Origin: an uncultured Verrucomicrobia subdivision 3 bacterium
GTDB taxonomy: Bacteria > Verrucomicrobiota > Verrucomicrobiia > Limisphaerales > UBA11358
Assembly: GCA_903884535.1 (NCBI GenBank)
Contig: CAISEZ010000093.1
Coordinates: 1 to 37,695 of the forward strand
DNA length: 37,695 bases
Direction of reading: 5' to 3'
Shown one piece after another: positions 1 through 37,695 of this stretch (the first letter of the stretch is position 1; each line of letters opens with the position of its first letter). Made by a program: the position numbers and the translations under genes. A model generated the notes under the pieces. That model was not told the DNA's origin. It saw nothing but the letters and a program-made list of their open reading frames with translations, and did no database searches.

Positions 1-506
1 ATTTTGCGGTTAAAACTTTCCCTCCAAAAATTCGCGTTAATTCGTGTAATTCGCGTCACACCCGGGTCTGAACCCCGTCCCGCTTCATGCGCTCGCCGGC
101 AGTCGGCGCGCTGGCACTTCGCTCCGGACACAGACAATGAGGGAAGCCCCATGGCATCAATTGCCTGACCTGCGTTGTTGAAACGTGTCGCAAGAAAGCG
201 TTGCTGAGCATCTTCGCCTAGAAGCGGATCACCTCGGAGCGAATCATGCACGGCAATGTGCATGACATCACCAGTGTCAAAACGGAGCCAGCAAACTGGG
301 CAGGATAAATCACCCTCACTATTTGGTGTTGCAATTGCAGAGTCGCGTTGCGGCTCGGCGGGCAGACTTGGAGGCGGAGCTACTGGCTCCGGGTGAGGAA
401 CTATAAATTCTACACTGCAATGCGGGCAATCAACCCGGCGCCCGGCGTCTTCCTCATCCGCCTTCAACTTCTGACCGCATGACGGGCAAAAAAGCCGAAA
501 TTCCAT
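1..506 (-). pseudogene. Zinc-ribbon protein related to double-GTPase conflict proteins, partial and probably broken
   Basis: A minus-strand reading frame starts at an ATG at 506-504 and stays open to the window edge (168 codons). The N-terminus has a CPSC...CPHC zinc ribbon (residues 7-30). After a proline-rich linker, a second block at about residues 68-115 (CPVC, then HDSLRGDPLLGEDAQ, then a TRFNNAGQAIDA stretch) resembles, from memory, the zinc-binding leader of DO-GTPase2-type TRAFAC GTPases found in bacterial conflict systems. The expected second ACPxCH knuckle is replaced by unrelated sequence, and the last codons (about 28-60) read through an intergenic-type repeat. I infer that the gene is truncated near 60-135 and that the GTPase domains are lost. 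Family assignment is moderate; the broken state would need sequence left of the window. Confidence 0.5.
28..58. repeat. Intergenic-type repeat (aattcgcgttaattcgtg family)
   Basis: The stretch aattcgcgttaattcgtg followed by taattcgcgtc is an internally repetitive, AT-rich pattern (attcgcgt / attcgtgt / attcgcgt). Similar short repeats commonly sit between genes in Verrucomicrobia. Here it lies inside the open frame of the preceding entry, which argues that the frame is no longer a real gene at that point. Confidence 0.4.
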
Positions 507-633
507 TTAGTAAAAATGCCCTACAGCTAAAGAAAATAAAGAAATTAATGGCACAATTCGGAAAGCGACCAACGAATAAACACTAGCTAAAACGCGAAAC
601 AACGAGGAATCATCGCCGCGTGTTTCGCTCAAT

Positions 634-966
634 TTGACGCTGCAATTTTATAAGTTCGTTCAACTGGTAATAAACGAAGACAAATTCACCCGTGACGCCC
701 AGGACTTCGCCGCCGGCAAACCCATTCAGTTGATTGACGGCCCGCAACTACTCGCCCTCGTGCAATCCGTCCAAAGTAATCCCACCTCCACCGCCGCGCC
801 GTCAGGCGCAGAGGATGCAGTCCCATCTTGCGCAAGTTGCGGCCAACCCATGGTTCTCCGCACGTCGAAGCGCGGGGCCAACGCCGGCAACCAGTTTTGG
901 GGCTGCTCCACATATCCCGCCTGTAAGGGCACCAGGAACGTAGCCAAGGTCGGAAACCTCACATAA
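634..966 (+). pseudogene. C-terminal remnant of a restriction endonuclease with a topoisomerase-type C4 zinc finger
   Basis: The first usable start is a TTG. From about residue 18 the protein reads FTRDAQDFAAGKPIQLIDG, the closing segment of an Mrr-like restriction endonuclease domain. A short linker follows, then a C4 zinc finger of the DNA topoisomerase I type (CASCGQPM...FWGCSTYPACKGT, residues 66-98). In complete members this zinc finger follows a whole nuclease fold, but here the N-terminal catalytic core is absent: the upstream codons show no family similarity and a TAA lies in frame near 577. I read it as a truncated remnant, possibly still translated as a small zinc-finger protein. 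Confidence 0.6.
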
Positions 967-972
967 TCGTTA

Positions 973-990
973 TGACCAGTCAGCTGGTCA
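973..990. terminator. Hairpin after the zinc-finger remnant
   Basis: TGACCAG (973-979) and CTGGTCA (984-990) form a perfect 7-bp stem with a 4-base loop, starting six bases after the stop at 964-966 and lying between convergent genes. There is no T-run after it on either strand, so a termination role is only a possibility. Confidence 0.3.
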
Positions 991-1045
991 AATTGATGAC
1001 CTAGCAAAGGCTATGAATGCCAGAATCCAATCGTATAGTTAGAAA

Positions 1046-1696
1046 TTACGTTTGCGGTTCATCCAGTCGTTGAAGCTTCGCGTCAAATTGACCAATAAGT
1101 TGGTTGTCAGGCAGGAACTTTTCAAATACTTGGGAACGTTCTTTTTTTAGCAGATCAATAAACAGATCTTTAACCTGATTCGATAGCTTCAAATCATTAA
1201 CCGTCCGTTCCAGTTCCTCAATCTTGCGCGCTCCATCAGTTTTCCAATTGTCGTGATTTGATGAATGTTTCACGTGTGTCACAGAACTTCCGAAACCTTC
1301 CGAATCAGTTGCTTCGCCGGATTTTTTTGACCGCTGGATTTCTTCCTGAATCACCGCCTCAACGCTCTGTGGCGTGATATAGTATTTCCGCTCATTGGGA
1401 TCAAAGTAACTGTCCAAACGTGCGATGCCCTGTCGATTAGCCTGACACCAGTTGATGATGCTTCGTTCCGTCCGCGCCACGCCCGCCGCTTCAAACATGC
1501 GCGCCGATTCCCGCACGGTCAACGTGTGGTTTTCATTCCGTTCGGCAGCCTGCGGAACCTTTCCGAATTCTACCGCATCATTCGGAACCGTGCGGAATTC
1601 TTCCGTAGCTGACTGAACTTCGGAAGGTGACTCAGATTTTTCCATTACCGAACCGGGCAATTGCAAAATGATTTTGGGTTCGTTTTGTTCTGACAA
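1046..1696 (-). CDS. HTH plus coiled-coil protein of a mobile element, function unknown
   Basis: The 216-residue protein has a disordered, acidic N-terminus, a MerR-like winged-helix region at about residues 58-118 (TVRESARMFEAAGVARTERS, then NWCQ and a YYITPQSV wing), and a charged helix likely to form a coiled coil at about 157-190. I do not recognise a named family. HTH/coiled-coil proteins of this build occur next to plasmid replication and mobilisation genes, which fits the relaxase and RuvC-like neighbours. The start used is a TTG at 1696 that directly follows the TAG of the upstream gene (1697-1699), suggesting coupling; an ATG at codon 18 is an alternative. The 5' part of the gene is dense in TTCCGAA heptamers (see the repeat entry), which could be its own binding sites. 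Confidence 0.65.
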   Translation of the reverse strand: MSEQNEPKIILQLPGSVMEKSESPSEVQSATEEFRTVPNDAVEFGKVPQAAERNENHTLTVRESARMFEAAGVARTERSIINWCQANRQGIARLDSYFDPNERKYYITPQSVEAVIQEEIQRSKKSGEATDSEGFGSSVTHVKHSSNHDNWKTDGARKIEELERTVNDLKLSNQVKDLFIDLLKKERSQVFEKFLPDNQLIGQFDAKLQRLDEPQT

Positions 1697-2128
1697 CTAT
1701 TTGCGCTGCGGCCAAAAGGCCACCGCCAAGCCCACGGCATCAAAAATGTCCATGCGCGGATCTTCGCTCATCCATGCGCGGCGTTTCGGGGGCAACCGCG
1801 TTCCCAGTTCCGTCGGGAACTTTCCCGCCAGCATTTGCGCCATGGCAAACTTGGTTCCCTTGGGGTCGCCCAGCAATTGGCTTCGCACCTGCGTGGATGA
1901 AATCAGACGCACCCTCACCTGTTTCTTGCCTGCCCATGCCACGATTTTCCGGTGCAAGGTTTTGATGCGGGCCGCCCGGCGCGTATCGCCCGCCGTCACG
2001 TTGGGCAGCACCAAAACATCCGGCTGATAAAATTGGAGAAACCGGTTTACCCAGACCAGGGCGCCCACGTTTTTATCGTGCAGGATTGCCTTATTGCCGC
2101 AGGCCACGAGTTTGTCCGAACCCTCCAT
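1697..2128 (-). CDS. RuvC-like (RNase H fold) nuclease, probably 5'-truncated
   Basis: The 143-residue protein contains a PDVLVLPNV strand, a basic helix (RRAARIKTLHRKI), an SSTQVR segment and a C-terminal MDIFDAVGLAVAF helix, the layout of RuvC-type Holliday-junction nucleases in which the last Asp completes the acidic site. The first strand with the usual DPG motif is missing. The frame upstream of the ATG continues back with codons for TAYAV that look like the end of that strand, but no start codon precedes them before a TGA. The ATG at 2128-2126 overlaps the ATG of the divergent DUF6166 gene. It is followed without a gap by the HTH gene. Nuclease class is likely; activity is doubtful if the N-terminus is truly lost. 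Confidence 0.55.
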   Translation of the reverse strand: MEGSDKLVACGNKAILHDKNVGALVWVNRFLQFYQPDVLVLPNVTAGDTRRAARIKTLHRKIVAWAGKKQVRVRLISSTQVRSQLLGDPKGTKFAMAQMLAGKFPTELGTRLPPKRRAWMSEDPRMDIFDAVGLAVAFWPQRK

Positions 2129-2444
2129 GACAGCGTACGCCGTTGGCGTTACCGTGGACGGCCGCCGTTTGAATCCCCGTTTCGATCTGTGGAATCACAG
2201 CCCGACGGGATTTGAATGGGGTTATGGCGGCAGCGGCCCAGCGCAATTGGCGCTGGCCATTCTCGCCGACCATTGCCAAGACGACGAACAGGCGTTGAAC
2301 TTTTACCAACGCTTCAAATGGGCGGTGATTGCCGAACTTTCACACCGTTCCTGGACACTGACTACCGAAGGCATTGACCGCATGTTGGATTCCCTACGGG
2401 ATTGCAACAGGGCTTGGACGGTTTGCGTCCGTGCTAAAACTTGA
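2127..2444 (+). CDS. DUF6166 family protein
   Basis: A 105-residue protein from the ATG at 2127. The core NHSPTGFEWGYGGSGPAQLA (residues 23-42) followed by LAILADH and FYQRFKWAVIAEL matches DUF6166 as I remember it, a small family of unknown function found on plasmids, phages and conjugative elements. The N-terminal seven residues are shorter than usual, and the start codon overlaps that of the divergent RuvC-like gene. The last 25 or so residues lie over the antisense end of the relaxase remnant, so the natural C-terminus may be altered. No function can be given. Confidence 0.65.
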   Translation: MTAYAVGVTVDGRRLNPRFDLWNHSPTGFEWGYGGSGPAQLALAILADHCQDDEQALNFYQRFKWAVIAELSHRSWTLTTEGIDRMLDSLRDCNRAWTVCVRAKT

Positions 2445-3406
2445 CCGGCGCGGGACGCGCCGCCGTCCTTCTGCAAAACCTCGACGGCTTTCGTCGTCGG
2501 GGCGAAAACCAAGACCTCATCCTTGCTGCCCTCGATGATGCTGGAAAGCACGGTGGTTTTGCCCACGCCCGCCGCCCCGCGCAAAACCACGACTTGGTCA
2601 CGGCAGCTTAACACATTCGCCCCGGCTTGCGCCTGCTCTGGGGACAGCCGGTCATTTTTGACTGGCACGCCCAACGCCGGAAACTTGCCGCGAGTGGACG
2701 TGACAAACTCCACCACGTCCATTTCCCGCTGCAAACTCGCCGCCGTCGTTACCTTGCCGCCGGCCTTCAATAACCCGGCGTCGTTTTTCAATTCTGACTT
2801 GAGCGTGGCCACGTCCAGCCGCCCGTAGCCGAACCGCAACGCCGAGGCGAGCAAGTCATGTTCAGCAACGACCGTCCGGCGTTCAAAGCAATGCTCCGCC
2901 GCCAGTGAAAGAACTCGTTTCGGCGGCTCCATTTGCACCGCCTTACCGCCTACGGCGGCAGCCCGGACTTTGCCCAATTCAGCCAGTTCAGCCGACGACA
3001 GCCGCCCGCGTTGCCGCGCCCGGACTTCCGCCGTGCTAACGGTATCTAACTTGGTTTTGCGCGACTCACGGACGACCACCGCTCGCTCGTCATTCGTCAG
3101 CTTCCGCCCCAGCTTCTTTTCTTCCTCCGCCACCTTCTCATCCCGCTGCGCCGCCCGCTGCGAATACCGCTCCAAAAGTTCATCCGTCACGCCCTTGATT
3201 TCCCAGCCGTGGTTCTCCGCTGCGCTGCGCCCTTCATCGCCGCATCCGTCGCGGCAGGGTGTGAATGCCGCTTTGCGGCAAGTTGATGTTGAAACGTGCC
3301 GGTCATGCTTCATGCGTTCGCAATGAATCCCGCCCGTCCCGCCCGCCGTTGGCGGAAAATGTTTTGACGGCACGAGTGGGCGCGCGGCTTCGCCCGCCCA
3401 AGTCAC
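2303..3406 (-). pseudogene. MobF-type relaxase/helicase remnant (TrwC/TraI middle part)
   Basis: About residues 66-335 of this frame are conserved. First comes the region after the relaxase domain (EIKGVTDELLERYSQRA, then a KLTNDERAVVVRESRKTK helix). The first helicase motif follows, with a Walker A GAAGVGKTT at 277-285 and a FAPTTKAVEVL strand. Complete MobF relaxases run to around 900 residues or more, with an N-terminal tyrosine nuclease and a complete RecD-like helicase. Here the nuclease and all later helicase motifs are absent. The first 60 or so residues and the last 30 are unlike the family, and the latter are simply antisense to DUF6166. It is a fragment left from a conjugative or mobilisable element. 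Confidence 0.7.
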
Positions 3407-4038
3407 CGCAATAGGGCGCGATGCTTCGCATATCGCCCCGGACGCCGCATTAGGCCGCGAGGTTTCACCCGGCCAACACCAGAATTAACCGTGAGCACGG
3501 ACATTTTCCGACCGCTCCACTTCGTTCCGACGGATCGAAAACTGCCCGTCCTCACTGGCAAAAAAAAGTTGGCCGGAGACTGCGGCAAGTTGCCACTACC
3601 GGGAAAAATGCGGGGCGTCCCGTCCGTGCCAATTTTCCGCAGACTCCGGGCAGGATAAAGACCACGACCCTGCCGGGGGCAGAATTTTTGGGCGATTTTC
3701 TTCGCCGTTTTTACGCCCGCCATCACCCCACCGTTGCTGCTCGCCCGTCCGACACCGAGCCGAGCTTGGGAGCGAGATCAAAACCCGCGCCAGCGTCTCC
3801 CTCTTTCCCCTTCCGCCGCTGTCACGGGTTTTGCGTTCGCTGATTTGTTTAATGCGCTTTCGCGCGCGGCTCGCTGTCTCCCGCAGCCGCGAAGCGAGCA
3901 GCAACGGCAGGGTGACGGTCAGCGGTTTTTTAAAAAAGCTATGAAATCACCAATGTTTATGCGGGAAGCGACAGCACCGGCGAGTGTCCGGCCTTCGTCG
4001 GTTTTTCAAATGGGAAACTTTTTTGGGAAAGGAATTTT
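3407..4038. other. Gene-free stretch, possibly decayed coding DNA
   Basis: No frame on either strand has recognisable protein similarity; the frames of about 100 codons here are arginine/serine/proline-rich, typical of GC-rich non-coding sequence. The segment contains a 12-bp T6A6 palindrome at 3926-3937 about 100 bp before the downstream gene, which could sit in its promoter region. I see no RNA gene, array or insertion sequence. Confidence 0.4.
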
Positions 4039-4320
4039 GTGATTTTTCTCGAACAGCAGAAATTTCTTTTGGGGCAAATCGTGATTACTCCCGCCGCGTT
4101 GCAGGTGCTTTCCGTCGAGGACATTTGCCGCGCGATTGACCGTCATGTGTGCGGCGATTTTGGGCTGGTCAGTGACGCCGACCGCGCCGAGAACGAATTC
4201 GCATTGCAGCACGGCTTGCGCGTGATGTCCGTTTTTGCATCGAAGGGTGGAGTTCGATTTTGGGTGGTGACCGAAACCGACCGCCTCGTGACGACGCTGC
4301 TTTTGCCCGGTGACTATTGA
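4039..4320 (+). CDS. Small conserved plasmid-type protein, function unknown
   Basis: A 93-residue protein from a GTG start with a good Shine-Dalgarno (AAAGGA at 4028-4033, five bases before the start). The layout of an N-terminal ITPAALQVL, a central HVCGDFGLVSDADRAENEFAL and a C-terminal WVVTETDRLVTTLLLP matches a widespread family of about 90 residues on plasmids and integrated elements. Database names such as 'type I restriction endonuclease subunit M' for that family are probably carry-over errors. The stop TGA shares its last base with the ATG of the Y-family polymerase gene, so the two are translationally coupled. A shared job in DNA repair or mutagenesis is inference only. Confidence 0.65.
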   Translation: MIFLEQQKFLLGQIVITPAALQVLSVEDICRAIDRHVCGDFGLVSDADRAENEFALQHGLRVMSVFASKGGVRFWVVTETDRLVTTLLLPGDY

Positions 4321-5372
4321 TGAAAACGCCGCGCATTCTCCATGTGGACGGGGACAACTACTTTGTGACGTGCGAAGAAATTCTGTCGCCAACATTGCGC
4401 GGTCGCGCGGTGGTTGTCGCCGGTGGCCGCAGGCAGGACGGAATCGTCCTGTCGGCGAGCCGTCGCGCGAAGGCGTTTGGCGTGAAGTCGGGCATGGCCT
4501 GTTTCCGAGCGCGCCAGTTGTGCGCGGAGTTGGTCGTTTGTCCGGCGCGGCCAGAGGTTTACCGGCAAATTTCGGCGCGGATGTTCGCGGTGCTGAATCG
4601 TTTTTCGCCGCTGGTCGTGCCGGTTTCCATTGATGAAGGTTTTTTGGATTTGTCCGCCGAGGCTGACGGCGCGGCGCGCTGGCACGAGTTGAGCGCGGCA
4701 GTTTCGCGCGAAGTTGGCTTGGCGCTGTCGGGCGGGCTGGCAAATTCGCGCTGGGCATCGAAGTTGGCGACGGACGCCGGGAAACCCGGCTTCCTGGAAA
4801 TTGCCGCCGGGAGGGAAAAAGAATTTTTGTCGCCGCGTGATCTCCGCGAGTTGAGCGGAATCGGCGAACATCGCGCGGACGCATTGGCGGCGTTGGGCGC
4901 GCGGAAGTTCTCGGACGTGGCCGCGCTGCCCTCGATGCTGCTCCGCCAGAGGTTCGGAATCTGGGGGCAAAAACTTTGGCTGTTTGCAAATGGCGAATGG
5001 CCGGAAGAACTTTTGGCCGAGGTGCGTCCGCGCACGATGATTTCGCGGCAGAAAACTTTTTCGTTCGATGTTCGGGATTATTGCCGCGTGTTGCAGTTCG
5101 GCACGGTCGAGCTGAAAAAACTTTTGGCGCAGTTGCGGCGCGAGCAGCTTGCGCCGCGCGAGTTGGGCGTGACGGTGCGGTTTGCCGATTTCAGCGAGGC
5201 CAGCGCCAAGCATCGCTTTCGCGTCGCACAGGAGCGCGACGAAATCATTTGCGCGATGTTCGCCGCGAAATTTCGCGAGTGCGTGAGCGGCCAGACAAAA
5301 TCGGTGCGCCAGCTCCGCGTCGCGCTTTGGAATTTATCGCCGCAACCGGCGCAGCGTTTGCTTTTTCCGTGA
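4320..5372 (+). CDS. Y-family DNA polymerase (DinB/UmuC-like)
   Basis: A 350-residue translesion polymerase. The palm motifs are intact: the first metal-binding Asp at D10 (LHVDGDNYF) and the SIDEGFLDL motif with D105 and E106. A fingers region (RRAKAFGVKSGM) and a helix-hairpin-helix thumb segment (LRELSGIGEHRADALAALG) are followed by a little-finger domain ending QRLLFP. Length is typical of Pol IV-like enzymes. The ATG at 4320 is preferred over the in-frame TTG at 4317 because it gives the standard TGATG coupling with the preceding small gene. The C-terminal 43 codons overlap the end of the convergent recombinase gene. Whether it is closer to DinB, UmuC or ImuB cannot be settled by eye. 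Confidence 0.85.
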   Translation: MKTPRILHVDGDNYFVTCEEILSPTLRGRAVVVAGGRRQDGIVLSASRRAKAFGVKSGMACFRARQLCAELVVCPARPEVYRQISARMFAVLNRFSPLVVPVSIDEGFLDLSAEADGAARWHELSAAVSREVGLALSGGLANSRWASKLATDAGKPGFLEIAAGREKEFLSPRDLRELSGIGEHRADALAALGARKFSDVAALPSMLLRQRFGIWGQKLWLFANGEWPEELLAEVRPRTMISRQKTFSFDVRDYCRVLQFGTVELKKLLAQLRREQLAPRELGVTVRFADFSEASAKHRFRVAQERDEIICAMFAAKFRECVSGQTKSVRQLRVALWNLSPQPAQRLLFP

Positions 5373-7275
5373 GGCTTGCGGCGCGTTTCGCCTTTTTTAT
5401 TAACTCCGCCGTTATGATTTTGGGCGCGCGAATTTTTTGCTTCTTCTCCCATGCCGCCACGGAGTCAGCCAGTTTTGCTTGCTCGGATTTTTCGTATTCG
5501 TCCCGCTTGACGGGATTGCTGCGGATGTATTTGTTTGCCGCCATGTCTCCGATCTTCATGCCGCCCATTTCGTCCCGCGTGATTTCCAGTCGGTGCAGTT
5601 GTGGCAACTTTGCTCCGTCAAACCGGACGCCGTAAATTTCCCGCTCGCTCAATTCGATTATCCAGCGTTCAGATTCGTTTTGGAATTGCACCCGCAAACA
5701 CCTTGCCCCATTCAACTTTTGGCTTTCTACGGTTTTATTTTCCAGGGTTGACGCAAACCGCTCCGGCAACCGGCGGAACAGTTCAACTCTTTTGATTTGT
5801 CCGCGCATGATTTCCCGCAGTCGTTTCCGACTGTCATTGTTCGTGCGGTTTTGGGCAAGTTCCTTGATTTGTGCCGCCACTTGGTTCGGGCTGAAATCAC
5901 TTTTCGCCAGTAGTTGCTGATTCAACAGTTTTGCGTCAGATTGAATCGCATTTCGGCGCGCGGTCAAATCTGCAATTTCTTTCGCCAGTTCATCAATGTT
6001 GCCGGTGGTCTTGGCAATTTCAATCAGCCGGCGCACCTGCTTTCCACATTCCGCCGTCATCGCTTCCTTGCTTTCCATTTCGGTTTTCAAAGCCACAATT
6101 TCGGCGTTCCGCTTGGCCGTGAGCGAAGACCAGTCCAAATCTGCGAGATAATTCAGCAGCAGGTTTTCCAGATGCCAGTAACGCCACGAAAAAACGGGCG
6201 CGTCGGGATAGACGCGTTTATGGTCGGAAACGACGTAAGCCCATTCTCCCATTCGTTCGATGCTGCCATGATCGCGGAACCACATACTGAACCGTGGATT
6301 TTCGCCATCAAAGAGCAGAGATTGGAACAAGTTCAAGGCGACATCACGGCGCGGCCCTTTGGGGGCGGTGCAACGGTGTTGAACTCGCAAATATGTGGCT
6401 TCATCTATGACGCTCGGATAGAAGTTCTTGATTGATTCGCCATTCGCTTTTCGCGCCGCGCCGCGCTTCGTGTGCGGGATAAATTCGCCGAGAACCGTTC
6501 GGCTCATCAGCATTTTTTGAAAATACGAATAGTGCCAAGCTTCTGCCTTGTTTTTTCGCGCACCCCACACCGGCACCTTGTCCCGATGCCGGTTGAGAAG
6601 TTTGGCGATGCTACCGCGCCCCCAGCCGCGCAGGGTGAGCCAGAAAACAAGTTTTACGATTTTAACCCGTTCGGGGATGACTTCATATTTTGTGCGGTCT
6701 GCCGACAACTGCATCCACCCAGGGCATATCTCCGTCATGGGTTTTAGCGCTTCGCGCGCTAGTTTCTGCTTTTGTGTCCACGCATCGCCCACGCGCCCAG
6801 CTAGATCGGAACTGTATTTGTGAGCCGACCAGAGCGCGCCAAGCGAAATGAAAAGCTGTCCCATGTTCTGATTAATTGTGTCTTTGGAATACCGCTGCCG
6901 ATCCACAAGCGTAACAACGTCTATGCCATTTTTCAGCAGACTGGTGAACATATTGAACGCGGTAAGCACGTCCTCGCGACTGAGCCGATCAAACGCCTCG
7001 ACAATCAAAGTGCTGCCGCGTGGCACGCGTTTTTCTTCTACTAGCTGCAAGAACTTTCCCAGCGCCCCCTCTGTCCGATGCTTGCCACGAAATCCCGATT
7101 TGCCCTCATCGTAAAACTGGCGCGACTTTTCGAGGACGAGGGAATTTTCTTTGCAATATTTTTCACAGGCTTCCCACTGACGCCGCCGGGAGTCACCCTT
7201 TTTTTGCTCTGGCGAACTGAATCTGATGTATGAGTAAGCCAACCCGCAAGGCTGTGTTATTTCTTTATCTTTCAT
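5245..7275 (-). CDS. Large serine recombinase (integrase of the element)
   Basis: A 676-residue site-specific recombinase. The resolvase-type catalytic domain (about residues 12-165) has the nucleophile S20 in YIRFSSPEQ, a DEGKSG stretch and an EAFDRLSR motif. It is followed by the 'Recombinase' DNA-binding domain (about 190-300) and a long charged coiled-coil region (about 395-500). The zinc ribbon usual after the recombinase domain has no cysteine pairs here. The C-terminal 40 or so residues are basic and low in complexity and lie antisense over the polymerase gene, so they may be read-through of an older, shorter end. An 18-bp palindrome abuts the start codon. It lies at the boundary with truncated comM, which marks it as the likely integration enzyme. 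Confidence 0.9.
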   Translation of the reverse strand: MKDKEITQPCGLAYSYIRFSSPEQKKGDSRRRQWEACEKYCKENSLVLEKSRQFYDEGKSGFRGKHRTEGALGKFLQLVEEKRVPRGSTLIVEAFDRLSREDVLTAFNMFTSLLKNGIDVVTLVDRQRYSKDTINQNMGQLFISLGALWSAHKYSSDLAGRVGDAWTQKQKLAREALKPMTEICPGWMQLSADRTKYEVIPERVKIVKLVFWLTLRGWGRGSIAKLLNRHRDKVPVWGARKNKAEAWHYSYFQKMLMSRTVLGEFIPHTKRGAARKANGESIKNFYPSVIDEATYLRVQHRCTAPKGPRRDVALNLFQSLLFDGENPRFSMWFRDHGSIERMGEWAYVVSDHKRVYPDAPVFSWRYWHLENLLLNYLADLDWSSLTAKRNAEIVALKTEMESKEAMTAECGKQVRRLIEIAKTTGNIDELAKEIADLTARRNAIQSDAKLLNQQLLAKSDFSPNQVAAQIKELAQNRTNNDSRKRLREIMRGQIKRVELFRRLPERFASTLENKTVESQKLNGARCLRVQFQNESERWIIELSEREIYGVRFDGAKLPQLHRLEITRDEMGGMKIGDMAANKYIRSNPVKRDEYEKSEQAKLADSVAAWEKKQKIRAPKIITAELIKKAKRAASLTEKANAAPVAAINSKARRGAGAPILSGRSRTREISRRTSRK

Positions 7276-7414
7276 GCCGTAAGCTTACGGCAAAACTACG
7301 GAGAATACAAGATAACATCGCGATGAAGGTGTCGCCGAAGCCGCAGTTGACCTCGACCTCGACCAGATAGGCGTCAATGCCATTGACCGCCGCTGAAAAA
7401 ACCCGCGAGAGCAT
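7265..7414 (-). pseudogene. comM: comM/yifB 5' fragment, interrupted by the mobile element
   Basis: From the ATG at 7414 the first 33 residues are MLSRVFSAAVNGIDA, then a YLVEVEVNCG strand and a GDTFIA segment. This is the characteristic start of the Mg-chelatase-like AAA ATPase YifB/ComM, a helicase that helps integrate incoming DNA in natural transformation. Similarity ends at about 7,318-7,330; the rest of the frame is unrelated sequence up to the stop at 7265. A full protein has around 500 residues, so more than 90 percent is missing here and should lie beyond the other end of the element. Cross-over therefore probably falls in or next to the GACACC-TTCATCGCGATG codons. Confidence 0.8.
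7275..7292. promoter_or_regulatory. Perfect 18-bp palindrome at the recombinase start codon
   Basis: TGCCGTAAGCTTACGGCA is a perfect 18-bp inverted repeat whose left base is also the first base of the recombinase ATG (7275-7273, minus strand). There is no Shine-Dalgarno between palindrome and start. It could be an operator that represses the integrase, a hairpin hiding the start, or part of the recombination site, since serine integrases often have their att site next to the gene. Which of these applies is not visible from sequence. Confidence 0.45.
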
Positions 7415-7514
7415 GAACCGATACTTCCCGACCCGGCCCGCCGACGCAACCAGATTTTTAGGCGGTTCGCGTCTCGAAAAAATTTGATTGCATGTCGGCG
7501 TGAGTTTTGCGCCC

Positions 7515-8498
7515 ATGATGCGGATGAATTCTTATGGACGCATCGTGGATTACCTGCGCATCTCGGTCACCGACCGGTGCAATGAGCGCTGTCTTTATTG
7601 CATGCCGGAAGGCTACCACGGCTGGGAGAACAAACCGGATCACCTGACGGCGGCGGAAATCCTCCGCGTCGTGCGCGTCACGGCGGGGCTGGGCTTCCGC
7701 AAATTCCGGCTGACTGGCGGCGAACCGCTCGTGCGCCGCGACGTGCCGGAAATCGTCCGTGCGATGGCGCGCATTCCCGGCGTAGAAACCATCGCGCTCT
7801 CCACAAACGGAACCAAGTTAGCCGCGCTGGCGCAGCCGTTGCGCGCCGCCGGCCTGCGCACGGTGAACGTCAGCCTTGATGCGCTCGACCCGCACATTTA
7901 CAAAACCGTCAGCGGTGGCGATGTAAACTTGGTTATTGCCGGAATTCGCGCGGCGGTGGCAGCCGGTTTCGAAAGCGTGAAATTAAATTGCGTCCTTATG
8001 CGCGGCGTGAACAAGCCGGAAATTTGGCCGCTGGTTTTATTCGCCGCCGAGCACGGCTTGCCGCTGCGGTTCATCGAATTGATGCCGCTGACTTCCACCG
8101 ACGTGCTGACCGAGAAAAATTTTCTGCCGGTCGCCGAAGTCATGGAACTGCTCGCGCAAAAGGATGAATTGATCGCGCAGCCCGACCGCCGCCTCGGCCA
8201 CGGCCCGGCGAAATACTATTTGCTGAAAAACACCGGTGCGACTGTCGGCTTCATCGGCGCGCTGACGAACCCGCATTTTTGCGATACCTGCAACAAGATG
8301 CGCCTCACCGCCGACGGCAAAATCCGTCCCTGCCTCGGCAACCATGTGGAACTGGACCTGCGCACGACTTTGCGAAAAACTGATGACGACGACGCGTTGC
8401 GCGAGTTGCTTGTCACCGCGCTGCGGCTCAAACCGTTCGAGCATCAGTTTCGCGAGAACTACACGCCGTGCCGTCCGATGACCGCCATCGGCGGCTGA
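7515..8498 (+). CDS. moaA: GTP 3',8-cyclase MoaA
   Basis: A radical-SAM enzyme of molybdenum-cofactor synthesis that rearranges GTP to 3',8-cyclo-7,8-dihydro-GTP, which MoaC then turns into cyclic pyranopterin phosphate. The N-terminal cluster motif is CNERCLYC (C-x3-C-x2-C) and the C-terminal 4Fe-4S site is FCDTCNKMRLTADGKIRPC (C-x2-C-x13-C). The chain ends in the conserved GG needed for function in this family. It also has LTGGEPL and a SLDAL strand. Length is about 327 residues, as expected. The frame opens at a TTG at 7488, but the ATG cluster at 7515, 7518 and 7524 fits the family's N-terminus better. It is the first gene of the moa operon, divergent from the comM remnant. Confidence 0.95.
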   Translation: MMRMNSYGRIVDYLRISVTDRCNERCLYCMPEGYHGWENKPDHLTAAEILRVVRVTAGLGFRKFRLTGGEPLVRRDVPEIVRAMARIPGVETIALSTNGTKLAALAQPLRAAGLRTVNVSLDALDPHIYKTVSGGDVNLVIAGIRAAVAAGFESVKLNCVLMRGVNKPEIWPLVLFAAEHGLPLRFIELMPLTSTDVLTEKNFLPVAEVMELLAQKDELIAQPDRRLGHGPAKYYLLKNTGATVGFIGALTNPHFCDTCNKMRLTADGKIRPCLGNHVELDLRTTLRKTDDDDALRELLVTALRLKPFEHQFRENYTPCRPMTAIGG

Positions 8499-8502
8499 AC
8501 CG

Positions 8503-9264
8503 ATGAGCGGCCTTTCTGAAATTCAAACCGGCCTGCTGCTCGCCGCTGTTTTTGCCGTCGCGTTTTTTTATTCTTCTGTCGGCCACGGCGGGGCGACCGG
8601 TTATCTCGCCGCGCTTGCGCTGGTCGGTGTTGCGCCCGCTTCGGCGAAGGTAGCGGTGTTGATCGCGAATGTGCTGGTGGCGAGCGTCGCATGGTGGCGC
8701 TTTTATCGCGCCAGGTATTCGGATTGGAAAATTTTGTTTTCGTTTGCCGTCGCCTCGATCCCGTGCGCATTTCTCGGCAGTAAATTTCAAATCAGTCCGT
8801 CTCTCTACAAACTGGTGCTCGGCGCCGTGCTGACCGCCGCCGGCGTCATTTTGCTGCTGCGCGCGCGCTGGCAAACGGACGACGTGGCCGTGCGACAAGT
8901 TTTCTGGCCGGTCGCGCTGTTGGTCGGCGCGGCGCTGGGTTTTCTCGCGGGACTGACTGGCATCGGCGGCGGCGTTTTTTTAAGTCCAGTTTTATATTTT
9001 TTCCGTTGGGTGAAACCAAAAACCACCGGCGGCATTGCGGCCGGATTTATCGTGTTAAATTCTATCGCCGGCCTGGCCGGTGCTGGCTGGGAAAAAATCA
9101 CTCACGCCGGGCCACTGCTCTGGCTCACGGTGCCGGCGGTCATCGGCGCGCTGCTCGGCGCGCATTTTGGCGCGCGCCGCTGGAGCAGCGTCACCTTCAG
9201 CCGCGTGCTGGCCGGCGTGCTGGGGTTTGCCGGCGGAAAATTGTTGTGGGAAGCGGCCAAATAA
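8503..9264 (+). CDS. TSUP family (TauE/SafE) membrane transporter
   Basis: A 253-residue integral membrane protein with about eight hydrophobic segments and the paired family motifs: SSVGHGGATGYLAAL near the N-terminus and LTGIGGGVFLSPVLYF at the start of the second half. TSUP proteins move sulfite, sulfoacetate, thiosulfate or other small organosulfur anions. It starts four bases after moaA and ends five bases before moaD, so it is locked into the cofactor operon. That position suggests a substrate linked to cofactor sulfur or to a molybdoenzyme such as sulfite oxidase, but the substrate cannot be read from the sequence. Confidence 0.85.
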   Translation: MSGLSEIQTGLLLAAVFAVAFFYSSVGHGGATGYLAALALVGVAPASAKVAVLIANVLVASVAWWRFYRARYSDWKILFSFAVASIPCAFLGSKFQISPSLYKLVLGAVLTAAGVILLLRARWQTDDVAVRQVFWPVALLVGAALGFLAGLTGIGGGVFLSPVLYFFRWVKPKTTGGIAAGFIVLNSIAGLAGAGWEKITHAGPLLWLTVPAVIGALLGAHFGARRWSSVTFSRVLAGVLGFAGGKLLWEAAK

Positions 9265-9269
9265 TTTTT

Positions 9270-9509
9270 ATGCGCGTTTTGTTTTTCGCCCAGCTCAAAG
9301 ATGCGACCGGTTGCGAAGCGGTCGAACTCGCCGTCGCCGCGCCGTTGGGTTCCGAACAGCTCTGGGTCGTGCTGCTCGAAAAATTTCCCGCGCTCGCCGC
9401 GCACCGCGCCTGCGTGCGGCTGGCGCGGAATCTGGAATACGCCGGCCCGCAGACGCTTTTCAACGACGATGACGAGGCGGCCTTGATTCCACCCGTTTCC
9501 GGCGGCTGA
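9270..9509 (+). CDS. moaD: Molybdopterin synthase sulfur-carrier subunit MoaD
   Basis: A 79-residue ubiquitin-like protein beginning MRVLFFAQLKDATGCEAVEL and ending PPVSGG. The C-terminal Gly-Gly is adenylated and thiocarboxylated so that the protein can donate sulfur to cyclic pyranopterin phosphate in complex with MoaE. The ATG at 9270 is preferred over longer frames in the region because it gives the exact family N-terminus. It lies five bases after the transporter gene and eleven before the moaE-moeA fusion. No MoeB-type activating enzyme is in this window. Confidence 0.9.
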   Translation: MRVLFFAQLKDATGCEAVELAVAAPLGSEQLWVVLLEKFPALAAHRACVRLARNLEYAGPQTLFNDDDEAALIPPVSGG

Positions 9510-9520
9510 AATATCATTTC

Positions 9521-11152
9521 ATGGAAATCACCATCCAGCTCACGCCTTCGCCGATTGCGGAAAAAATCCCGCCGCTGGCCGCCGGTGCCGCCGGCGCGTG
9601 GGTGGAATTTCGCGGCGTGGTGCGCGGCGTGGAAAACGGCGAAAACATTTCCGCGCTGGAATACGAAGCCTATCCGGAAATGGCGATTCGCGAAATCCGG
9701 CGGCTGCTCGAAAACATTTCCACGCGGCAACCGTGCCTGGCGGCACGCGTGATTCATCGCACTGGCATCGTGCCGGTGGGCGCGGCGGCCATTTACACCG
9801 GCATCGCGGCTAAACATCGCGCGGAAGGTTTTGCCCTGCTTGCCGAATTCATGGATCGGCTGAAACAGGACGTGCCTATCTGGAAACGCCGGGCGCTGCC
9901 GGTGGAGAATTCAGAAGCCAGAATTCAGAAGTCAGAACCGGCCATCGGCCATCGGCCATCGGCAATGCAACTCGACGAGGCGATGGCAGCCATCAACTCG
10001 CGCTGCCAGCCGTTACCGCCGATGCGCGTTGCCCTGGAAGAATCTTTTGGCCGCGTGTTGCGCGAGACGGTTTGCGCGCCGGAAGATTTGCCGCCGTTCG
10101 ATTGCTCCACCCGCGACGGTTTCGCCATTTTGGCGGATGACGCGTCAGCAAATTTACAGGTGGTAGACACGATTCACGCCGCCGGCTGGCAGCCGCGCCA
10201 GCTTCAATCTGGCGAATCCGTGCGTGTGGCCACCGGCGCGCCGCTGCCGTGCGGCGATCTGCGCGTGGTGATGCAGGAAAATGTGGAGCGCCACGGCGAC
10301 CAGATTAAAATTCTTAAACGGGAAGCCGGGCTGAATATCCGAAGCCGGGGCGAAGACGTGAAAGCAGGCGTGCCGCTGGTCAAAACGGGTTCGCGTTTGA
10401 ATGCGGGCAAGTCGGCGCTGCTGGCGACCGTCGGCCGCGTGCAGCCGCTGGTGAGTCCGCGCCTGCGCGTCGTGCATTTCACCACCGGCGATGAAATTGT
10501 TTCGCCCCATCAAACGCCGAAGCCAGGGCAAATCCGCGACAGCAATTCCATTTTGATCCGCGGATTACTTGGAAAAACTGCGTGTGATGTGACGCAGCGG
10601 CATTTGCCGGAAAACTTTGCGCCGGCGCAGGCCGCCATTTCGGCTTTTCGCTTTTCGCTTTCCGCTTTTGATTTGGTTTTGGTTTCCGGCGGCGCGAGCG
10701 TGGGCGACAAGGATTTTACGCGGCCGCTGCTGGAATGGCTGGGCTTTGAAATTATTTTTTCGCAGGTCGATCTGCGGCCCGGCCGACCGCTGATTTTTGG
10801 CGTGAACGGAAACCGCGTGGCGTTCGGGCTGCCGGGCAATCCGCTCTCGCACTTCGCCTGCTTTCATTTCGCCGTGGCGATGGCGCTGGCAAAAATGAGC
10901 GGCGAAACCACGCCGGCATTTTTGCGCGGCAAACTCGCGGCGGAACTGGCCGACGCCCGGTGTCCGCGCGAAACGCTCTGGCCGGCGCGCTGGGAAATTT
11001 CCGGCGGCGAAATCCGGCTGCACCCGCTGCCGTGGGCCAGCTCGGGCGACGTGACGTGTCTGGCGGCGGCCAATGCGTTGTTGCGCGTGCCGGCCAATTA
11101 CGCTTCGCTGGTGGCGGGCATGGAGCTGGATTTTTTGCCGGCGGATGGTTGA
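9521..11152 (+). CDS. MoaE-MoeA fusion: molybdopterin synthase large subunit plus molybdotransferase
   Basis: Residues 1-125 are MoaE, with the HRAEGF segment and the two lysines of the active site seven residues apart (K115 and K122 in MDRLKQDVPIWKRR). Residues 149-543 are MoeA, with PPFDCSTRDGFA, TTGDEIVS, GQIRDSNS, VSGGASVGDKDF, RPGRPL and GLPGNPLS. MoaE with MoaD makes molybdopterin; MoeA inserts molybdate into adenylated molybdopterin, so the fusion joins two non-adjacent steps. The linker (about 129-148) is encoded by simple repeats (gaattcagaag-type and three copies of cggccat), which look like captured intergenic DNA. No frameshift is seen. Translation could also restart at the ATG of codon 149. 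Confidence 0.92.
   Translation: MEITIQLTPSPIAEKIPPLAAGAAGAWVEFRGVVRGVENGENISALEYEAYPEMAIREIRRLLENISTRQPCLAARVIHRTGIVPVGAAAIYTGIAAKHRAEGFALLAEFMDRLKQDVPIWKRRALPVENSEARIQKSEPAIGHRPSAMQLDEAMAAINSRCQPLPPMRVALEESFGRVLRETVCAPEDLPPFDCSTRDGFAILADDASANLQVVDTIHAAGWQPRQLQSGESVRVATGAPLPCGDLRVVMQENVERHGDQIKILKREAGLNIRSRGEDVKAGVPLVKTGSRLNAGKSALLATVGRVQPLVSPRLRVVHFTTGDEIVSPHQTPKPGQIRDSNSILIRGLLGKTACDVTQRHLPENFAPAQAAISAFRFSLSAFDLVLVSGGASVGDKDFTRPLLEWLGFEIIFSQVDLRPGRPLIFGVNGNRVAFGLPGNPLSHFACFHFAVAMALAKMSGETTPAFLRGKLAAELADARCPRETLWPARWEISGGEIRLHPLPWASSGDVTCLAAANALLRVPANYASLVAGMELDFLPADG
9907..9962. repeat. Simple repeats encoding the MoaE-MoeA linker
   Basis: Two imperfect copies of gaattcagaagccagaattc-type sequence (9907-9937) are followed by about three tandem copies of cggccat (9938-9962). 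The pattern is typical of intergenic filler and contrasts with the codon use on both sides. An 11-base piece, agaagtcagaa, occurs again in reverse in the intergenic region near 30,098-30,108. The block is in frame, with no stop, and joins the two enzyme domains. Confidence 0.7.
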
Positions 11153-11170
11153 AACCACGAAACCCACGAA

Positions 11171-11626
11171 ATGACACGAAAGAAAAAATTTTCGCACCTC
11201 GCCGCCGACGGCGCAGCGCGCATGGTGAACGTCGGAGCCAAGCCGGTTCAACACCGGCGCGCGGTGGCCGCCGGAAAATTAATTTGCCAGCCTGCCACGA
11301 TTCGCGCGCTCAAAAAAAATGCGCTGCCGAAGGGCAACGTGCTGACGGTGGCGCAAATCGCCGGCATCCAGGCGGCGAAGCGGACGAGCGACTTGATTCC
11401 GCTGTGTCATCCGCTGGCATTGAACCATGTGAAAATTAGTTTCAAAGTGCGGCGCGACGCGGTGGAAATTTTCTGCACGGCGGAGACCAGCGCGCAAACC
11501 GGGGTGGAAATGGAAGCATTGACCGGCGTGGCCATGGCCGCATTGACGCTTTACGACATGTGTAAGGCGGTGGACAAGACGATGCGGATTGAAGACATCC
11601 GCGTCGTGGAAAAAATCAAAAAATGA
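11171..11626 (+). CDS. moaC: Cyclic pyranopterin monophosphate synthase MoaC
   Basis: A 151-residue protein with the family signatures MVNVGAKP, a LIPLCHPL active-site loop and a LYDMCKAVDK helix. It acts after MoaA, converting 3',8-cyclo-GTP to cyclic pyranopterin monophosphate. The ATG at 11171 sits inside an intergenic-type repeat (ccacgaaacccacgaaatga), so the first six residues (MTRKKK) are encoded by repeat DNA; homology begins at about residue 8. It lies 18 bp after the moaE-moeA gene. Confidence 0.95.
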   Translation: MTRKKKFSHLAADGAARMVNVGAKPVQHRRAVAAGKLICQPATIRALKKNALPKGNVLTVAQIAGIQAAKRTSDLIPLCHPLALNHVKISFKVRRDAVEIFCTAETSAQTGVEMEALTGVAMAALTLYDMCKAVDKTMRIEDIRVVEKIKK

Positions 11627-11699
11627 AGCTCACGCAAGGGCGCAAGGCACGAGGAGAATGTTCTCTGGAACAATTTCTTTGCGCCTTTGCGTGAGAGCT
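11627..11699. repeat. Inverted repeat between moaC and mogA
   Basis: The left arm agctcacgcaagggcgcaag (11627-11646) pairs with the right arm at 11677-11699 (ctttgcgcctttgcgtgaga, then gct) with a few mismatches, and the loop holds a second small near-palindrome (gagaatgttctc). It is a member of the cacgcaaaggcgcaaag palindromic repeats of these genomes. Transcribed within the operon, it would form a stable stem just upstream of mogA and could affect mRNA processing or translation. Confidence 0.55.
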
Positions 11700-11706
11700 G
11701 CTTGAA

Positions 11707-12189
11707 ATGAAAATCGGACGACTCACCATCAGCGACCGCGCCAGCGCTGGGATTTACGCGGACCGCAGCGGGCCGGAGATTGAAAACGTGCTGCGCGAAT
11801 TTCTCGGCGGCGCGGCAACCTTTGAATCGGCGATGGTGCCGGATGAAGTGGATTTGATTTCTGCGGCCCTGAAAAAATTCGCGGATGAATTGAACTGCGA
11901 TCTGATTGTGACGACCGGCGGCACGGGCATTTCCGCGCGCGACGTGACGCCGGAAGCGACGAAAGCAGTTTTGGAAAAAGAACTCCCCGGCTTCGGCGAA
12001 ATCATGCGGGTGCAATCGTTCGCCAAAGTGCGGACGGCAATTTTATCGCGTGCGACGGCCGGCACGCGCGGAAATAGTTTGATTCTCAATCTGCCGGGCA
12101 AACCGTCGGCGGTGCGCGAATGTTTGGAGATTCTCGCGCCAGCCATCCGCGAAGGCGTGGCGCATCTGCGCGGAGATGACCCGCATTAA
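11707..12189 (+). CDS. mog: Molybdopterin adenylyltransferase (MogA/MoaB)
   Basis: A 160-residue protein with ISDRASAGIYADRSGP at the N-terminus, the nucleotide/pterin-binding TTGGTGISARDVTPEAT block and a LPGKPSAVRECLE C-terminal motif. It adenylates molybdopterin before MoeA inserts molybdate. Length matches single-domain MogA/MoaB proteins. It is the last gene of the moa operon and ends 11 bases before a strong hairpin. Confidence 0.92.
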   Translation: MKIGRLTISDRASAGIYADRSGPEIENVLREFLGGAATFESAMVPDEVDLISAALKKFADELNCDLIVTTGGTGISARDVTPEATKAVLEKELPGFGEIMRVQSFAKVRTAILSRATAGTRGNSLILNLPGKPSAVRECLEILAPAIREGVAHLRGDDPH

Positions 12190-12200
12190 ACTAAAAGCAA

Positions 12201-12232
12201 AACGGGAGCACGCTTTTAAACGTGCTCCCGTT
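12201..12232. terminator. Bidirectional terminator between mogA and the PATR protein gene
   Basis: A perfect 12-bp stem, AACGGGAGCACG with CGTGCTCCCGTT, encloses an 8-base loop. It lies between convergent genes. Read on the minus strand it is followed by TTTTGCTTTT, so it should end the giant PATR gene efficiently; on the plus strand it closes the moa operon with a weaker T-tract. Confidence 0.8.
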
Positions 12233-12246
12233 GAAGGACAGGTGTT

Positions 12247-15200
12247 TCACTGTAATTGTTCCGCGCGGAAGATGCGATAGGGAACCGCTGTGTTGTTTGT
12301 GTAAAGGAACGGCGTGGTTGAACCAGTCATGGGAAGGTCACGAATAAAATCCCAGTTGTTGAAATCAAACGATCCCTGGATTTCATTCGTGGTGCCGACG
12401 GTGCCGGCGACGGAGAGTTGGAACTGGTTGTTGCCCAAACTGACCGGAGTTCCGCCCACGAAGGACGGATGCGAAGCGGGTGCGGCGAGGAATCCCAGCC
12501 AGAGTTGCGCATCGGTGGCCGCACCAGAACTGCCGCCAAAGAGGAATTCGTTGGTCGGCGCGGAATTGAACGTGGCCAGCGCGCCGCCGAGGGCGATCCG
12601 ACCGCCACTGTTGGCCAGCGCGGCGGCCACGAAACTGCCGTTGAGCGGCAGGCTAGAAAACATCCCATTTTCAGAACCGTAAATGTTGCGTCCGCCATAA
12701 CCCACGCCGCTGCCAAGGTCGGCATAGACATTGGTGGCGGTGGTTTGCGTGTTGGTCAGCACGGTAATGGAGCTGGCCACATCATAAAGTTGGTAGTTTT
12801 CCGTGCCAGCCGGGCTGACCACGTTGTAGTCGTTGACCAGCAGCTCGGCGTCCACGAGCTGGCTGGAAAGCGCCGGCAGATTGAAGACAAAGAAGTCGCG
12901 ATACTGGTTCCCCGAGTAGTTGCCCGCGAGGTAGTTTGGATTGCCGGCATTGTGACTGCCCAGATTGCTGTAAAAACCGCGGTTGGTGGAATTGATCACC
13001 AGAGCTGTGCCGAAGGTCAGACGCAGTTGCACGTCATCCGCCGGGCCGCCGGGACTGTAACCAAACAAATACTGGTTGTTATTGTCTATCGCATCCAATG
13101 TGTCGAGAGAGCCGCCCAAGGCCATTTGGCTGCCGCTGGCGGCGGTGGCGTCGTTCAGGAACGTGACGTTGAGCGGGATAATGGCCTTCTGGTAGGATTC
13201 ATTGGTGCCAACACTGCGCGCAGAATAGACCGCGCCGGTGCCGAGGTCATTGTAAATGCCAACCAGCCCGGAGCCACCCGCTTCGAGCGTGGCAACGGGT
13301 GTTGTGACCTTGCGCAGCAGATAGGTTTCCTGTCCGTGCGGGCTGGAGTTGTAGTAAGAATTGACAATGAGTTCGGCGTGGATGATCGCGCCGCTGAACA
13401 CCGGCATGTTAAAGACAAACCAGTTGCGGAAGAGATTCGTGGACGCATTATCTTCTCCCACCAAATAATTATTGTTAACTGGACTGTGAAGGCCCGTGCT
13501 GTCATACCAACCCCGGTCCACGGAGTTGAGCGTGACCGTATTCCCTGGCACACCCCACAAGGTAAGCACGATGTCATTGCCCGTGCCGCCGGTATAATTG
13601 ATGCGGAAGGTATAACCGCCGGCGGTGAACAGTGAGCCGTTGGCGATTCCGTTGAACGTGCCGCTGATGGCATCTGCGCCGTCGTTATTGAGGATGGTGA
13701 ACTGCTGGCCAATGGCCACGGGCGTGGTAAACGTGGGAACGACCGTGAGTGTGGCATTGGCGAGCGCAACTGTGCCGGTCACATTCAATTGATCATAGCC
13801 GCCGACGCCGGGAGTTGGGCCGGTGAGTTCAACAGTGAAGTTGCCGGACGAACTAAAGATCAGATTGCTGCTGTTGAGAATGCCGGGACTGTTGCCGGGA
13901 GCAATCGTGCCATTAGCCGCGAGCAGGCCAACCACACCAGTGCCGCCGAGCGTGGCGCTGGAGTCCACCGTGACTGGAATCAGGGGCTGTGAGCCATTAA
14001 TGATCATTTTACCTAGCTGAACACGAGCAATGCCGGCGGTGTAAGTGCTGTTACCGCCAATGGTGAAAGTGCCGCTACCAGTCTTGCCGACCGTCCAGCC
14101 CGAGGCATAGCCGGTGCCGGTGAAGGAACCGTCAAACTCGCTGGTGCCATTATTCAACCCGACATAAATCCAGCCGCCGACACCAAAATTTACCGTGCCC
14201 TGACCGCGCAAAGTATCGAGATAGGTATTGTAAGTGGAAAAGTCGAACAAGCCGCCGCCATTGATCAGAACATCGGCGGTATTTACTGTCTGCAGGTTGC
14301 CAGCCAAACGCACCGTGCCGCTACTGTTAATTGCAAGATTGCCGGGCACGGCTGCGAGTCCCGCGGTTTTGTTTAAAACCAGCGTGCCATTACTAACGGT
14401 GGTGGTGCCGGCGAAACTATTGGCACCCGAGCCGCTCAAGGTTAAAGTGCCGGGACCGGCTTTGATGACTCCACCCGCGCCATTAATGGCTCCGGTCACA
14501 GTGAGAAACGATCCGATATAAGGATAGATCGTGCTATCACTGCCCAAGGTGACCGCTCCTTCCCACGAACAGCTGCCACTACAGGACAGGGCGCCCCAAG
14601 CATATCCTGCGCCGTTCAAAACCAGCGGCTTTAGCCCAAAGTCGAGTCCGGTTCCGTCCAAGAAAAGCGAACCGCCGCTGTTGACAGTGGCTGGCACATT
14701 CGTGTTGCCCAAGGCGGTCGAAGTCTGCGCCCACAAGTTGCCGCCATTGATGGTGACGGGGCCGGTAAAAGAATTATTGCCAGAAAGGGTGACTTCACCC
14801 GCGCCAGCCTTGATCAAGCCATTGGTGGAGCCGCCACTGCCAACGTTGGCGCTGAATATCAGGTCGGGCGAGAAATAGTGGCCGAAGTTGGTGATGGTGT
14901 GAATGCCGTTGTAAAGGCTGGCATTGCCGCTAATGACGGACTGCGCCACCGTGCTGGGATTCACAAGAATGTCGCCATTGAGATAAAGCACGCCACTGCC
15001 GGCAGTAATTTGTGAACCTTTCATCGTAATCGCACCAACCCATTCATTATTTCCCGCCAAGTCCAAAAGACTCGATTCCGCCAAATTGACGGTCTTGCTG
15101 GGGCTGTCTATTTGAAAACTGTTCAGCAGGCGCACCGTCTGGCCGCCATTGATCACCAGCGGCCCGGGAATAGCCGCAATGGCATAACCTTTGCCTAGTT

Positions 15201-17706
15201 GGAGCAAGCCGCTGCTGACGGTGGTCGTGCCGGCATAGGTGTTCGCCAGTGATCCGGAGAACCGGTTCGTCGCCCCGCCGCTGGTCAGAGTCAGATTGCC
15301 CGTGCCGGTGATGGCACCTTGCATGTCAAAAATCCCAGTGGTGGCAAAACCCTTGATCGTCGCATTGCCAGCCAGGGTGATGGGACCGGCCCAAGTGCAA
15401 TTATATTGTGCAGTCAGCGCTGTGCCGTCGGCGAGCGTCACCGTCTCATTTGTGATTCCGGTTGAATAGACAAAGAGCTCGCCGCTGTTGGTCACGAAAG
15501 TATTGCCGCTTGCCGCACCCAAAGCCCACGGCGTTTCCGCGCTGACGGTCAGGTCGCCGCTGATGGTCAGCGGCCCGGTGAAAGAATTACTGCCCTGCAA
15601 TGCCAGCCAGGCACCGGGCGTGGCCCCGTTGACAATTTGCAAGCCGCCGCCGGCATCGGCTAGGCTGGCGGTGATGTATATGTTATGAGACGCCGATCCG
15701 TTATCCACCGTGATGGTGCGCAGTCCGTTGGAGAACCGGACGGCTCCGGTGATTTGTGCCGGCGAACTGGAGGCCAGCACATTGATGTCACCCGTCACTT
15801 GGAGTTGCGCCGAGCCGGTGGCAATGGTGCTACCATTCAAAGTAATCGCGCCGACGGTTCCCGAACCGCCTAAAAATGCGCCGGTATTGACACTGATGGG
15901 GCATTGCGGTTGCGAGCCGTTGACCAATAGAGTGCCGGTGGTCACTTTGGTCAGTCCGGTGTAAGTATTGTTGTTGGTTAGGATGAGGGTGGACGGATAT
16001 TGTTTGTCCACGGTGCCCGCGCCGGTGATGAGTCCGCCAAAGGTTGACGTGCCGCTGAAGCCGTAGTCCACATCAAGGTAGGCCCCGCCCAACGCGATGC
16101 TCGATCCCCCAGTGCCGTTTAATGCGCCGATATAGGTCGCGTAACCATTCACGTCTAAAAGCCCCCCGTCATTGATGCTCACTGACGAATCAAAGTGTAT
16201 CTGGTAATTTGCCAGCGGCCGGACGGTGCCGTTGATAACCAGCGCAGCCGGAACCGTTGTCCACGCGATAGCCGGCTTGTTCGGGAACAATGTGGCGGTG
16301 CCATCCACCGTGGTGATGCCCCCGTAAGTGTTGGCAGTGGTTCCTTCAAAATAATGCGCGCCGTAGCCGAACAATTCCAGTCCGCCTGCGCCGCCGATCG
16401 CTCCGACAACATGCAGCGCCGCCGCAGAATCCCAGGCGTCCAACGTGCTATTTGTGTTGAGGGTGATCGGCCCGGCCCAAGTATTGGTGCCGTTCTCAAC
16501 ATCCAAAGCTCCCCAACCACTGCTGACTCCCGGTCCATTTAATGTCAGCGCTTCGTTAGTAATGCCGATGTTGCCCTGCAAAACCAAGGATGCGCCGTTG
16601 CTGACCACCGTGCCGCTGTTGGTCGCGCCCAGAGCCAACGAATTAAACGCCCACAACCAGCCCTGACTGATGGTCGTTAGTCCGGTGTAAATGTTCGCCC
16701 CATAAAGATAGAGGGTGCCCGGCCCCGTCTTCGTGATGGCAGCGGTTCCCTGCACACTGGGATACACAAAAAGAGTAGCACTGCTCGCAACCGCCACCTC
16801 GCACGGTCCGGCTCCGAGTTGAACACTGCCTGTGCCGGTAATGTAACTCGGCGCTCCACCATTCACCGTAATCGTGCTGGGCGCAGTCAGGGTCAGGCTG
16901 CCGCTACCGAGTGCAACCGAGCCACCGCTTAACGTCAGGTTTGTGCCGATGACTTCGCTCCAGTTATTCAAATTCAGCGTGCCGGTGAGATTGATAGTGA
17001 TGGGGGCCGTGTCGGCAATCTCGGTGCTTTGAAGATGTTGAACCGTGGGACTGCCGGTGCCAGTGCCGTCACCAATCACCAGCGATCCTCCGAAGGCGCT
17101 GCTACCACCAACATTCAACTGTAGCGTGCCGCCAGCGACTAGTGTGGTGCCGGCGTAAGTATTATTCCCTGAACATTGGTAGAGCATTGTGCCTAAACCC
17201 GCCTTGGTCACCCCGACCGAGCCGGTTAGGTTGCCATCCAAAGTCAAGCTGACGCCGTTGCTGACAACAATCAGCGCGGTGGCGGTGGCCAGGGTAATGC
17301 TATTTTCAATCGTGTTAGCTCCAGTGGTGTTTGTGGCCACAATGCCGTTGGTCAGCGTGAAAGCATTACCGCGGATATCATAACCGCCGCCCGCACCGAC
17401 AAAGCGGATTTGATTCAAGGTCAGGCCGACAATATTATTGGTGTTGACCAGATTTGGCTGGCTGGCGGGAAAAATCACCGTATCGCCGTTGGCGGGAGTG
17501 CCGACATATCCCCAGTTGGCGTTGTAGTTCCAATTGGCGTTGGCACCGCCGCCGCCCGACCAACTCAACGTCGCGCCGCTGGCGGGAAGGCAAAGCAAGC
17601 CAACGCCGAGAATGAGCAGCCCAGTCCAGCGCGCGGGGGCCGTTCGAAGTCGGAAAAGTTTGGTCAAGTATGAGGTAGTGGTGTTGGTCGTGTTTTTTGT
17701 TTTCAT
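12247..17706 (-). CDS. Giant secreted protein with autotransporter-associated beta-strand (PATR) repeats
   Basis: An 1,819-residue exported protein. The start at 17706 is chosen over the in-frame ATG at 17718 because GGAGGA lies five bases before it. A basic N-terminus, a hydrophobic LLILGVGLLCLPASGA segment and an Ala-Thr cleavage point form a signal peptide. About nine PATR units follow (pattern kaGxGtLtLsGxNtYtGxTtVxxGtL), ending with an IAPGNSPGIL block near residue 1,270. Residues about 1,390-1,560 and 1,570-1,740 are two copies of one domain (each with NRGxY/DRGWY, NYLxG, WFVFNMP/FFVFNLP and a closing QLRLTF/QLWLGF), and a short C-terminal domain ends FRAEQLQ. There is no autotransporter beta-barrel and no PEP-CTERM tail. 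It is probably a surface or extracellular protein; ligand unknown. Confidence 0.85.
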   Translation of the reverse strand: MKTKNTTNTTTSYLTKLFRLRTAPARWTGLLILGVGLLCLPASGATLSWSGGGGANANWNYNANWGYVGTPANGDTVIFPASQPNLVNTNNIVGLTLNQIRFVGAGGGYDIRGNAFTLTNGIVATNTTGANTIENSITLATATALIVVSNGVSLTLDGNLTGSVGVTKAGLGTMLYQCSGNNTYAGTTLVAGGTLQLNVGGSSAFGGSLVIGDGTGTGSPTVQHLQSTEIADTAPITINLTGTLNLNNWSEVIGTNLTLSGGSVALGSGSLTLTAPSTITVNGGAPSYITGTGSVQLGAGPCEVAVASSATLFVYPSVQGTAAITKTGPGTLYLYGANIYTGLTTISQGWLWAFNSLALGATNSGTVVSNGASLVLQGNIGITNEALTLNGPGVSSGWGALDVENGTNTWAGPITLNTNSTLDAWDSAAALHVVGAIGGAGGLELFGYGAHYFEGTTANTYGGITTVDGTATLFPNKPAIAWTTVPAALVINGTVRPLANYQIHFDSSVSINDGGLLDVNGYATYIGALNGTGGSSIALGGAYLDVDYGFSGTSTFGGLITGAGTVDKQYPSTLILTNNNTYTGLTKVTTGTLLVNGSQPQCPISVNTGAFLGGSGTVGAITLNGSTIATGSAQLQVTGDINVLASSSPAQITGAVRFSNGLRTITVDNGSASHNIYITASLADAGGGLQIVNGATPGAWLALQGSNSFTGPLTISGDLTVSAETPWALGAASGNTFVTNSGELFVYSTGITNETVTLADGTALTAQYNCTWAGPITLAGNATIKGFATTGIFDMQGAITGTGNLTLTSGGATNRFSGSLANTYAGTTTVSSGLLQLGKGYAIAAIPGPLVINGGQTVRLLNSFQIDSPSKTVNLAESSLLDLAGNNEWVGAITMKGSQITAGSGVLYLNGDILVNPSTVAQSVISGNASLYNGIHTITNFGHYFSPDLIFSANVGSGGSTNGLIKAGAGEVTLSGNNSFTGPVTINGGNLWAQTSTALGNTNVPATVNSGGSLFLDGTGLDFGLKPLVLNGAGYAWGALSCSGSCSWEGAVTLGSDSTIYPYIGSFLTVTGAINGAGGVIKAGPGTLTLSGSGANSFAGTTTVSNGTLVLNKTAGLAAVPGNLAINSSGTVRLAGNLQTVNTADVLINGGGLFDFSTYNTYLDTLRGQGTVNFGVGGWIYVGLNNGTSEFDGSFTGTGYASGWTVGKTGSGTFTIGGNSTYTAGIARVQLGKMIINGSQPLIPVTVDSSATLGGTGVVGLLAANGTIAPGNSPGILNSSNLIFSSSGNFTVELTGPTPGVGGYDQLNVTGTVALANATLTVVPTFTTPVAIGQQFTILNNDGADAISGTFNGIANGSLFTAGGYTFRINYTGGTGNDIVLTLWGVPGNTVTLNSVDRGWYDSTGLHSPVNNNYLVGEDNASTNLFRNWFVFNMPVFSGAIIHAELIVNSYYNSSPHGQETYLLRKVTTPVATLEAGGSGLVGIYNDLGTGAVYSARSVGTNESYQKAIIPLNVTFLNDATAASGSQMALGGSLDTLDAIDNNNQYLFGYSPGGPADDVQLRLTFGTALVINSTNRGFYSNLGSHNAGNPNYLAGNYSGNQYRDFFVFNLPALSSQLVDAELLVNDYNVVSPAGTENYQLYDVASSITVLTNTQTTATNVYADLGSGVGYGGRNIYGSENGMFSSLPLNGSFVAAALANSGGRIALGGALATFNSAPTNEFLFGGSSGAATDAQLWLGFLAAPASHPSFVGGTPVSLGNNQFQLSVAGTVGTTNEIQGSFDFNNWDFIRDLPMTGSTTPFLYTNNTAVPYRIFRAEQLQ

Positions 17707-17966
17707 GATTTCCTCCATTGGTTGGCAAAAGCAAAGTTATGGTGAGAGTCGGTGCGCTGGAACGGCGACCCGTTTTGGCCCACGGTGAACGGCGCGTTTT
17801 TTGTTTTTGTGTGACGTCTCTCCATATCCTGATGCCCAGTAAGATTGATGTCAGCACAGTCCCCGAAGATTAGCTACACGCGGTTAATCCTTTCTTAACG
17901 CCGTTTGACTTCCGACACCCGCGGGCCGGATTTTTCGGGCCGCCTCATCGGATCAGAATCCGACTC

Positions 17967-19019
17967 TTACGGCACGACGGCCTGGTAATGGGTTCGCCGG
18001 TATTGCGAAGGGGCCATCTGGGTTTTGTGTTTGAAGACGCGGTTGAAATCGGGAATGGACTGAAATCCCACCGCGAACGCGATCTCACTGATCGGCTGCA
18101 GCGTCCGGGCCAGCGCGGCCTGGGCGGCCGTCACGCGCAGCGACGCCAGGTAGTCATGGAACGTTTGCCCGGTGGACTGATGAAACAACCGGCAAAAATA
18201 CGAGTTCGTCACCCCGGCGGCGGCGGCGGCCTGCGCGGTGGTGAGTGGTTCCGCCAAATGTTCGCGGACAAATTGTTTGGCGATCACCACACGCGCCGGT
18301 TCCGGATTCAAATGGGCGGCGGGATTTGGTTGTTGGAGTGCCAGTCCGAAAAATTGCGCCAGCGTTTGCAGCAACTTGACCGCCGCCGCCAGTTCCGGCG
18401 GGGTCAGCGCCGGCGTGGAAAAAAATGCCCGGCGCAACAGCCGCAGGCGACCGTTGTGCGCATGCAGTCCCAGTTGCCGACAGCAGCAGGCGAAGCGCGC
18501 GGGGCTGGGCATTCGCAGCCGCACGCTGCCGCCCACGATGGTCGCGACATGGTTGCCGGCGACCACCACTGGCACCGCCAGATGGATGATTCCCGCCGGG
18601 CAGAAAAGCTGATGCGCCTTGAGCTTGGCCGCCAGCCGGTGAAACAACTGCGTTTGCAATTGCTGGCAAATTGGGCAGCCGCCCGACAGCGTTGTCACCT
18701 GCCGGCAAAAAGCCGTGACCGGAATTTTGAATTGGGGTTCGGTCGCCGGGCGCAGCTTGACGGTCAAGCCCGTCAATTTGTAAAACTGCTTCAGGGTATC
18801 ATGAATCAGAGGGTTTTTGTGCCAGCCATTCAGCCTGGTGACCCACGCGGTTGCCGGCCAGCCCAAGTGAGTTCCCTTGCACCGGGAAAGGCCAGTGTCA
18901 AAACCACATCCTTTAAGGTTCGGATTCATGCCAGTGAAAAAGCTCCTTGTGACGATAATCTGTTTTAATTCACCAGCGGGCGGCCTGGCAAGTTTAATCC
19001 GGCGCATGTGCCTGGACAT
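17967..19019 (-). CDS. AraC family regulator with PocR-type sensor domain
   Basis: The N-terminal half (about residues 70-185) is a PocR-like domain with a cysteine-rich core (FCRQVTTLSGGCPICQQLQ, then LFCPAGIIHLAVPVVVAG and ATIVGGSV). PocR domains bind small molecules such as propanediol-type metabolites. The C-terminal 100 residues are a double helix-turn-helix AraC domain (TTAQAAAAAGVTNSYFCRLF, then ISEIAFAVGFQSIPDFNRVFK). The frame opens at an ATG at 19019, but its first 30 residues look non-coding; the ATG at 18929 is a likely alternative. It sits between the PATR protein gene and the signalling operon, all on the same strand; its target is unknown. Confidence 0.85.
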   Translation of the reverse strand: MSRHMRRIKLARPPAGELKQIIVTRSFFTGMNPNLKGCGFDTGLSRCKGTHLGWPATAWVTRLNGWHKNPLIHDTLKQFYKLTGLTVKLRPATEPQFKIPVTAFCRQVTTLSGGCPICQQLQTQLFHRLAAKLKAHQLFCPAGIIHLAVPVVVAGNHVATIVGGSVRLRMPSPARFACCCRQLGLHAHNGRLRLLRRAFFSTPALTPPELAAAVKLLQTLAQFFGLALQQPNPAAHLNPEPARVVIAKQFVREHLAEPLTTAQAAAAAGVTNSYFCRLFHQSTGQTFHDYLASLRVTAAQAALARTLQPISEIAFAVGFQSIPDFNRVFKHKTQMAPSQYRRTHYQAVVP

Positions 19020-19113
19020 TTTTTGCAGTTCCTAAACAAAATCCAGTTGCCGATTAAAAAGGGAGCAACCGTTTCGGAAAACGCCTGACCGCGGCCCCGG
19101 GCGGCGGCGGCTT

Positions 19114-20517
19114 TTATTTTTCCGCGCCGAGTAGATATTCCTCCAGCCGCGTGTGCCGGAAGACGTTCAGCACCGAGCCGGAGACGTTGATGAATTTGAG
19201 TGCGACGTCACGGCGCTTCAGATTTTTTTTGAAGCGCAGCATCAGGCCGATGCCCGTGCTGTCCACGAACGTCACGCGCGACAGGTCAATCACCACACTC
19301 ATCCCCGGCGTCACCTGCGACAATTCTGATTCGGTGTAAGCGCCCAATTCCACCACGTTCAGCGCGGTGATTTCGCCGACCCAGCGGATCTGCAATTCGG
19401 TTTCCAGCACGCCGCTGGTGACCGTTGGCGCGCCCGCCGCGCTTTCCATCAAAATCCGCGCGCCAGCCAGGCTGGCTTGAATGGTGAAAAATTCGTCCAG
19501 CTTCATCAGCCGGAGCGCCGCCGCAATCGGCGGCCGGGGCGCGACCAGAATAAACTGGTTGCCCAGTTCGCGGGCTTGTTTGCGCAGCCGGATCAGCAGC
19601 CCGATGCCCGTGCTGTCGGCGAAAACCGTGTCCGACAAATCAAACATCACATGGCCGCTGTCCACCGCGCGCAGCCATTCGGCACGGCACACGGCCACTT
19701 CCGCCGCGCCCAGCCGGACCGGGGCCCGGACGACCAGATTGCCGAACGGATCCGGCATGACGTTCGCCTCGTCGGCGGAAGTTGCGGACTTGCGCGTGCG
19801 CAACTGCCAGCTTTGCCGCAAAATGGCGCGGCTGAAATTCCAGATTTTTTTGGTGTTCGACTGCGGCGCGGCGCGCTTCAACGGCATCGTGCCGGCGAGA
19901 AAATCCAGCGTCGCCCCGATGCCGATGATGAACGGCACGCGGGCCTCGCGGAAATTCATGTTGATCCATTTTTCCTCTTTCGGGCAACCGAACGCCACGA
20001 GCAAAATGTCCGGCTTCACGGCGTGCAGCCGGTGCAGGATGTCGGTGTGGTCCATTTCTAGCACCGGTTTTTCCGGCGGCGAATACGTGCCGGCCACCTG
20101 GAGGCGGGGATGCTTGGCGAGGACCTTTTCGGCTGCGGCAACCACGCTTTGCTCGGTGCCGCCGAGAAAAAAGACGCGCCAGTTTTTCTGTTCCGCCAAC
20201 GCCAGCAGCGGCGGCACCAGCCGCAAGGCCGGAATGCAGGCGGGCACCGGATTGCCCAGCATTTTTGACGCCCAGACCACCGGCTTTTCGCCCGCCAGCA
20301 CGAGATGCGCGTCGAACAAAATCCGGCGCAGTTCCACATCTTCCATCGCTTCCACTAAAAAGCTCACATCCACCGTCGCGGCATAATGCGGCCGGCCCGA
20401 CGCCAACATCGCGGTAATGACGGCCAGTGCATCGTCCAGCGTGACGTTGTCAAACGGCACGCCGAGAATCGCGATGGGCGCGCGCTCGGTCGGGACGGCT
20501 GGCGAAGTGGTCGGCAT
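19114..20517 (-). CDS. WecG/TagA/CpsF-like domain fused to two STAS domains
   Basis: Residues 14-230 resemble WecG/TagA glycosyltransferases, which add N-acetylmannosamine-type sugars to lipid-linked intermediates: GVPFDNVTLDDALAVI, a PVVWASKMLG block, RVFFLGGTE, DILLVAFGCPKEEKW and GIGATLDFLAG. Two STAS domains follow at about 255-350 and 365-465, each with DSTGIGL, the anti-anti-sigma phosphorylation loop (S302/T303 and S420/T421). Several conserved enzyme positions are changed: the usual LxxADG reads LVLAGEK, the RVxGxDL block reads CIPALRL, PKQE reads PKEE, and the C-terminal RAPxWxxxxGLEW tail is lost. It may be a non-catalytic scaffold or a divergent enzyme. It is the last gene of the kinase/phosphatase operon, 70 bp after the receiver gene. 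Confidence 0.85.
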   Translation of the reverse strand: MPTTSPAVPTERAPIAILGVPFDNVTLDDALAVITAMLASGRPHYAATVDVSFLVEAMEDVELRRILFDAHLVLAGEKPVVWASKMLGNPVPACIPALRLVPPLLALAEQKNWRVFFLGGTEQSVVAAAEKVLAKHPRLQVAGTYSPPEKPVLEMDHTDILHRLHAVKPDILLVAFGCPKEEKWINMNFREARVPFIIGIGATLDFLAGTMPLKRAAPQSNTKKIWNFSRAILRQSWQLRTRKSATSADEANVMPDPFGNLVVRAPVRLGAAEVAVCRAEWLRAVDSGHVMFDLSDTVFADSTGIGLLIRLRKQARELGNQFILVAPRPPIAAALRLMKLDEFFTIQASLAGARILMESAAGAPTVTSGVLETELQIRWVGEITALNVVELGAYTESELSQVTPGMSVVIDLSRVTFVDSTGIGLMLRFKKNLKRRDVALKFINVSGSVLNVFRHTRLEEYLLGAEK

Positions 20518-20587
20518 AAGACGACAGACTTTTAGCAGCGAACGGGCCGGACTCCAAGTCTGGAAAAATATGCGACCGGGAAAATTT

Positions 20588-20971
20588 TCATGGTTTTTTC
20601 TGCCCGATAATTTTTTGCAGCTCGCTGAGCAGTTGATTCGGACTGAATGGTTTTGCCAAAAACAGCGCCGCGCCGGCCACCTCGGCCTCGACGCGGGTCA
20701 GCGCGTGGCCCTTCGCCGAAAGCACCACCACGGGAATGTTTTTCGTCGCGGCATTTTCCTTCAATTGCCGCAACGCGCCGAGGCCGTCGAGGCCCGGCAT
20801 CATCACGTCCAGCACGATCAAGTCCGGCAATCCCGTGCCCGCCAGCTGCAGCGCCTCCTGGCCGTCGCGGCAGGTCACGACTTCATAGCCGCCTTTTTTG
20901 AACGTCATTTCCAATAGGCGCAACATGTAAATCTCATCGTCGGCCACGAGAATTTTTTGGGTCGGGTTCAT
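20588..20971 (-). CDS. Single-domain response regulator (CheY-like receiver)
   Basis: A 127-residue stand-alone receiver domain with all phosphorylation residues: acidic pair D11/D12, phospho-acceptor D55 in IVLDVMMPGLDG, S85 of the switch and K107 in LAKPF. There is no output domain. Its ATG overlaps the stop of the PP2C gene by four bases (ATGA), so it is translationally coupled. It probably receives phosphate from the hybrid kinase two genes upstream and either tunes the PP2C protein or serves as a phosphate sink. Confidence 0.93.
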   Translation of the reverse strand: MNPTQKILVADDEIYMLRLLEMTFKKGGYEVVTCRDGQEALQLAGTGLPDLIVLDVMMPGLDGLGALRQLKENAATKNIPVVVLSAKGHALTRVEAEVAGAALFLAKPFSPNQLLSELQKIIGQKKP

Positions 20972-22749
20972 GCGAGGTGTCGGATTAAAATAAACGTCTG
21001 GTCATCCAGCAGCGGGGCGGATTTCCGTTCCGCCGCGAGCCGTTCGAGCAAAAAGTTTTTGGCGACCACCGCGTCGCGGGTGGCCGCCGCGACTTCCGCC
21101 AGCAATTGGTGCAATTTTTTTTCGCCCAGCAGTTCGCCGTCGGCCGTGCGCGATTCCGTCACGCCATCAGTATAAAGCAGCGCCGCGCCGCCCGGCGGCA
21201 GCAGTGTCACGGTCGCCGGATAAATGGTATCCGGCTCGATGCCCAGCGGAAATCCCGGCTGGTCCAGCAAGCCCGGCGCGGTTTCGCCGGGTCGCCACAC
21301 GAGCAGCGGACAATGCCCCGCGCTGGCGGAAACCAGCTCGCCTCGGCGCGCATCCACGTAAACCAGCTTGGCCGTCACGAACATGTCCACGCGCGACAGA
21401 TCGGGAAACAAAATTCTGTTCGCCGCCGCGAGCAGTTCACCCGGCTGCGGAAATAAATGGCACATCGAGCGGATGGTGCTGCGCAGCACGGCCGCGAACA
21501 AAGCGGCCGGCACACCCTTGCCCATCACGTCGGCGATCACCAGCAGCACGGCGCCGTCGCCCGCCGGGATCACGTCGTAAAAATCGCCGCCGACCTGGAG
21601 CGCGCTTTCGCACACCGCCGCCAGGGCGAACGGCGGGCAGTCCGGCAATTTGGCTGGCAGCAGCGAACGCTGGATGTCCGCCGCGATTTCCAGTTCACGG
21701 CGCGTGACGCGCGCCGCCGTGCGCTCGTCGAGCAGTCGCGCGTTGACGATTTGGATCGCCAGAAAATCAATGAACGTGTGCAGCAAATTTAATTGCGCCG
21801 CGGTAAACGGTTTGTCCGCCGCCAGCCGGCCGAGCGCGGCAGTGCCCACGAGCTGGTCCGCCACAAAAAACGCGTGGCAGACGCCGTTGCCCACCGGCAT
21901 GACCGCGCGCAGCGGATCGTTGGCGTCGAGCGCATCCTTGGGATCGAACCAGATGTCCTGCCGGCTGCGCGCGGCGCGCACTTCCACCGAGGTCAAAAAA
22001 TCCGCCGTCAAATCCACGGCTGGGATCAAGGCGCGATTTTTTTCGGGCGAGGCGAACAAGGTTTCCAGTTTTTTTCCGTCCGCCGAAACCAGCCGCAGCA
22101 GCGCGCCGTCGGCTTCGGCAATCTGCATCAGATCGCGGAGCAGCCGCTGCGAAAAATCTTTCACATCGTTGTTTTTGCCGAGTTCCGCGCTGTAACGAAA
22201 CATCGCCACCAGACTTTCGTAGCTCGACGACAGCTCGGCGGCCATGTCGTTCAGCGCGCCTTCCGCTTCGGCGAGGCGCTGCTGCAACTGGCCGGTGTCC
22301 GCCAAGATATTTTTGTCCGCCGCCGGCCGCGCCCGGCGTAGCACCAGAATATTTTCGCCGGGATGCCGGAAATAAACCGCGCGGTCGGTGAGCGATTTCA
22401 TCAGGAACAAACCGCGGCCGCTTTCGGATTCGTCCTCGGGCAGTTTGACCTCGGCCGGCCAGTCAAAGCCGGCGGTGTGGTCGGTGATGCGCGCTTCCAC
22501 GTCGCGTTCGCCGCAGGAAATCTCAATGACGACCGGCAGCTTTTGCGCGGCGGGCGGCGCATATTTGACCGCGTTGTTGGCACCTTCCATCAGCGCCAAC
22601 TCCCACGCGCCCAGATCGTCGGCGGACAGTCTTTTTTCGGCGAGCCAGCTTTGCACCTGCGCGACGGCGGCGCGGACGGCGGAAAATTCGCACGCGGTTT
22701 CCAGCCGCAGGGAAATTCGGTGTTCGCAAGTTTTGACGTCGTTATTCAT
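20968..22749 (-). CDS. RsbW-like kinase domain / GAF / SpoIIE-type PP2C phosphatase fusion
   Basis: A 593-residue signalling protein. Residues 10-140 are a HATPase of the anti-sigma kinase (RsbW/SpoIIAB) type, with the N-box E55-x2-N58N59, ITDHTAGFDW and GRGLFLM. A coiled coil (about 150-175) leads to a GAF-like domain (about 190-340). Residues 355-593 are a SpoIIE/RsbU phosphatase with its metal-binding aspartates: D389 in VGGDFYD, D407 in IADVMGKG, D528 in LLYTDGVTE and D582/D583 in LLDDQTF. It thus carries both the kinase and the phosphatase that set the phosphorylation of STAS proteins, and a double-STAS protein is encoded two genes downstream. It starts directly after the stop of the histidine kinase (TGAATG). 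Confidence 0.92.
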   Translation of the reverse strand: MNNDVKTCEHRISLRLETACEFSAVRAAVAQVQSWLAEKRLSADDLGAWELALMEGANNAVKYAPPAAQKLPVVIEISCGERDVEARITDHTAGFDWPAEVKLPEDESESGRGLFLMKSLTDRAVYFRHPGENILVLRRARPAADKNILADTGQLQQRLAEAEGALNDMAAELSSSYESLVAMFRYSAELGKNNDVKDFSQRLLRDLMQIAEADGALLRLVSADGKKLETLFASPEKNRALIPAVDLTADFLTSVEVRAARSRQDIWFDPKDALDANDPLRAVMPVGNGVCHAFFVADQLVGTAALGRLAADKPFTAAQLNLLHTFIDFLAIQIVNARLLDERTAARVTRRELEIAADIQRSLLPAKLPDCPPFALAAVCESALQVGGDFYDVIPAGDGAVLLVIADVMGKGVPAALFAAVLRSTIRSMCHLFPQPGELLAAANRILFPDLSRVDMFVTAKLVYVDARRGELVSASAGHCPLLVWRPGETAPGLLDQPGFPLGIEPDTIYPATVTLLPPGGAALLYTDGVTESRTADGELLGEKKLHQLLAEVAAATRDAVVAKNFLLERLAAERKSAPLLDDQTFILIRHLA

Positions 22750-25700
22750 TCAGGCGGGCCGGGCGCGCTGTTCTTCCAGCCAGCGGCGCAGTTTCTGCGT
22801 GGCGGATTCGGTCTGCGTCTGTAATTTCGCGAGACCCGCCCCGGCGCGCGGCGCATCGCCCACTTCGGCGGCATCCTCGATGGCGAGGAAGATTTCCGAG
22901 AGCGGCTGGAAACCGAACAGCAGCGACAGGACCTTGAGCGAATGCGCGGAGCGTTCGAGTTCGGGCCACTGGCCGGCGGCGTGGAGCCGCTGGATTTCCG
23001 CGAGGCGGTCGGGCAGTTCTTTCAGAAAATCGCCGACCATGTCGCACACGGCGGCGGTGTCGAGTTCCTGGCAGAATTGTTCGAGCCGGGCAGGATCGAA
23101 CTCTTCGGGCGGGCTGGTGGCCGCCGGGATGGCGGCCATCAGCGCGTTGTAAAGCTGCTGGCCGGTGAACGGCTTGGCGATGTAATCGTCCATGCCGGCG
23201 GCGAGGCAGCGCTCGCGTTCGCCGGTGAGCGCGTTGGCGGTGACGGCGATGATGCGGACCGGATGCGCCGCTTTGGCTTCCATTTCGAGATGCCGGATGG
23301 CGGCGGTGGCTTCGTGGCCGTCGAGTTCGGGCATGTTGCAGTCCATGAGAATGGCGTGGTAAAAATCCGGTTTGAATTTTTCCACGGCTTCGCGCCCGTT
23401 CACGGCCCAGTCGGCGCGCGCGCCGAAGGTGTCGAGCATCAACTGGCAAAGCTTGCGGTTGAACGGATGATCCTCGGCAACGAGAATTTTTAAATCGGAA
23501 ATCGGCGTGCGTTTGGCCGCGGCGTCTTCGCGGCGGATCAATTCCGTGTCGCCCGGCATTTTGAGCGCGCGGTTGAGTTCCGGTTTTTTGCCGAGGATCA
23601 CGTCCACCAGCGCGGTGAACAGCGGCTGCTCGCGGACGGGTTTGAGCAGCACACTGGCAAAGAGCGCCAGGCCGTCATCCTCCTCGCCGAGTGAGGCGGC
23701 CGCGCTGGTCAGTAACAGGCATTGCACGCGGTCGCGCTGGTCGGCGAGCTGCCGGCGCAACTCCACGCCGCCGAGGGTCAGCATTTCGTCATCGCAGATC
23801 ACCAGCGGCAGCACGGCGGCGCGCAAATCATGCCGGAGTGCGCGGCCCAAATCGGCCACGGTCGCCACGGCGCGGCTGTCCACACCCCAGCCGCGCAATT
23901 GTTCGACGAGCGATTCGCGCAGGCTCGGATTCGGCACGGCGACGACGGTGTGCATGAACACCAGACCGGGAAAACAGCGTTCCAGAGCGGGCTGTGGCGG
24001 CACTTCAAATGGCAGCTCAAACCAGAACGTCGAGCCAGTGCCGGCGGCGCTGTGAACGCCGATGCGGCCGCCCATTAGTTCAACAATTTTCCGTGAGATG
24101 GCCAGACCAAGGCCGGTGCCGCCGAATTTCCGCGACGACGACGTGTCAGCCTGCACGAACGGCTGGAACAGAAGTTTGGTCTGCTCGGGCGTCAACCCGA
24201 TGCCGGTGTCGGTGACTTCAAACCGCAATTTGATCCGGCCTTTCGCGTGCAGCAGCGGCGACACGCGGACGACGACTTCGCCGTGGTCGGTGAATTTGAT
24301 GCCGTTGCCGACGAGGTTGAGCAGCACCTGCCGAAGCCGGATGGGATCGCCGACGAGGTGATGCGGCACTTCGCGATTGACCACGGCGGCGAGGGCGAGT
24401 TTTTTCCCCGGCTCACGCGTGGCCGCATTTTCCAAAACGGAATCCACAATGCTGCGCAGGGAAAAATCCTCGCGGGCGATGGTCATCTTGCCGGCCTCGA
24501 TTTTGGAAAAATCCAGCACGTCGTTGATGACATGCAGCAAGGCGTTGGCGCTCTCGGCAGCGGCATCGGCGAATTCGCGCTGGCGGCGGTCTAGCCGCGT
24601 CTGCGCCAGCAGCTCGACCATGCCAAGGATGCCGCCGAGCGGCGTGCGGATCTCGTGGCTCATGTTCGCGAGAAATTCGCTCTTGGCGGTGTTCGCGCGG
24701 TTCGCCTGCTCGGCGGCGGCGCGGGCATCGGCCACGGCATGTTTCAATTCGAGATTGGCCCGTTCGACTTCGGCCTTGGCATCCTGCAACGCGAGTTCGG
24801 CGCGCTTGCGCGGCGTGATGTTTTGGATGACCGCCTGGAATTCTTTTTCCGTGCCGGCGCCGCGGTTCAGCCGGCGCAGGTTGTATTGCTGCCATTCCAC
24901 ATGGCCGTCGGCGGCCTCGGCCTTGCGGTCAAAATTCAACACCGGCCGGTCTTCCGGCAGTGCTTTGAAATTGTCTTCCAGCGTTCGCGCTTCCACTTTG
25001 ACCAGGTCTTTGAAAAAATTTTTGCCGAGCAATTCCGCCTCCGGCTTGCCGTAAAAAGCGCAGTAAGCCGGATTGGCAAACGTGATCGTGCCGTCCGGTT
25101 GGAACCGGCAGATCAGGTCTTCCTGGTCCGCCACCACGGCGCGCAGCCGCTTTTCATTTTCCACCAGTTCCGCCTGCGCCCGGCGGCGCTCGCTGGCAGC
25201 GGCGGCCAGCAGCAGGTTGGAAACCGCGATGATGCCGATGTAGCTGCCAACCAAACGCAGGCTGTCAGTCAGGTTGCCCGTGACAAACGGCCCGCCGCCG
25301 TGCCACAGCGAATAAATCGCTAGCGACGCGACCAGCAGCGTGCCGGTCGCCGCGCCGCGCGGACCGAACCGCAGCGCGCCCCACACCAGAAACGGATACG
25401 GCAGATAGGCGAACGGATAATTTTGGATGCCATACACCAGCCACGTGTCGAACGAAATCAGGGTGCCGCCCACCAGCCCCGTCAAGCACAACAGCGCCTC
25501 CAAAACCCGCCAGAACGTCAGCCGCACGGAAGACGGCACGGCCCAGGTGATGATGACCGGCGTCACCACCAAAATGGCCAGCGCATTCGGCACCCACCAT
25601 TGCAGCGTGAGTGGCGCCAGCGCGTCCCAGACCGCTTTTTTGGCGTAGATCAGGCCGACGACATTAAAGGCGGCGTTGACCGTGGTGCCCAGCGCGCACG

Positions 25701-26070
25701 CCAGCAAAATGTAGCCGGCCGCGTCGCGCGTCCGCTCCATCGCGTTGTCAAAACGCACGAGCCGTTTCAACAGGTAGGCGCACAGCACCGCGCCCACCGT
25801 GTTGCCCAGCACCGTGCCCAGCATGAAATAGCCCAAGGGTGCGCCGTCAATCAGGGAAAATAAAACCGCGCCGAGCGCGATGCTCGGCCAGAATTCGTAG
25901 CCGAACAATAAGATCGCGGCCAGGGCAATGCCTGCCGGCGGCCAGACCAGCTGCACGCTGCCCGCCAGAAATGAAGCTTTTTTGCCCAGCACCCCGCCCA
26001 GCACATAAAGTGCGGTGAGCGCGGTGACGCGTGTGAACACGGCCAGTCCGGGATGTTTGGTTTGACTCAC
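22750..26070 (-). CDS. MASE1 hybrid histidine kinase with PAS, two receivers and Hpt
   Basis: An 1,106-residue membrane sensor from a GTG start. Residues 1-290 are a MASE1 multi-pass membrane domain (VWPPAGIALAAILLFG). A PAS domain (about 305-425) and a coiled coil lead to HisKA with the phospho-His H472 (SHEIRTPLGG) and a HATPase (about 575-690; N-box LLNLVGNGIKFT, DTGIG, GGTGLGLAIS). The first receiver (about 703-830) is degenerate: the acidic pair of strand 1 is missing (VVAVPNPS), although D760 and K810 remain. The second receiver is intact (E866/D867, D910 in LMDCNMP, K966). An Hpt domain near the end has H1043 (SAHSLK). It heads the operon and likely drives phosphorelay to the stand-alone receiver. 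Confidence 0.92.
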   Translation of the reverse strand: MSQTKHPGLAVFTRVTALTALYVLGGVLGKKASFLAGSVQLVWPPAGIALAAILLFGYEFWPSIALGAVLFSLIDGAPLGYFMLGTVLGNTVGAVLCAYLLKRLVRFDNAMERTRDAAGYILLACALGTTVNAAFNVVGLIYAKKAVWDALAPLTLQWWVPNALAILVVTPVIITWAVPSSVRLTFWRVLEALLCLTGLVGGTLISFDTWLVYGIQNYPFAYLPYPFLVWGALRFGPRGAATGTLLVASLAIYSLWHGGGPFVTGNLTDSLRLVGSYIGIIAVSNLLLAAAASERRRAQAELVENEKRLRAVVADQEDLICRFQPDGTITFANPAYCAFYGKPEAELLGKNFFKDLVKVEARTLEDNFKALPEDRPVLNFDRKAEAADGHVEWQQYNLRRLNRGAGTEKEFQAVIQNITPRKRAELALQDAKAEVERANLELKHAVADARAAAEQANRANTAKSEFLANMSHEIRTPLGGILGMVELLAQTRLDRRQREFADAAAESANALLHVINDVLDFSKIEAGKMTIAREDFSLRSIVDSVLENAATREPGKKLALAAVVNREVPHHLVGDPIRLRQVLLNLVGNGIKFTDHGEVVVRVSPLLHAKGRIKLRFEVTDTGIGLTPEQTKLLFQPFVQADTSSSRKFGGTGLGLAISRKIVELMGGRIGVHSAAGTGSTFWFELPFEVPPQPALERCFPGLVFMHTVVAVPNPSLRESLVEQLRGWGVDSRAVATVADLGRALRHDLRAAVLPLVICDDEMLTLGGVELRRQLADQRDRVQCLLLTSAAASLGEEDDGLALFASVLLKPVREQPLFTALVDVILGKKPELNRALKMPGDTELIRREDAAAKRTPISDLKILVAEDHPFNRKLCQLMLDTFGARADWAVNGREAVEKFKPDFYHAILMDCNMPELDGHEATAAIRHLEMEAKAAHPVRIIAVTANALTGERERCLAAGMDDYIAKPFTGQQLYNALMAAIPAATSPPEEFDPARLEQFCQELDTAAVCDMVGDFLKELPDRLAEIQRLHAAGQWPELERSAHSLKVLSLLFGFQPLSEIFLAIEDAAEVGDAPRAGAGLAKLQTQTESATQKLRRWLEEQRARPA

Positions 26071-26182
26071 GCCGCCAGTTTTTTATCAGCTTATCGAGGT
26101 CAAGCCCAGTGAGAAGTTTTTCTTGAAATCCACCCGGTTCCGTTTTCAAGCAGTCGGCCGCGACTCTGCACCGGAAATTCCA

Positions 26183-29089
26183 TCAGGGCATCGCGTGAGG
26201 AGAGTTTTTATCCGCCTGGACGCTGGTGGTCGCTTTGAGAAAAGTCAGGCGTGCCCGCGATTCGGCCCAACGCGCCGAACCGACGGGCGCATTGGTGAGA
26301 CAGATTTCCAACTGGTGAATGGCCAGGTTCGTATCCTGCCGGCGTTCGGCGATGGTGGCCAGTCCCAGATGGACGAGGAACGCATCCGGCGGTTCGGCCC
26401 CGAGCTGGCGGTATTCCGCCTCGGCCTGCGGCAGGTTCCCACTTTGCAAACAGGCCAGCGCGTGATTCAGCCGCAGGTTTGGCAGATTGGTGAGGGCGAG
26501 GGCGCGATCCAGAACCGCGAGCGCGTTTTGCGGCTGATTCAGCTCCATCAAAATCCCCGCCTGCTGATTCAAGTAATCAGTATTGTCGGGCGCGGCCGCG
26601 AGCCGGCGCGTCACGAATTGCAACGCGTTGGTGAGGTCGCCAAAACTCAGATACGCGCTCAAGACCAGGCTTTGCGCAGCCGGATCATTGGGATGCCGTT
26701 CCAAAATGAATTGCAAAATGCCGCGTGCTTTGGCGGCGTTGGTCTGCGACATCCAGGCTTTGGCTTCAAGCACATCCAATTCGATGCTCACCGGATCGGC
26801 TTCAGCCGCCGGAAGAATTTTCAGGTTGGAGCGCATTGTTTTTACGCGTTCGAAGACTTGATCATCCTGCCGGTAGCGGGAATAAATTTCGGCCTGCGCG
26901 AGTTTGGGCGGAAGTTCAGCGGGTGCCAGTCGGTTGGCCCGGTCCAGCTGCTGCAATGCCTGCCGCGGCAGCCCGGCCAGTTGACATTCACGGCCAAACA
27001 GGAAACACACCGCCGGCTGGTCCATCGGCCCAAATTGTCCCATGACGCGGGCGAGTTGCGTCAGGTCATTGAATTGCGCACCCAAGGCTTCGATGCCCGC
27101 CAGATTCAACGGCCGGCCGGCCTGGAAATTGGTATTGCACTCGAGGTTGACGCGGGCGCAAAGATTATTCGTTGACAACGCCAGCGCTTGCTCAAAGCGC
27201 CGCTGCGCGGCCGGGAGCCGGTCGTGGCGTTGCAACTGCACGCCCCATTCGTCGAGCGCTGTGGAATACCAATCGGCCAACTGCCGGCTTTGCAAATCCG
27301 GCACCGCGGCCAACGCCAGATGCTGATCCAGCCTGCCAATCATTTTACACCAGACGGAATGAGATTGTGTCGCTGCCGGGACGAGCGCGGACATTTTTTC
27401 AGACCAGGCGCGGTTCCAGTTTTTTTCAACTTCATCGAGCGTGGCCGCCGGGAGCGGCGGGCCGCTGGATTGAAACGGTTCAAACAGTTTTAATTCTGCG
27501 ACCGGCCCCGCCGGTTGGAGATAAAATTGTTCCAACACCAGTTGCCCCGGGACGAGTGACAGGCAGAAAATGCGACGTGCGTGCGCCAGTTGTTCCAGCA
27601 GGCGATACTGTTCGAGCGCATTTAAATCATGCTTGTTCGATGCCGTCAGCCAGCCGAGCGGTTGCTGGCGTTCAAGTGCGGCCCGGTAATCAGCGGTGGC
27701 CAACGCAGGCAGATCGACCGTCAGCCAGGGGCCGCGATTGACATGTGCCAGCGCAGCCTGCACGGCGGTGAGCTTGGTCATGTCGTCGCCGAGCAGAATG
27801 CCGCCTTCCGGCGGGAGCGCAGCGGCGGCGAGGGTTCCGAAGTTTTCCAGCGGCTGACGGTTGCCCGCCCAAATCGCCGGGGCATTTCTGCCGGCGAGCG
27901 CAAACAGGACGAGGGTGAACGCGCCGGCGAATAAAACGGGCACGCTGCGCCGCCGCCACGAATTGATTTTGCGCGCCCGGCCGCGGAGCTTGCCCGGCTC
28001 CGGCCGGACTTGCAGGGCGAACAAAAGGTTGCCGGCCAAATACGCGATGCCGAGCGCATTCAAATAAGTGAAGCTCAACAGTGGCAGGAAAGCGCCAAAC
28101 TGATGCTGCAGGATTTGTTGCGGACCGACACTGGGTTCAAACGCGAGCCAGAGACACGCCACGAGTAGCGCGCCGCGCACCAGCCGGTAAAGCCGCAACT
28201 GAAAGCGTTCCAGCTTGGATTTATTTTTGGAGCCGCGATCCGGCAGGCGCACCAACGCGGACAGGATGGGCACGAGATAAAATAAAATCACCACCAACGT
28301 CAGCAGACGGTGCTGCGTCCACAAACCGAAGAAGAGCAGCCGTAATTCGCCTTTGCTGGCTTTGAGCGTGGCGAGCCAGGCTGCCCCCAAACTCAAACCG
28401 CAATGCGGATTCAATCCGCTGAAAATTGCCGGCAGCGCATAAATGGAAAAACCGGCGAGGCCCAGCAAGGCCATCCGCAATAAAAACGACCACTTTAAAA
28501 AACGCTTTCCGCGCAATGCGATTAGCGCGGCGATAAATATCGGCAGGCAAAGTTGCATCACCCAGTTTTGCGTCAATCCCAACCCCCAGATGACGGCGGC
28601 GGCGTTCAGCCAGCGCGAAGCTTTGGCGGCGCGATATTCCAGCAGGCAACCGATGGCGGCCGCGAGCAGCAGTTGGTTCACCATCGCGCCCGCACCGGCG
28701 GTGGCCTCGTGCCAAAAATTAAATTCCAGCCCGCAGACACCGGCGGCCAGCAGCACCGGCAAAATTTTGACCCAATTCCTATTTTTGGGCGGCAGGCAAT
28801 CCCACGGCAGCAGTTCGACAGAGCGCGCCAAAATTCCCAGGGTCAACGCCGCACAAAGCGCCAAAAATAAATTCAGGCCGGCGGGAATCCAGGCCGTGGG
28901 CAAGATGCGCAGGGGCAAGGTCAGCAGCCAGGTCAGCGGCTGGTCCAGCAGTGGCTGCCAGTCCCAGCCCGCGACGTTGGCGGTCAGGGCCAGTCCGTTC
29001 GCAGTGGTGCCCCAGCACAACGTCACGCCGTAAATCAGCAGCGCGGCCAGAGCCACGGCGCCGGGCAGACGATGTTTGCTCGCAAGCAT
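26183..29089 (-). CDS. Large multi-pass membrane protein with TPR repeats (DUF2723-like)
   Basis: A 968-residue protein. The first 420 or so residues hold 10 or more hydrophobic segments, in a layout like DUF2723/PMT-type glycosyltransferases, though I cannot point to a clear catalytic Asp pair. A soluble middle part is followed by TPR-like repeats from about residue 630 to 950 (for example AQRRFEQALALS, ALQQLDRANRLAP, ALAVLDRALALTN, AEAEYRQLGAEPP, AIHQLEICLTNAP). Such proteins are common in Verrucomicrobia and Planctomycetes near surface-glycan and PEP-CTERM genes. It ends 112 bp before the kinase operon on the same strand. The glycosylation role is inference from topology. Confidence 0.7.
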   Translation of the reverse strand: MLASKHRLPGAVALAALLIYGVTLCWGTTANGLALTANVAGWDWQPLLDQPLTWLLTLPLRILPTAWIPAGLNLFLALCAALTLGILARSVELLPWDCLPPKNRNWVKILPVLLAAGVCGLEFNFWHEATAGAGAMVNQLLLAAAIGCLLEYRAAKASRWLNAAAVIWGLGLTQNWVMQLCLPIFIAALIALRGKRFLKWSFLLRMALLGLAGFSIYALPAIFSGLNPHCGLSLGAAWLATLKASKGELRLLFFGLWTQHRLLTLVVILFYLVPILSALVRLPDRGSKNKSKLERFQLRLYRLVRGALLVACLWLAFEPSVGPQQILQHQFGAFLPLLSFTYLNALGIAYLAGNLLFALQVRPEPGKLRGRARKINSWRRRSVPVLFAGAFTLVLFALAGRNAPAIWAGNRQPLENFGTLAAAALPPEGGILLGDDMTKLTAVQAALAHVNRGPWLTVDLPALATADYRAALERQQPLGWLTASNKHDLNALEQYRLLEQLAHARRIFCLSLVPGQLVLEQFYLQPAGPVAELKLFEPFQSSGPPLPAATLDEVEKNWNRAWSEKMSALVPAATQSHSVWCKMIGRLDQHLALAAVPDLQSRQLADWYSTALDEWGVQLQRHDRLPAAQRRFEQALALSTNNLCARVNLECNTNFQAGRPLNLAGIEALGAQFNDLTQLARVMGQFGPMDQPAVCFLFGRECQLAGLPRQALQQLDRANRLAPAELPPKLAQAEIYSRYRQDDQVFERVKTMRSNLKILPAAEADPVSIELDVLEAKAWMSQTNAAKARGILQFILERHPNDPAAQSLVLSAYLSFGDLTNALQFVTRRLAAAPDNTDYLNQQAGILMELNQPQNALAVLDRALALTNLPNLRLNHALACLQSGNLPQAEAEYRQLGAEPPDAFLVHLGLATIAERRQDTNLAIHQLEICLTNAPVGSARWAESRARLTFLKATTSVQADKNSPHAMP

Positions 29090-29225
29090 TGGCTATGATT
29101 TGGAAAACAAGTCGCCCGCAGCAATAAAATAAGCGGGTCGGTGTTTTAAAAATTTGCGGTTAGTCCTTCAAAATAAAAACTCGCGCCGAAGTTTAATTCC
29201 GGCACGAGGATAATTTTATGGATCA

Positions 29226-29257
29226 GCAAACCAAAGTTTGGTTGCCAACCGGTTTGC
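29226..29257. terminator. Possible hairpin after the PEP-CTERM gene
   Basis: GCAAACC (29226-29232) and GGTTTGC (29251-29257) can pair around an inner palindrome (GGTTGCCAACC), 11 bases past the stop of the PEP-CTERM gene on the minus strand. No clear T-run follows, so the call is weak. Confidence 0.3.
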
Positions 29258-29268
29258 GGCCGGCGCAA

Positions 29269-30057
29269 TCAAGCGTTGCGACGGCGCAGGAACAGCAGCA
29301 CGGTGCCGCCACCGAGCAGCGCCAGCGTGGTCGGCTCGGGCACATCGCCATAAATGCGCAGGGCGAGGCTTTGATTTTGAAAACCCAGGGACCGGAGGGT
29401 TGAGGTGAAATCGCCATCCACTTCCGAATTCGCATTGCGGTAGTAACCATTGAATTGCTGCGAGCCAACCGTCGGGGCCATGCCGTATTGAATGAGCGAG
29501 GTCAAGCTGTTGATGCTGGTGTAATTGACTCCATCGGTGGTGCCTTGGTAATTGAAGCTCACGCCGACGGTGGTGCTGGAAATTGCAACGGGAGTCGCCA
29601 AGGTGATGCCAGGTGCGGAACCGACCGGGCTGCCTTCAAAATTGTAAAAGAAACCCGTGGTAAATGTGCCGCTGGAGGTCAGCTAATAGCTGCCCAGCAA
29701 ATTGCCGAACGCCGGCGTGGTGGCATTCACGGTGCCGGTGTTGACCGTGCCCCAGACATAAATGTTGATTTTCAAACCGGTGTAGGTGGTGCCGGAAAGA
29801 TTGACCGGGAAAATATCAAAGCCGGTGATGTCCGTCGCGCCGGCCGCGAGCACATAGCCATCCCCCATGAAGGTGTTGGGCGTCGAGCCGGTCGCAGAGA
29901 TATGGGAATTGGTGTTGCCGGCTTCGTAATTCGATATGTTGTCGAAAACGACATCCGCCTTGGCACTCGTCGCCGCGAGGACTACCGTCACGACGGCGGT
30001 GAGCAGGGAGTATTGACGCAAAGCGGGTTGGGTTTTTCGGGCGGAATTATTTTTCAT
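29269..30057 (-). pseudogene. PEP-CTERM sorted exported protein interrupted by one amber codon
   Basis: The first part (from the ATG at 30057) has a signal peptide (basic start, then LLTAVVTVVLAATSAKA) and reads for 124 codons to a TAG at 29685-29683. The same frame continues without any shift for another 137 codons and ends with a complete PEP-CTERM sorting signal: VPEPTTLALL, a hydrophobic stretch and RRRNA. Whole, it would be a secreted protein of about 262 residues that is recognised by an exosortase. Both halves look well conserved around the stop (FGNLLGSY before, LTSSGTFTTGFFYNFEG after). It is either a fresh pseudogene, a base error, or a read-through product. A long-frame start at 30153 is rejected because homology and the signal peptide begin at 30057. 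Confidence 0.8.
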
Positions 30058-30288
30058 TTTTATATTCGAACGGGTTAAGGCAACTGCTGATTTTTGCTTC
30101 TGACTTCTATAAGCAATTAATTCTTCTGATTTTACCTGGCGAAATGAAATCAAAAAATCCGTCTGGTCGTCAACATTTTTACCTCCCGCAGTGCAAAATG
30201 ATTTGATCGCTACAAAAAATAGTTGCCATTGGCCGCGTATCCGGCAACGTAATGGCCAAGGATTTGGTCAGGACGAAACCGTTTAACC

Positions 30289-33200
30289 ATGAATAGCCAA
30301 CTGCCCGCGCATTTGATTGCCCACATCAACGTCAAGCTTGCCCTCATCGGCTGCCAGCCGGTGCCGATGAAGGGCGACAAGGAATTTGTCGAGATCGCCG
30401 CCGCCATGGCCGCGCAGTCGCGCGAAAAGGATCGCCTGCTCGGTTCGCATCTCTGCCCCGCCGACCAGCGCATCCAGACTTTTCTCTACGATTATTTGCA
30501 GGACGTGCCCGCGCCGAAACTGCCCACGCGCACCTTCACGCTGGACCGCGCCGGCCTTGCCCGCGTCCTGTCGCTGCCCGTGGACCGCGAGGATTTTTCG
30601 TCCGACATCATCAATTCCTACCGCGTCAAACAAGGCGTGCTGCACAATCCGAAAAGCGACCGCCGCACCACCGCCGGCATTTTCCACGTCTGCGAAGGCG
30701 GCCTGCCAATTCCCGATGACAAACTCGGCGTGCCGAAGGCGACCTTCGCTAAAATTCTCGCCCACGCGCTCACGCCGCCGAAGGAATTGCTGAAACTGCC
30801 ATTTACCTCCACGCAGCCGAAGCCGGCGGAATGTTTTGTTTCGCTTTTATTGCGGCCGCTGGTTTGTCCCGCCGTGCCGGGATTTATTTCCGAAAAATCC
30901 ATGGAAGTGCGTTTCTTCGTGCCGGGCAATCTGGTCAGCAACCTGGATTTCGTCGAAGCCATTTTCACCAACGGCGGCGATCCGCTGCTGCCGGAAAATG
31001 ACGCCGCGCTCGATTCCGAACATTGGACCGGCCACACCGGCTGCATCATTCTCGCGCCGCACCTGACCAAGCTCACAAAAAAATCCGTCGGCCTGCCAGC
31101 ATTTGATCAAGCCACGGAACGCCAAAAGCGCGACGGCATGTGCTGGAAAAAAGAGGACGAACTTTACAACGGCGGCAACGCCTTCAAGCTGACCTGCCGC
31201 GACGAAACCGGCGTCATCCTGACGATCATCGCCGACAATTATTTTGGTTATTGCAAAAAAGAGGTGAAGACGCAGTTGAGCTACGCCGCGAATCTTTTTG
31301 GTTTAACCGAAGAGGAACACGCCGGCGGCGCGCTGGTGTTTCAGAGCTACGATCTTGGCGAGGAATTCAGCGGCGAAGTCCACGTCCGCCAGACCGGCCA
31401 CACCTTCGACGAAATGGCCGCGCAATTTGGCGAGGTCATGGACGTGCGCTCCGACGGCTGGGCGCTGGATAAAAAATTTCCGGCCATCACTTATGTGCCG
31501 CACGACGCCTATTTTGATCTGCACACGCAAAAAGTGTCGTGGACGAACGAGGCCGGCGAACACAGCATCAAATTGTCGCCGGAGAAAACCTATGTCCGTC
31601 CATCCGGCTACCAGGTGCGCATGGAAAAACCGCCGGGCTTCGGCCGGCAATGGCGGCTGGTCGGCACGGTCGCGGAGGGAACTTTCTGCCACAAGCCCAG
31701 CACGGTTTCCGGCGGCGGCAAATCGGAAATTTCCAAACCCATCACCGACGCGATTTTGACCGGCTCCATTTTTGTCGCCGATTTCAAAACCGACTTTGAG
31801 CGGGTGGCCGAGTTGATTGACCGCGATTACTCGAATCGTTTTGCCGAAAAAACCAAGGTGGATCACCGCGCCGTGCTGTCGCCGGAACGCTCGCTCGGCT
31901 CGGTCATCAAACTGCTCACGCCGGACGAACACGATTACACGCCGGGATACAACGCGTGGCTCGCCAGCGTGCCGCAGCACGTCAAGGAGCTGGTCTTCGT
32001 CGTGAAACGCTATTTCAAACCGGCATGGGGCAAGGACTGGCCGGATCATTTCAGCGTGGACATCGTCAACGGCACGCCCGGCAACGAGCTGAAATGCGAC
32101 AACAAAAAATTGGTCACCACTTATCTGCGCGTCGGGTTTGATGCCGACGGTGCGTGGCGCACGTTCGGATTGCGTAAAGATTTTCATCCGGCCGTCAAAG
32201 TGCAGATGGAAGACGACATCACGGCTTCCACCGTCGTGCCCGCCGCCGCGCTGGAAAATCTGCCGCCGGCCACGGATAAAAATCTTTCCGTGAAATTTGT
32301 GCAAAACTGCGAACAGCGTTTGTTCCAGCGGCCTGATGATGCGATCCATCGCGGTTACGACAAACAGGCGGAAAACGATTTCGTGCAGCCGGACAATTTC
32401 TTTTCCAATTATGAGCCGCTCACGCCGGCCAAGGCGCGCGACATGGTCGAGGACGCGCTCGGCTTTCATCAGTTCACCGAGCCGATGCAGGCGTTCATCC
32501 GCGAAATCGCGAAGACCGGCGAGCCGGAATTTTTTGTCTGCACCGCCAATCCGCGCCTCGTGGACGGCAAGCCGACAAAAAATCCGCGCTACCTGCAAAA
32601 GCGGCCCGACGTGGTGCGGGCGCAGGAAACTTACACCGCCGAAATCTGCGCGCGGCTGCGCCGGCGCGTCCCGCCGAACCTGCCATTCTACACTCCGGTC
32701 AATGTGCTGCTGCCGGGCCGCCGCAACAATCCGCCCGAACCCGGCGTGCGTTCGCTGGCATGTTACAATCCGGTTCACTTTTTCGAGCTGCCGGAGCTGT
32801 TCATGGAATTCATTTGCAGCATGACGGGCAAATCGCCTTCGACCACCGGCGCGGGTTCTGAAGGCGCGCTGACCAAGGGTCCGTTCAACGCGCTGCCGCC
32901 AATCATGGATTTGAACAACGCGCTCGTCGCGTGGATTCTCTGCGGTCACCACGGTTTCGTCACCGCCGCCGGCTATGTCGGTCCGAACGTCCGCGTGGAT
33001 CACGACGTGAGTTTGATCGTGCCGGAAGTCTGGTGCCGGCTGACGGCCGAAGAGCGCGATCCGAAATTTCTCATCGCGAACCGTTTTCTTGAAAAGTGCC
33101 AGGACTTCGAGCACGGCGACAAAAAAGTTCTCGCGAGCCGGCTCGGCTGGCGCATCAACGCGCGGTTTGTCCACGCGTTTTTCGGCCGCGTCTTCAATCA

Positions 33201-33696
33201 TCCGCACGCCGTCTTCACCGAGGCGATGCTCAAGCCGGAATTGCAGTCGAAAGAAATTTTCGCGGACGGCATGGACAACATCGTCGCCACGCAGAAGCGC
33301 GTCTCCCAAATGTATTTTGACGACGGCAGCATTGCGCAGGCGTGCCCGCCGATGCAAGTGCTGTTGCACATCATGCGCAACGACGAGTGGGACGGAAAAT
33401 CGCTCGACCATGCCGACGTGCGGAAATTATTCACGCGCGAACATCTGCTGGCGAGCGACTGGTATGCGGCGCGGCTGGCGGCCAAACAGAAAGTGGACCG
33501 CGCGCTGTGGAAACGGCACGTCGAGTATCTGAACCAGTTTTTGCGCCGGCCGAATTACGCCGACGTTTCGGAAACGCTCGGCATCGCCGACCGTTTGTCG
33601 CAGGCGCGCAAGACGCTCGAAACCGTCGAGTCGCCGGAGTATTTGAAGAAACTCGCCGGCACGCTCGGCGCGGAGCCGGTTGACTCGTATCTGTGA
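30289..33696 (+). CDS. Putative PPi-type phosphoenolpyruvate carboxykinase
   Basis: An 1,135-residue soluble protein with no signal peptide. Length and several blocks agree with the PPi-dependent PEPCK family known from Propionibacterium and Entamoeba, and present in some Verrucomicrobia: TGHTGCIILAPHL (about residue 247), ADNYFGYCKKEVKTQ (about 314), GKSPSTTGAGSEGALTKG (about 845) and a DLNNALVAWI segment. That enzyme interconverts oxaloacetate plus pyrophosphate with PEP, CO2 and phosphate, and is unrelated in length to the 550-620 residue GTP or ATP enzymes. The assignment is from memory of motifs, not a search; otherwise it is a conserved protein of unknown function. It is transcribed alone, divergent from the PEP-CTERM gene across 231 bp that should hold both promoters. 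Confidence 0.6.
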   Translation: MNSQLPAHLIAHINVKLALIGCQPVPMKGDKEFVEIAAAMAAQSREKDRLLGSHLCPADQRIQTFLYDYLQDVPAPKLPTRTFTLDRAGLARVLSLPVDREDFSSDIINSYRVKQGVLHNPKSDRRTTAGIFHVCEGGLPIPDDKLGVPKATFAKILAHALTPPKELLKLPFTSTQPKPAECFVSLLLRPLVCPAVPGFISEKSMEVRFFVPGNLVSNLDFVEAIFTNGGDPLLPENDAALDSEHWTGHTGCIILAPHLTKLTKKSVGLPAFDQATERQKRDGMCWKKEDELYNGGNAFKLTCRDETGVILTIIADNYFGYCKKEVKTQLSYAANLFGLTEEEHAGGALVFQSYDLGEEFSGEVHVRQTGHTFDEMAAQFGEVMDVRSDGWALDKKFPAITYVPHDAYFDLHTQKVSWTNEAGEHSIKLSPEKTYVRPSGYQVRMEKPPGFGRQWRLVGTVAEGTFCHKPSTVSGGGKSEISKPITDAILTGSIFVADFKTDFERVAELIDRDYSNRFAEKTKVDHRAVLSPERSLGSVIKLLTPDEHDYTPGYNAWLASVPQHVKELVFVVKRYFKPAWGKDWPDHFSVDIVNGTPGNELKCDNKKLVTTYLRVGFDADGAWRTFGLRKDFHPAVKVQMEDDITASTVVPAAALENLPPATDKNLSVKFVQNCEQRLFQRPDDAIHRGYDKQAENDFVQPDNFFSNYEPLTPAKARDMVEDALGFHQFTEPMQAFIREIAKTGEPEFFVCTANPRLVDGKPTKNPRYLQKRPDVVRAQETYTAEICARLRRRVPPNLPFYTPVNVLLPGRRNNPPEPGVRSLACYNPVHFFELPELFMEFICSMTGKSPSTTGAGSEGALTKGPFNALPPIMDLNNALVAWILCGHHGFVTAAGYVGPNVRVDHDVSLIVPEVWCRLTAEERDPKFLIANRFLEKCQDFEHGDKKVLASRLGWRINARFVHAFFGRVFNHPHAVFTEAMLKPELQSKEIFADGMDNIVATQKRVSQMYFDDGSIAQACPPMQVLLHIMRNDEWDGKSLDHADVRKLFTREHLLASDWYAARLAAKQKVDRALWKRHVEYLNQFLRRPNYADVSETLGIADRLSQARKTLETVESPEYLKKLAGTLGAEPVDSYL

Positions 33697-33727
33697 TGGA
33701 ACCGGCCGCCGGGCGGGTGCGGCAAAT

Positions 33728-34312
33728 TTATTTTTGCGGCAACGTGCGCACGTCCACCGCGTCCATGCCGGCGGACCGGATTGCCTGCATGCCCAAATCC
33801 GTGTCTTCGTAGCCCCGGCAAAATTTCGGGTCCACACCGATGCGCCGCGCGGCTTCCAGAAAAATATCCGGCGCCGGTTTCTGGTGCTTCACCATTTCGC
33901 TGGTCACCACGGCGTCAAACAGATGCCGGATTTTCAAATGCTCCAGCACGCTGACGATAATCGGCTGCGTGCCGCCCGAGGCGACCGCCATCGGAATTTT
34001 CCCAAAATTTGCCTTCGCGATTTCCACGACGGCGTGAATCGGTTCGACCTGCAGCATTAGCGGCAGATACGCCTCCTCTTTTTCATGCGCCACGGCGATG
34101 TGGTCGAGCGAACGTTCTTGCTCCGCCGCCAGCATCTTCAAAATATCGCGCGATGGCACGCCGCCGAGTGAATAAAAACGGTCCTCGGGAAAATGCAATC
34201 CGTGCCGCTGCGTGATCATCTGCCACGCGTGCCAGTGCAGCGGCATCGTGTCGGCCAGCGTGCCGTCGCAGTCAAAAACCAGTCCTTTCGGCTCAAAATT
34301 CGTAAGTTTCAT
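33728..34312 (-). CDS. HAD superfamily phosphatase (beta-phosphoglucomutase / YqaB-like)
   Basis: A 194-residue HAD-IA hydrolase. Motif I is VFDCDGTLADTMPLHWHAW with nucleophile D14 and general acid D16; motif II is AVASGG; motif III lies in HQKPAPDIFLEA; motif IV is GYEDTDLGMQA. The PLHWHAW cap segment resembles YqaB-type sugar phosphatases (fructose-1-phosphate and related compounds). The substrate cannot be fixed by eye. Its ATG overlaps the TGA of the upstream hydrolase gene by four bases; it is the last gene of the prfA operon and convergent with the putative PEPCK gene. Confidence 0.88.
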   Translation of the reverse strand: MKLTNFEPKGLVFDCDGTLADTMPLHWHAWQMITQRHGLHFPEDRFYSLGGVPSRDILKMLAAEQERSLDHIAVAHEKEEAYLPLMLQVEPIHAVVEIAKANFGKIPMAVASGGTQPIIVSVLEHLKIRHLFDAVVTSEMVKHQKPAPDIFLEAARRIGVDPKFCRGYEDTDLGMQAIRSAGMDAVDVRTLPQK

Positions 34313-35184
34313 TTTAAATTTGTGTCGAAAAAATCCAGAACGGCCTGTTTGTATTTGTCGGGAGCAAAATCCCGCAAGTCTTGATGGCGCGCCCCCTCAA
34401 AGGGAACAAACAATTTTGGCTCTGCTGCGCTATCAAAAATCTGCCGGGCCTCGCTGAATTTAGTTTCTTGGTCGGCCGTGCCGGCCAGAAAAAGTTTTGG
34501 CGCTTTGATTTTTGCCACTGCAACAATGGGTCTCAAATCATCTAAGCCGCAGCCGATTCGCGGCTCGATTTGAGCTGTCAACAAAGGCGATAAGCAGCGG
34601 CCGAGCGGTCCGAGCCGGATTTCAATCCGATCTTTCGTTGCCGTCACAACATCGGGAAACATCATCTCCAGCACCATTGCCTGCACATCCAGCGGCGGGT
34701 TCGCCAGAGCCGCCGCCGCCGCGCCCAACGAGACGCCAATTACACCGATGGGTTTTCCGGGAAACCGTTTTTGGACAAATTCCACCGCCGCCTGCGAATC
34801 GCGACTCTCAAGAAATCCCAGCGTGATTTGTTTGCCGACGCTTTCGCCGTGCGCCTGAAAATCGAAAAGCAAAACCTCGTAGCCGGCCTGGGACAGCAAT
34901 TTTGCACGTTGGACCAATGTTGATTTATCCGCACGAATGCCATGTTGCAAAATCACCACGGCGCGATTGGTCGTGGTTTGAAGCAGCCAGCCGTGAATCA
35001 TCGCGCCACTCGCGCTTGAAAAACTGACCGGCTCAACCGCCAAATCATTTGGCTGCGGGACCGGATGATTGGCGGATGCGCAAAGCGCACCGCCGACAAC
35101 CCACGATGCCATCAGGCCCAAAACAAGCCCGACGAGTAACCAGCGGCAAACAGATTTCCACTGGCGCTGAATTAATTGAATCAT
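34309..35184 (-). CDS. Membrane-anchored alpha/beta hydrolase
   Basis: A 291-residue protein with one N-terminal membrane helix or uncleaved signal (about residues 14-35), then an alpha/beta-hydrolase fold. The oxyanion region is VVILQHGIRADKST, the nucleophile elbow is GVSLGA with S152, the acid is D238 in AGTADQET and the catalytic histidine is H267 in GARHQDL. It resembles YqkD/BAAT-like serine hydrolases facing the periplasm; the substrate is unknown. It is tied by 4-bp overlaps both to prfA upstream and to the HAD gene downstream. In many bacteria prmC follows prfA, but here this gene takes that place. Confidence 0.88.
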   Translation of the reverse strand: MIQLIQRQWKSVCRWLLVGLVLGLMASWVVGGALCASANHPVPQPNDLAVEPVSFSSASGAMIHGWLLQTTTNRAVVILQHGIRADKSTLVQRAKLLSQAGYEVLLFDFQAHGESVGKQITLGFLESRDSQAAVEFVQKRFPGKPIGVIGVSLGAAAAALANPPLDVQAMVLEMMFPDVVTATKDRIEIRLGPLGRCLSPLLTAQIEPRIGCGLDDLRPIVAVAKIKAPKLFLAGTADQETKFSEARQIFDSAAEPKLFVPFEGARHQDLRDFAPDKYKQAVLDFFDTNLK

Positions 35185-36260
35185 AGCGCCAACGCCGCCA
35201 GCTTTTCTTCCATCTCTTGCGTAATCAGCGGGCCGATCAAGCCGTCCAGTTCGCCGTCAATCACGTTCGCCAGATTGTAAAGTGTGAGTTCGACACGGTG
35301 ATCCGTGACGCGGTTCTGCGGAAAATTGTAGGTGCGGATTTTTTCACTGCGGTCGCCCGTGCCGACCTGGTCCTTGCGGTGCGCCGCGTATTTCGCGTTT
35401 TCCTCGGCGATTTTGATGTCGAGCAAACGCGAGCGCAGCACGGTCATCGCCTGGATTTTATTTTTCTGTTGGGAACGCTGGTCCGCGCAGCGCACGATCA
35501 TGCCGGTCGGCTTGTGGATAATTTGCACCGCCGAATCCGTCGTGTTCACGCCCTGACCGCCTTTGCCGGACGCGCGACAGACATTGACTTCGATTTCCTC
35601 CGGCTTGATTTCCACGTCCACTTCTTCGGCTTCCGGTAATACGGCAACCGTCGTCGTGCTTGTGTGAATTCTTCCCTGGGCTTCCGTCGCCGGCACGCGC
35701 TGCACGCGATGCACGCCGCTCTCGTATTTCAGGCGTTTGTAAACATCCTGCCCGTTGACCTGAAAAATAATTTCCTTGAAGCCGCCGAGATCCGAGGAAT
35801 TGGAATCCAGCGTCTCGGTTTTCCAGCCTTGCGTTTCGCAGTAGCGCGAATACATCCGATACAAATCCGCCGCGAACAACGCCGATTCTGAGCCGCCCGC
35901 GCCGGCGCGGATTTCAATGATCGTGTTGCGCGAATCCGTCGGGTTCGGCGGCACCAACCCAAATTGAATGGCCTGCGCCAGTTTTTTTTCTTCGGCTTCT
36001 AGCCGCGCAATTTCATCACGGGCCATCTGCGCCATTTCCGATTCCGGCAGTTCACTTTTGAGCAGCGCGCGGTTTTCCTCCAGATCGGCGAGCGCTTTGA
36101 AAAAATTGTCACCGGTCGCGACCAGTTCCTTGAGCCGGGAATATTCCCGCGACAATTCCTGCGCGCGCTGGGCGTTGTCAAACACCTTCGGATCGCTCAA
36201 CGCGGCTTCGATTTCCGTGTAGCGTTTGCGAAATTTTTCGATGTGCGGGCGCAGTTCCAT
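35181..36260 (-). CDS. prfA: Peptide chain release factor 1
   Basis: A 359-residue class I release factor. The GGQ motif that triggers peptidyl-tRNA hydrolysis is at 234-236 (SGKGGQGVNTTDSAVQ). The tripeptide that reads stop codons is PAT (190-192, in VQRVPATEAQGRIHTS), the RF1 type for UAA/UAG and not the SPF of RF2. Length and the N-terminal helical domain are standard. It ends with an ATGA overlap with the hydrolase gene and lies downstream of rpmE, a common arrangement. Confidence 0.97.
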   Translation of the reverse strand: MELRPHIEKFRKRYTEIEAALSDPKVFDNAQRAQELSREYSRLKELVATGDNFFKALADLEENRALLKSELPESEMAQMARDEIARLEAEEKKLAQAIQFGLVPPNPTDSRNTIIEIRAGAGGSESALFAADLYRMYSRYCETQGWKTETLDSNSSDLGGFKEIIFQVNGQDVYKRLKYESGVHRVQRVPATEAQGRIHTSTTTVAVLPEAEEVDVEIKPEEIEVNVCRASGKGGQGVNTTDSAVQIIHKPTGMIVRCADQRSQQKNKIQAMTVLRSRLLDIKIAEENAKYAAHRKDQVGTGDRSEKIRTYNFPQNRVTDHRVELTLYNLANVIDGELDGLIGPLITQEMEEKLAALAL

Positions 36261-36282
36261 TTTAATTGCGGCAAATTACAGC

Positions 36283-36299
36283 GGCGGTCTGTGACCGCC
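36283..36299. repeat. Short palindromic repeat upstream of prfA
   Basis: GGCGGTC and GACCGCC form a 7-bp stem around a 3-base loop, followed on the plus strand by a run of A. It lies 23 bp upstream of the prfA start and would fold in the prfA leader. It looks like one of the small palindromic repeats scattered through such genomes; a regulatory role is unproven. Confidence 0.4.
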
Positions 36300-36342
36300 A
36301 AAAAATTTGACGGCGATCTCCGAGCGCCGCCACAAAAAAGCA

Positions 36343-36381
36343 ACCGCCCGCAGCCCCGAAAACTTCGGCGCTGCGGGCGGT
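36343..36381 (-). terminator. Rho-independent terminator of rpmE
   Basis: A perfect 12-bp GC-rich stem (ACCGCCCGCAGC with GCTGCGGGCGGT) carries an extra 5-bp inner stem (CCGAA/TTCGG). On the minus strand it is followed by TTGCTTTTTT. It lies 13 bp after the rpmE stop and should separate rpmE from prfA transcription. Confidence 0.88.
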
Positions 36382-36394
36382 GAGCTGATCAAAG

Positions 36395-36637
36395 CTAAAC
36401 TTTTTTCTTTTTGACCGCGGCGGCAGCCTGAGCGGCGGCCGTTTTGGCGGCGCGCTGTTGGAACTTGTCCACGCGACCGGCAGTGTCCACGAACTTTTGC
36501 TGACCCGTGTAAAACGGATGGCAGGCATTGCAGATGCCGATGACGATGCTGGGCTTGGTGGAACGCGTTTTGATCACGTTGCCGCAGGCGCAACGGATTT
36601 CGGCGTCGATATATTTCGGATGGATGTCCGTCTTCAT
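36395..36637 (-). CDS. rpmE: 50S ribosomal protein L31 (zinc-binding form)
   Basis: An 80-residue L31 beginning MKTDIHPKY, with the zinc ligands C16, C18, C36 and C39 (RCACGN and [12 protein letters not shown]) and the family motif [16 protein letters not shown]. This is the cysteine-bearing C+ type that stores zinc and is replaced by a C- paralogue under zinc limitation in many bacteria. The last 15 residues are an Ala/Lys-rich tail. A strong terminator follows. Confidence 0.96.
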
Positions 36638-36731
36638 AAAATGGTCGGGAAGAATATCAGGGAATGTCGGGATGACAAGAGAGAAATTAAGTCCACGCCG
36701 GCTCGCTGGCCGGGTGTTTAACCGGCGTGCC

Positions 36732-37514
36732 CTAGCCGCCCAATTGAATGGTCATGCCTTCCCGCGCGGCTTCAACCTTCAATTTTCCGCGCAGCTTTTT
36801 CACCAGATTGCGCGCGTGCTTGAGAAACGCATCGATTCTTTTGTCGTCGTGATACGGATCGTGGTGGAACAGGACGAGCTTTTTCACGCCGGCTTTGAGT
36901 GCGAGCGCCACGGAATCATCCACGCAGCCGTGGCCCCAGCCGGTATGCTGCTTATATTCAGCGCGGTCGTATTGAGAATCGAGGATCAGCACATCGGCGT
37001 CGCGGATGAATTCAATCATGTCGCGGTCGTCGCCGCCGGGACGCGGCTCGGTGTCGGGAAAAAAACAGATCAAACCGTCGGGCGTCAGCAGCCGGTAGCC
37101 GACGGTGACGCCGGGATGGTTGGCTCGCTTGGCGCGGACGAGGACGTTGCCGATGGCGAAATTAAAATCGCGCAACTCTTCGATTTCAATGTTGCTGGGC
37201 AGCTTGGAAAACGGGACGGGAAAGTAGGTGCTTTCCATCTGGCCGGTGAGCGCGGTGACGAGGCTGTTGCGGGCGCCTTCGCAGCCGCAGATGCGCAGGC
37301 GGCAGCGGGCATTGTAGATCGGCGCAAAGAAAGGCAGCCCCTGGATATGATCCCAATGCGTGTGTGAAATCAGCAGCGTGAGGTTTTGCGGCTTCTTTTT
37401 GAATTCCGCCATGAGCGCCAAGCCGAGTTCGCGCAATCCGGTGCCGCCATCAAGGATGACAATATCCTTCCCGTGACGGATTTCGACGCAGGTGGTGTTG
37501 CCGCCGTAACGCAC
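36732..37514 (-). CDS. MBL-fold metallo-hydrolase, start uncertain
   Basis: A metallo-beta-lactamase-fold protein of 260 residues from the GTG at 37514. The metal site is visible: [10 protein letters not shown], a DTEP segment, LILDSQYD, and a C-terminal [10 protein letters not shown]. It resembles the RNase Z/cyclic-nucleotide phosphodiesterase-like branch. The typical first strand of this family (KFWGVRGSIPTPGPG) is encoded in the same frame upstream of the GTG, at about 37,515-37,562, but between it and the in-frame TAG at 37595-37593 there is no ATG, GTG or TTG. Either the gene starts at a rare codon (for example ATC), or a small indel has cut off its true start. It lies 94 bp upstream of rpmE. 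Confidence 0.8.
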
Positions 37515-37626
37515 CGTGCCCGGTCCCGGCGTGGGAATAGAGCCGCGGACGCCCCAGAATTTGATGTGCGTGCCGTTCTTGATGCAACGACTCTAGCCCA
37601 GCCGGGGCGGAAAATAAAATGGAAAA

Positions 37627-37695
37627 TCAAAGCCGCCTTTTTTCGAGCGCCGGCCGGCGGCGGTTTTTGGCTTCCAGCGATGATGAATTGGAAAA
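37627..37695 (-). CDS. Possible C-terminal end of an upstream gene, partial
   Basis: A minus-strand frame enters from the right edge and ends at a TGA at 37629-37627. Its 22 residues are basic and helical (SSLEAKNRRRPALEKRRL). They could be the tail of the gene upstream of the MBL-fold hydrolase, but nothing in them is diagnostic. Confidence 0.25.
   Translation of the reverse strand, partial: FSNSSSLEAKNRRRPALEKRRL

Follow-up and report, generated by a model that had tools for sequence, protein, structure and literature searches.

A WecG-type glycosyltransferase domain joined to two STAS domains in Limisphaerales, and a clade in which it has probably become a signalling pseudoenzyme

What becomes of a polymer-building glycosyltransferase that is joined to two STAS domains and has lost residues conserved in its family? 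The question is raised by a gene for a WecG-STAS-STAS protein, here called pseudo-WecG, on a contig of an uncultured Verrucomicrobia subdivision 3 bacterium; the whole stretch of DNA analysed, 37,695 nucleotides, is referred to as the window. The first-pass annotation of this DNA saw in the protein a pseudoenzyme or altered enzyme turned into a phosphorylation-controlled regulator, perhaps of exopolysaccharide synthesis, and this interpretation is supported in part. The preferred reading, to which we assign a probability of roughly 0.6, is that the window protein is a pseudoenzyme acting in signalling, with two STAS serines switched by a predicted RsbW-like kinase/PP2C phosphatase encoded upstream.

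Domain architecture and predicted fold

The gene lies at 19114..20517 on the minus strand, as do all features given below, and is supported by the reading frame, Pfam and three-family homologues. It encodes 467 residues from an ATG start without an internal stop. The N-terminal part, residues 12-215 (19873..20484), is a WecG/TagA domain of the GT-E fold according to Pfam, to phmmer, which aligns window residues 15-238 with TagA, and to model superposition. The Pfam profile Glyco_tran_WecG matches residues 70-212 with 128.5 bits against a cut-off of 27.4, over profile positions 1-140 of 168 only. Two STAS domains follow, at residues 263-352 (19462..19731; Pfam STAS, in two stretches) and residues 381-458 (19144..19377; Pfam STAS_2). 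Each carries the motif DSTGIGL, as the first-pass annotation had recognised, and conservation marks Ser302 (19612..19614) and Ser420 (19258..19260) as predicted phosphosites. The STAS fold with a D-S-x-G phosphosite, as in anti-sigma factor antagonists, is thus present, and sequence (PF03808) and TagA fold place the N-terminal part in the WecB/TagA/CpsF family. The NCBIfam model TIGR00696 is narrowly missed (68.8 against 69), while L052, a relative with an intact catalytic set, scores 137.1.

The predicted structures agree with these assignments. AlphaFold2 gave a pLDDT of 89.4 and a pTM of 0.75 for the window protein, and 90.9 and 0.89 for L052. In the comparison with TagA that had been proposed for the window protein, the modelled glycosyltransferase domain superposes on TagA chain 7mpk_C with a target TM of up to 0.94 at 27% identity, and that of L052 reaches 0.95. 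In fold the STAS parts resemble RsbV from its complex with RsbW (6m36; target TM 0.86), and they also superpose on SpoIIAA and similar chains.

Catalytic residues, the membrane appendage and their loss in one clade

Which working parts of the enzyme are left? In T. italicus TagA, the substitution D65A is reported to lower activity from 1.5 to 0.052 uM/min and T37A to lower it to 0.41 uM/min; R83 lies on the lipid diphosphate side of the TagA model, and modelling puts R221 of the C-terminal appendage at the leaving group, in a stabilising role. Without its C-terminus, the T. italicus enzyme is described as inactive and dimeric and B. subtilis TagA as mostly soluble (PMC6493773).

Residues were mapped by alignment to T. 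italicus TagA (7mpk/5wb4) and by a family alignment. The window protein has the GT-E fold and the equivalents of T37 (T48), E168 (E182) and D191 in common with TagA/TarA. By contrast, it lacks Asp65, Gly66, Arg83, Gly86 and the appendage, and adds two STAS domains. Where active enzymes have Asp65 in a DG motif, it reads G76-E77 (20287..20292), and the proposed catalytic base is gone. C94 stands at the position of R83 (20236..20238), A97 at that of G86, and the appendage with the pattern RAPxWMQ..xEWxFR..EPRR, which includes R214 and R221, is missing at residues 212-228 (19834..19884), as judged from the D191-to-F228 distance. Other changes are N39 to D50, D88 to R99 and Q167 to E181 (19975..19977). 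A helix at residues 222-239 (19801..19854), which links the glycosyltransferase domain to the first STAS domain in the model, is retained and is likely to be the equivalent of TagA H12. The loss of the ADG-loop Asp and of the C-terminal membrane tail, both claimed in the first-pass annotation, is therefore confirmed; a mere shift of the Asp does not account for it, although the residue one position later, E77, is acidic.

The changes differ in what they tell. A canonical set was made up of 120 proteins, namely the matches listed for the exosortase-linked WecG of the same genome with that query included. Among these matches, D65, G66, R83, G86, E210, W211, R214 and R221 are each present in 120/120, and on this alignment these eight, the last four in the appendage, are the informative positions. 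Position 39 is Gly in 120/120 of the same listed matches, which led us to reject the N39 change as diagnostic; Thr37 occurs in 0/120. The lost Asp of the GxD loop and the change of PKQE to PKEE, both correctly observed earlier, were also rejected as markers of a pseudoenzyme: D88 is Gly in 9 of 60 intact loci of the order, and Q167 is kept in 87/101 of the degenerate relatives described below (Glu in 12/101).

Does the fusion itself entail the loss of catalytic residues? The window protein matches 1292 proteins at E<=1e-3, and the best 120 of these 1292, its own entry included, all combine WecG, STAS and STAS_2 with 97-100% query cover. Fourteen relatives are named, as Verrucomicrobia subdivision 3, Limisphaerales or Verrucomicrobiia; every one of these is a MAG. 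Within the order, 123 of 293 genomes gave matches at E<=1e-20. As read from the matches listed, 71 of the 123 contain a protein closely related to that of the window, three of them (G170, G281 and G286) with no STAS in the fetched frame; the remaining matches listed are about 27-34% identical, as canonical WecG is. D65, R83 and the appendage are all present in 60 of 67 order loci fetched, three of the 67 being without STAS in the fetched frame. Six others have E/N, E/C or G/C at D65/R83 and no appendage, and in the last, L058, the aligned 65-88 loop falls in a gap and the appendage is again missing. All seven non-intact loci come from genomes assigned to the window's genus. A search of 387 genomes of the phylum gave 30 loci, one of them the window's own; the other 29 have D65 without exception and R83 in 28. 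Pfam, run on eight of the 29, found one or two STAS stretches after WecG in seven (L142, L133, L119, L125, L117, L140 and L130), and GT4 plus WecG with STAS absent in L118.

On these alignments, the WecG-STAS-STAS architecture is frequent within the window's order and is also found in other parts of Verrucomicrobiota, in most cases with the catalytic set intact. The idea that the fusion implies catalytic loss is therefore rejected, and the 60 order loci that keep the set indicate that fusion came first and degeneration later, in one clade. The suggestion of a pseudoenzyme in the first-pass annotation accordingly fits one clade without Asp, Arg and appendage and does not extend to most loci of the order, and the altered enzyme that it also named is possible; similarly, its question whether other fusions share the losses receives opposite answers inside and outside that clade. 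Intact Verrucomicrobiota fusions of the L052 type have the same architecture as the window protein, the nearest being about 63-67% identical to it, and an RsbW/PP2C gene occurs in most of the same genomes, as in the window's; they differ in having the catalytic set and the appendage.

The architecture had also been called undescribed. It is widespread, as seen above, and a STAS-glycosyltransferase, all4160, is mentioned for Anabaena (PMC8256260). On the other side, a literature search, mostly without subscription papers, found no paper bringing WecG and a STAS domain together and no description of a fused pseudoenzyme glycosyltransferase-STAS protein; within the same coverage, STAS with glycosyltransferase and Verrucomicrobi surfaced only conflict-system work, and TagA, anti-sigma antagonist and exopolysaccharide gave no such fusion by title among the matches listed.

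The degenerate clade was delimited in an alignment of 190 rows, in which it is over-represented because 120 rows are the best database hits of the window protein. Some of these database rows are identical or almost identical to loci that were fetched. D65, R83 and the appendage are all absent in 101 of the 190 rows, which were compared with 78 intact ones (including L084 and L090), 11 being left out. A tree was built from 108 rows by a short IQ-TREE search with SH-aLRT as the only support measure, and 36 of its 105 inner branches are drawn open. In it the degenerate rows make up a single group nested within a grade of intact rows, with support of 91 and 97 at the base of the group. The tree requires at least three changes for D65 and at least three for R83; the five for the appendage are an overcount, since L084 and L090 carry the appendage and were scored without it. 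Rows at the side of the clade suggest that the order of losses may be readable: the appendage is wholly or partly gone with D65 and R83 kept in P0017, P0037 and L015, D65 is gone and R83 kept in P0116, P0025, P0065 and P0083, and most of the remaining rows lack all three features, the exceptions being P0020 and P0047, which have Asp65 without Arg83 and appendage.

The degenerate group has lost N39, D65, the RAP motif, R83, the appendage residues G208, E210, W211, R214 and R221, and mostly G66 and G86. Between D191 and F228 the distance is 42 residues in 78/78 intact rows, against 18-23 across the 101 degenerate ones; to judge by the alignment, about 23 residues have been cleanly removed at the appendage. 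Both groups conserve F228, Q235 and L239 in the helix that follows, with L239 more variable among the intact rows. Ser302 is Ser in 101/101 degenerate and 76/78 intact rows, and Ser420 in 101/101 and 72/78.

The missing appendage allows for a role as a decoy or subunit, in which a mixed dimer would keep the genome's canonical WecG, encoded at the exosortase locus on contig C32, off the membrane. TagA without its appendage is described as an inactive dimer in solution (PMC6493773), the C32 enzyme has D65, R83 and the appendage, and HfsJ, a Caulobacter enzyme of the WecG/TagA family, is reported to be inhibited post-translationally by a protein that needs residues near the HfsJ C-terminus (PMC3900383). 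However, the glycosyltransferase domains of the window and C32 proteins are only 31% identical, their genes sit on different contigs, and the linker helix, being retained, may lie over the surface through which TagA dimerises, so that we regard a decoy as decidedly improbable.

Is the degenerate glycosyltransferase domain still under constraint? Five pairs, which overlap and include dS values near saturation, gave dN and dS of 0.13 and 0.61 (window and L047), 0.084 and 0.73, 0.105 and 0.98, 0.092 and 1.48 (L049 and L055), and 0.251 and 1.69. The resulting ratios of 0.06-0.21 compare with 0.04-0.08 in four intact pairs; they lie well below 1 and within the range of the STAS domains. As estimated from these alignments, the domain is under purifying selection, and the somewhat higher ratios indicate that constraint is weaker than in the intact proteins. 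The domain could be a decaying relic, the STAS domains alone being of importance, and its losses and slightly relaxed constraint would agree with this. But the ratios argue the contrary, as do the 63 columns at least 90% conserved in both groups, 48 of which lie in the glycosyltransferase domain. Simple decay is rejected on dN/dS, and there is only a very slight chance that the domain is a relic of any kind.

Purifying selection is also what an altered but active transferase would experience. In such an enzyme, Glu at 65/66 would serve as base and a soluble acceptor would be used under STAS control, which would explain the loss of the lipid-side Arg and of the membrane appendage. An acidic residue at position 65 or 66 occurs in 99/101 degenerate rows (E77 in the window), and donor-side residues are mostly retained (T37 in 84/101, Q167 as above, E168 in 101/101, D191 in 90/101); together these make residual or altered activity possible. 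On the other hand, Arg221, the modelled leaving-group stabiliser of the appendage (PMC6493773), is absent in 101/101, G66 and G86 are mostly lost too, the 65-88 loop is gapped in L058, and the neighbour of the uracil-stacking position (TagA 138) has gone from Phe in 70/78 intact rows to Asp or Glu in 92/101 degenerate rows. We consider an altered transferase unlikely. The same residues bear on a ligand sensor, a dead domain that would bind a nucleotide sugar and report precursor level to the STAS switch. The donor side is largely kept and the acceptor side lost, and the TagA-like core appears intact in the predicted structure; against this stand the acidic residue beside the uracil site and the loss of Q167 in the window protein itself, and a sensor of this kind seems improbable.

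Switch genes and the exopolysaccharide cluster

The RsbW/PP2C/STAS partner switch has three parts, a kinase, a phosphatase and a STAS substrate. Genes for a predicted RsbW-type kinase, PP2C phosphatase and STAS substrate are genetically linked in the window. A receiver-only response regulator (20588..20971; Pfam Response_reg) lies 70 bases upstream of the fusion gene on the same strand. It is overlapped by 4 bases by a gene for an RsbW-like ATPase (HATPase_c_2)-GAF-SpoIIE/PP2C protein (20968..22749), which Pfam and co-occurrence point to as the predicted STAS kinase/phosphatase. Next comes a hybrid histidine kinase of the Pfam composition MASE1-PAS-HisKA-HATPase-REC-REC-Hpt (22750..26070), the likely input of the switch. 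No sigma factor or other obvious output was seen among the 17 window proteins scanned.

How constant is this neighbourhood? The 14 named loci comprise nine degenerate ones (L003, L005, L006, L007, L008, L009, L011, L014 and L016), four intact ones (L004, L010, L012 and L013) and L015 in between. In the degenerate loci, some contigs of the named set ending nearby, the receiver gene is next upstream in 7/9 and the RsbW-PP2C gene in 5/9. In L006 the four genes all occur, arranged as in the window; L007 and L009 have the hybrid histidine kinase upstream without the complete four-gene set. L013, which is the locus of L054, is the sole intact one of the four with the pair directly upstream, and is followed downstream by a GT4-type gene and export genes; it is an intermediate arrangement.

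Across the order, in counts that ignore shared ancestry, 71 genomes encode a protein close to the window's, and 53 of these also have the RsbW-PP2C gene (E<=1e-90), against 19 of the 222 genomes without such a protein; within the window's genus the figures are 15/18 and 0/19. Of the three exceptions in the genus, two are genomes without STAS in the fetched frame, and the third is 73% complete. The 19 genomes with the kinase/phosphatase and no close fusion indicate that other partners are possible. In 12 of the 53 genomes with both genes they share a contig, within 3 kb in five and 11-26 kb apart in seven. The receiver gene stands beside the RsbW-PP2C gene in 11 of 12 regions fetched around the latter, once cut by the contig end, L152 being the exception.

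With what did the intact fusion work? In 43 of 67 loci, every one of them non-degenerate, a GT4-type gene lies 3' of the window-protein relative, and in 24 the two genes overlap by 4 bases; genes related to a polymerase/ligase and to NRPS are found in 14 loci each, by assignments for which Pfam was run on one member each; the cluster counts are rough, as neighbours come from simple ORF picking and are omitted in 14/67 loci where a longer ORF overlaps the fusion. In genome G198, where most of the layout is legible, the series opens with a sugar-transferase-like gene (below the Pfam cut-off), RsbW-PP2C, the receiver, a pyrophosphatase and a phosphodiesterase. It continues with GT4, a flippase-like gene, GT4, GT2, two unassigned genes and a polymerase/ligase-like gene on the opposite strand, and closes with the intact fusion, GT4, an ATPase and two export genes. 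By its gene content, this is an intact fusion within an exopolysaccharide cluster headed by the RsbW/PP2C-receiver pair.

Is such a cluster still present in the window's clade? Twelve genomes of the genus were searched at E<=1e-60 for the GT4 gene and for the gene of export/chain length. Each was found in 5/5 genomes with an intact fusion (G277 carries both forms) and in 0/7 with the degenerate form only, the window's genome included. The flippase query was less clear, at 3/5 and 0/7. The ancestral exopolysaccharide cluster thus appears to be gone from the window's clade. That the window protein regulates enzymes of this cluster in its own genome was rejected, the GT4 and export genes not being found there at this threshold. 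The link to exopolysaccharide synthesis drawn in the first-pass annotation consequently suits the intact relatives; with the two cluster genes not found at this threshold, it seems not to carry over to the window's genome and the six others with the degenerate form only.

A proposed mechanism and comparison with known systems

With a key residue and the tail lost and switch genes adjacent, a change from polymer enzyme to signalling protein is likely. The sequences themselves show the domain order, the residues lost and kept, a degenerate clade nested within intact fusions, purifying selection, and a kinase/phosphatase gene that is adjacent to the fusion gene and co-occurs with it. Phosphorylation, inactivity and output of the window protein are inferred as follows. 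The hybrid histidine kinase would signal to the receiver protein, which would set the balance between kinase and phosphatase. Phosphorylation of Ser302 and Ser420 would determine what the STAS domains bind, be it the RsbW domain or a different partner, and the glycosyltransferase domain, catalytically dead, would serve as a docking part whose visits to the membrane have ended.

In intact ancestors the same switch would have acted directly on a committed exopolysaccharide transferase, because substrate domains and enzyme are one polypeptide. By analogy with HfsJ (PMC3900383), phosphorylation in the intact relatives could govern the activity of the enzyme or its use of the membrane. The acceptor and membrane half of the transferase would be disabled in the window's clade, with the switch genes alongside, and a pseudoenzyme serving as a signalling hub is the most economical account of this. 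A broader and more tentative proposal, to which we give somewhat less than even odds, is that a clade of WecG pseudo-glycosyltransferases outlived its exopolysaccharide cluster and became a signalling hub, and that the intact ancestors represent direct control of a transferase by RsbW/PP2C and STAS, a candidate for the kind of target that a SypA-like protein would have.

Why would this matter? STAS domains are here joined, in many genomes, to an enzyme class that commits lipid-linked sugars, with a predicted kinase/phosphatase in most of them, and the WecG-STAS fusion would make direct control of an enzyme by partner switching testable in vitro. The degenerate clade would amount to a natural experiment, with the same architecture and the enzyme side disabled, that separates signalling from catalysis.

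Several known systems come close. In Vibrio fischeri, the phosphorelay-controlled dual serine kinase/phosphatase SypE acts on S56 of the STAS protein SypA, which controls polysaccharide biofilm and whose target is given as unknown in these sources (PMC4517449, PMC8256260). SypA is a free STAS protein, whereas the STAS domains of the window protein are inside a WecG-type polypeptide, and SypE is itself a response regulator, whereas the window's receiver is a separate gene (PMC4517449). Anabaena all4160, likened to the window protein on the strength of a one-line description, has its STAS domain N-terminal to the glycosyltransferase, the reverse of the order seen here (PMC8256260). HfiA, the inhibitor of HfsJ, differs in being a free protein of 68 residues, and HfsJ is described as required for holdfast synthesis (PMC3900383).

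A canonical WecG and longer WecG proteins

The genome to which the window belongs (G000) also encodes a canonical WecG on another contig, C32 (locus L114, 10030-10794, minus strand), where an exosortase gene adjoins it and a sugar transferase gene lies close by. Among the 120 proteins listed for this WecG, the residue aligned with position 39 of TagA, the T. italicus reference enzyme, is Gly in every case (120/120), and Thr is found at position 37 in none (0/120). Longer WecG proteins occur elsewhere in the phylum: a GT4-WecG protein, cut by the locus end (L118, 1456-3708, minus strand), and a protein that joins a long unassigned N-terminal part to WecG-STAS (L142, 877-3459, minus strand).

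Relatives of the fusion protein and their neighbours

At 14 loci of the clustered set, including L071, L074, L078, L079, L081, and L087, the window protein has an intact relative, one with TagA Asp65, Arg83, and the C-terminal appendage, and an NRPS-related gene lies close to it. The NRPS assignment (condensation, AMP-binding, and PP-binding domains) comes from Pfam on one member of those 14 loci. Genome G277 carries two WecG-STAS-STAS copies, one degenerate and one intact (L049 and L050); despite these two fusion copies, it gave a single match at E<=1e-90 to RsbW-PP2C, the predicted kinase/phosphatase of the STAS sites. Another degenerate member (L058, which is locus L014; 4194-5501) shows an alignment gap across TagA positions 65-88. 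At L149, a STAS-only ORF of 118 aa (7267-7623, minus strand) overlaps the start of the RsbW-PP2C gene from the upstream side.

Other genes of the window

Within the window's first fifth, a gene at 5245-7275 (minus strand) encodes a large serine recombinase with Resolvase and Recombinase domains. A molybdenum cofactor cluster occupies 7488-12189 and comprises MoaA, a TauE-like protein, MoaE-MoeA, MoaC, and a MoCF-type protein; MoaE and MoeA are apparently fused into one protein of 543 aa (9521-11152, plus strand). An autotransporter-like PATR-repeat protein of 1823 aa is encoded at 12247-17718 (minus strand), and locus L003 holds a stretch related to it. A Pfam scan of the 1135-aa ORF at 30289-33696 (plus strand) gave no match. 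Beside the same operon as that of the window, L006 carries a stretch 88% identical to residues 1-493 of this ORF.
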